Part shown: positions 1 through 28,011 of the stretch, piece by piece
How positions within the stretch are numbered: position 1 is the first letter of the stretch
How the letters are laid out: every line of letters starts with the position of its first letter
Source: a virus
Length of the DNA: 28,011 nt
IMG/VR virus record: IMGVR_UViG_3300035698_014019
Span: 1-28,011 of that record
Strand: one strand, 5' to 3'
The notes under the pieces: model-generated
What the model saw: the letters and a program-made list of their open reading frames with translations, nothing else
What the model was told of the DNA's origin: nothing
Databases searched by the model: none
Translations under genes and position numbers: made by a program

Positions 1-608
1 CCGACAATCATGGCAAGCATCCCTCTTTCAAAAGAACCTAACATTCTTCCCAAGTCGCCGGCAAAGGAAAACATCCTATCACCAGAACTCTCATCAAAAG
101 CATTCGCGATAACCGAGGTATCAGATATCGGATTCACCCCAACCGTCTTCGGTCTGGCGATGCGATCAAACCCTCCAATCAACGCTTCCGCTTCTTCCAC
201 TCTTCCACTTGCAATACTTTGAGCCAGATTATTTTTCAAGGTATCAAGAGACTGTTTGCGAAAATGAAACTCTGTCTTTTTCAGAATATACTCAACATTA
301 AAAGTCTCGGCCTTTTCATATTCATCAGACAACCCTGCCAGAAAAGTTTCGATCAATGCAAACTGATCAGGATCAATATAGTCATCCTTGTGAGCAAGAA
401 ACAAATCCTGAATATGCCTGCCAGGCGCTTCCTGATATTCAGTATAATATTCAATGCACCAATTCGCCACCGCCTTGGCATAGGGCAACATCAAGCTGTC
501 CTGCCGAAAGATCGGAATCAATTCCTTGAGAAAAGATTCGCTAACGATCATGCCTGTTGCAATCTGTCGCTCAATGCGAGAATCAGGGGCTTTGCGTCTC
601 TTGATCAT
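1..608 (-). CDS. DnaB-like replicative helicase, N-terminal part (cut by window edge)
   Basis: An open frame starts at ATG 608 and runs off the left edge (about 202 codons visible). The start overlaps the stop of the upstream 71-residue gene as ATGA. The visible part has a helical N-terminal half, with motifs such as EYQEAPGRHIQDLF and FDRIARPKTVGVNPISD. A linker follows, and then GDLGRMLGSFERGMLAMIVG, the segment that precedes the Walker A loop in phage DnaB/RecA-fold (SF4) helicases. The Walker A itself lies outside the window. The family unwinds the replication fork as a hexamer. The primase and winged-helix replication protein encoded upstream in the same direction fit that role. What I see is the pre-Walker signature; the helicase name is inferred from family resemblance and context. 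Confidence 0.72.
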   Translation of the reverse strand, partial: MIKRRKAPDSRIERQIATGMIVSESFLKELIPIFRQDSLMLPYAKAVANWCIEYYTEYQEAPGRHIQDLFLAHKDDYIDPDQFALIETFLAGLSDEYEKAETFNVEYILKKTEFHFRKQSLDTLKNNLAQSIASGRVEEAEALIGGFDRIARPKTVGVNPISDTSVIANAFDESSGDRMFSFAGDLGRMLGSFERGMLAMIV

Positions 609-820
609 AAGTCAAATCTTTTCATTATCTGTGGACCGGCCATACCCATCAAAGTCGCAAATAAATGTGCATTATTTCGTTGCTGTTCCTTTTCCGCAAC
701 AGGCATTGCTTCATTTTGAGCAATCTGCAATAATCTTTGTTTTTTATATTCCTCTGCCTCTCGCTTTATTGCGGCAGTTCTTCTTTCTTCAAATGTTCCT
801 CTCCTCCTTGTCTCACCCAT
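605..820 (-). CDS. Small charged hypothetical protein (71 aa)
   Basis: The ATG at 820 follows AAAGGAGGG at good spacing, and the stop overlaps the helicase start (ATGA), so the two are probably translationally coupled. The first 50 residues are very rich in Arg, Lys and Glu and likely helical (GTFEERRTAAIKREAEEYKK). The end is more hydrophobic (ATLMGMAGPQIMKRFDL). I recognise no family. The ribosome binding site begins directly after the end of an attC-like site (835-890), so the gene sits where the first base of a following cassette, or the ancestral flank of a cassette array, would be. A helicase accessory role is possible only from position. Confidence 0.7.
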   Translation of the reverse strand: MGETRRRGTFEERRTAAIKREAEEYKKQRLLQIAQNEAMPVAEKEQQRNNAHLFATLMGMAGPQIMKRFDL

Positions 821-834
821 AATACCCTCCTTTC

Positions 835-890
835 AGATAACGTTTAAACTAACCGACTTTTTCGGGCCACGATGAAACGGTTTGTTAAGT
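835..890 (-). other. attC-like site 1 (weak)
   Basis: Read on the minus strand it starts ACTTAAC, a perfect RYYYAAC box, and ends CGTTATCT. The ends pair as TAAC/GTTA. An inner stem AACCG/CGGTT (851-855 with 878-882) continues through TTTT/GAAA with small bulges to a short loop. Its CGTTATCT end matches the same end of the much better site at 1442-1503. The stop codon of a small ORF (885-1031) lies inside the R'' box, as is common in integron cassettes. The fold is weaker than a textbook attC, so this may be a degenerate or coincidental site. Confidence 0.35.
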
Positions 891-1031
891 GTGCCAATAA
901 GCATGGCCCATGCGTCCTCGGGTCGTCGGATTTGCGGTATGGCGCACCATGTCCGATTTCGCCCGCATCCTATCCACTGCCCCGGCATTAGCCATACTTT
1001 CTACAGCCGGACCTCCATCACTTATCAGCAC
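885..1031 (-). CDS. Possible cassette microprotein (48 aa, or 36 aa from ATG 995)
   Basis: This open frame lies between two attC-like sites. GTG 1031 follows AGGAGA closely; an internal ATG at 995 gives a 36-residue form. The product is basic and low in hydrophobics, with segments MANAGAVDRMRAKSDMV and TTRGRMGHAYWHT. The stretch is clearly more GC-rich than its neighbours, a sign of different origin. The stop codon is inside attC-like site 1. No family is recognised and expression is uncertain; the segment could also be a non-coding cassette. Confidence 0.3.
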   Translation of the reverse strand: MLISDGGPAVESMANAGAVDRMRAKSDMVRHTANPTTRGRMGHAYWHT

Positions 1032-1035
1032 ACTC

Positions 1036-1088
1036 TCCTAACATTTAAATCAGCGGCTTTTTTAACCAGCGTAAACAGTTTGTTAAAA
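1036..1088 (-). other. attC-like site 2 (weak)
   Basis: A 53-bp segment with ends TAAC (1039-1042) and GTTA (1082-1085). Inside, TTTA/TAAA and GCGG/CC(A)GC can pair, with A1068 bulged on the right arm, the same arm that carries both bulges in site 3. The outer spacer is unequal (1 nt against 6 nt). The TAA of the 58-residue ORF at 1083-1259 lies within the R'' box. The stem is AT-rich and imperfect, so the call rests on its position in a series with site 3. Confidence 0.35.
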
Positions 1089-1259
1089 TGGGGTGTCGCT
1101 ATCTGACGGCTCCGGTATATCATCAAATGCCATATCAACAAGCTCTTCCATATCTTTAATCGGTTCTTTATCGCTAACGGTTAAATCAGCGACCTGTCGG
1201 CTGAATTGATTGGTTATCAATTTTATACATCCAGTACCATTTCCATTTTTTATCTCCAC
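1083..1259 (-). CDS. 58-aa ORF ending in an SSB-like acidic C-terminal tail
   Basis: The frame opens at GTG 1259, directly after the TAA of the 53-residue ORF and in the same reading frame. It ends MAFDDIPEPSDSDTPF. The last part copies the form of the bacterial single-strand DNA-binding protein tip: a Pro/Asp/Ser-rich acidic linker and a final acidic-x-Pro-Phe that docks onto SSB-interacting proteins. No OB fold can fit in 58 residues, so this is not a complete SSB. It could be a tail-only mimic, or the end of an ssb broken by a frameshift or stop. The ribosome binding site for the GTG is weak; an alternative ATG 8 nt after GTGGAG encodes only seven codons in another frame. The stop lies in attC-like site 2. 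Confidence 0.45.
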   Translation of the reverse strand: MEIKNGNGTGCIKLITNQFSRQVADLTVSDKEPIKDMEELVDMAFDDIPEPSDSDTPF

Positions 1260-1421
1260 TTAAGTCAAACTATCACTGCATATCGATTGCAAGGCTTTGA
1301 CCTTTTCAAAGATTATTTGTTCAAGCGTAGAGGGCTCGTAAGAATCATAAAACCTGATTTTTAGTAAAGAGATTACATCCATTTTTCTATACTTCTCAAG
1401 CTGTTCTTCTCTTTCGCTCAT
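1260..1421 (-). CDS. Small hypothetical protein (53 aa)
   Basis: I chose ATG 1421 because GAGGTG precedes it at normal spacing; an upstream ATG at 1469 would place the start inside the attC stem. The product begins MSEREEQLEKYRKMDVISLL, is charged and probably helical, and ends SICSDSLT. No family is recognised. It is the first ORF after attC site 3, separated from it by about 20 bp, as cassette genes usually are. Its TAA is followed at once, in frame, by the 58-residue ORF. Confidence 0.5.
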   Translation of the reverse strand: MSEREEQLEKYRKMDVISLLKIRFYDSYEPSTLEQIIFEKVKALQSICSDSLT

Positions 1422-1441
1422 TCCCACACCTCTTTTTTTAA

Positions 1442-1503
1442 AGATAACGATTAAGCTCACCAGCGCCATGCTTTACGGCGTCTGGTGAAGCGCCTTGTTA
1501 TGC
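1442..1503 (-). other. attC-like integron recombination site 3 (strong fold)
   Basis: On the minus strand it reads GCATAACAAGGCGCTTCACC, then the rest of the hairpin, and ends CTTAATCGTTATCT. Arms 1455-1467 and 1477-1491 form a 13-bp stem with exactly two unpaired bases, T1481 and A1488, both on the same arm and six pairs apart. Outside the stem is an unpaired spacer (GATTAA against GCCTT), then ATAAC/GTTAT ends. Extrahelical bases on one arm, an unpaired central spacer and AAC/GTT end boxes are the structural hallmarks by which IntI recognises folded attC. The bulge side gives the same orientation as the genes. No integrase gene lies in the window. Confidence 0.65.
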
Positions 1504-1554
1504 TCATCAATCTCATCACATGCACACGCCACGGCATAAGTAATATCTTCTCCT

Positions 1555-2796
1555 TTATCCTAACAGCTTTCCTGTAATCATATCAACGCCGATGTCCTTG
1601 CTCTCGTCCTTTATCCACATCTTGAAGATCTTATGCTTCGGATTGAACATCTTAACATTGTATTCTTCAATCCAATCTTGAAACTCCAGAAATCGCAAAT
1701 AACTCTTGACCAACCTCTCGGGATTCTTCAATGGCAATTTTCTTTCCACATATTTACCAGAACCATTCCTACCTGAACGATTCAAGGACTTGTTGAACTC
1801 GACCAGGTCAGAGACATTGAAAACCAGATCACGGGAAATCTCAAAATCATACTCATCCGTTATCAGTTTTGTCAGCTTGGAATATTTGTCTCTGAATTTA
1901 TTTTGATTTGATTCAGGAATATCATTCAAGACCTGAAAGAAAAACGACTTGCCAGTATTGGAATTATACAGCAATGAAGGAAGGTCTCTTGGCAGTTTGC
2001 TTTTATCGGGAGGCCAATATCCCTCAAGAAACAGTTTTTCCAAACTTTCCAATCCTTCAAGAAGCTTTGATCTTGGCCAACGTTTAGTTTTCCATGATTG
2101 GGGAATTTTACATCTCTTCCACCAATCTTCATCCAACACCTTATTCTGCCAAAAGGTGCCCCGCACTAATTGGAAAAAATATTGCCTTGCTTTCTTGTAA
2201 GTTTTGGTATTGGGAGAATTATGAGATTGTGTACTTTGAAAGGAATTCCATTTTTCAAGATATATGGATTTTGGCGATTCTGAGGAATCGCTTAAAGATT
2301 CTTTAGAATCTTTTTTACTATTAGTCTTTAAAGCATTTAATCTATTAGTACTTAAAGCATTTGCCCTATGATTTCCCACACTGTGGCTTTTCCCATACTC
2401 TGGGAAACCATGAGGGTGGGATTCTATCTTTTCCTTATCCCACCAAATAAACTTCACAAGGATGTAATGGCCTGTAATTCTGTTTGTATTTTTATCTCTT
2501 GCAGTAACATTATCTATCAATCCAAGTTTTATCAGTTGTTGTTTTCTATCTCGAACTTTTTGATCACTCCATTTAAGCCCCTTGGCGGTATAGCCAGTAG
2601 TTGATTTTATTTTCTTTGTTTGTTGCCATTTGGCGGTATAATAATAAAACCAATATAATGCCATAAGATCAGATGGATGATCTTGCTTTAAAATCAGATC
2701 GCTTGTCACTTTGCTAATTACTATGGGCTCGTCTTTGATATCAATAAGAATAGAATCTTCCTCTATAATCGAACTTCTTCTTTTGTATTTTGACAT
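1555..2796 (-). CDS. Winged-helix phage replication protein (initiator-like, 413 aa)
   Basis: Residues about 35-120 look like a winged-helix DNA-binding domain: DLMALYWFYYYTAKWQQTKK, a recognition-helix stretch KVRDRKQQLIKLGLIDNV, and a wing ending ITGHYILVKFIWW. A Ser/Asn/Lys-rich linker follows (about 150-190). The C-terminal half is rich in aromatic and basic residues (WWKRCKIPQSWKTKRWP). This layout is usual in phage replication initiators and helicase loaders of the O/DnaD type. The gene lies between primase and DnaB-like helicase genes. GGAGG upstream of ATG 2796 is rather far (about 15 nt). The stop is some 50 bp before attC-like site 3. The wHTH is seen directly; the initiator role is inferred. 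Confidence 0.6.
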   Translation of the reverse strand: MSKYKRRSSIIEEDSILIDIKDEPIVISKVTSDLILKQDHPSDLMALYWFYYYTAKWQQTKKIKSTTGYTAKGLKWSDQKVRDRKQQLIKLGLIDNVTARDKNTNRITGHYILVKFIWWDKEKIESHPHGFPEYGKSHSVGNHRANALSTNRLNALKTNSKKDSKESLSDSSESPKSIYLEKWNSFQSTQSHNSPNTKTYKKARQYFFQLVRGTFWQNKVLDEDWWKRCKIPQSWKTKRWPRSKLLEGLESLEKLFLEGYWPPDKSKLPRDLPSLLYNSNTGKSFFFQVLNDIPESNQNKFRDKYSKLTKLITDEYDFEISRDLVFNVSDLVEFNKSLNRSGRNGSGKYVERKLPLKNPERLVKSYLRFLEFQDWIEEYNVKMFNPKHKIFKMWIKDESKDIGVDMITGKLLG

Positions 2797-2821
2797 TCTT
2801 TTTTTTTGACAACCTCCAATA

Positions 2822-4105
2822 TTAAAAAATTACTTCAGGATATTCTTTTGGTTTGACTTTCAAGTTTGGTTTGAAATAAACTTTTACATTATCTTGTCTT
2901 GCTTTGTTAAGTATTTTTTCTACCCACTCCCATTTTGGTTGCCCTTCATCCATCCCTGAACTCTTGCTCCTTCCTCCGATAATAATCCAGTCAATCATTT
3001 TTAAGGAATTGAAGGTTAACTCTTCTTGTAATGGTTCACACGAAAAGAACTTTACAGGGGCTTTGAATTTTGAAAATATGTTTTCTGCGTCTTTGATTCT
3101 GGACTGAACATCTATGGTCGTTCCAACCCAGGCTGTTTTTGGCCAGTCAATTTTGGTTAATCGCTTTGGATTCTTGGTCAAGAACAGATAATTCCATTGA
3201 GAATTTTCATCACAAACACTTAATATTTCATCAATCCATTCCTGGGGAACCCAGTCCCCAAACAAGTCTGCCATTGAACAAACAAAGGCGTTGTTTATTC
3301 CTGGCTCGTCTTTTCTTGATTCGGGAATCTTTGTACTTTTAGGGGCTGTAAGTCTTTTGGGCCTGAAGGTTGGCTCGAATTTTTCCTTATAGAATCTGTT
3401 GGCAATGTCCCTTGCATAGCAATACTTGCATCCATGTTCGCATCCGGTGACGGGATTCCACGTCCATTTTGCCCATTCTATATTTTCATTTGTTGCATTG
3501 AACTTGCTTTCCTTGTTCAGTTCATCTTCTATTTTCTGTTTCACTTCCTTTGCCAGCTTCCAGACAGCGTCAATGGACAGATCGTCATTCTTAATCCCCT
3601 CGATATCATCCGCATCCGCATATCCCAGGATGGTTCTCATCTTGTTCACGTTTGTGATCCCTGTTCCTATCAGCTTGGCGGTCTTTTCTGCTGAAGGTTT
3701 GTTATCGGTATTTAAATTTAAATACCGATTTTTCTTATAGTCCTCACTCTTATAATCTCCACCATAAGCCCCCACCCTATCCAATGCCTCAAACAATCGG
3801 AACTTGTCGCCAGCCGTCACCCTTCGGCCTTTGTTCTTGTTGCGCTTGATTGAGTATTTAAGAGCGGCATCTTCACCATCAAATTCTAACAGATTAACAG
3901 GAATGTCTTTTAGCTTGACTTCCTTGGCCGCCTCTAACCTTGTATGCCCGTCAATCAGGAACCCTTTTTCTTTCCATATCAGAATAGGTTCATTTTGGTC
4001 GTATCCGTTTTGCCGGATGTCTTCCAGCACCTCTTTGTAATCTTCATCGTAAATTCTAAAAAGGTTTTTAAAAGGGTCTTGAATTTTAATCTTTTTAATG
4101 TCCAT
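2822..4105 (-). CDS. ParB-like domain fused to DUF5131 (Gp37/Gp68) radical SAM-like protein
   Basis: Residues 1 to about 110 are a ParB/sulfiredoxin-fold domain with the LIDGHTRLEAAKE motif (DGHTR). After a helical linker, the second half begins WAKWTWNPVTGCEHGCKYCY, giving C222-x3-C226-x2-C229, the canonical 4Fe-4S ligand pattern of radical SAM enzymes. LFLTKNPKRL and IDWIIIGGRS are typical of the phage Gp37/Gp68 (DUF5131) family. Members are expected to be iron-sulfur enzymes related to spore photoproduct lyase; their substrate is not settled. The start overlaps the end of the tcmP-like gene by 11 bp. ParB domains occur in phage DNA-modification systems, so a nucleic-acid substrate is a reasonable inference, not shown. 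Confidence 0.85.
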   Translation of the reverse strand: MDIKKIKIQDPFKNLFRIYDEDYKEVLEDIRQNGYDQNEPILIWKEKGFLIDGHTRLEAAKEVKLKDIPVNLLEFDGEDAALKYSIKRNKNKGRRVTAGDKFRLFEALDRVGAYGGDYKSEDYKKNRYLNLNTDNKPSAEKTAKLIGTGITNVNKMRTILGYADADDIEGIKNDDLSIDAVWKLAKEVKQKIEDELNKESKFNATNENIEWAKWTWNPVTGCEHGCKYCYARDIANRFYKEKFEPTFRPKRLTAPKSTKIPESRKDEPGINNAFVCSMADLFGDWVPQEWIDEILSVCDENSQWNYLFLTKNPKRLTKIDWPKTAWVGTTIDVQSRIKDAENIFSKFKAPVKFFSCEPLQEELTFNSLKMIDWIIIGGRSKSSGMDEGQPKWEWVEKILNKARQDNVKVYFKPNLKVKPKEYPEVIF

Positions 4106-4907
4106 TTTTCTCTCCTTTTTTCATAAGCAAATTAATTATCTTTTGTCCTTTCTGTGAGTTAACAGGAACAAATTTATATTTTAATTTATTCAGATTATAA
4201 TTATCAAAATTGGTACAGAACAACATAATAAATTTCCATTTATTTGCTGTTGAAGGTTCTTCCTTGATAACGTCTCTAATATATACTGAGTTTTTATAAA
4301 GGCAAATTTGATCAATAAGTTGTGAAAGATTCTTATTGTACTTTTTAAATCCTTTTACTTTTTTAACGCCCATATTTCTTAGTAATGTTACAGAACTGAA
4401 GTTTATTAATACATCTAAATATTTTTGTTTTTTAGTGACTTCTATTATGCTATTCCAAAGGCTCTGAGTATAGCCATTCATATCGCAATATAATAATCCA
4501 TATTTTGCTGAAGATTTTGATAAAAGCGAAGGAAGAATATTTTCACTTTTATCATATTTTAAGGATACATTTATCCTAAAATAATCTTTATCATCAAGAA
4601 AAACTATTCTGGAAATATATTTTTTGAGATTTTTTTTCAGAAGAGAAAATGATTTCTTGTCTTTTTCTATAAAGGTTGCTTCAAAATCTAATCCTTCATG
4701 AAGTAAAAGTTTATCAAGAAAAATTATTGGACTTGTCAAATTGTCAATAGCATCTCCGGCAGTTACATCAAAAAGATGAAATGTTTTATCGAGCCAATCT
4801 TTTTTGCTATGTTTATTAAAAACACATTCTGTTTTATAAAGCAAGTCTTTAAAAAGAAGCTGTAAATCTTGTTGTTTAAAAGGAGTTATTTTTGATCTTC
4901 CAACTGA
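4095..4907 (-). CDS. tcmP: Three-Cys-motif partner protein (TcmP-like)
   Basis: The 270-residue product has a Rossmann methyltransferase-like core. LFDVTAGDAI stands where TcmP proteins carry a DLFAGPG loop, ATFIEKDKKSFSLLKKNL is the acidic second strand plus helix, and KYGLLYCDMNGY stands at the usual DP.G position. TcmP (TIGR04474) is named for its frequent pairing with the three-Cys DUF5131 family, and here the two genes overlap. Start ATG 4907 has GGGAGG at workable spacing; ATG 4949 lies inside the upstream repeat region and lacks a good site. The gene is more AT-rich and Lys-rich than its neighbours. The biochemical role is unknown; methylation or another S-adenosylmethionine use is inferred from the fold. 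Confidence 0.75.
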   Translation of the reverse strand, partial: SVGRSKITPFKQQDLQLLFKDLLYKTECVFNKHSKKDWLDKTFHLFDVTAGDAIDNLTSPIIFLDKLLLHEGLDFEATFIEKDKKSFSLLKKNLKKYISRIVFLDDKDYFRINVSLKYDKSENILPSLLSKSSAKYGLLYCDMNGYTQSLWNSIIEVTKKQKYLDVLINFSSVTLLRNMGVKKVKGFKKYNKNLSQLIDQICLYKNSVYIRDVIKEEPSTANKWKFIMLFCTNFDNYNLNKLKYKFVPVNSQKGQKIINLLMKKGEKNGH

Positions 4908-4932
4908 CATTTTTTGATAACCTCCCAGGTGT

Positions 4933-5036
4933 TGGCAACGATTGAGCATTGCAAAGGTTAATAAGAAGGGAAAGGGTATGCGAGGGATACACCGCTATCC
5001 CCCACACCTATTGTTTAAGACCTTGTTGCAACAAGG
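4933..5036 (-). repeat. Inverted-repeat region: central hairpin, perfect 16-bp palindrome, possible attC-like site
   Basis: This gene-free stretch contains GGGATA-CACCGC-TATCCC (4984-5001, a 6-bp hairpin) and the perfect palindrome CCTTGTTGCAACAAGG (5021-5036). On the minus strand the segment from GCAACAAGGTC to CAATCGTTGCC resembles the edges of the attC-like site at 1442-1503 (AACAAGG and AATCGTT), and AAGGT tracts inside can partly pair. The resemblance is limited and the stem poor. It may be a relic cassette boundary or simply an operator or terminator region between the primase and tcmP-like genes. Confidence 0.3.
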
Positions 5037-5132
5037 CACCCACCCACCGGACAAGAATAGGGAAAGGGAAGTAAGCAATGAAGAAAGGATTAGACATCGC
5101 CCGCTCCCCGATTCCCTATCCTTATATAATCT

Positions 5133-5161
5133 ATTATATATTATTTTTTAATGTTTTAAAA
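5133..5161 (-). promoter_or_regulatory. Possible leftward promoter ahead of tcmP-like and ParB-radical SAM genes
   Basis: A perfect TATAAT occupies 5138-5133 on the minus strand inside a very AT-rich tract (5110-5190) downstream of the primase stop. The -35 region at 17-bp spacing is only TTTTAA-like. The tract could give a separate transcript for the genes to its left. Confidence 0.3.
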
Positions 5162-5195
5162 AATTATTTTTAATATTTTTTTATTTATAAGAATT

Positions 5196-6110
5196 TCAAT
5201 AGTTTAGTAGCTCCTTCCGTAGTTCTTTCGCCTCCTTATTTGGCAAATCGGCAGGATCTCCGAAGTCAGGAGTCAACAGTTCAACATCCTTGCCAAGTCC
5301 ATCAATCAACATGCCAAGCTTGTCTGCCTGTCTTTGTGCCTGATCTTCTGCATCATAAAAAATAAAAACCTTGTCTAATTTCTCAATCATTATCCTGACC
5401 TGACTATTTGTAAATTCAATCCCAAAAGTCCCGACGGTTCCAGGGCCGAATTTCCAAACGTCGAACACTCCCTCTACGACAATGGCAACCCTGTTCCTGA
5501 TTTTGTCAATGCCGTACAAGGTATGTTTGTGGTGAACAATCTCATCCTTTCTTTCACAAGCTTGATATTTTGCAAACTGTTTGTCGGTTATGTCACGACC
5601 CTGAAAACTGACCATTTTCTGATTCAGGAATATCGGGGCGATGATTCTGAACTTGTAATCTCCGACATTTCCTGTCCCTTTGAGTTTCCACTCCTGCTCT
5701 AATTTATCTGGATCAAAGTTCCTTTTTCTAAGATATTTTCTATGAGAAACACTAAGCTGACGACTATCTGGCGGAAAAGACATATCAATGTATGGGTAAG
5801 AGCGAGACAATTGATTCTTGTCTATGTCTCGCTTGTCTAACAGGGTATTTCCATACTTATTTATATAGGTTTTTGCGGCTGGATAGTTGCATTCCAACAA
5901 TCGCATGATAATATCAGGTAAAGACCGCCAACCACATCTCCAACAGTTGTAATATTCTCCTTGAATATTGAAGCCGCCATGCCAACCTTCATGCCCTGTA
6001 CAGAATGGGCACTTGATCTGAACCCATCCTGCTCGGGCATGCTTGCCTCGATCCGTATTCGGAATTCCAAATTGATCAAGAAATTGTTTTGGATCGAATA
6101 TCTTTTCCAT
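5196..6110 (-). CDS. DnaG-type DNA primase (304 aa)
   Basis: The N-terminus carries a zinc-binding domain with C34PFC37 and C56WRC59, between which lie GHEGWHGGF and an aromatic strand. This is the CHC2-type module that senses template sequence. The second half is a TOPRIM catalytic domain: AIVVEGVFDVWKFG holds the invariant Glu, and KVFIFYDAEDQAQRQADKLG the Asp-rich metal site. The family makes RNA primers at the fork. At 304 residues it is shorter than bacterial DnaG and lacks the helicase-binding C-domain, as is common in phage primases. ATG 6110 lies 5 nt past the stop of the upstream gene and has only a weak ribosome binding site, so coupling is likely. Confidence 0.88.
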   Translation of the reverse strand: MEKIFDPKQFLDQFGIPNTDRGKHARAGWVQIKCPFCTGHEGWHGGFNIQGEYYNCWRCGWRSLPDIIMRLLECNYPAAKTYINKYGNTLLDKRDIDKNQLSRSYPYIDMSFPPDSRQLSVSHRKYLRKRNFDPDKLEQEWKLKGTGNVGDYKFRIIAPIFLNQKMVSFQGRDITDKQFAKYQACERKDEIVHHKHTLYGIDKIRNRVAIVVEGVFDVWKFGPGTVGTFGIEFTNSQVRIMIEKLDKVFIFYDAEDQAQRQADKLGMLIDGLGKDVELLTPDFGDPADLPNKEAKELRKELLNY

Positions 6111-6115
6111 TTGTT

Positions 6116-6379
6116 TTACTCGTTAAACTGATCAGCCCAATCTAAAATATCATTCCATGCATATTTTAAAAGTAAATATACTGGCAACACTCCTCTTTTA
6201 TCAAAACCTACTTTTTCTGCCGCTTGATCACTCGCTTCTTCTAAGGATATTGTATAGCAATCCTCGAAGTTTGCAATCTTTGTTGTGTCCTCTAAATCTA
6301 ATTTTTCTGCCTTCTTTAAATCATAGGATTCCTCCTTGATCTTTGCCGCGAGTTTTACTGCTCTTGCCAATAATTCCAT
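6116..6379 (-). CDS. Hypothetical protein (87 aa)
   Basis: ATG 6379 follows AGGAG with 6-nt spacing, so the longer frame from 6460 is rejected. The product is acidic and mostly helical (MELLARAVKLAAKIKEES), with a C-terminus LPVYLLLKYAWNDILDWADQ. No known family. It sits 2 nt after the stop of the preceding gene and 5 nt before the primase start, so it is co-translated with the primase. Confidence 0.65.
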   Translation of the reverse strand: MELLARAVKLAAKIKEESYDLKKAEKLDLEDTTKIANFEDCYTISLEEASDQAAEKVGFDKRGVLPVYLLLKYAWNDILDWADQFNE

Positions 6380-6380
6380 C

Positions 6381-6581
6381 TCATTCTCCTTTTTTTCTTT
6401 TATCTTTTGCGCAATACATAACAATACCAGCCTCAGCATCTCCATTGTTTGGAAGCACAATTCTTGTATTGGTTACGCATTCTTGACATACTTTCAGGCT
6501 TGGCATTTCATGATAATTATATCTCCAAGCGTCTCCTGTACTTGACAATGTCAAAACTATCAAAAATACTATTTCATTCAT
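6381..6581 (-). CDS. Small exported or membrane-anchored Cys protein (66 aa)
   Basis: Start ATG 6581 has AAAGGAG upstream. The first 15 residues, MNEIVFLIVLTLSST, form a short hydrophobic segment consistent with a signal peptide or anchor. The rest has VCQECV and a further Cys (IVMYCAKD), so a disulfide or metal site is possible. No family recognised. Stop and next start are within 5 nt. Confidence 0.6.
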   Translation of the reverse strand: MNEIVFLIVLTLSSTGDAWRYNYHEMPSLKVCQECVTNTRIVLPNNGDAEAGIVMYCAKDKRKKGE

Positions 6582-6583
6582 TT

Positions 6584-6754
6584 TTATTCTCCTTTCTTTA
6601 AAAGTTGGTTTCTCTGTTCGCACCTTATGCATCCGTTGTCCCTTCTTTCTCCCCTGGCAATGCAAGCGTCCAATCTTATTCTTTGCCCATGCTTATCGCA
6701 CCAAAAAATCATGGAATAGATTGTCGGAGGCTTTCTCCTTTTGTAAACTGTCAT
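6584..6754 (-). CDS. Cys-rich microprotein (56 aa), zinc-finger-like
   Basis: ATG 6754 is preceded by GAAAGGAGAAATAA. The 56-residue product is basic, begins MTVYKRRKPPTIYSMIFWCD and has Cys at 19, 32, 42 and 45, the last pair as CIRC. This spacing could bind one zinc. The stop lies just before the ribosome binding site of the next gene. No family recognised. Confidence 0.6.
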   Translation of the reverse strand: MTVYKRRKPPTIYSMIFWCDKHGQRIRLDACIARGERRDNGCIRCEQRNQLLKKGE

Positions 6755-6949
6755 TTATTTCTCCTTTCTTTTGTATTTCTTTTTCGCTTCAAAGTCACCA
6801 TCCCAAGGAATGGTATTTGTTGCTTTTATTACGACTTGAACACAGCTTCCGCAAAGCAATGAATCAACCCCTGCCTGATCATGCTTGTAAACAGTTCCGT
6901 CGTGATGAATTGTTCTTTCTCTCTTGAAACATCTTATGCAGTCTGTCAT
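6755..6949 (-). CDS. Cys-rich microprotein (64 aa), two CxxC pairs
   Basis: The ATG at 6949 follows AAGGAGGGAG. Pairs CIRC near the start and CGSC about 30 residues later make a zinc-ribbon arrangement, with a His-rich stretch between (TIHHDGTVYKHDQ). A Lys-rich tail ends the protein. It abuts the next microprotein gene directly. Its function is unknown; the form suits nucleic-acid or protein binding. Confidence 0.65.
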   Translation of the reverse strand: MTDCIRCFKRERTIHHDGTVYKHDQAGVDSLLCGSCVQVVIKATNTIPWDGDFEAKKKYKRKEK

Positions 6950-6994
6950 TGTTTTTCTCCCTCCTTTCTATTATATAATATATTTACTAATCCC

Positions 6995-7156
6995 TTAAAT
7001 TTTTATTTTCTCCCTCCTTCTGATCTTTCTCAAAATCTGATTGATTGTTTTATGACAGGTCTTGCAAAGATAATCTCCTTCGGATTCCAGTCCCTTGACC
7101 GCTTTCCATAATTCAGGTTTGCATTTGTGACAACTAACAATTGGAATTGTTGACAT
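6995..7156 (-). CDS. Cys-rich microprotein (53 aa), zinc-ribbon-like
   Basis: ATG 7156 follows GAAAGGAG. The sequence has SCHKCKPELW and, 20 residues on, YLCKTCHKTINQILRKIRRR: two CxxC knuckles followed by a basic helix, a plausible nucleic-acid-binding zinc ribbon. No named family. Confidence 0.6.
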   Translation of the reverse strand: MSTIPIVSCHKCKPELWKAVKGLESEGDYLCKTCHKTINQILRKIRRREKIKI

Positions 7157-7176
7157 AATTTTTTCTCCTTTCTGTT

Positions 7177-7374
7177 TTAAATTTCTGTAATTTTGTCATT
7201 GGTAGCTTTTTTTATTTCACTTAAAAAATATTTATTTGTACCTTTATTTAATCCCCTTATACTCTCAACTGCCACAATCATATCTCCACAATGTGGCGTA
7301 TCCCCTATCCAACTAACCCTAACCTTTTTATTTGTATAAGGCTCTTTTACAATTTGTCCAACTGTAATCTCCAT
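7177..7374 (-). CDS. Small hypothetical protein (65 aa), SH3-like barrel possible
   Basis: ATG 7374 is preceded by GAAAGGAG. Alternating hydrophobic strands (VGQIVKEPYTNKKVRVSWIG, then DMIVAVESIRG) suggest a small beta-barrel. No family assigned. It lies between the SNF2-like helicase gene and the zinc microproteins. Confidence 0.6.
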   Translation of the reverse strand: MEITVGQIVKEPYTNKKVRVSWIGDTPHCGDMIVAVESIRGLNKGTNKYFLSEIKKATNDKITEI

Positions 7375-7389
7375 TTCCTAACTCCTTTC

Positions 7390-9360
7390 TTATTTATTTA
7401 GCATTCTGTTCAAGAGTTCGGACAACAAAGACGAACCCTCAACCGCCTTGCCGTCAAGAACCTTTTCCAACACCTTTCGCTTCTTGTCAATCAACTCCGC
7501 GATCTCCTCTTCTATTGTATCATGGGCAATCAAATAGTATGCATTGACTGAATCCGCTTCCTGTCCTATTCTGTGAACTCTATCCTCTGCTTGATCATGC
7601 TCACCAGGCTGCCAGCCCAATTCCACAAAGCAAGTTGAACTGGCAGCAGTCAGAGTTATTCCAATTCCAGCCGCCTTGATATTTCCCACGAACAATTTGA
7701 TCTTGTTATTTGTTTGAAACTGGTCAACCGCTTCCTGTTTGGCCTTTTGATTGTTCCTGCCATCAAGTCTTACGGAAATTCCCTTGAACTCATCCATTAA
7801 GATATCGACCGTTTTATGATGAGTACAAAAGACAACCAGCTTCTCACCTGATTCGATAAAGTTCTGAATCCAGGAAATAATGCCATTCATCTTGCCCGCA
7901 ATGGTCAATTGTTTAAGGCCTTCGATCTCTGCCAAAGTCGATGCTTGTGCAGCACTTGCGGCCTTCTCATTTCCAAACTCCTTTCTGACCCAAGAAATGA
8001 AATCGACTTCTGCCTTATCGTATTCCTTTTTGTTATCGATCTCCAAAGGAATGACGATTCTAACCTTGGCGGGGAGATCTTTCATTACTTCTGACTTCTT
8101 GCGCCTGATCATTATTGACTTTGTGACTATTTCATGAAGCTTTTCAATATTGGATGCCCCTGAAAAATCCCACCCAAATCCATTGTGTTTGGCCCCACAA
8201 TATTCATGTGCGTACTTCCAGAAAGAAGGAAATCGCTCTGGCATGATCATGTTGAGACAATTGAAGAACTCAATTGGTCTGTTGACAATCGGCGTCCCTG
8301 ACAAAGCAATGATATTTTTTGTTCTTCTTGCCAAAGATCGTACTGCCTTGGTTCTCTGGGCTTTGTTGTTCTTTGTAAAGTGAACCTCGTCCATCACCAC
8401 TGTCTTATATTTAATAGATAACAGTTCCTTCTTTCTTGCGCTGACAATATCATAATTGATAATGGTAATGTCTGTAAGTCCTGCTCCGCCATTCGACTTG
8501 CCTGATAGGATCTGAACCGATAGATCAGGACACCACATCTTGCATTCCCTTTCCCAATTTAATTTGATTGAGGCGGGGACAATAACAAGTGCTGGCAAAG
8601 AAGTTTCCTTGTTAAGTTGTATCCATGCAAGGGCCTGTGCGGTCTTGCCTAATCCCATCTCATCCCCAATCAATGCCCTGCCCTTTCTGCTCTCTACGAA
8701 CTCAACGCCTCTTGTCTGAAACGGATACAAATTCATTCCCAAACCAGGAATATTGACAATCTTCTTTTCATCCTCATACTGCATTTTGTCATACCATTCT
8801 TGTAATTCAGAAGAAATGTCAAACTTCCATTCCCTTAATGCCTCAAAACTGTCAAGAGCAAGTGGACAAGTCCAAGGCTTGTCGTCAAGTTCGGGATTCC
8901 ATTTTCTGCCTGTCAATGTCTTGACATGACCTAAAGTTTCTCTGAACCTTGAATCGCCTCTTGGGAACTGAAATTTGATCAGGATTTTATTGTCAAGTAA
9001 CCCCGTCCATTTCAAAGTCTCGATCTCTTTTTTATCTACTGCTGCTTTTTTAATGGGCAAGGATTCAATATCAAGATGCTCCAGCTGTCCGCTATATTTC
9101 TCGATCTTTCTGCGGGCAAAGTCAATCTGTTTGGATGTTAAGAGTCCTCTCTTATTATAGAAGTCTGCAATATCGGAAAGGACTCCTGCATCATGTGAAT
9201 TAAACCCTCTGCCATTCTTATAATGAGTGTGTTTCATCATCTGCTCGTCCGCTTCCTGCTCTCTGTAAAGGGCTTGAAGCGCGCCGACTACAAACTTGTC
9301 GTCTTTGAGGCGTTCTGTTATGTCCGGTCGCTCGCTTTGGGCTTTATCGGATGTTTTCAT
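7390..9360 (-). CDS. SNF2-family DNA translocase/helicase with HARP-like N-terminal region (656 aa)
   Basis: Helicase motifs appear in order. LIGDEMGLGKTAQAL is motif I, VMDEVH is the DExH box, ALSGTPIVNRPIEFFN is motif III, and GWQPGEHDQAEDRVHRIGQ is motif VI with its arginine finger. These define the SWI2/SNF2 branch of SF2. The region before the ATPase (RGDSRFRETLGHVKTLTGRKWN to the next WT/W positions) resembles the HARP domain of SMARCAL1-like annealing helicases. ATP-driven movement on DNA is expected, plausibly for fork remodelling. I prefer ATG 9360, after a GGGGGAAAA site 13 nt past the preceding stop; an upstream ATG 9405 overlaps that gene. Confidence 0.9.
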   Translation of the reverse strand: MKTSDKAQSERPDITERLKDDKFVVGALQALYREQEADEQMMKHTHYKNGRGFNSHDAGVLSDIADFYNKRGLLTSKQIDFARRKIEKYSGQLEHLDIESLPIKKAAVDKKEIETLKWTGLLDNKILIKFQFPRGDSRFRETLGHVKTLTGRKWNPELDDKPWTCPLALDSFEALREWKFDISSELQEWYDKMQYEDEKKIVNIPGLGMNLYPFQTRGVEFVESRKGRALIGDEMGLGKTAQALAWIQLNKETSLPALVIVPASIKLNWERECKMWCPDLSVQILSGKSNGGAGLTDITIINYDIVSARKKELLSIKYKTVVMDEVHFTKNNKAQRTKAVRSLARRTKNIIALSGTPIVNRPIEFFNCLNMIMPERFPSFWKYAHEYCGAKHNGFGWDFSGASNIEKLHEIVTKSIMIRRKKSEVMKDLPAKVRIVIPLEIDNKKEYDKAEVDFISWVRKEFGNEKAASAAQASTLAEIEGLKQLTIAGKMNGIISWIQNFIESGEKLVVFCTHHKTVDILMDEFKGISVRLDGRNNQKAKQEAVDQFQTNNKIKLFVGNIKAAGIGITLTAASSTCFVELGWQPGEHDQAEDRVHRIGQEADSVNAYYLIAHDTIEEEIAELIDKKRKVLEKVLDGKAVEGSSLLSELLNRMLNK

Positions 9361-9374
9361 TTTTCCCCCTTTTT

Positions 9375-9773
9375 TTATTCCTTTCTTTGAACTCTTACTA
9401 TCCATGTTATTGCCTCTTCCAATGTAACATATCTTTTGATCACATAGAATTTATGTTGTTCCCCAACAAAAACCTTATTATAACAACTGTCTAAAAAATA
9501 CCAAGCGTCATCAATTTTAGCTTGAGCTTGGCAATGTTTATATTTTTTATCCACTATCTTTCCGAGAGCGATACGAATTTCATATCCATTTCTTCTTGCG
9601 GTCATTGCCTGGAAAACAGCCCTTGGTACACAACTTGCTGTCCATTTGACAGTAGTCGCATCATACCAAAGACTTTTCTGGTGAGCACATCCAGAGGAAA
9701 AATAAAAAATAAAAATCAGCACTAATATTCCACAACAAACAAGAATAACATTAAGGCATTTTTTTCTTATCAT
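9375..9773 (-). CDS. Lipoprotein with transglutaminase-like catalytic triad (132 aa)
   Basis: The N-terminus is a lipoprotein signal: basic start, hydrophobic core LVCCGILVLIFIFYF, then lipobox SSGC with Cys29. The mature part has TASC48VPRAVFQAMTARRNGYEIRIALGK, H80 in KHCQAQAK and D95 in AWYFLDS. This Cys-His-Asp order and spacing match transglutaminase-like (papain-fold) proteins, where Cys heads a helix and His and Asp lie on adjacent strands. An envelope-anchored enzyme made early could act in superinfection exclusion or host envelope remodelling, but that is inference. It is followed closely by the SNF2 gene. Confidence 0.65.
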   Translation of the reverse strand: MIRKKCLNVILVCCGILVLIFIFYFSSGCAHQKSLWYDATTVKWTASCVPRAVFQAMTARRNGYEIRIALGKIVDKKYKHCQAQAKIDDAWYFLDSCYNKVFVGEQHKFYVIKRYVTLEEAITWIVRVQRKE

Positions 9774-9785
9774 TTTTATTCCCCT

Positions 9786-10160
9786 TTACTCCGTCAGCTC
9801 TTTCAAGCCGGATTTTATTTCTTTGAATGTTTCCTGAATTGTTTGAAAAGGCCAATTCTTCTGACGCCTGAGATATTTCATTAAACTTTCACGACTGATT
9901 CCCCTGCCTGATTCTAATCCAATTTCCATAAGTTCTGTTGGGGAATCAAATACCAATTTGACCACGGCCTTTGCTTCGATCGAAAACGAAAAAAGCATTT
10001 CCTTGAACATAAAATGCCTTTCCGGAGTATTCATCACTTCTAAATTATCCGCTACAATGATTTTTCCGTCCTGCTCATAATAGTTCAACCCTTTTCTTTC
10101 CACGTCAATTTCAAATGCTTTTTCCTTATTGCTATACTTTCTCCTCTTGTACTTTCCCAT
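9786..10160 (-). CDS. Hypothetical protein (124 aa)
   Basis: Start ATG 10160 follows AAAGGGG. The N-terminus is basic (MGKYKRRKYSNKEKA), the middle forms strands (GKIIVADNLEVMN), and the C-terminal third is helical (TELMEIGLESGRGISRESLM, then LRRQKNWPFQTIQETFKEI), perhaps a helix-turn-helix. No family recognised. The start lies within the end of the preceding gene, so the two are coupled. Confidence 0.6.
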   Translation of the reverse strand: MGKYKRRKYSNKEKAFEIDVERKGLNYYEQDGKIIVADNLEVMNTPERHFMFKEMLFSFSIEAKAVVKLVFDSPTELMEIGLESGRGISRESLMKYLRRQKNWPFQTIQETFKEIKSGLKELTE

Positions 10161-10305
10161 GTTTTTCCCCTTTCTCATTATTTTCTTTCTCAAAGATTTT
10201 TCCGCAAGGTGTTTTTCTTATTAATAAAGGATCTCTTTCCTTTAAATTAGTATCGCCCCATCTGTTTTGGTGTGTTTTCAAATTCCTGTTTTGCAATCTT
10301 TCCAT
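10132..10305 (-). CDS. Small basic hypothetical protein (57 aa)
   Basis: ATG 10305 follows GAAAGGGG. The product is highly charged (HQNRWGDTNLKERDPLLIRK) with one Cys. It overlaps its neighbours by 28 bp at each end in different frames, a packing seen elsewhere in this operon. Function unknown. Confidence 0.5.
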   Translation of the reverse strand: MERLQNRNLKTHQNRWGDTNLKERDPLLIRKTPCGKIFEKENNEKGEKHGKVQEEKV

Positions 10306-10514
10306 TTTTCCCCTTTCTGTAAAGACAAACATTTTGTAGATTTTAATACTCCCTTATTTGTTCTTTTAAGAAACTCTTCATCCAAACCTTTGTCGCAAGA
10401 TGGACAGCCGCCTTCATTGTCAAAGTATTCACAAATTTCATGGGGCGGTATATGTTGCCAACAATACCTTCCGTCTGGAACTTCCATCGGAAGTAAAACA
10501 ATTTTCTTGGGCAT
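10278..10514 (-). CDS. Cys-containing hypothetical protein (78 aa)
   Basis: ATG 10514 follows GAAAGGAGAG. The sequence includes YCWQHIPPHEICEYF and GGCPSCDKG, so Cys18, Cys28, Cys37 and Cys40 could hold a zinc. The C-terminal third is Lys-rich. No family recognised. Confidence 0.6.
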   Translation of the reverse strand: MPKKIVLLPMEVPDGRYCWQHIPPHEICEYFDNEGGCPSCDKGLDEEFLKRTNKGVLKSTKCLSLQKGEKWKDCKTGI

Positions 10515-10571
10515 AATTTCTCTCCTTTCTCATTTAAAAGTTAATAAAAAAATGACTTCAACGCTTACTCA

Positions 10572-10598
10572 GAAGCCTAAATCCTCAAGTTAGGCTTC
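10572..10598 (-). terminator. Intergenic hairpin A (repeated element, possible attenuator or terminator)
   Basis: Arms GAAGCCTAA and TTAGGCTTC form a perfect 9-bp stem with a 9-nt loop just after the stop of the DUF3150-like gene. On the minus strand a T7 run comes about 20 nt later, then a TTAAC...GAAAGGAG leader. The same arrangement, with a related stem, recurs at 15423-15451. The distance from stem to T-run is too long for a textbook terminator, so RNA processing or attenuation is also possible. Confidence 0.4.
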
Positions 10599-10608
10599 CT
10601 GATAAATG

Positions 10609-11556
10609 TTAAATGTCCAATGCTCTCTCCAGCTTCACAACTGGCAAGGATTCAAAAGACTCAACCACATCTGACATTATCTTTCCGATTTCCTGTCGAT
10701 ATTCTTTGTCGTCTCTCAAATCCCCTGCATAAATTCCATCAAGAATCTGCTCGATATCATCAATGATATCAATGGAAGGCTGATCCTCATACGCCGTAAT
10801 CAGTTCCTTAAATCTTTGCAAAAAGACCTTCGGTTTTTCAACAGTGCTATCTTTGAACTTTGAATTTGGATCAACCAGCTTGTCTTTCAAATGAGCAAGA
10901 AGTTCAATCATTTCCTGGCGGGCTTTCGCTATTCCATCTTCAGTTGCCCGTTTCATCAGCTCGACAAACTTTTGATTTTCCCTTTCAACGATATCTTTGC
11001 TGACAACCCCAATTCCGTCTTCTCCAAACGGAACTGTTATCTTTTGCCACCCATAATCAAACCGGAACTTGTCAAGCAAGACCTCGACTGGAGGATAATT
11101 CTCCGGATTATATAATCCGGGATTATCGCTTGCAAATTTCTTCTCAAGTTCAGGATACTTCAAGGCAAACTCCGTCTTGCTCTCCTCAATCTGTTCCTTT
11201 GCCAATCTGCAAGCTTCCTCCATTTCCGCAAAGTCCTTTTCAAAAATGTAATAAACCCCTTCATGAAACCAAGGGGCACAAAGCCTGCGGGCTGTTGACT
11301 GAACCTGTGACATTGGCTTTGTAACCGCCGCCACTTCGTTACTGTCAATGAGCTTATGGACAGCGGATATCGCTTTGGCATCGTCTTGAAATTTTTCGTT
11401 CAAAACTTCCTTTGCAATCTTCTTTCGATTGCCCCAACTGCCTGTCTTGATCCAGAGCAGCCATCCCGCTTCCATTGCGGTCTTGACCATCTTCTGAGCC
11501 CTGTCTTCAGGAATAGTATAATAGTTACTCTTCTTAATTTTTCTTTTTCTTTTCAT
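10609..11556 (-). CDS. DUF3150-like phage protein (315 aa)
   Basis: A soluble, mainly helical protein: EVAAVTKPMSQVQSTARRL and LCAPWFHEGVYYIFEKDFAE near residues 75-110, a long coiled segment, then FRFDYGWQKITVPFG and a C-terminal helical half. The order resembles DUF3150 proteins, which in phages and plasmids often neighbour MoxR/AAA+ ATPase genes. A Ycf46-like ATPase is encoded about 1.4 kb upstream. ATG 11556 follows GAAAGGAG. The biochemical function is unknown. I judge the family by pattern only. Confidence 0.55.
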   Translation of the reverse strand: MKRKRKIKKSNYYTIPEDRAQKMVKTAMEAGWLLWIKTGSWGNRKKIAKEVLNEKFQDDAKAISAVHKLIDSNEVAAVTKPMSQVQSTARRLCAPWFHEGVYYIFEKDFAEMEEACRLAKEQIEESKTEFALKYPELEKKFASDNPGLYNPENYPPVEVLLDKFRFDYGWQKITVPFGEDGIGVVSKDIVERENQKFVELMKRATEDGIAKARQEMIELLAHLKDKLVDPNSKFKDSTVEKPKVFLQRFKELITAYEDQPSIDIIDDIEQILDGIYAGDLRDDKEYRQEIGKIMSDVVESFESLPVVKLERALDI

Positions 11557-11695
11557 TTTCTTTCTCCTTTCTTTTGATTACAAAGTTTATTTCCGCCGTT
11601 GCTTTCTTATGACATTTAGCGCAAATGCCATAAGAGACAGGTTCTTTTCTTCCTTCCTTTATAACTTTGTCGCACCACGCACAAATAACTTTCAT
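11534..11695 (-). CDS. Zinc-ribbon microprotein (53 aa)
   Basis: ATG 11695 follows GAAAGGGGG and overlaps the previous stop (ATGA). The core is VICAWCDKVIKEGRKEPVSY, then GICAKCHKKAT: two CxxC knuckles with a conserved S-x-GIC pattern seen in many small bacterial zinc proteins. A strongly basic tail follows. Nucleic-acid binding is likely but inferred. Confidence 0.7.
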   Translation of the reverse strand: MKVICAWCDKVIKEGRKEPVSYGICAKCHKKATAEINFVIKRKEKENEKKKKN

Positions 11696-12114
11696 ATATC
11701 CCCCTTTCTTGGTTGAACCCATCGCCTGATAATTGTTCGGGCATAATACTTACCACGCGTTTTGAAAAAAGAGTTCTGTGAGCTAAAAGAAAAATCTGGT
11801 CTCCAACCAGCAGGGCAGACTTTTAAGGCAAGGTCAATAAGTTCTGTGGGATCAGTTCTGTTATAAGCCCAACTCAAGCTCTCGGGTATTTCAAATTTCA
11901 AGGTTTTATTTTCATGTTTTTTGCCTATTTTGTCCAAGGCAATGACCTCTATTTCCTGACATTTAGTATATGCCAGCCTTGATAATGCCTGAGTAAATTG
12001 TTCAGAGGTTAAAACCACCTTTACGAACGTAACGCTTGCATCATAATCATGCAGTTCGATTGTAACTCCCGTATCGCTTGTCAATATTGTTATCCTTCCA
12101 TCTTTAAGTATCAT
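11692..12114 (-). CDS. Hypothetical protein (140 aa)
   Basis: Start ATG 12114 is preceded by AGGGAGG; an upstream ATG 12174 lacks a site. The first half is beta-rich (GRITILTSDTGVTIELHDYD, VTFVKVVLTSEQFTQALSRL), the second contains SWAYNRTDPTELIDLALKV and a basic C-terminus. No family recognised. The stretch 12115-12224 before the next gene shows nothing convincing. Confidence 0.6.
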   Translation of the reverse strand: MILKDGRITILTSDTGVTIELHDYDASVTFVKVVLTSEQFTQALSRLAYTKCQEIEVIALDKIGKKHENKTLKFEIPESLSWAYNRTDPTELIDLALKVCPAGWRPDFSFSSQNSFFKTRGKYYARTIIRRWVQPRKGDI

Positions 12115-12224
12115 TTCCTTACCTCCCTTTCTTGTTGAAAATTTTATGGGCGAGTTGCCTGCCAGGCCCCACATCCTGATCCACCAATCTCGTGTCCTAC
12201 ATGCGTCTACTGACAGGTCTTACC

Positions 12225-12479
12225 TTAAACTTCGTCTGCCCATTTTATCTCCTCATCATCCATTTCGCAAAGCTCCCAGAAGTCCCGATATTCCTGATCG
12301 GCAGCGGCTTCGTTTACTCGCTTCTGCACCAGGAAAGTCAAGGCACGTTCTAACTGACTTGGCAAGCCTTCAAATAGACAGGTTTCATGCACTGCCTCAT
12401 CGGCATCCAGAAACCTGTCCAGTGCCAAATCATAAGCATCTCCCACAAGTTCCTGAACCTGAAAATATCTTAGTCCCAT
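12225..12479 (-). CDS. Acidic hypothetical protein (84 aa)
   Basis: ATG 12479 has GGAGGA 8 nt upstream, lying in the end of the preceding paralogue gene. The product is acidic and helical (YDLALDRFLDADEAVHETCL, LCEMDDEEIKWADEV). Function unknown. Confidence 0.6.
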   Translation of the reverse strand: MGLRYFQVQELVGDAYDLALDRFLDADEAVHETCLFEGLPSQLERALTFLVQKRVNEAAADQEYRDFWELCEMDDEEIKWADEV

Positions 12480-12481
12480 AA

Positions 12482-12805
12482 TCAAATTCCTCCTATTCCA
12501 CTTTTTTTATTATTAGGCCTACATATAATTTGACACATTTTATTTTGAGACTGTTGATCAAATGGCGGAAGTTCCTGATCTCCCCAATTATATAGGCTAT
12601 CCATTGCTGAGTCAAAACTTTTAATATCGGTAACATTACTAAAAGCCTTAACAACAACACTCAATAAATCTTTCTCTCCTTCAGAAACCGGCAATGCTTC
12701 AAGTTTTTTAGCTATTATTTCAGCTAATTTAGATGAAGAAATTTTTTGTCTCTCTGCCTTTTTCCACCCCTCTTTAATATCAATTTCATATTTCCAGTTT
12801 GCCAT
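12482..12805 (-). CDS. Duplicated 107-aa protein, copy 2
   Basis: This copy is nearly identical to the product of 15842-16165: same length, over 85% identical residues by eye, with identical C-terminal half NWGDQELPPFDQQSQ through KSGIGG. The N-terminus NWKYEIDIKEGWKKAERQ is shared. Two Cys (CQIIC) near the end may bind metal. ATG 12805 follows GAGGAGGG. No family recognised. The copies flank the AAA+ ATPase gene and the genes between it and DUF1257. Confidence 0.75.
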   Translation of the reverse strand: MANWKYEIDIKEGWKKAERQKISSSKLAEIIAKKLEALPVSEGEKDLLSVVVKAFSNVTDIKSFDSAMDSLYNWGDQELPPFDQQSQNKMCQIICRPNNKKSGIGGI

Positions 12806-12908
12806 TTTTAACCCTCCTCTTTCTTTGTTATAGATTAATATTTAAGAAAACTCAATTCTTTTCCATTCCGCCTACAACCCTCCTAAGTTATAGACGGTAG
12901 CAAAAGAA

Positions 12909-14438
12909 TTAAATATCAACTGAACGGCTTGACTTCTTGCCGTTCATCTTAATTGATGTCGCGGGTATAGTCCTGCCCTTCGCCCATTTTCTCAACTGAC
13001 CAATTGAAGTATCCATCGTCTTGCTAACAGGTATAATCCATTCCTTGGTCTTGTCAATGGTTGTTTGCATGATGTTGGCCATCCTGCAAACCGACTTGAG
13101 TTCCGCTCCCGACCAGCCTGTCGTCCCGTCACCTGTCAAAGGACCCTTGACCTTGTAATGATTTTTATAAAAGTCAAGAATTGCTTTTCGCTCCTTGTCA
13201 TTCGGCAAGTCGATGAATATCGGGGCACAATCCCAACGTTCTGCCCTGAGATATTCGGGTGGAATCTTTGTAACATCGTTGCAGGTGGCAATAACATAAA
13301 TTCCGTCGCCATGATCTGACATCCACTTGAGCCATTGTGCCATAGCCCTTTCTGTTGTTCCGCCGTCATTGACGCCACGGCCTCCGATACCAGCCAATCC
13401 TTTTTCAAGTTCATCAATAAACACGATGATGCCAGGGGCCATCGCCTCAATTGCGTCAATCGCCCGTCGGACTTTTTCCTCTGTTTCACCGACAAGACTT
13501 CCCATGAATTGAGCAAACTCCAAAGTTACCATGAATTTCTTTGTCGCTTGGGCAAGGGCTTTTGCAAATGCGCTCTTGCCAGTTCCGGCAGGGCCTAACA
13601 AGATCATCCCCCTGGCCTTTGGATGATCGACCATGCTGAGTGCTAATTTTTTGAGGTTATCCATTCCCATCAAACTCTCAAATGTTTCTTGATATTCGAT
13701 GTATTTTACTCCTGCAACCTCTGCCAGAAATGATGCCCTCCGCTTTGTAACTGTGACAGGATCAAGCTGTCCGTCATTGAGAATCAGACTATAAAAATAG
13801 CTGTTCTCAACCTCCTGAGGAGTCATGCCCTTTGCCGCATTGACCAATTCCTGTCTCTTTTTCTTGTCGGGGACTTTGAATTTGTCCTTGACTTGTTTCT
13901 TGGCGACCCCGATTGCTTCGTCCAATATCTTTCCGATCTCTTCGCTTCCCGGCAAAGATATTTTCAAAGAAATGAAATCCCTGATCAGTTCCTTCGGCAT
14001 GGCATTGGAAATCGCCGTTTGGGCGATAATGATTATTATTTTTCTTCTGTCACTCGTCCTGAACAGAATCAGACGATCCTGAATCCATTGAACAAGGTCG
14101 TAACTGGCTTGGCCGCTTTGTTCGTCCTTCAAAAACCAGTGAAAGTTTTTCAAAATAACAACTGCGTTTTGCGGGCCTTCGCTAAGTTCCTTGAGTGGGT
14201 TCATCGGGTCGGCTTGATGTTCTCCTTCAAGCTCTTCCTCTCTTTCCTTTGTGATTGCCGGAGGGGCTGTAACGCCCCAGATTGCGATCTTTTCAAAAGG
14301 TTTCTGCTTCTGACTATTTTCATAGCCGAGCAGCTCGTCCTTGATCTGTTCACAGCCTTTTGGGATATCTTCACATTGTACAAAAAAGTGAGAATATCCC
14401 GCCCTCAGATAGTTTATGAGCCCTGTTTCCTGTGCCAT
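12909..14438 (-). CDS. Ycf46-like AAA+ ATPase (509 aa)
   Basis: The N-terminal half is a degenerate P-loop-like domain with VVILKNFHWFLKDEQ, IIIIIAQTAISNAMPKEL and a segment ending MTPQEVENSYFYSLI, the layout of Ycf46-type ATPases. The C-terminal half is a classic AAA+ module: Walker A G282PAGTGKS, Walker B IIVFIDE near 337-343, sensor 1 ATCND near 385-388 and Arg finger candidates in EYLRAERWD. The family is found in algae, cyanobacteria and many phages; its exact role is unknown. DUF1257 (Ycf35-like) and DUF2997 genes lie just upstream in the same operon. The start has AAAGGGGAG. Confidence 0.85.
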   Translation of the reverse strand: MAQETGLINYLRAGYSHFFVQCEDIPKGCEQIKDELLGYENSQKQKPFEKIAIWGVTAPPAITKEREEELEGEHQADPMNPLKELSEGPQNAVVILKNFHWFLKDEQSGQASYDLVQWIQDRLILFRTSDRRKIIIIIAQTAISNAMPKELIRDFISLKISLPGSEEIGKILDEAIGVAKKQVKDKFKVPDKKKRQELVNAAKGMTPQEVENSYFYSLILNDGQLDPVTVTKRRASFLAEVAGVKYIEYQETFESLMGMDNLKKLALSMVDHPKARGMILLGPAGTGKSAFAKALAQATKKFMVTLEFAQFMGSLVGETEEKVRRAIDAIEAMAPGIIVFIDELEKGLAGIGGRGVNDGGTTERAMAQWLKWMSDHGDGIYVIATCNDVTKIPPEYLRAERWDCAPIFIDLPNDKERKAILDFYKNHYKVKGPLTGDGTTGWSGAELKSVCRMANIMQTTIDKTKEWIIPVSKTMDTSIGQLRKWAKGRTIPATSIKMNGKKSSRSVDI

Positions 14439-14466
14439 AGTTCTGCTCCCCTTTCTTTGTTATAGA

Positions 14467-14901
14467 TTAAATGTCAAGGTAACGTTCGGTTGAAAATGTT
14501 ACTGGCTGGCTAACTTTTCTTTTAGTTTTTTGTTTTCTTGGTCTCCTTTTTCGCCAAGCAAATTCTTTGGACGGTGAAGCAGAAATTGATATATTCTGTT
14601 CTCTTTCGGCATTTCGTATTCGCTCGGCATTTCGTATTCGCTCGGCTAAATTTTCTCTCCTCATACGATCGGTCGCATCAGTATTCCTGATCAGAAAGTC
14701 GTTGTCCGTTACAAGATAGCCAAGATCATGTGCCCTTGCAATTGCTAAGTCTAAAAGACTTCCTTTATCCCGTTCCCTTGCTACTTTGATAAAGCAACAT
14801 AGTTTTTCTGGTCTTTTGATTCGCTCCAGACGAGTCGCAAGCTGCACCCAAGTCATATACGACCAGCGATATCGCTCATGCTCCATTAAATTTTCCTCCA
14901 T
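14467..14901 (-). CDS. Hypothetical protein with tandem ERIRNA repeat (144 aa)
   Basis: Starts at ATG 14901 (AGGGAGAG upstream) and at ATG 14886 (GGAGG 8 nt upstream) are both possible; the second has the stronger site. The front half is compact (RWSYMTWVQLATRLERIKRP). The middle holds two exact copies of ERIRNA from an 18-bp duplication. The tail is very basic (WRKRRPRKQKTKRKVSQP). No family is seen. Nucleic-acid binding is plausible from the charge. Confidence 0.6.
   Translation of the reverse strand: MEENLMEHERYRWSYMTWVQLATRLERIKRPEKLCCFIKVARERDKGSLLDLAIARAHDLGYLVTDNDFLIRNTDATDRMRRENLAERIRNAERIRNAEREQNISISASPSKEFAWRKRRPRKQKTKRKVSQPVTFSTERYLDI
14606..14646 (-). repeat. 18-bp tandem repeat, 2.3 copies, in frame
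   Basis: TCGGCATTTCGTATTCGC occurs at 14606-14623 and 14624-14641, followed by TCGGC. The unit is a multiple of three, so it adds six residues per copy without a frameshift. It is likely a slippage product. Confidence 0.85.
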
Positions 14902-14923
14902 AATCACTCTCCCTTCTTAAAAA

Positions 14924-15136
14924 TCAATAAATAGTTACTTTTGTTATATAAGCCTTGCTAAATATATATTCCTCCGACACTCCTGCTATCTCACAATTAA
15001 GATCAGATAAAACCTCGCTTCCCAAATCACAAAGCACAGCGTTTAAGTTTGTGTTTCTTTTTACTCCTTCATCATTAACAAATTCAATAATGATCTTCTT
15101 TGGATCAACTTGTCCTTCCCTTTTTTTATCTGCCAT
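14924..15136 (-). CDS. Small hypothetical protein (70 aa)
   Basis: ATG 15136 follows GAAAGGAGAG. A basic N-terminus MADKKREGQVDPKK precedes beta strands (IIIEFVNDEG) and a helical region with Cys (LNAVLCDLGSEVLSDLNCEI). No family. It is part of the operon between the ATPase and DUF1257 genes. Confidence 0.6.
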   Translation of the reverse strand: MADKKREGQVDPKKIIIEFVNDEGVKRNTNLNAVLCDLGSEVLSDLNCEIAGVSEEYIFSKAYITKVTIY

Positions 15137-15153
15137 AGTCCTGCTCTCCTTTC

Positions 15154-15372
15154 TTATCTATACAAAGTAACTATATCTCCGAACTCCTTTTCAAATATCT
15201 GAATAAGATTCTCGTAATCGCCACTTGCCATCCTTGTGGAGATGTCGTCAAAGTTCTTGTCGAGTTGTTTGCAAAGGGCTTTGGTCATGCCTAACAAATA
15301 GAAGGCGTTGCCGTTAGGGCCTGTCAGGTCGATCTCAATTCCCGCTTCCATTTTTTCTTTGCTTATTATCAT
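15154..15372 (-). CDS. Small hypothetical protein (72 aa), IDLTGPNGNAFYLLG type
   Basis: ATG 15372 follows AAGAAAGGAG. The motif IEIDLTGPNGNAFYLLGMTK is a recurring pattern in small phage and plasmid proteins of unknown function (a strand, then a Gly-Asn-Ala turn and a helix). The rest is helical and ends at an operon gap of 17 nt. I cannot assign a role. Confidence 0.65.
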   Translation of the reverse strand: MIISKEKMEAGIEIDLTGPNGNAFYLLGMTKALCKQLDKNFDDISTRMASGDYENLIQIFEKEFGDIVTLYR

Positions 15373-15422
15373 TTTAAATCTCCTTTCTTAAATGGTTAAT
15401 AAAAAAAATAAAATCCTTATCA

Positions 15423-15451
15423 GGAAGCTCAATCCCTCAATTTGAACTTCC
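15423..15451 (-). terminator. Intergenic hairpin B (same element as 10572-10598)
   Basis: Arms GGAAGCTCAA and TTGAACTTCC pair over 10 positions with one mismatch, just after the stop of the DUF1257 gene. On the minus strand a T8 run and TTAACCATTTAAGAAAGGAG follow, as after hairpin A. It is a possible attenuator, or an RNA stabiliser between operon segments. Confidence 0.4.
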
Positions 15452-15460
15452 CAATAAAGA

Positions 15461-15838
15461 TTATATTTCAACAACAATACGTTTCCAGCCTATCCCGACA
15501 GGGCTCTTTCGTTCATAGAACCTGTACCTATTTTTCTTCGCCGTAACCTTGGCAGTTGCAATGCCGTATGACTGTTTCAGCCTGGCCCTCACATTCGCAA
15601 GCCCGCCTGACATATACTCGTCCAATACCAATTGCCATTCGCCTTCCTCGTCCTTGATAACCCCGATCTCATAATCGGCACCAGGAATCTTGATGGCATG
15701 AAGGCAATCGGTTGACCCGTAATACTGTTTGAACTGGGTTTGTCCCTGACAGAATTTCCATTTGTTGTCAAGGCACATCTGCTTGATTATGTTGAAATCG
15801 TATTTTTCCTCGATCTCAATTTTGCTGACATGGCTCAT
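15461..15838 (-). CDS. DUF1257 (Ycf35-like) protein (125 aa)
   Basis: It begins MSHVSKIEIEEKY, the usual MSH-S-I start of DUF1257. The centre has IPGADYEIGVIKDEEGEWQL, the conserved YDIGF-type strand pair. The C-terminus is a strand-rich basic end (YRFYERKSPVGIGWKRIVVE) after LKQSYGIATAK. DUF1257 proteins (Ycf35 in algal plastids) are short alpha/beta proteins of unknown function, often found with Ycf46-like ATPases and DUF2997. All three occur here within 4 kb. The stop of the upstream paralogue gene lies 4 nt ahead. Confidence 0.72.
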   Translation of the reverse strand: MSHVSKIEIEEKYDFNIIKQMCLDNKWKFCQGQTQFKQYYGSTDCLHAIKIPGADYEIGVIKDEEGEWQLVLDEYMSGGLANVRARLKQSYGIATAKVTAKKNRYRFYERKSPVGIGWKRIVVEI

Positions 15839-15841
15839 TAT

Positions 15842-16165
15842 TTAGTTTCCTCCTATTCCACTTTTTTTATTATTAGGTCTGCATATAATCTGACACATTT
15901 TATTTTGAGACTGTTGATCAAATGGAGGGAGTTCCTGATCTCCCCAATTATATAAGCTATCCATTGCTGAGTCAAAACTTTCAATGTCGGTAACCTCATT
16001 AAAAGCCTTAACAACAACACTCAATAAATCTTTCTCTTCTTCAGAAACCGGTAATGCTTCAAGTTTTTTAGCAAGTATGGTTGCTAATTCAAATGAAGAG
16101 ATTTTTTGTCTCTCTGCCTTTTTCCACCCCTCTTTAATATCAATTTTATATTTCCAGTTTGACAT
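15842..16165 (-). CDS. Duplicated 107-aa protein, copy 1
   Basis: Same length as copy 2 (12482-12805) when started at ATG 16165, which has GGAGGG 7 nt upstream; a tandem ATG sits at 16168. Nucleotide identity in the 3' half is about 95% by eye, including the stop context, with changes mostly at scattered positions. The shared core KAERQKISS, LPVSE-EKDLLSVVVKAF and MDSLYNWGDQ suggests a small helical protein. Located between DUF2997 and DUF1257 genes. Confidence 0.75.
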   Translation of the reverse strand: MSNWKYKIDIKEGWKKAERQKISSFELATILAKKLEALPVSEEEKDLLSVVVKAFNEVTDIESFDSAMDSLYNWGDQELPPFDQQSQNKMCQIICRPNNKKSGIGGN

Positions 16166-16182
16166 CATCTTACCCTCCTTTC

Positions 16183-16401
16183 TTATCCACAAAGTTTGGC
16201 GCCATCGACTCCCATCCTCGCTTCTCTTTTCAAAGAAGCGTGATTGGTCAGATACCATTCTGTCTTCTTTTTAGTATCCGTCACCTTGCCCAATGCCTCT
16301 TCCATGAATGCGCTGGCCTGCTGGCATACCGGGCCTTTAAAGCCATCCCCTGAAACTCTGGCCTCTCCGTCAGGGCCAACATCTACAAATAGCTTTGGCA
16401 T
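16183..16401 (-). CDS. DUF2997-like protein (72 aa)
   Basis: The sequence PKLFVDVGPDGEARVSGDGF with KGPVCQQASAFMEEALGKVT matches the short DUF2997 pattern: two beta strands with GPDG, then a GxxC helix and EALG. Residues 48-72 form an extra tail containing a Cys. ATG 16401 has AAGAAAGGAG. It is the first clear gene after the regulatory region, heading the DUF2997-DUF1257-Ycf46 operon. Confidence 0.72.
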   Translation of the reverse strand: MPKLFVDVGPDGEARVSGDGFKGPVCQQASAFMEEALGKVTDTKKKTEWYLTNHASLKREARMGVDGAKLCG

Positions 16402-16592
16402 GATATTTCTCCTTTCTTAAATGGTTGATAAAATTTTACTTCTCCATTTCTGACTATCCTTCTTACTCACGATCAAAAATGCAAAAACGATAGTCAGAAT
16501 AAAAAAGTAAAACAACTATTATTATACGGAACCTATCGACTAAAAATAGTCTGGAGAGCAGGAGCAGATTAATAAGGATCAGGAATAAAATT
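16402..16592 (-). promoter_or_regulatory. Intergenic region with possible promoter and inverted repeats
   Basis: TATAAT on the minus strand at 16526-16521 could be a -10 for the DUF2997 operon; no good -35 is seen. Two inverted repeats share a GACTA core: TGACTATC/GATAGTCA (16451-16458, 16489-16496) and GACTA-AAAA-TAGTC (16539-16552). They lie on either side of the -10, as operator half sites would. A weak 32-codon hydrophobic frame also opens here but has no ribosome binding site. Confidence 0.35.
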
Positions 16593-16760
16593 TTATTTTT
16601 TTGGCATATATAAAAAAACGGAAATCATATTGAAAAAACTTTTGAAAAACTTACTAAACTTCTTGCCGTTAAAAATAAAATCTAAAACAATATCAATAAT
16701 AGACTGCATGCCTTCCTGCCTGTCACTCGGCGGCATTGAAAATAACCACTCATGAACCAT
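16593..16760 (-). CDS. Doubtful small ORF (55 aa)
   Basis: An ATG frame without a clear Shine-Dalgarno. The product starts MVHEWLFSMPPSDRQEGM and ends with a hydrophobic, Phe- and Lys-rich stretch (FNGKKFSKFFKSFFNMIS). It may be a real microprotein at the head of the early region, or chance. Confidence 0.3.
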   Translation of the reverse strand: MVHEWLFSMPPSDRQEGMQSIIDIVLDFIFNGKKFSKFFKSFFNMISVFLYMPKK

Positions 16761-17076
16761 AATAGTTTGTTGTTTAACCTGCAACAATCAAGGGCTCAAA
16801 TATTCTGCCTTGAGCAAGCATTCGATTCGTTTTCGGTCAATCGAGAAAATCCATCAGGTTAATATGGCTGATTTTGATTCCTGTCTCGGGAGTAAAATCA
16901 TAAAACTCGGATTTCAAATTTCCGTCTAAATCCTAAAACGTAGAGCAGATTTAAAAAAGAGTCGTAAATTCTTTTTATCAGGGACTCCAAATCCATTGTT
17001 GAAAAAATCCTTTAGAAAAATTTCAAATAAAAATGTACCGCAATTTTTTTATCCTAATTTCGCTATCAAATTTTTT

Positions 17077-17124
17077 ACTTGGTTACCATGGAAGGCTTAT
17101 CCTTTCGGCCAAGTCCCTTTCGGG
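17077..17124 (-). ncRNA. Possible structured leader RNA
   Basis: On the minus strand CCC-GAAA-GGG forms a tetraloop hairpin (17115-17124). It is followed directly by a 6-bp stem ACTTGG/CCAAGT (17109-17114 with 17077-17082) enclosing AAGG/CCTT. It lies about 90 nt downstream of the promoter at 17215-17243, in the untranslated leader. I could not match it to a known riboswitch or ribozyme core. Confidence 0.3.
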
Positions 17125-17190
17125 CTATTATATATCCTTGATTAAGACGGATATTTTGATATCATTTTTCACCCCCTCAAAATCAATATA

Positions 17191-17215
17191 TTTAACCTTG
17201 TTTAACATGGTTAAA
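17191..17215. promoter_or_regulatory. Operator-like palindrome
   Basis: Arms TTTAACC and GGTTAAA are perfectly complementary over 7 bp, with an 11-bp centre that contains a further TTTAAC. It overlaps the last base of the -10 box and covers the expected start site, an ideal place for a repressor. No repressor gene is in the window. Confidence 0.5.
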
Positions 17216-17243
17216 TTATAATATTTAAAATCAAGAAAATCAA
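17215..17243 (-). promoter_or_regulatory. Leftward sigma70-type promoter
   Basis: TTGATT (17243-17238) and a perfect TATAAT (17220-17215) are separated by 17 bp on the minus strand. It points toward the early region; the next confident gene is DUF2997 at 16401, giving a leader of about 800 nt unless the small ORFs are real. Confidence 0.6.
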
Positions 17244-17363
17244 GAAAAAAAAGATTTATTTTTATTTATTTTAATAACCCATTGATTATAGGGCGTTTTT
17301 CAGACATGTTTTTTAGTTAAAAATAATTAAGATTTTAAATAAGAGGTGTTTTTCGGGTTTTCT

Positions 17364-17435
17364 TAATGATTTTAATAGGTTAAGTCTGATTTTTCTGATT
17401 TTTTTTGAAAAAAGACTAATGATTTTAATAGGTTA
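17364..17435. repeat. Direct repeat, 19 bp, two copies
   Basis: TAATGATTTTAATAGGTTA occurs at 17364-17382 and 17417-17435, 53 bp apart (five helical turns). They lie upstream of the leftward promoter and could be activator or repressor sites, or origin iterons. Confidence 0.6.
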
Positions 17436-17464
17436 CAAATCAAAAAATTGAAAAAACTGAAAAA

Positions 17465-17509
17465 TATAGCCCCTGTCAGGATTACAGAATTGTCCTGGCA
17501 GGGGCTATA
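17465..17509 (-). terminator. Terminator of the late operon
   Basis: Arms 17465-17481 and 17493-17509 pair over 17 positions with one mismatch in minus-strand RNA (GC-rich core AGCCCCTG/CAGGGGCT), with an 11-nt loop. The minus strand continues TTTTTCAGTTTTTTC. It lies about 100 bp after the stop of the holin-like gene; the stretch 17516-17611 contains nothing else. Confidence 0.8.
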
Positions 17510-17611
17510 TATAAATAGGCCTGCAAACGCTGTCTGAAAACATCATTTGCTACTCTTGATATTGTAATGCTTAGAGTTACTTATTATATCCTAAATAATT
17601 TTGAACCTTGT

Positions 17612-18211
17612 TTACTCATCTTTCCATTTGTTTGAGCGATTCATGATGCGGGCAAGTCGGCGGTCGCCGAACCACCAGGTAATGCAGCTGACAGCCAGAT
17701 ATATGATCGTCTCAGTCACCAGCATATATAAAGCATACGCCTGGGCCGCCGTTATATCCTGCCCAAACTGATCCATAATTGCCTTAGCCTGTATTGTTAA
17801 TATTGTAGCCAGAATTGTCAGGTACAAAGTCAGACCTGGACGCATCAATGCCTTAATGATATCAACTAACCCGAAGAACATTGAAAGCAAAGCTCCTATC
17901 CAGGAAGTCCAGGGCGACCTATAAAGCTTTGCCATATAGGACTTATCAAACAAGTCAATTGCGCCTTGCTTCATAGATTCTTGATACGCCTTTATCTCTG
18001 CCAGCTCAATTGCCCCTCTGGTCTCCTCCTTTTGCACTTCAATCTTCATTTCCGATTCTTTAATCATATTAGCAGTTTCCAATTTAAGCATCTCTTCCTC
18101 ATGGGCATTATCTGATTTTTTCTGCTTGAACTGAAAAATTGCCGTAATTGTATTGCCAACAAGTCCCGTTATTGCTCCAAGTATCGGCGCGCTTAATAAT
18201 GTAGCTAACAT
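17612..18211 (-). CDS. Holin-like membrane protein (199 aa)
   Basis: An N-terminal hydrophobic segment (LLSAPILGAITGLVGNTITA) is followed by a charged helical region (about 30-95) and three more hydrophobic segments (WIGALLSMFFGLVDII, LTLYLTILATILTI, YMLVTETIIYLAVSCITWWF). The end is basic (RRLARIMNRSNKWKDE). It is the last gene of the late operon, 4 bp after the DUF5675 gene, which suits a holin or a holin-associated role. The long central coiled region is unusual for a small holin, so another membrane role is possible. Confidence 0.5.
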   Translation of the reverse strand: MLATLLSAPILGAITGLVGNTITAIFQFKQKKSDNAHEEEMLKLETANMIKESEMKIEVQKEETRGAIELAEIKAYQESMKQGAIDLFDKSYMAKLYRSPWTSWIGALLSMFFGLVDIIKALMRPGLTLYLTILATILTIQAKAIMDQFGQDITAAQAYALYMLVTETIIYLAVSCITWWFGDRRLARIMNRSNKWKDE

Positions 18212-18215
18212 AACT

Positions 18216-18635
18216 TTACCCTCCCATTATTGTGAGATCAAAAGGTTTTTCCTTCATATGATTTACAAACTTCCTCACTGTAAACCTGGACATCAATACC
18301 GCCAGTTGCCCATCTAATTTGCCCATGTATTTTCCAAGGCCGATACAACCCTCGCTGTGAGTCCTCCAGCCCTTTTCAATATCTCCTGCAAGATTAAGAA
18401 CATGCATCAATATCCAACTACGTCCTTCGACTTCCATGACCCAATAGACTTTGCCGAACCTCGGAGAAAGTCTGATAACCGCCCCATAAGTCCCTGTCGG
18501 AATACATGACCTGTTAGGTTGGTTATCTCGCCACGGCAACTCCAAAGAACGGCAAGTGAATCCATTGGTGATTAGATATCCCTGCGTTCCCTGATCTATG
18601 GAAGGATATCTAACTATGTAGACTTGTTCTTTCAT
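18216..18635 (-). CDS. DUF5675 protein, probable lysis-associated cell-wall enzyme (139 aa)
   Basis: The sequence has FTCRSLELPWRDNQPNRSCI, IPTGTYGAVIRLSPRFGKVY, and RSWILMH78 then H93SEGC97IGLG. This His...GC order recalls the L,D-transpeptidase-type active site, and DUF5675 proteins are common in phage lysis regions. Peptidoglycan cleavage or remodelling is therefore likely, though the reaction for this family is not firmly known to me. No signal peptide; a holin-like partner is encoded next. The start overlaps the end of the upstream gene by 4 bp. Confidence 0.7.
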   Translation of the reverse strand: MKEQVYIVRYPSIDQGTQGYLITNGFTCRSLELPWRDNQPNRSCIPTGTYGAVIRLSPRFGKVYWVMEVEGRSWILMHVLNLAGDIEKGWRTHSEGCIGLGKYMGKLDGQLAVLMSRFTVRKFVNHMKEKPFDLTIMGG

Positions 18636-18868
18636 CTATGATATCCTTGCGGTCCAGGCATGCCGTAAAGTATTGTATTGAAAACAAGAGCACAAGATAT
18701 GAATCCGATAATCGTCCATGCCCACCAAGGAAGAGGCACAAAAATAATCAATCCCGTGTAAATAACAGGTAAGATAAACGCCCATACCCATACCGGCAAA
18801 AAAGATAGATCTTGAAGTTTAGGCAACCAACTAAAGGCATAATGCAGAAAAATTAATAAATAATACAT
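18632..18868 (-). CDS. Small membrane protein (78 aa), holin candidate
   Basis: Three hydrophobic stretches (MYYLLIFLHYAFSWL; VWVWAFILPVIYTGLIIFV; WWAWTIIGFISCALVFNTIL) fill most of the protein, followed by a short polar end. Size and position directly upstream of the DUF5675 gene fit a small holin. ATG 18868 follows AAGGAG; the stop overlaps the next start. Confidence 0.6.
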   Translation of the reverse strand: MYYLLIFLHYAFSWLPKLQDLSFLPVWVWAFILPVIYTGLIIFVPLPWWAWTIIGFISCALVFNTILYGMPGPQGYHR

Positions 18869-18871
18869 ATT

Positions 18872-19024
18872 CTATTTCTCCTTCTTTGAATTGTTATCAA
18901 TCATGTTTTTAAAATTTCTCAAAGCCTTGCGAATAACAACAAGACTCTTTTCCATAGCCAACACCTCATTTCTGACTACATGATTCAGATTAGTTAGATT
19001 TTCCGATATCTGTTTTTCATCCAT
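18872..19024 (-). CDS. Small coiled protein (50 aa)
   Basis: ATG 19024 shares its A with the TAA of the previous gene (TAATG). The product is helical with heptad-like hydrophobics (ISENLTNLNHVV, VLAMEKSLVVIRKALRNF) and a polar end. Its position in the lysis cassette suggests a spanin- or holin-accessory-like role, unproven. Confidence 0.55.
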   Translation of the reverse strand: MDEKQISENLTNLNHVVRNEVLAMEKSLVVIRKALRNFKNMIDNNSKKEK

Positions 19025-19170
19025 TATAACAAATTCTTTAACTTGATCTTGAGCTGATCAATGCTATCAATATCTATTAAAGCCTTGAACTTCTTTTTGT
19101 TGTTTCTCATAACAAAGAAACATCCTACAAATCCAATAATGATTCCTGCACCAATACATAGTAATTCCAT
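19024..19170 (-). CDS. Small single-pass membrane protein (48 aa)
   Basis: ATG 19170 follows AGAGGAG. Residues 1-20 (MELLCIGAGIIIGFVGCFFV) are one membrane segment, then a basic cytoplasm-like part (MRNNKKKFKALID). It is coupled to the next gene and belongs to the late lysis group. Confidence 0.6.
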   Translation of the reverse strand: MELLCIGAGIIIGFVGCFFVMRNNKKKFKALIDIDSIDQLKIKLKNLL

Positions 19171-19188
19171 TTTTATTCTCCTCTTGAT

Positions 19189-19623
19189 TTATTTTTTGAA
19201 ACCGTTTTCATTAACGACTTTGACTAAGGTATCAACTGATCCTTTCATTTGATTTGTGCATGTAGCCAAATCAATAATGCTTTTTTCCAAGCTCTCAAAT
19301 TTTTTGTGCCCTTGTACAAGCTGTTGATTTACTAACTCGATAGCATGGTCAAGATCAGTCTTGAAGGCATCTCTTATACCTTTTGTTTTCTTATCGCAAA
19401 ACAATTCAAGTCTTTCATCAGTAATGAATTTCAACTCCGCCGCATTTTCTGCTTTTTCCATATTTTCTTTACACATGACATTAAATTCTCCTAACTGTAA
19501 AGGTTGATCAGAGGCTTTCCTGATCTTTGTCCTTGACAAGATTAAATTCTTGAGCGCCCATATCCCAAATGCAAGAACGGTTCCTCCAAAGAGAAAAATC
19601 AGGTTCAAAACTGTATCTGGCAT
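19189..19623 (-). CDS. Membrane-anchored coiled-coil protein (144 aa)
   Basis: An N-terminal membrane segment (LNLIFLFGGTVLAFGIWAL) is followed by a long helical, charged region with likely coiled coil (AIELVNQQLVQGHKKFESLE). Such proteins are common next to phage lysis genes; the function is unknown. It follows the small tail protein gene by 3 bp. Confidence 0.6.
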   Translation of the reverse strand: MPDTVLNLIFLFGGTVLAFGIWALKNLILSRTKIRKASDQPLQLGEFNVMCKENMEKAENAAELKFITDERLELFCDKKTKGIRDAFKTDLDHAIELVNQQLVQGHKKFESLEKSIIDLATCTNQMKGSVDTLVKVVNENGFKK

Positions 19624-19626
19624 AAT

Positions 19627-19968
19627 TTACACCTCTCTCAATTTAACAGATCCTTTCCAATAATCTCTTTCTCTATTAATAAATCTAAGTTCGTCATCCA
19701 TAAATCGAACTGTATAAGTTGTCCCTGAAGGATGTCCCCAATCGAAACTTGCTCCTCCTCCTGTAACTGTTGTCTCAAAAAAAGTTCTTAATGTACTATG
19801 ATCTGCATCTGATAATGATCTCCATCTCAAAGTAAACCTTTTCTTTGCAAGCGTAAATTGCGGTCTTGTTTGAATATAGCCCGCTTCTTTAGGCGAACGA
19901 ATTGCAGGCATGATGCTTGCCTCTTCTATGCTTTCATACAACTTAGATATGGACGGCCAATCTGCCAT
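19627..19968 (-). CDS. Small phage tail protein (113 aa)
   Basis: The sequence KKRFTLRWRSLSDADHSTLR, FFETTVTGGGASFDWGHPSG and then TYTVRFMDDELRF...VKLREV follows a pattern seen in lambdoid minor tail proteins: a beta-rich domain with F-W-HP and a closing strand ending L-REV. It lies directly after the tail-tip gene. ATG 19968 follows AAGGAG. Which tail position it occupies is not clear. Confidence 0.55.
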   Translation of the reverse strand: MADWPSISKLYESIEEASIMPAIRSPKEAGYIQTRPQFTLAKKRFTLRWRSLSDADHSTLRTFFETTVTGGGASFDWGHPSGTTYTVRFMDDELRFINRERDYWKGSVKLREV

Positions 19969-19980
19969 AATTAATTCTCC

Positions 19981-22900
19981 TTATATAGGTGTGTTGCCCT
20001 GATCGAAATCGTCATGGTAATAAATATCCTCGTCATATTCCAAAAGCCCGAGCTTGAAAGTCGTGTCAACCGTCCTGCTCAAATTCAGCATCCTGTATTT
20101 CAAAGGCTCCCCGGTTGACTTGCCAATGGCGAAAACGTCATATTCGGCCAGACCGGAAAGCGAGTGAATACGAAGATCGGATATCTCAGCGGACATGGCA
20201 TTGCCACTGCCTGTATTATAACTCTGCACTCCATATAAATATCTAAAATCCGTTTTTGCAGTCTGTAAAGTTAGACTTAATGTATCGAGAAGATTTGATC
20301 TTGCAGAATCAGAATAAATAAGACAATAAATTGTTCCATATGTCCCAACACTTTCGTCTCTTTTCATTATTAAATAATAAATGGTATTAAGGGAACAAAC
20401 ATAATCATCTGCCGTCGAGCCTCCAGGATCTATTTCGTATAATCGAATTTTATAAGCTCCTCCAGCATCACGATACAAATATAAAAACTCCATATCCGGA
20501 CCAGCAACATCACCGATATGATTACAAAAACTACAGACAGCAATCCTACAATTAAGATCAGAAGCGGTTATCTTAACAGTCACCTGGATTTCATAATTCC
20601 CATTAAAATAATCAACACCAAAGTCATAGTAAATATAAGCATCCTCATTTTGAGTAAGTCCATTAACAGTAATTTTATTTGTAATTACAGCAAATCTGGC
20701 ATTAGGATCAACCTCGGTATAATCAGTATAATCTTCTCTCTTGACTTCCACCGTGTCCGTGGCCGATGCCTCGGCCTCCAGATATCGTTCAACCAGGGTA
20801 TCGTTTGCTTTTTGCAGCCATAGTTTGTAATTGTCAGAGGCGGCCAACGGGCCAACTTCCTGGTCCAGTACAATCGTAAAGCTGTCGGAGCTTCCCTGGT
20901 CAGCCAGGAGGCCGCCCCAGGATACCTTGTCACTGGAATGCTCGACTATGCACATGTCGCCCAGCTCGGTGGCGATGGCGTTTACATCCTCCTCAAAAGA
21001 CGCGGCTCGATTGAGCATCTCATTCATCTGCATACGAAATATGCCAAATCTTGTCGCCACATCCTGATCTGTGCAACCCCATAGCTTCAAGGTTTCTATT
21101 TGCGGAACTCGTGTCAGACTGTCATAGTCGGAACTGAGTATCGGTATCTTATCCTGTACGTAATTCAGCTTTCTTGCATTGTTGAATTCAATGTTCAACA
21201 CATCCGGCACGGAATTACGGTCAATAAATTCCAGCTTGAAGGTGTCCTTGAAATGAGTACCTGACGAGTACACATGGCTATGGGTATCCTCCGGCTTTTC
21301 ATACACCACATTCACATATCTACCATTCCTGATTATTTTGCCTCTGCCGATCTGCTCAAACTTCTGGAGCGCCGTGGTGACAGCCATCGAGCTGTCCAGG
21401 ACGCCATTGCATGACACTCGTGTATGACCGATGGACAGGTTGGATATCTCACAGGCCCCTGTTATCCCAGCTCCATTATTACTACTTTGAACGCCATATA
21501 AATAACGGAAGTCTTTTTTGTTGGTATGAAGGGTTAAGATTAAGGTATCTAAAAGAGTATTCCTTGTTGAATCGAAATACACATAACAATATAATGTACC
21601 GTAAGTACCTACTGATTCGTCTCTCTTGACGGTTAAGTAATAGGTGGTGCCGACTACAACATGGCTGTACCAATTAGTATATTCCGTTCCGCCATCAAGT
21701 TCTTTAAGGCCAAGATGATAATCTGCTCCGTTCCTGTAAAAAAGCAAATGTAACTCATCTCCGTTGGCAGCTTCAATTCCTTTTACATCATCTATAAGAT
21801 TGGCCGTCCCCCAAATAACGAAAGCCATCTGATCGTCTATTGCCGTTACTTTAACGGCAACCTGATGCTCAAAGTCACTATCAAAATAATCCGGGCCAAA
21901 GTCCCTGTAAATGTATGCGTCTTCATTCCTGGTTAATCCGGTGACGGTTATCTTCTTTTCTATGACTGTGAATCGGGCATTCGGGTCGGTCTCGACATAT
22001 TTTGTGAACTTTTCATCCGCATAGGTAGTTCCGTCATTATTGTCCGCCCATGCCTGCCAGTTCGCCTCGTTGATCAGTTCGGTTGTGCCGACTATAGGCA
22101 GTTTCTGGCATCCGTACCTGTCATGGGTTATTAGATCGTAAGAACCCCAGGCAGAATTGGAGGATTCGACCTCCTTTACAAATTCCAGGTTGGTTATATC
22201 ACAGGAGCAGGTAACACCGGAGGCGTTGTTCCAGGACTGCACCGCGTACAGATATCTAAGATCCTTTTTCGACGTGTGCAGTGTCAGCGTCAGGGTGTCA
22301 AAAAGGGCTGACCTGGCTTCATCACTGTAAATATAACAATACAGCGTGCCATATGTGCCGACCGCCTCATCCCGCTTGATGGTCAGATAATATTTAGTAT
22401 TCAGCGCCCCGGTGTAGCTGTCGCTGTAGAGCGTGCCAGCGTCCAGCTCGTAGAGCATAATCTTATAGGCCGCGCCGGTCCGGTTTAGCACCACTGCCAG
22501 CTCGTCTCCTGAGGCGGTATCTATACCATTGAAATCATCAACCAGGTTTGCCAGGCCGAACACGATTGTATTATCGCCGTCCGCCATAGCGGAAAACTCT
22601 ATCTCCATGTACGCCAAAAAATCCCCATCAAAGCAGTCTTGTCCCATATCCTTGTAAATATAGGCATCTTCATTTTGGGTGAGCCCTGTAACCTCAATTC
22701 GATAATCCAGGACGGAAGTAAATCGGCCATTCGGGTCCACCTTGGTGTAGTCCGTGAAATCACGATGGGCCGGAAACCAGTCAGGCACGGCAATAGTGCC
22801 GCGATCCCAGAGGGCAGTAATATTAGGGGTTGTACTATTTAACTGCTCAGACGCCTGAATAGAAATTGCAAGGAGGGAAAGGCCGGGATATTTTAATTCC

Positions 22901-24981
22901 TCAGCCAAAATCTCATCAAAACCTGTCCAATAAAAAGCACTTACATATTTGGTATCGTAGTCGATATCGCTAACCCTGACAATTTGCACGTCATAGTTAT
23001 CTTTATCGACATCTATAGGAAACTGCCTGCGAACAGGCACTCTTTGTGCAGTAGTTATTACCTCATGGTGATGCAGGTCTGTCGCGGCTGCTGCGGCGGT
23101 TGCAATATTATTAACAACCGTGGTGTTGTTATTAAAGGTTTCGCTTGCGCTGAATGTACCGACAACATCTTTTAAAACCATAGTTCCGACTGCCGTACCT
23201 GCCCCCCATGTCCCACTTGTAACTTCACAACTTACATAAGTTCCTATGGCCCCACTTGTGTTTCCCTCTATCTCGTCGGCCACAGAAGGCTCAGCCGAGC
23301 CAGAGGTAAAAGAAAATGTACCCTGCCTTAATATCCAGGTAGAAGCTCCTCTAACTTTATAATTAACTTCAATATTGCAGTCCCGATCAATTAATTTTCC
23401 AGTGCCGTCCACCTCATATAATCCACCAGGAAATTCGATATGAGGAATCAGCTTTTCGGCTTTTCCTTTTGTTTCAACTGTAAAACCCCAATCTTTTGAA
23501 TATGGTTCTGTTGGTACATCAAAACTTTCTGTATGTAGAGCTTTTCCTTTAATTACAACAATATCATCCAGATAAGCATTGCACCCATTCATCCCGGAAT
23601 AAGCAACTGTTGTTCCAAATGTCATTGGACGAGCAAAACTAAGAAATGTGTGTGTTAACCACTCCTTTGATTGTTGTAAAATACCATTAAGGAAAATATA
23701 ATACCAATTTCCTTGGCGGGTAAGCTCTATATGATTCCATGCTCCATTAGTAAGAGCTGAATTTGTCCAAATAAGATATTGATAACCACCACCATTCACA
23801 TATTCCCACCACATAGTGTTGCCCCAGGTGAGAGTGAGAGCAAACCATCTGGTATTGTCAATTCTTTTTCCCCAAACAACCTGATTCGTAGCCCATAGGA
23901 TAGGATAATAAAAAAATCTAACTGTAAAATCCGATTCCGAGAAGTCGTTAAAGTCGGCGTCGGCCACGGACAATTGATCGCCAACGTTATCAAAGTGCAT
24001 AGATCCCGCGCCAAACTTCTTCGTAACAACATCTTGTATAACACCGGTGTTGGTAACTGTCTGAGTTAATGGACTGGTATCCACAAAGGCAAAGGCATCT
24101 CCATCCAGAACAAGCACCTCTTGATCCTCAATCTTTGCCGATACCGACTGATATTGATGCAATTGATCAAAGTTACCAATGGAAACGGTATCTTGATCCA
24201 GCCCACCTTTTGTAGTCTCAAATTCATATTCCTTAATATCACTGAGCCTAATCCTATTATCTACCCAGATATCGTCTACCGACTCAACAGGGGTTTTACA
24301 AATACCCTCCGACATTACGATAAGCATTTTGACGGTCTGGTAATCCTCAACATTGTTTGTCTCAATCCAATGATTTATTATCTGCCCCGCTACCAGATAT
24401 TTTCCATACAATACAGGATATGGCCTGCCTGTTTGCCAGGAGTTCTGAGCGCCGCCTTTCCATCCGTATGTTGGGGATTCCGAATCTGCGCCACCTCCAC
24501 CTAATCCCCCCCCACCAAGCATAGGAGCGCCCGCCATTTCGGGCGTAGGCAAAAGGGAATTTACTAAAATCATTCCCCCCATCACACCAAGGCCCCCCAT
24601 AACCGCAGATATGCCAATGCCCATACCAAAGAAGGAAATGCCTGCTGTAGCTAAAGCGCCACCAGTTAGTACCCCAGCAAGAATCACAGTAGCAATCATT
24701 GCAACAGCACTAAAGGTGTTTTTGCCGCCATCACCTCCACCTCCAGGATCGTGAATTTTAGCCACAACAGCAATGGAATCGCCAGGAAAAAGTTCAGTAT
24801 TAAAATGCCTACATTCTCTGCCATTTACAATAACTGTAAACATGGAAATCATATCTAACGGTATCCGATGCATCTCCAAAACATCTGTTACAGTTATTCC
24901 ACTACAATAAGGAATCAGTGTTTTTTCACTTTGCCTATAAAACGGATTCGTGATCTTTGTTATTTGCAGGTTATTATCCAC
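19981..24981 (-). CDS. Tail-tip central protein, I-like N-terminus fused to J-like host-specificity protein (1666 aa)
   Basis: Residues 1-80 form a ubiquitin/MoaD-like domain (FTVIVNGREC, LFPGDSIAVVAKIHDPGGGG). Next come a hydrophobic Ala/Gly region (about 85-150) and a Gly-rich linker, as in tail assembly protein I. From about 170 the J-type core begins (GRPYPVLYGKYLVAGQII), and later parts such as WGSYDLITHDRYGCQ and VPDVLNIEFNNARKLNYV are J signatures. Inserted in the core are a LamG-like domain (about 295-500: SMHFDNVGDQLSVAD, WNHIELTRQGNWYYIFLNG), another beta-rich insert, and three copies of a domain of about 190 residues. J proteins form the tail tip and contact the host receptor. The protein stops soon after the core (GNTPI), with no long fibre-like C-terminus. 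Confidence 0.85.
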   Translation of the reverse strand: MDNNLQITKITNPFYRQSEKTLIPYCSGITVTDVLEMHRIPLDMISMFTVIVNGRECRHFNTELFPGDSIAVVAKIHDPGGGGDGGKNTFSAVAMIATVILAGVLTGGALATAGISFFGMGIGISAVMGGLGVMGGMILVNSLLPTPEMAGAPMLGGGGLGGGGADSESPTYGWKGGAQNSWQTGRPYPVLYGKYLVAGQIINHWIETNNVEDYQTVKMLIVMSEGICKTPVESVDDIWVDNRIRLSDIKEYEFETTKGGLDQDTVSIGNFDQLHQYQSVSAKIEDQEVLVLDGDAFAFVDTSPLTQTVTNTGVIQDVVTKKFGAGSMHFDNVGDQLSVADADFNDFSESDFTVRFFYYPILWATNQVVWGKRIDNTRWFALTLTWGNTMWWEYVNGGGYQYLIWTNSALTNGAWNHIELTRQGNWYYIFLNGILQQSKEWLTHTFLSFARPMTFGTTVAYSGMNGCNAYLDDIVVIKGKALHTESFDVPTEPYSKDWGFTVETKGKAEKLIPHIEFPGGLYEVDGTGKLIDRDCNIEVNYKVRGASTWILRQGTFSFTSGSAEPSVADEIEGNTSGAIGTYVSCEVTSGTWGAGTAVGTMVLKDVVGTFSASETFNNNTTVVNNIATAAAAATDLHHHEVITTAQRVPVRRQFPIDVDKDNYDVQIVRVSDIDYDTKYVSAFYWTGFDEILAEELKYPGLSLLAISIQASEQLNSTTPNITALWDRGTIAVPDWFPAHRDFTDYTKVDPNGRFTSVLDYRIEVTGLTQNEDAYIYKDMGQDCFDGDFLAYMEIEFSAMADGDNTIVFGLANLVDDFNGIDTASGDELAVVLNRTGAAYKIMLYELDAGTLYSDSYTGALNTKYYLTIKRDEAVGTYGTLYCYIYSDEARSALFDTLTLTLHTSKKDLRYLYAVQSWNNASGVTCSCDITNLEFVKEVESSNSAWGSYDLITHDRYGCQKLPIVGTTELINEANWQAWADNNDGTTYADEKFTKYVETDPNARFTVIEKKITVTGLTRNEDAYIYRDFGPDYFDSDFEHQVAVKVTAIDDQMAFVIWGTANLIDDVKGIEAANGDELHLLFYRNGADYHLGLKELDGGTEYTNWYSHVVVGTTYYLTVKRDESVGTYGTLYCYVYFDSTRNTLLDTLILTLHTNKKDFRYLYGVQSSNNGAGITGACEISNLSIGHTRVSCNGVLDSSMAVTTALQKFEQIGRGKIIRNGRYVNVVYEKPEDTHSHVYSSGTHFKDTFKLEFIDRNSVPDVLNIEFNNARKLNYVQDKIPILSSDYDSLTRVPQIETLKLWGCTDQDVATRFGIFRMQMNEMLNRAASFEEDVNAIATELGDMCIVEHSSDKVSWGGLLADQGSSDSFTIVLDQEVGPLAASDNYKLWLQKANDTLVERYLEAEASATDTVEVKREDYTDYTEVDPNARFAVITNKITVNGLTQNEDAYIYYDFGVDYFNGNYEIQVTVKITASDLNCRIAVCSFCNHIGDVAGPDMEFLYLYRDAGGAYKIRLYEIDPGGSTADDYVCSLNTIYYLIMKRDESVGTYGTIYCLIYSDSARSNLLDTLSLTLQTAKTDFRYLYGVQSYNTGSGNAMSAEISDLRIHSLSGLAEYDVFAIGKSTGEPLKYRMLNLSRTVDTTFKLGLLEYDEDIYYHDDFDQGNTPI
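20167..20730 (-). repeat. Dispersed tail domain, copy C (in J-like protein)
   Basis: 188 residues from YTDYTEVDPNARF to ISDLRI. Landmarks shared with all copies: TDPNARF-type start, GLTQNEDAYIYYDFG, YYLIMKRDESVGTYG, LDTLSLTL and FRYLYGVQS. Probably a concanavalin-like beta-sandwich. Confidence 0.85.
21430..22008 (-). repeat. Dispersed tail domain, copy B (in J-like protein)
   Basis: 193 residues from FTKYVETDPNARF to ISNLSI, with GLTRNEDAYIYRDFG, YYLTVKRDESVGTYG and FRYLYGVQS. It is inserted between the segment DNNDGTTYADEK and the J-core segment CNGVLDSSMAVTT. Confidence 0.85.
22180..22758 (-). repeat. Dispersed tail domain, copy A (in J-like protein)
   Basis: 193 residues from FTDYTKVDPNGRF to ITNLEF, with GLTQNEDAYIYKDMG, YYLTIKRDEAVGTYG and LRYLYAVQS. 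It lies just before the J-core motif WGSYDLITHDRYG. It has the same length as copy B. Confidence 0.85.
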
Positions 24982-25381
24982 TTACATTTCCTTTATAAAT
25001 ATAGTAACCCATCACCCTTTTTCTCCATGCGGGCGAGGATATATGATCGACTTTCACTCCGGTTGCTGATCTTGTATGAATGAAACTATCTCCGCCGATC
25101 GCAACACCAACATGGGACGCCCAACCGGGAACAGAGTAAGACAATACAATCAGGCAACCCTGTTTTATTTTCTTAATCGGTTCCCATTCAGGTTCTGCCT
25201 TATAAATGGCATCATGAATATTTTTCGTATCATTGCAGGATATTCCATTTCCATAGTCAGGGATGATAGTTCCGGCCCTTCTCATGACTTCCATCATCAA
25301 ACCGGAACAATCATAATCGTCCGGCCCTCTCCCGCCATCCTTGAACGGCTTATGAATAAGATCGTTGACAGGAATCGGCAT
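24974..25381 (-). CDS. NlpC/P60 tail peptidase (lambda K-like, 135 aa)
   Basis: DDYDC25SGLMMEVMRRAG carries the catalytic Cys, WASH90VGVAIGGDSFIH102 the His residues, all in NlpC/P60 order. In lambda-type tails this domain belongs to tail assembly protein K, thought to help local cell-wall cleavage during DNA entry. This version lacks the N-terminal JAB-type domain of lambda K. It overlaps the start of the J-like gene by 8 bp. Confidence 0.88.
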   Translation of the reverse strand: MPIPVNDLIHKPFKDGGRGPDDYDCSGLMMEVMRRAGTIIPDYGNGISCNDTKNIHDAIYKAEPEWEPIKKIKQGCLIVLSYSVPGWASHVGVAIGGDSFIHTRSATGVKVDHISSPAWRKRVMGYYIYKGNVSG

Positions 25382-25386
25382 AATTA

Positions 25387-25674
25387 TTACTCCGGTATTT
25401 TAGGTTCTTCAACAGGTTCAGTCAGAATGTCGTTGTCCCATTTCTCAAAATTTGCCTCGAACTTGATAAGTTCTTCATCCGTTTCTTCCAAAACTCTAAT
25501 CAGGGAACTACGCAAGACTTCCTGAGATAAGACAAGAACAAAATCTTTCCCTTGCGCCGGATTCAAAGGAGATAATTTTATTTGAGGCGTTTCTAATAGC
25601 CTTTCAAGATCCTTTTTAAACGAAGAATACTTATCATAGTTTGTGCAATAACTTTGTACTCTCTTTTTTTTCAT
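25387..25674 (-). CDS. Hypothetical protein in tail-tip operon (95 aa)
   Basis: ATG 25674 follows GGAGGG at good spacing; an upstream ATG 25698 overlaps the L-like gene. The product is helical and acidic at the end (LEETDEELIKFEANFEKWDN, EPVEEPKIPE). Its place between L- and K-like genes suggests a tail chaperone or small tail component. No family recognised. Confidence 0.55.
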   Translation of the reverse strand: MKKKRVQSYCTNYDKYSSFKKDLERLLETPQIKLSPLNPAQGKDFVLVLSQEVLRSSLIRVLEETDEELIKFEANFEKWDNDILTEPVEEPKIPE

Positions 25675-25684
25675 CTCTTCCCTC

Positions 25685-26929
25685 CTATGTACTTGCATAT
25701 ATCACAGCCGGATCATCCTCATTAAAACTCCCGCCGGGAATAGCAGGACAAGCTCCAAAATTAGCTTCGTTACTCCGTGCGATACAATCGTCCATAGTCC
25801 TGTTGCACTCGGTTTCCGAACCTGTATATCCGCATTCTCGACTCTTGAAATCATGCCGGCAAGATACCCTTGAAAAAGTATCCTTCGGAAAACGATTTGT
25901 AAAAAACGAATCCGGTATCAGTTCAAATGCCCCCCAAATATTGTCAAAGCTGACTTTGCCGACATCGAACCTTTCTTCGAGTACAGCATCTGTCAAAGTT
26001 AGATCGCCGTTATAGACGACCCTGATAATAACCTCCGAGCCGTACCCCCCATCGGCATCATTAATATAAGATTCCACTTGCCGGAGGACGTTAGCGACCC
26101 TGGCCTGCAAGGTCTGTATCGAGCCGTCCGAGGCCTGCTTCGACTCTGCCAGATCATAAGGAAACTTCTGCCAGCGGTTGTATATCTCTAAGTCGGATAT
26201 TTCGGCAGACATAGCTGCCGCATTGGCATCGTTAAATGATTGTGCTCCATATAGATACCGGAAGTTTTTTTTCGAGGTGTGGAGCGTAAGCGTCAGGGTA
26301 TCCAGGAGGATCTTACGGGCCGCGTCCGAGTAGATATAACAGTAAAGCGTGCCGTAATCCGTATCATCCGTCTCATCCCGTACAAATCGCAGATAATAGG
26401 TAGTATCGACAGAACAAACATAAACATCGGTATAAACCGTGCCACCATCAAGTTCATATAGATGAATATAATATACTCCTCCAACATTAGAAATCCTAAT
26501 ACTTAGAGCATCACCATTAGCAGTATCAATACCCTTAAAATCATTGACAAGATTTGTAAGTGAATCCAAAAATAAATATCCCCAAGCATCTGCCGCTGTA
26601 ATCTTCACGGTTGTCCATATCTCATAGCTGCCATCAAAGTATGTATTACCCACGCCAAAGTCATAATAGACATAGGCATCTTCATTACGGGTCAGGCCAT
26701 TGACCGTGATTTTATCCGCTATGACAGTGAATCGGGCGTTCGGGTCTGTCTCGGTGTAATCGGTGAGATCCTGCACCTCTTCAGGCCAGGAAATATCCTC
26801 TGTGTTTCGTACCAGCTTCAAGGGTTCATCCAGGGCGGGAACATCAATTTCCAGGAGAGGAAGCCAGGGCTCGTTGTCGAAGAGCTTGTTTTTTGCATTG
26901 GCTATTGAAGCTGCAAGTGTTAATGCCAT
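25685..26929 (-). CDS. Minor tail protein L homologue carrying an inserted domain (414 aa)
   Basis: ATG 26929 shares its A with the tape-measure TAA (TAATG). The N-terminus (LTLAASIANAKNKLFDNEPW, LLEIDVPALDEPLKLVRNTE) and the part from WQKFPYDLAESKQASDG onward are L-like. Five Cys near the C-terminus (SCRHDFKSRECGY, ECNRTMDDC, FGACPA) correspond to the iron-sulfur ligands of lambda L. Between ISWPE and WQKFPYDL, where L proteins normally have a short turn, a 195-residue domain of the J-gene repeat family is inserted. L joins the tape measure end to the tail tip. Confidence 0.82.
   Translation of the reverse strand: MALTLAASIANAKNKLFDNEPWLPLLEIDVPALDEPLKLVRNTEDISWPEEVQDLTDYTETDPNARFTVIADKITVNGLTRNEDAYVYYDFGVGNTYFDGSYEIWTTVKITAADAWGYLFLDSLTNLVNDFKGIDTANGDALSIRISNVGGVYYIHLYELDGGTVYTDVYVCSVDTTYYLRFVRDETDDTDYGTLYCYIYSDAARKILLDTLTLTLHTSKKNFRYLYGAQSFNDANAAAMSAEISDLEIYNRWQKFPYDLAESKQASDGSIQTLQARVANVLRQVESYINDADGGYGSEVIIRVVYNGDLTLTDAVLEERFDVGKVSFDNIWGAFELIPDSFFTNRFPKDTFSRVSCRHDFKSRECGYTGSETECNRTMDDCIARSNEANFGACPAIPGGSFNEDDPAVIYAST
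26183..26767 (-). repeat. Dispersed tail domain, copy D (in L-like protein)
   Basis: 195 residues from LTDYTETDPNARF to ISDLEI, with GLTRNEDAYVYYDFG, YYLRFVRDETDDTDYG, LDTLTLTLHTSKK and FRYLYGAQS. It is clearly homologous to copies A-C in the J-like protein. Confidence 0.85.
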
Positions 26930-28011
26930 TATGATCTCATGCCCCACATGGCCTGTCCCACGTCCGTGTTTCTATTTATGCTATCCACCACAACATCTAA
27001 TACCATTTGCCGTCCGTCAAACCGTGGCTGGCCCTGTTGTTCAGCGCTAAGATCCTGTCCGCTTTGATTGATCATATTGACGGTTACGCTTGGAGCCGTT
27101 GTTTTAGTTGATCCTTCTGTTCCTATTCCCCATTCTCCGCTCGCCATTTTTCTAACAGGTAAATGAACTTCCGGGCCACGTTCACCGACCAAAGCATATT
27201 CCGGCTTAGTTGATACTCCGCCATAACCATATGATGGAGGTTCCGCCGCTCTAATTGCTTGTACCTGAGCCATTCCAGAGGCAACAGCGGCAGCCGCTGC
27301 GGCCACCCCAAGAGCAGGACCAACATATGGAATGTCAGCCATTGCACTATACGCTTTCTGCGCACTACTATAAGTCGCAATTATTGTTTCTGCTATTTTA
27401 ATTGATTTGTAAACACCAAACGCTTGTTTGCTATATTTTCCTCCCATCTGAGCAACATTTAAAAATCCTTGAGACATCATACTAAAAGCTTGTTGTATCA
27501 TATCCACTTTTGACTGAAATTCTTTTTGATCGATCTTCCTAATTTCTTTGGCGGTCCATTGGGCTATTGCGATTTTTTGTTTCGCTGTTGCCTGTCCGGA
27601 ACTTAACAACTCTTGTGCGTGACTTTGAATCGCCATTTTCTCCTTATCAAACTGGGACATTGTCAAGGTTGAATATTGCTCGTCAAATGTTTCCTTCAAT
27701 AATTTTTGATCTTCATTATATTTAGTTATTCCAGCTAATGTTTTTTGAAGACCTGCTTCAACTTCTTTTTCCAAGTTCTCCAAAGCAACGTCTCCGGCAT
27801 ATATGCCTTGTTCCTCTAATTGTTTTCGCTTATCAAGAAAAGCCAAATAACCTGCTGTTCTTCTATCCCAGGATGCTTTTTCTGCTTGTTCAAGCTGTTG
27901 TGTAAAACTTATCCATCGATCAAGTTCCTTTTGTTGGGCTTTTTCTTTGTCGTCACCACCTGGAGGAACTTTTCCCTTATCTTTCTTATCTCTCTTAAAA
28001 AGATCAGGAGC
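26929..28011 (-). CDS. Tail tape measure protein, C-terminal part (cut by window edge)
   Basis: The frame is open to the right edge (360 residues visible). It has long charged helices (KAQQKELDRWISFTQQLEQA), then a region with YSSAQKAYSAMADIPYVGPA, an Ala-rich helix and MAQVQAIRAAEPPSYGYGG. The end, with EYALVGERGPEVHLPVRKM and GRQMVLDVVVDSINRN, is typical of tape measure C-termini in siphoviruses. The protein sets tail length and leaves the tail at infection. The start is outside the window. Confidence 0.85.
   Translation of the reverse strand, partial: APDLFKRDKKDKGKVPPGGDDKEKAQQKELDRWISFTQQLEQAEKASWDRRTAGYLAFLDKRKQLEEQGIYAGDVALENLEKEVEAGLQKTLAGITKYNEDQKLLKETFDEQYSTLTMSQFDKEKMAIQSHAQELLSSGQATAKQKIAIAQWTAKEIRKIDQKEFQSKVDMIQQAFSMMSQGFLNVAQMGGKYSKQAFGVYKSIKIAETIIATYSSAQKAYSAMADIPYVGPALGVAAAAAAVASGMAQVQAIRAAEPPSYGYGGVSTKPEYALVGERGPEVHLPVRKMASGEWGIGTEGSTKTTAPSVTVNMINQSGQDLSAEQQGQPRFDGRQMVLDVVVDSINRNTDVGQAMWGMRS

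Follow-up and report, generated by a model that had tools for sequence, protein, structure and literature searches.

Clusters of attC sites that lack an integron integrase (CALINs) have been described in phages. Seventeen such phage clusters, some of them from isolates, are on record from Qi et al. 2023 (PMC9892861), and phage attC sites are proper IntI1 substrates: IntI1 recombined five of the six that were assayed, including sites of Tetrasphaera phage TJE1 (PMC9892861). It is the bottom strand of an attC, in folded form, that undergoes recombination (PMC11023631). An earlier note on the DNA considered here had recognized attC-like hairpins between phage replication genes and had held that no well-described phage case existed, a statement already out of date in view of the 2023 study.

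The window that we analyzed, 28,011 bases long, is an entire IMG/VR record and represents a linear fragment of a phage, with nearly all genes on the - strand. It contains an attC array, flanked on one side by a replication-initiator gene and on the other by a gene for a DnaB-like helicase. We consider it very probable that this is an integrase-less cassette array (CALIN) inserted between the initiator and DnaB-helicase genes of a tailed phage. The array is a further case of the phage-borne CALIN, a kind already published with experiments in 2023; what is added here is a site inside the replication module and a comparison with empty junctions.

Other genes of the window, mostly on the - strand, encode tail proteins, an NlpC/P60 hydrolase, an AAA ATPase, an SNF2 helicase, a primase, and a ParB-DUF5131 protein. 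The last of these (within 2822-4949) joins a ParB-like domain to a DUF5131 protein of the radical-SAM type and is followed by a TcmP-like partner, both matching the PADLOC candidate defence pair PDC-M41A/B. Two near-alike copies of one small protein gene are found at 12482-12805 and 15842-16258, with about 3 kb between them, and a repeat of about 150 amino acids (DYTxxDPNARF...YIYxDFG...) can be seen by eye in both the 1666-aa and the 420-aa protein of the tail region, encoded at 19981-26947.

Complete and degenerate attC sites

For the detection of attC sites we used two covariance models and a structural scanner. To train model R1 we took 49 attC sites that the scanner had picked out in bacterial integron loci, with the window and TJE1 left out; Ns stood in for the variable centre of every training site, which keeps the arms in register in the aligner. 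R1 proved specific: among 81 integron-bearing records it gave 106 matches, 105 of them on one strand, that of the cassette array. From these matches the wider model R2 was built. The strict scanner demands TAAC/GTTA boxes, spacers, and an L stem with one bulge in L''; in controls (80 bacterial integron loci collected via an IntI profile, the integron of phage M16-3, and the TJE1 CALIN) its sites were almost confined to cassette arrays. Applied to the whole window, the scanner found exactly two sites, attC1 (1442-1503) and attC2 (1172-1219), and none in 20 dinucleotide shuffles, both strands being scanned. With R1 and R2, respectively, attC1 scored 21.5 bits (E 0.005) and 36.0 bits (E 7e-7) and attC2 26.1 bits (E 4e-4) and 30.6 bits (E 1e-5), the E-values being rough because the calibration was short; the scanner scores were 18.5 and 14.0. 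The significant match of attC1 to an independently trained model, together with its fold, bears out the earlier proposal that 1442-1503 is a full attC. That proposal had overlooked attC2, the second complete site.

Both complete sites are read from the - strand, 270 bp apart, and their R1 and R2 matches span the full model length. Each has its inverted repeats (R''/R' and L''/L') in the attC order, with spacers left unpaired and a terminal loop, which in attC2 is very short; R' is GTTATCT at 1442-1448 in attC1 and GTTAGCG at 1172-1178 in attC2. When the + strand of attC1 is folded as single-stranded DNA, a six-pair R stem (five Watson-Crick pairs and one G-T pair) is followed by an unpaired spacer and then by a 13-bp stem (3+6+4) with a 9-nt loop; on the 3' arm of this stem, T1481 and A1488 are left without partners. 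Its energy is -13.1 kcal/mol (z -2.7), and 2 of 200 shuffles do better (0.3% in a second run). Because the unpaired bases sit on the 3' arm of the + strand, this strand is the bottom (recombinogenic-type) strand, and the attC points the same way as the phage genes. Strand polarity is concordant with gene orientation, as it is for attC2. The extrahelical L'' bases, by which that polarity is set, number two in attC1, and the one demanded by the scanner was found in both sites.

Intergenic hairpins are common in phages and the junction lies inside an operon, so the hairpins might instead be ordinary attenuators, terminators, or RNA-processing hairpins that are attC-like by chance. Rfam and tRNA scans of the window gave no match, and the lack of an Rfam family was counted in favor of such hairpins. 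The two matches to independent models, however, share a strand, a spacing, and the R''/L''/L'/R' order, and no structural site was found in the shuffles or in the rest of the window. The relatives of the window phage have no comparable match either, the best match to the attC model there being 13.6 bits. In addition, attC2 alone forms no stable terminator-like stem, yet it is the best match of R1 for attC sequence and structure. Given these data, ordinary phage hairpins are a very unlikely explanation.

The R1 ranking within the window continues, after attC2 and attC1, with a palindrome at 15289, then 835-890, then part of 1036-1088. The palindrome (15289-15319, 15.0 bits) was rejected as an attC, being a bare R-box palindrome without L arms. 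The other two, which we designate attC4 (835-890) and attC3 (1036-1088), both on the - strand, had been put forward in the earlier note as weaker sites; as complete attC sites they are not supported, since their L arms are unpaired and only the R boxes match. The R1 score of attC3 is 12.2 bits, for the subset 1060-1088 and R boxes only, and its R2 score of 8.7 bits is at noise level, as is that of attC4 (11.4 bits; R1 14.8 bits), where again the R boxes alone align. Folding of attC3 was not above shuffles, and neither site had L''/L' complementarity or a significant fold. Site attC4 keeps the R boxes and their spacing, with an R' (GTTATCT) like that of attC1 and an L stem that is not canonical. 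Site attC3 also has R boxes, but its L'/R' arm is almost the same as that of attC2 and its R''/L'' arm resembles that of attC4, and these arms are not complementary. Within the window, CGCTGATTTAANNGTTAG occurs only at 1174 (attC2) and 1038 (attC3), representing a shared right arm, and exact TTAACAAACNGTTT only at 875 (attC4) and 1073 (attC3), representing a shared left arm. On a different viral contig (L176), a normal attC ends in the right-arm sequence of attC2 and attC3; this is the one match to the attC2-type arm, out of nine in other viral contigs, that lies in a true attC array, the remaining eight being outside any detected attC. Sites 835-890 and 1036-1088 are probably decayed or chimeric attC relics.

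Cassettes and their open reading frames

The R' boxes on the - strand, at 1448, 1178, 1042, and 841, delimit cassettes of approximately 110-270 bp; the orphan ORFs in them are tiny and are all oriented as phage transcription runs. ORF A (53 aa, 1260-1421, - strand) is the gene of the cassette that ends in attC2, its ATG following a good ribosome-binding site (GAGGTG). ORF C (48 aa, 885-1031, - strand) has a GTG start, with the first ATG at 995, and a TAA stop in the R'' of attC4; the surrounding segment 891-1035 is 57% GC compared to 40% in the window. The 22-aa candidate between them, ORF B (1083-1151, - strand), has its stop in the R'' of attC3 and is doubtful; a longer reading through attC2 would give 58 aa, and the cassette is possibly ORF-less. 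An arrangement of one ORF per cassette, oriented with the attC, is found for ORF A and ORF C and is doubtful for cassette B. Before attC1, a leading cassette fragment contains a possible 26-aa ORF (1457-1537, - strand) with an AAGGAG ribosome-binding site and a stop within attC1. All ORFs follow the attC orientation, as had been stated earlier. The accompanying statement that the ORFs stop inside the next site holds for ORF C (TAA at 885-887) and for the ORF ending at 1083; it does not hold for ORF A, whose stop at 1260 lies about 40 nt before 1172-1219.

After the R' of attC4 lies ORF D (71 aa, 605-820, - strand), the TGA of which overlaps the ATG of the helicase gene, so that translational coupling is probable. 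ORF D could be either a last cassette without an attC or a resident phage gene. At the other end of the array, a GTTAGGA box (1558-1564, - strand) spans the last codons of the initiator (CTG TTA GGA TAA), at the position where the initiators of relatives end, and this box is a candidate for the left insertion point of the array.

No relative of the cassette ORFs or of ORF D was found in Pfam, PHROG, NCBIfam, or PADLOC, nor of ORFs A, C, and D among IMG/VR proteins. A nucleotide search with the array in phage and plasmid collections yielded short chance matches only, and no cassette of the array was recovered from a bacterial integron or another phage in the collections searched. Such a lack of relatives is usual for integron cassettes and says nothing on function.

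The initiator-helicase junction

The left boundary gene of the array encodes a replication-initiator-like protein (1555-2796, - strand), with relatives 43-57% identical in phages of the same gene order. The right boundary gene (3-608, - strand), cut by the contig end, encodes a DnaB-like replicative helicase (PHROG 19, E 0.002) with phage relatives 52% identical. Relatives were taken from IMG/VR via initiator and helicase similarity. The two genes abut or overlap in six of them (L006, L007, L009, L012, L013, and L014), and in five others (L001, L002, L003, L011, and L015) unrelated ORFs lie between the initiator and the helicase. These small ORFs differ in each of the five phages. With the covariance model no attC was found at the junction in these relatives. 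Thus 835-1503 is absent, or replaced by other ORFs, between the same flanking genes, the comparison with related phages for which the earlier note had asked. With its varying ORFs the junction behaves as an accessory-gene spot in this lineage. Because relatives have it empty or with unrelated ORFs, we interpret the array as an insertion at a place where this lineage takes up foreign genes; the relatives, with helicase identities of 31-52%, are too distant to set its precise limits. The comparison with empty junctions speaks for the entry of cassette DNA into an operon of the phage.

A potential concern is that a fragment of a bacterial integron was joined to a phage contig during assembly, the record being a metagenome contig with the array near its end. 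Phage genes, however, are present on both flanks, the overlap of TGA and ATG ties ORF D to the helicase start, and the array lies exactly at a junction conserved in relatives; in addition, phage CALINs are known from isolates (PMC9892861). We regard an assembly artefact as very unlikely.

Neither an integron integrase (TIGR02249) nor a tyrosine recombinase (PF00589) was found across the whole 28-kb record, itself a genome fragment, so that an integrase in another part of the genome is conceivable. There is accordingly no intI beside the array as in a complete integron, and the array is classed as a CALIN because it has at least two clustered attC sites (attC1 and attC2) and no integron integrase nearby in the fragment. 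The 'reverse integron' layout of Treponema (PMC3607928) was rejected as an explanation, as it concerns the direction of intI. The earlier proposal of a CALIN in a phage replication module stands with respect to the covariance match and the absence of the region from relatives; two of the three sites that it named are degenerate.

The cassettes would derive from a bacterial integron. An integron integrase of the host, supplied in trans and possibly using an attG-like site, may have brought them in, or else illegitimate recombination did; both routes would fit. As the record has no integrase or tyrosine recombinase, the enzyme for any recombination would have to come in trans from the host. Phage promoters would drive transcription of the cassettes, and attC1 and attC2, folded in single-stranded form, could remain IntI substrates upon infection of a host that has an integron. 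Decay of attC3 and attC4 may have fixed the tail of the array.

Points against this interpretation are that only two of the four sites are complete and that the cassettes are short, without a recognizable product. The loss of L stems in two of four sites, the tiny cassettes lacking a product, and the integrase-less record would also fit an array that is real but dead: an inert remnant of one illegitimate or homologous recombination, no longer mobilized. We consider such a remnant quite possible, at somewhat below an even chance, a confidence that overlaps with that in the cassette array since the remnant opposes only its continued mobility, not its identity. The complete architecture of attC1 and attC2, including extrahelical bases, argues against a dead array, as do their R1 scores, which exceed those of the held-out attC sites of TJE1 (19.2, 17.8, and 17.4 bits), in which activity of such sites has been demonstrated. 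We weigh an array that may still be live and a dead remnant about equally.

That phages may ferry cassettes between integron-bearing hosts is plausible, though the cassette ORFs here, having no relatives in the collections searched, lend it no support. A more speculative model, which we think unlikely, is that genes are exchanged at the initiator-helicase junction of this lineage by the integron integrases of its hosts, with attC bottom strands exposed in phage single-stranded DNA during infection and cassettes entering or leaving the replication module; on this model the many attC arrays of viral contigs would form a pool of cassettes adapted to phages, and would not be stray DNA of bacteria.

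Viral attC arrays and comparison with known systems

We also surveyed IMG/VR with a single consensus pattern for attC candidates, which gave 69 stretches (L100-L168) and 200 model matches. This suggests that attC arrays on viral contigs are commoner than the 17 reported in 2023, and the kind is probably common. An intI was found on two of the contigs (L119 and L150) and a partial intI on a third (L137), and these may be bacterial or prophage sequence; a terminase was found in 4 of 26 contigs checked for viral nature. By a coarse ORF test, the longest ORF between attC sites runs along the attC orientation in 32 of 34 callable bacterial intervals compared to 25 of 71 callable intervals on viral contigs (46 inverted). 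Tallied by hand per locus, with viral loci containing intI left out, the ratio of standard to inverted is about 15:1 for bacterial and 5:21 for viral loci (Fisher p about 3e-6). No description of this inverted-ORF bias in viral attC arrays was found in the open-access literature searched. The window array has the ordinary orientation, unlike most arrays on viral contigs.

Two of the surveyed contigs are of separate interest. In IMGVR_UViG_3300033388_001919 (L140), about 11 attC-like sites are spaced roughly 300-400 bp apart at 3330-6813, and most intervals contain one small ORF on the strand opposite to the attC; the array is flanked by RecE-like exonuclease, CsrA-like, and SSB-like genes on one side and by terminase genes on the other. 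In IMGVR_UViG_3300009134_000002 (L109), attC sites are scattered at 2451-9478 in a phage replication region with a DUF5131 gene and a Lin1244-like initiator; a 231-aa tyrosine recombinase (7600-8295) adjoins attC, and no full-length intI was found.

These results indicate that phages can hold integron cassettes within core replication modules, and they point to a testable exchange of accessory genes between phages and integron-bearing hosts. With reference to attG cassette insertions, as represented where Loot et al. 2024 is cited (PMC12901181, PMC11023631), the GTTAGGA box of the window could be such an entry point; proof of the right junction would require a close empty relative. The array has in common with bacterial integron arrays and chromosomal CALINs the R''-L''-L'-R' attC, one small ORF per cassette, and stops in or near R''; it differs in residing in a phage, without intI and with no attI coming to light in the scans for attC and integrase. 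The closest counterparts are the CALINs of the virulent phages TJE1, P12002L, and PH101 (PMC9892861), likewise integrase-less attC clusters between phage genes with normal attC architecture, and in TJE1 and PH101 the genes are unidirectional as they are here. Compared to these, the window array has shorter cassettes, two degenerate sites among its four, and no methyltransferase cargo, and it lies between an initiator and a DnaB helicase gene, where an empty-site comparison is available.

Follow-up and report, generated by a model that had tools for sequence, protein, structure and literature searches.

The window analysed here is the whole of a 28,011-nt viral contig (IMG/VR record IMGVR_UViG_3300035698_014019), and the genes given below with coordinates all lie on its minus strand. 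Three of them are central: a Ycf46-like tandem AAA+ ATPase of 509 aa (12909..14438), a DUF1257 (Ycf35-like) protein of 125 aa (15461..15838) and a DUF2997 protein of 72 aa (16183..16401). A DUF3150-like protein of 315 aa is encoded beyond the ATPase gene (10609..11556). The first-pass annotation had placed the three families in one operon with a duplicated 107-residue protein and further small proteins. Profile searches bear out both the ATPase (Pfam AAA, 1.6e-23; 84.1 bits against PF00004, cut-off 21.2) and the DUF2997 protein (PF11211, 1.6e-8; 34.7 bits, cut-off 24.1). The duplication is likewise present: copy 2 (12482..12805, 107 aa; phrog_6318, 5.2e-8) is homologous to the last 107 residues of copy 1, a 138-aa ORF (15842..16258), with 96/107 amino acids and 297/324 nucleotides identical. 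ORFs of 72 aa (15154..15372; phrog_1933, 8.1e-8, function unknown) and 70 aa (14924..15136; ORF only, no usable family match) lie between the DUF1257 and ATPase genes, and a 146-aa ORF (14467..14907; no usable family match) lies upstream of the ATPase gene. An 86-aa ORF (12225..12485; ORF only, family searches without match) is found downstream of the duplicate, a 160-aa ORF (11692..12174; ORF only) between the duplicate and the DUF3150-like gene, and a 62-aa ORF with two CxxC pairs (11534..11722; no significant match) just upstream of the latter. An Rfam search of positions 9000-18000 gave no match.

Assignment of the core proteins

The ATPase comprises a degenerate N-terminal AAA domain without Walker A and a complete C-terminal AAA domain, and its N half aligns to its own C half (94.8% probability, E 5e-8). 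The Walker A lysine, the Walker B DE, the sensor asparagine and two arginines are conserved throughout (76/76). Judged from these residues, the ATPase is catalytically complete in its C-terminal AAA domain, the N-terminal one being inactive-looking. The best relatives of the active domain belong to the CDC48/p97 and proteasomal AAA class, yet the score remains far below the family cut-offs: membership of the CDC48 subfamily (TIGR01243) was rejected at 65 bits against a cut-off of 802.65, and CDC48 has two active AAA domains whereas the first domain of the window ATPase lacks Walker A. Full-length relatives are present in cyanobacterial genomes. The name Ycf46 was taken over from the first-pass annotation; the likeness to the Ycf46 of Synechocystis and red-algal plastids is one of AAA+ family name.

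The assignment of 15461-15838 to DUF1257 failed in direct profile searches, in which neither Pfam (PF06868) nor NCBIfam profiles gave a match, but was upheld by homology to PF06868-positive relatives. In pairwise phmmer clustering the protein groups with PF06868-positive phage proteins, and it shares 36-43% identity with eight Nitrospirota-type or viral relatives (L069-L072, L074, L091, L092 and L014). One of these (L070, 38% identical), tested singly, passes PF06868, scoring 22.7 bits where the cut-off is 22.2. The window protein also scores 118 bits against a family profile, a value that is not independent as the profile includes that protein. Because the sequence alone has no Pfam match, its DUF1257 name is by homology only. 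A PDB sequence search gave nothing usable for DUF1257 and chance-level matches only for DUF2997. With the DUF1257 model (pLDDT 78.8), neither Foldseek (lowest E 0.32) nor VIA-align (highest Z 6.2, across 69 residues) gave a match strong enough to be trusted. The product of 10609-11556 is called DUF3150-like because it falls below the PF11348 cut-off (21.9 against 24.9 bits) while its relative, the plasmid protein of L052, with which it clusters in one family, passes at 37.7 bits. Fold searches with its model (pLDDT 85.2) returned generic helical bundles only, and no mention of DUF3150 was found in the literature searched.

Co-occurrence of the ATPase, DUF1257 and DUF2997

The genome-contig scan used the ATPase as query, DUF1257 being judged too divergent for a pattern query. 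Seventeen plasmid regions were taken from the 40 records listed of 1019 matching, and five phage regions from the 40 listed of 110 matching. Loci with a Ycf46-like AAA protein of at least 250 bits numbered 83, including the window as well as both L052 and its duplicate L074. DUF1257 was found in 65 of these loci, DUF2997 in 61 and both in 60, confirming that the co-occurrence extends beyond the window; neither was present within the flanks in 17/83. Nearly all of the DUF1257 and DUF2997 genes (124/126) are on the strand of the ATPase gene, at a median distance of 460 nt (maximum 1938). Anchoring the search on DUF1257 instead gave the same adjacency: PF06868 was found in 19/246 planctomycete genomes, with DUF2997 adjoining in 19/19 and the ATPase in 18/19 of the loci, and in 3/398 Bacillota genomes, with DUF2997 adjoining in 3/3. 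In addition, one element encodes a DUF1257-DUF2997 fusion (a 222-aa ORF; PF06868 46.6 bits, PF11211 43.1 bits). The two Bacillota fusions consist of a single 3249-nt stretch, identical in the two genomes, and therefore represent one event. Apparent long fusions of DUF1257 with AAA in planctomycetes of high GC content were discounted, since they reflect open frames that overlap.

A fourth, interchangeable protein often follows the core. In the window it is the DUF3150-like protein, and DUF3150 recurs in 31/83 loci. The four-gene set is also found on a Candidatus Manganitrophus plasmid and, judged by eye, in the viral contigs L001 and L002. The wider set of small partners in the first-pass annotation was not borne out as a rule: neither the duplicate of 107 residues nor the remaining short ORFs of the window turned up in the recurrent core of the clustered loci, and they were set aside. 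These data show that the module is not phage-specific, being present in phages, plasmids and bacterial chromosomes. The two DUF genes can also occur without the ATPase: L145 carries DUF1257-DUF2997 with no AAA gene in 12 kb, and the canonical cyanobacterial DUF2997-DUF1257 clusters of two genomes adjoin a ferredoxin gene and have no AAA gene within 10-12 kb. A DUF2997-ycf35 (DUF1257)-fed7 cluster has been reported in cyanobacteria (PMC4284462), and the three genes are described as SigD-dependent in Synechocystis (PMC8875361). This cluster resembles the module in the adjacency of DUF1257 and DUF2997 and differs from it in adjoining a ferredoxin gene rather than an AAA gene and in having no DUF3150. 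The Synechocystis Ycf46 gene (slr0374) lies, unlike the window ATPase gene, within the slr0373-slr0376 stress operon, and its function is linked only broadly to CO2 use (PMC7496141). No description of the DUF1257-DUF2997-AAA set as one unit was found in the literature searched.

A C-terminal tail shared by the ATPase and unrelated neighbours

Three proteins of the window end in similar residues: the ATPase (SRSVDI), the DUF3150-like protein (ERALDI) and the 146-aa protein (TERYLDI). The pattern was fixed as R-x-hydrophobic-[D/E/Q/T]-hydrophobic-COOH, given in its short form as R-x-hydrophobic-D/E-hydrophobic. Rows that were truncated, identical in the last 12 residues or shorter than 60 aa were left out of the counts. 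Among unique complete tails, the fixed pattern was matched by 18/61 ATPases of module loci (and hence missing from 43/61), by 11/27 DUF3150-like proteins and by 17/1349 other ORFs. The fourth protein of the module often shares the tail of the ATPase, and tail-bearing proteins come from unrelated families (DUF3150-like, N15, HhH and membrane proteins).

A second set of 22 loci had no part in fixing the pattern. Eight of them (L187-L194) were fetched afterwards; the other 14 had been fetched before, but their gene ends were inspected only once the pattern was fixed, save in the case of L118 and L119, two loci that overlap first-set contigs. The tail was found in 9/17 ATPases, 6/157 other same-strand ORFs and 0/79 opposite-strand ORFs of this set, and in none of the DUF1257 (0/16), DUF2997 (0/15) or DUF3150 (0/2) proteins. 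Pairing of tails within loci was weak (10/3/4/11, p 0.021, after exclusion of six split or cut loci; 16/15/19/48, p 0.040, when all ORFs were counted), and these nominal p-values overstate, the sequences being related. Individual loci vary. Neither the ATPase nor DUF3150 carries the tail in the Manganitrophaceae and Pirellulales sets. A test of the tail across phage proteomes gave a mixed result: in phage L338C (1-50000 and 48500-98000 of 109558) the annotated, unrelated genes gp009, gp012, gp015 and gp051 match the pattern and the ATPase does not; in phage Catdawg, matches among the annotated genes are confined to the ATPase and gene 27.

Taken together, the presence of this tail on the ATPase and on otherwise unrelated neighbours, and its rarity elsewhere, suggest that it is a docking signal. 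We think that its reader would be the ATPase and not the DUF proteins, because tailed ATPases occur in L004 and L055, where DUF1257 and DUF2997 were not detected. Short C-terminal docking peptides are known from the HbYX tails of proteasomal ATPases and from the MuA tail read by ClpX. The module tail would resemble these as a short C-terminal peptide for docking to, or engagement with, an AAA+ machine; it differs in its residues and in standing on both the ATPase and the partner.

A putative AAA+ remodelling machine

The adjacency found from two independent anchors, the DUF1257-DUF2997 fusion and the complete ATPase site support the earlier proposal of one AAA+ machine with small partners. We consider it probable that the core is a single machine remodelling proteins at the expense of ATP, with a DUF1257-DUF2997 adaptor and tail-docked partners. 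The ATPase would form a hexameric, probably double, ring, and DUF1257 and DUF2997 would pair into a single heterodimeric adaptor. The tail may serve as a handle that docks partner proteins on the ring or lets the ring engage them, the candidates in this phage being the DUF3150-like and 146-aa proteins, and ATP hydrolysis by the ring would assemble or take apart a partner complex.

The gene neighbourhoods bring other functions into consideration. The first-pass annotation had suggested a possible action on replication or host proteins, and the module could be a replication or segregation accessory in which the ATPase loads or remodels a helicase, primase or initiator of the element and the DUF proteins act as loading factors. 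In Rhizobium phages it directly precedes DnaB and DNA polymerase genes, and in a Pseudomonas phage it precedes DnaB; it adjoins dnaN, dnaX and holA on a Nostoc plasmid, and on plasmids of Planktothrix and Vibrio it lies within 6 kb of genes of the ParA/ParB type. A Toprim primase family occurs in the window and at several module loci. Such adjacency is weak evidence because early phage genes cluster anyway, and since the chromosomal copies of planctomycetes and cyanobacteria have neighbours other than replication genes, the role is only circumstantial and we regard it as unlikely. By analogy with MoxR-type ATPases, which act in enzyme activation, the ATPase might instead activate a redox enzyme as part of a protein or cofactor maturation machine tied to Fe-S or radical-SAM chemistry. 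Eleven of the clustered loci encode a radical-SAM (Fer4_12) family close to the ATPase, as do, judged by sequence, three of the four later loci from the cyanobacterial phylum (L187-L190), and ferredoxin adjoins DUF2997-DUF1257 in cyanobacteria. Ycf46 inactivation is moreover reported to lower the activity of the carbonic anhydrase EcaB (PMC7496141). Nevertheless, no radical-SAM or Fe-S enzyme adjoins the module in the majority of phage loci or in the window core, the radical-SAM-like protein of the window (DUF5131) being of another family and 6.5 kb beyond the DUF3150-like gene; this reading too appears improbable.

The module is often carried by phages, plasmids and elements with a recombinase, and one Pirellulales assembly has several copies; this might point to a defence, counter-defence or addiction system comparable to IetAS or to SgiAT of SGI1, which likewise involve an AAA+ ATPase of mobile elements. 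The AAA region does resemble IetA (1.3e-14), but the match covers the AAA domain only. IetAS and SgiAT, as described, pair the ATPase with a subtilisin-like protease, and membership of IetAS was rejected as no protease was seen among the neighbour families and window neighbours scanned. The conserved set has neither protease nor nuclease, the DUF1257, DUF2997, 107-aa and 146-aa proteins had no match in PADLOC, and the module also resides on cyanobacterial chromosomes. We hold this function to be very unlikely.

The remodelling machine may have a wider significance, which we put forward tentatively and with some doubt: an AAA+ system, widespread and so far undescribed, whose C-terminal peptide code, common to the ATPase and to its interchangeable, unrelated partners, would plug different effectors into the ATPase and DUF1257-DUF2997 core, each mobile element or chromosome bringing its own partner, and of which plastid Ycf46 and Ycf35 would be the housekeeping version. 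Ycf46, Ycf35 (DUF1257) and DUF2997, until now orphan families conserved in cyanobacteria and the plastids of red algae, would belong to one testable complex. As the module is joined in phages, on an IncC conjugative plasmid and on chromosomes, it offers tractable phage and plasmid models. The short tail common to the ATPase and unrelated neighbours, which is new here, provides a direct handle toward finding the substrates.

Organisation of the gene set

The window spans an entire viral record of IMG/VR (28,011 bases), and its module genes are all encoded on the minus strand. In transcription order, DUF2997 (16183-16401) comes first and is followed by copy 1 of the duplicated 107-residue protein (15842-16258), DUF1257 (15461-15838), a pair of small ORFs, an ORF of 146 aa (14467-14907) lying directly before the AAA+ ATPase gene (12909-14438), the second copy of the duplicate (12482-12805), ORFs of 86, 160 and 62 aa, and finally the DUF3150-like gene (10609-11556). 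Of the family names proposed in the first-pass annotation, DUF2997 and AAA were supported by Pfam; the DUF3150 match fell just below the cut-off. Pfam finds no DUF1257 at 15461-15838, but the name was kept because of homology to PF06868-positive relatives: it groups with phage proteins that are PF06868-positive and, in a 41-sequence alignment, is 36-43% identical to seven Nitrospirota-type sequences and one viral sequence, among which that of locus L070 passes Pfam narrowly. The window also encodes a SNF2-type helicase close to ZorD/DpdE helicases (7390-9405) and a DUF5131 radical-SAM-like protein (2822-4105).

Co-occurrence beyond the window

AAA relatives were collected from viral contigs, phage records, plasmids and genomes, profiles were built, and loci with an AAA score of at least 250 bits were retained (n = 83). 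Profile searches detected DUF1257 in 65 of these loci, DUF2997 in 61, both in 60, DUF3150 in 31 and all four families in 27. The DUF1257 and DUF2997 genes are on the ATPase strand in 124 of 126 cases, at a median distance of 460 nt. In loci L001 and L002, DUF1257-like and DUF2997-like genes were recognised by eye; these were missed by the profiles and left out of the counts, and the four small proteins have no DUF1257 or DUF2997 match in Pfam. As all first loci had been found via the ATPase, the search was repeated from the DUF1257 end. PF06868 was found in 19 of 246 sampled planctomycete genomes, with DUF2997 adjacent in 19/19 and the ATPase in 18/19 (the remaining locus, L145, has no ATPase within 12 kb), and in 3 of 398 Bacillota genomes, all three with DUF2997. 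The suggested clustering of the three families extends beyond the window.

In two Bacillota genomes of different species (L140 and L141), PF06868 (46.6 bits) and PF11211 (43.1 bits) lie in a single 222-aa frame, which suggests that the DUF1257 and DUF2997 proteins may work as one. The fused gene sits in a 3249-nt stretch identical in both genomes, which suggests a recent transfer; the fusion is to be counted as one event.

The ATPase and a shared C-terminal tail

The N-terminal half of the ATPase can be aligned to the AAA domain of its C-terminal half (94.8% probability, E 5e-8) and has no Walker A. In 76/76 aligned relatives, the C-terminal AAA domain retains the lysine of Walker A, the DE of Walker B, the sensor asparagine and two arginines. 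Relatives of solved structure belong to the CDC48/p97 class.

The ATPase (SRSVDI), DUF3150-like (ERALDI) and 146-aa (TERYLDI) proteins end alike, and a tail of this kind, R-x-hydrophobic-D/E-hydrophobic, is common to the ATPase and unrelated operon partners in the window and in many related loci. With a pattern fixed before counting (R, any residue, hydrophobic, D/E/Q/T/S/K, hydrophobic and at most two further residues), matches were found in 18/61 ATPases of module loci (absent from 43/61) and, in the same count, in 11/27 DUF3150 and 17/1349 other tails. A second set comprised 22 loci unused in fixing the pattern, 8 of them fetched afterwards and two (L118, L119) overlapping contigs already examined as L104 and L096; it gave 9/17 ATPases, 6/157 other same-strand ORFs, 0/79 opposite-strand ORFs, 0/2 DUF3150, 0/16 DUF1257 and 0/15 DUF2997. 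When a terminal tryptophan was allowed in the strict form, 8/157 other ORFs matched, all in L187-L190, where the ATPases carry the tail and the eight tailed neighbours are six of one family and two of another. L187-L190 are cyanobacterial-phylum genomes of ~2 Mb with AAA, DUF2997 and mostly a radical-SAM-like protein; membrane-type proteins ending in the tail were observed there.

Planctomycete chromosomal ATPases frequently end in RKIEI, RKLEL or RRKIEF, one cyanobacterial ATPase group ends in the variant YQRMEF, which the pattern does not cover, and of the unique cyanobacterial-phylum tails only 5/24 fit. The ATPases that do not match and the tailless Manganitrophaceae and Pirellulales sets count against the tail, as do the ATPase-partner tail pairing, which is only weakly significant, and the kinship of the sequences, which inflates every p-value. 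We regard the tail itself as real; from it we infer a docking function.

Proposed working mode and earlier knowledge

The module probably works as an ATPase ring with an adaptor and a tail-held partner: the first tier of the AAA+ ring would be inactive, DUF1257-DUF2997 would form the adaptor, and the partner would be held via its own C-terminal tail. As tailed ATPases occur without detectable DUF1257 or DUF2997 in loci L004 and L055, the sequences point to the ATPase as the putative tail reader. An AAA+ machine plus adaptors is a known type; the tail code is possibly new. The literature searched gave no description of the DUF1257-DUF2997-AAA set as one system. Earlier papers report a cyanobacterial DUF2997-ycf35-fed7 gene order (PMC4284462), observed here in two genomes, SigD-dependent expression of these genes (PMC8875361), and both lowered EcaB activity upon Ycf46 inactivation and stress regulation of the Ycf46 operon (PMC7496141).

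Carriers and neighbours

The fourth gene differs among carriers. It is DUF3150 in phages, Nitrospirota and Planctomycetes, whereas Rhizobium/Aeromonas-type phages have N15, a family of ~210 aa; actinobacterial plasmids encode HhH proteins in this role, and an IncC plasmid encodes a protein of 394 aa. Near the module are also a small family without a Pfam name, N4 (RASHVEP...ADLSPVGGP; 15 loci, e.g., L069:9983-10264 and L058:9293-9652), and a radical-SAM Fer4_12 family (11 loci). Among the carriers are phages, plasmids of both conjugative and non-mobilizable type, recombinase-bearing elements of one Pirellulales assembly, and chromosomes with an ordinary gene context. Replication genes adjoin the module in many phages and some plasmids, and are not among the neighbours of the chromosomal copies examined. 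On an IncC resistance plasmid (L058) and a conjugative Vibrio plasmid (L067), the module lies near conjugation or partition genes. The Pirellulales assembly JALHQZ has several copies of DUF1257-DUF2997-AAA-DUF3150 (L083, L085, L087, L090, L094, L109), at least one adjoining a serine recombinase; these copies are possibly an undescribed small integrative element. On a Manganitrophus plasmid, the DUF3150 gene is split across two overlapping frames (L052:7968-8854).

Follow-up and report, generated by a model that had tools for sequence, protein, structure and literature searches.

The stretch of DNA analysed here (28,011 bases from an uncultivated virus, record IMGVR_UViG_3300035698_014019 of IMG/VR, hereafter the window) carries one domain four times inside two putative proteins of a phage tail tip, and this raises the question of how the copies came to interrupt these proteins and what they would do at the tip. 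The answer depends on the identity of the host proteins, on the state of the same sites in relatives, on the fold of the domain and on what has become of the receptor-binding fibre in this lineage.

The genes concerned lie on the minus strand and follow, from position 28011 down to 19981, the order tape measure end, L, an extra 103-aa ORF, a K-like gene and J (Table 1). Judged from their sequences, the two proteins that carry the domain are lambda-type tail-tip hub proteins, homologues of gpJ and gpL. Once its inserts are set aside, the J core aligns with J of lambda and of four other phages at 18–22% identity. The FNIII-A_GpJ profile scores 24.7 bits with the window J, just below the cut-off, and 41.5 bits, above it, with J of the closest relative, an 89-kb phage (IMGVR_UViG_3300033153_009650, hereafter the sister). 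The L-like protein also matches PHROG_396 and keeps the four Fe-S cysteines of the C-terminal domain in an alignment with lambda gpL, hairong and the sister, and the sister L reaches 37.1 bits with Phage_tail_L against a cut-off of 25.

Table 1. Features of the tail-tip genes, with positions in the window.
Feature	Position	Strand	Remarks
L-like hub protein	25685..26947	-	C-terminal cysteines of Fe-S type; the ATG at 26929 is the likely start; PHROG_18 1.4e-11
Lectin-fold domain (predicted), copy L	26183..26770	-	Within HDI-type N-terminal part of the L-like protein; HMM E 2.2e-68; empty site in L homologues; AF2 model pLDDT 96.2
NlpC/P60 (gpK-like) gene between L and J	24974..25381	-	PF00877 E 4.6e-16
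J-like tail-tip hub protein	19981..24981	-	1666 aa; gpI-like N-terminus, then HDII/FNIII-A/HDIII/HDIV-type core; PHROG_31 E 5e-52
Laminin_G_3 domain in J FNIII-A region	23494..24117	-	PF13385 E 1e-8, above cut-off; homologous inserts at matching site in the sister, L115, L116, L117
Small ~80-aa module in J FNIII-A region	23086..23325	-	Gap in core alignment; sister J carries the same module
Lectin-fold domain (predicted), copy J1	22180..22761	-	J aa 741-934; at about lambda gpJ 257-266; HMM E 6.6e-69; flanks aligned; ortholog in sister phage
Lectin-fold domain (predicted), copy J2	21430..22011	-	J aa 991-1184; at about lambda gpJ 313-322; HMM E 1.8e-71; flanks aligned
Lectin-fold domain (predicted), copy J3	20167..20733	-	J aa 1417-1605; at about lambda gpJ 539-551, region of extra beta-sandwich of HDIV; HMM E 6.7e-69; flanks aligned

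In the structure of the lambda tip, FNIII-A (gpJ residues 72–215) lies in the HDII-insertion, an extra beta-sandwich (residues 483–569) lies in HDIV, and gpL has an Fe-S domain (PMC10721106). The window shares this hub architecture, and its J insertion points map near gpJ residues 97, 145, 257–266, 313–322 and 539–551, the first two being within FNIII-A and the last within the extra beta-sandwich of HDIV. In lambda, however, the inserts are Ig-like and J continues into FNIII-1/2 and the receptor-binding fibre, whereas the window J stops after the hub and lacks both the C-terminal FNIII-1/2 and the central fibre; the homology of the hub stands although the fibre is lacking. The two inserts of the FNIII-A region belong to other families. 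One is a Laminin_G_3 domain (J aa 335–477) that passes the curated Pfam cut-off, and the other is a small module (EGNTSGAIGTYV...WGAGTAVGTMVL...GTFSASETF) that resembles, by eye, two stretches of a tail protein of another locus (L007, ORF 5878–9921) and on that ground seems to be a separate mobile phage module. An earlier, sequence-only reading of this DNA had passed over both, as well as the end of J after the hub, the window-specific nature of the L insertion and the restriction of demonstrable orthology to J1. After J there is a 113-aa gene (19627–19968) with a PHROG_384 match and a weak DUF2460 match, and the sister has an ORF of 115 aa in the corresponding position. The window gene possibly encodes a gpM-like protein outside the lambda gene order.

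The four copies are 194 (J1), 194 (J2), 189 (J3) and 196 (L) residues long and share 51–60% amino-acid identity in pairwise comparisons, with phmmer E-values (1e-55 to 1e-69) that exclude a chance likeness. The sequence-only reading had been right about a domain of some 190 residues present three times in J and once in L, and the size it gave (188–195 residues) was about right, though its exact lengths differ from those measured. It had also held that the copies are not very recent, and in fact four of the six pairs match at the saturation expectation at fourfold sites, with a weak leftover similarity in J1–L (z 2.4) and J2–L (z 1.3). Its suggestion that the inserts allow recombination between copies fared differently: no identical stretch exceeds 15 nt, synonymous positions are close to saturation and the test for gene conversion that it had proposed detected no tract, so that recent exchange between the copies is not supported and gene conversion was rejected. 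An assembly artefact was also considered as the source of the copies and rejected, given a DNA identity of 55–59% and no long identical stretch. That this level of protein identity has been kept at near-saturated synonymous sites indicates that selection maintains the function of the copies. Within the domain, the first 50 positions and the second half are highly conserved and the middle third (residues 53–125) is poorly conserved, with an identity of 38% compared with 64–65% in the outer parts.

The insertion itself is observed in relatives that have an empty site. A scan of IMG/VR with the L core yielded 39 homologous loci with 32 distinct L proteins, and all 32 are without the insert and have contiguous flanks, the L insert being present only in the window. 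The sister L, which is about 60% identical to the window L (71% in the core before the site and 57% after it), has ...NTEDIVWDSETWTAFPFEL... at the empty site, where the window has ...NTEDISWPEEV, the domain and NRWQKFPYDL..., and its sequence across the site of the window insert is ...DIVWDSETWTAFPFEL.... The motifs ISWPE and WQKFPYDL, described in the sequence-only reading as normal neighbours, are indeed contiguous in the L homologues, the sister included, and the J core is contiguous in other J proteins, which bears out the view that the inserts interrupt the core of both hosts. Nor was the same domain seen at the same place in most siphoviruses: tblastn with two queries did not match it in 50,697 annotated phage records, and the L homologues lack it.

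The sister was detected only through the C-terminal motif of the domain, single-sequence searches of IMG/VR with the window J and L cores having found no relatives. Copies of the domain occupy all three sites of its J protein, one at J1, a tandem pair at J2 and one at J3. The J1 copy is broken by a further nested domain of about 100 aa and is split across contig ends (aa 1–50 of ORF 3–3278 in locus L055, and the end of L112), and a near relative of the sister (L115) has the beginning of this nested insertion at the end of its J. Pfam gave no match for the nested domain, which resembles, by eye only, CBM4/9-type phage modules.

The histories of the individual sites are read from trees. Window J1 and sister J1 appear as orthologues with a support of 96/97, and J1 is the only site for which orthology with the sister can be demonstrated. 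The copy in window L and window J3 form a group (94/91 to 100/92), and the pairing of window J3 with sister J3 is weakly rejected (AU p 0.035). In a first tree the four window copies were monophyletic; this grouping was lost once the sister was added, and a tree including the sister in which the four are held together is not rejected (AU p 0.13). The simplest reading would be that J sites already carried the domain when the window and the sister split, and that a J3-like copy, the probable source of the L copy, was then placed into L in the window lineage. In the tree of J itself, a clade with a support of 100 unites the window and the sister with L116 and L117, and all four have mutually related inserts at the LamG site; L116 has no copy of the repeated domain, and in L117 the J3 site holds a tandem pair.

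The fold was approached by prediction. An AlphaFold2 model of one copy, run on an alignment of 41 domain members, has a pLDDT of 96.2 and a pTM of 0.92. Compared with the PDB by Foldseek, this model finds legume lectins at the top (E 2e-6) and, at rank 37, CBM2 of the evolved Dit of phage J-1 (5ly8), and VIA-align gives, among the matches listed, Z values of 13–14.4 over 151–179 residues to thrombospondin, ERGIC-53, GH16 and CBM66. On the basis of the model confidence and these two sets of matches, the repeated domain is predicted to be a concanavalin-A-like (legume-lectin-type) jelly roll, which agrees with its earlier description as a single beta-rich domain. Whether the folds differ among the copies was addressed with the one modelled copy, and the remaining copies, at 51–60% identity, align over their full length. 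In a model of the whole L protein, built from alignment rows of the domain only, the domain is a confident unit (pLDDT mostly >90) and the L core is poor (mean pLDDT 67). A PDB sequence search with the four copies gave no relevant match, Pfam gave no Laminin_G_3 match on any of them and PHROGs had no assignment of their own; sister copy J2b scores 16.1 bits with Laminin_G_3 (PF13385), under the cut-off of 27.6, and by the curated cut-off the repeated domain is not a member of that family. Concanavalin-A-like folds serve structural and enzymatic roles too, and a ligand does not follow from the fold by itself.

The domain is found in many proteins of other uncultivated phages. Two IMG/VR scans yielded 36 and 63 loci, together at least 83 distinct ORFs, in which it makes up most of a short ORF (14), is N-terminal (42), C-terminal (7) or internal (12), or is present in several copies (8); a limited motif scan of GTDB genome contigs did not match it. 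Where PHROGs can name a neighbour or a host protein, it is a tail protein, a fibre, a spike or a structural protein of the virion. A single copy is present in most of the first 36 records, a set in which the four of the window are the highest number. The sister record, which came to light later, gave five domain matches, and two of these represent the halves of a single copy. Tandem arrays within one ORF were seen in L071 (4423–7449, four copies), L011 (610–7917, three) and L092 (4456–8922, at least two). With at least 83 ORFs and no Pfam or PHROG model, this phage family of the lectin fold is open to direct glycan-binding tests.

As regards the fibre, J extends 5–8 residues beyond the hub in the three complete members of the clade (the window, with 8, the sister and L116), compared with 545 in lambda and 200 to 1,541 in most J homologues. 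Neither the region downstream of J in the window nor the next stretch of the sister revealed a recognisable fibre gene; one 604-aa ORF of the sister weakly matches a tail protein. The window is a 28-kb fragment, and a separate fibre gene could lie outside it. Two J proteins outside the clade (L136, 1279–3999, and L146, 860–3568) end 6 residues past the hub and have no lectin match; loss of the J fibre therefore does not require lectins, and the link between the two is suggestive only.

It is likely that the copies are glycan-binding jelly-roll decorations in loops of the hub, copied between sites, and that they are the main adsorption device of this phage or a large part of it. In this view, in-frame insertion would have placed the domain in three J loops and one L loop, and it would have moved between sites within the lineage, as the window-only L copy, presumably derived from a J3-like copy, suggests. 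At the stoichiometry of lambda, which we infer to be three J and three L per tip, about 12 lectin-fold domains and three LamG domains would stand out from each hub and bind host-surface glycans multivalently, and a conserved scaffold with a variable central third (residues 53–125) would fit copies with differing specificities. Carbohydrate binding is suggested by the predicted fold and by precedent in other phages, and the main-adsorption role by the end of J without a C-terminal fibre and without a fibre gene after it; the internal modules may substitute for the central fibre. The sequence-only reading had proposed projecting decorations that bind carbohydrates or receptors, and the lectin/CBM fold fits this proposal, of which the projection and the binding are what we infer.

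A bolder extension, possible rather than probable, is that the clade swapped its central receptor-binding fibre for lectin domains gained stepwise, namely LamG, then the copies at J1, J2 and J3 (tandem and nested), and lastly the copy in L. If so, the task of receptor binding would have passed from a single tip fibre to a multivalent collar made by the hub. Whether or not this extension holds, the empty and intermediate states in relatives are a readable series in which a conserved injection machine gains binding modules in its core and keeps its shape, and which may also show how a tail tip does without a fibre.

An unlikely alternative to glycan-binding decorations is that the domains are structural, bracing or shielding the hub as decoration- or plug-like parts, and were multiplied because the loops tolerate insertion. 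The variation of insert sites among relatives, where copies come and go (none in L116, two at J3 in L117), and the two hub-only J proteins without a lectin match agree with it, but the domain also stands alone or N-terminally in many unrelated virion proteins (14 short and 42 N-terminal ORFs among the 83), which means that it does not depend on the hub, and its predicted fold is that of lectins and CBMs. It is very improbable that the domains are enzymes, that is, glucanase- or lyase-like depolymerases with the fold common to GH16 and PL7: the VIA-align matches do include GH16 (VvEG16) and PL7 alginate lyases at Z 13–14, but GH16-type E.D.E/E.D..E motifs occur in only five of the 41 members, at differing positions, an R.E.R-type PL7 pattern in none of them, and the best conserved residues are in the first 50 positions and the second half, the middle being variable. 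Least credible of all is a selfish in-frame element spreading in virion genes whatever the function, for which the many unrelated carriers, the four sites and the lineage-specific gain in L could speak, but the copies showed neither an accompanying mobility gene nor a conserved terminal DNA repeat, the nameable hosts and neighbours are tail or virion structural proteins, and the protein identity kept despite near-saturated synonymous sites points to selection for function.

Carbohydrate-binding inserts in tail tips are already known, and what is new here is an unusually extreme case with empty sites in relatives. The evolved Dit of Lactobacillus phage J-1 contains two inserted CBMs, one of which has been shown to bind the host surface (PMC9124777). 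The window resembles it in that lectin/CBM-type domains are inserted in a tail-tip protein, and the structure of its CBM2 is among the Foldseek matches; however, the J-1 host protein is Dit with two different CBMs, whereas the window has one family at four sites of J and L, plus LamG. The system would thus work like an evolved Dit without being one, its hosts being putative J and L homologues. In roseophage R4C, a J-type megatron has a carbohydrate-binding domain (residues 482–629) placed inside another domain, an arrangement like that of the window, and a hub protein has an oligosaccharide-binding domain (PMC10276861); unlike the window, R4C shows a CBM11-like topology and one insertion, has no repeat across two proteins, and has fibres. 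The lactococcal 936 phages have CBMs on the neck, the tail tube and Dit, described as interchangeable bricks (PMC6669499). The window, as far as its genes suggest, would also place several carbohydrate-binding-type modules on one virion, but in the 936 phages different modules are on different virion parts, whereas here a single duplicated family is in the hub loops.

Elsewhere in the window, two copies of a small gene on the minus strand (12482–12805 and 15842–16258), about 3.4 kb apart, are 92% identical over 333 nt. A gene at 2822–4105 has a ParB-like N-terminus, recognised by eye, and a DUF5131 domain (PF07505), and a perfect 26-bp palindrome, ATCGGTATTTAAATTTAAATACCGAT, lies inside it at 3704–3729.
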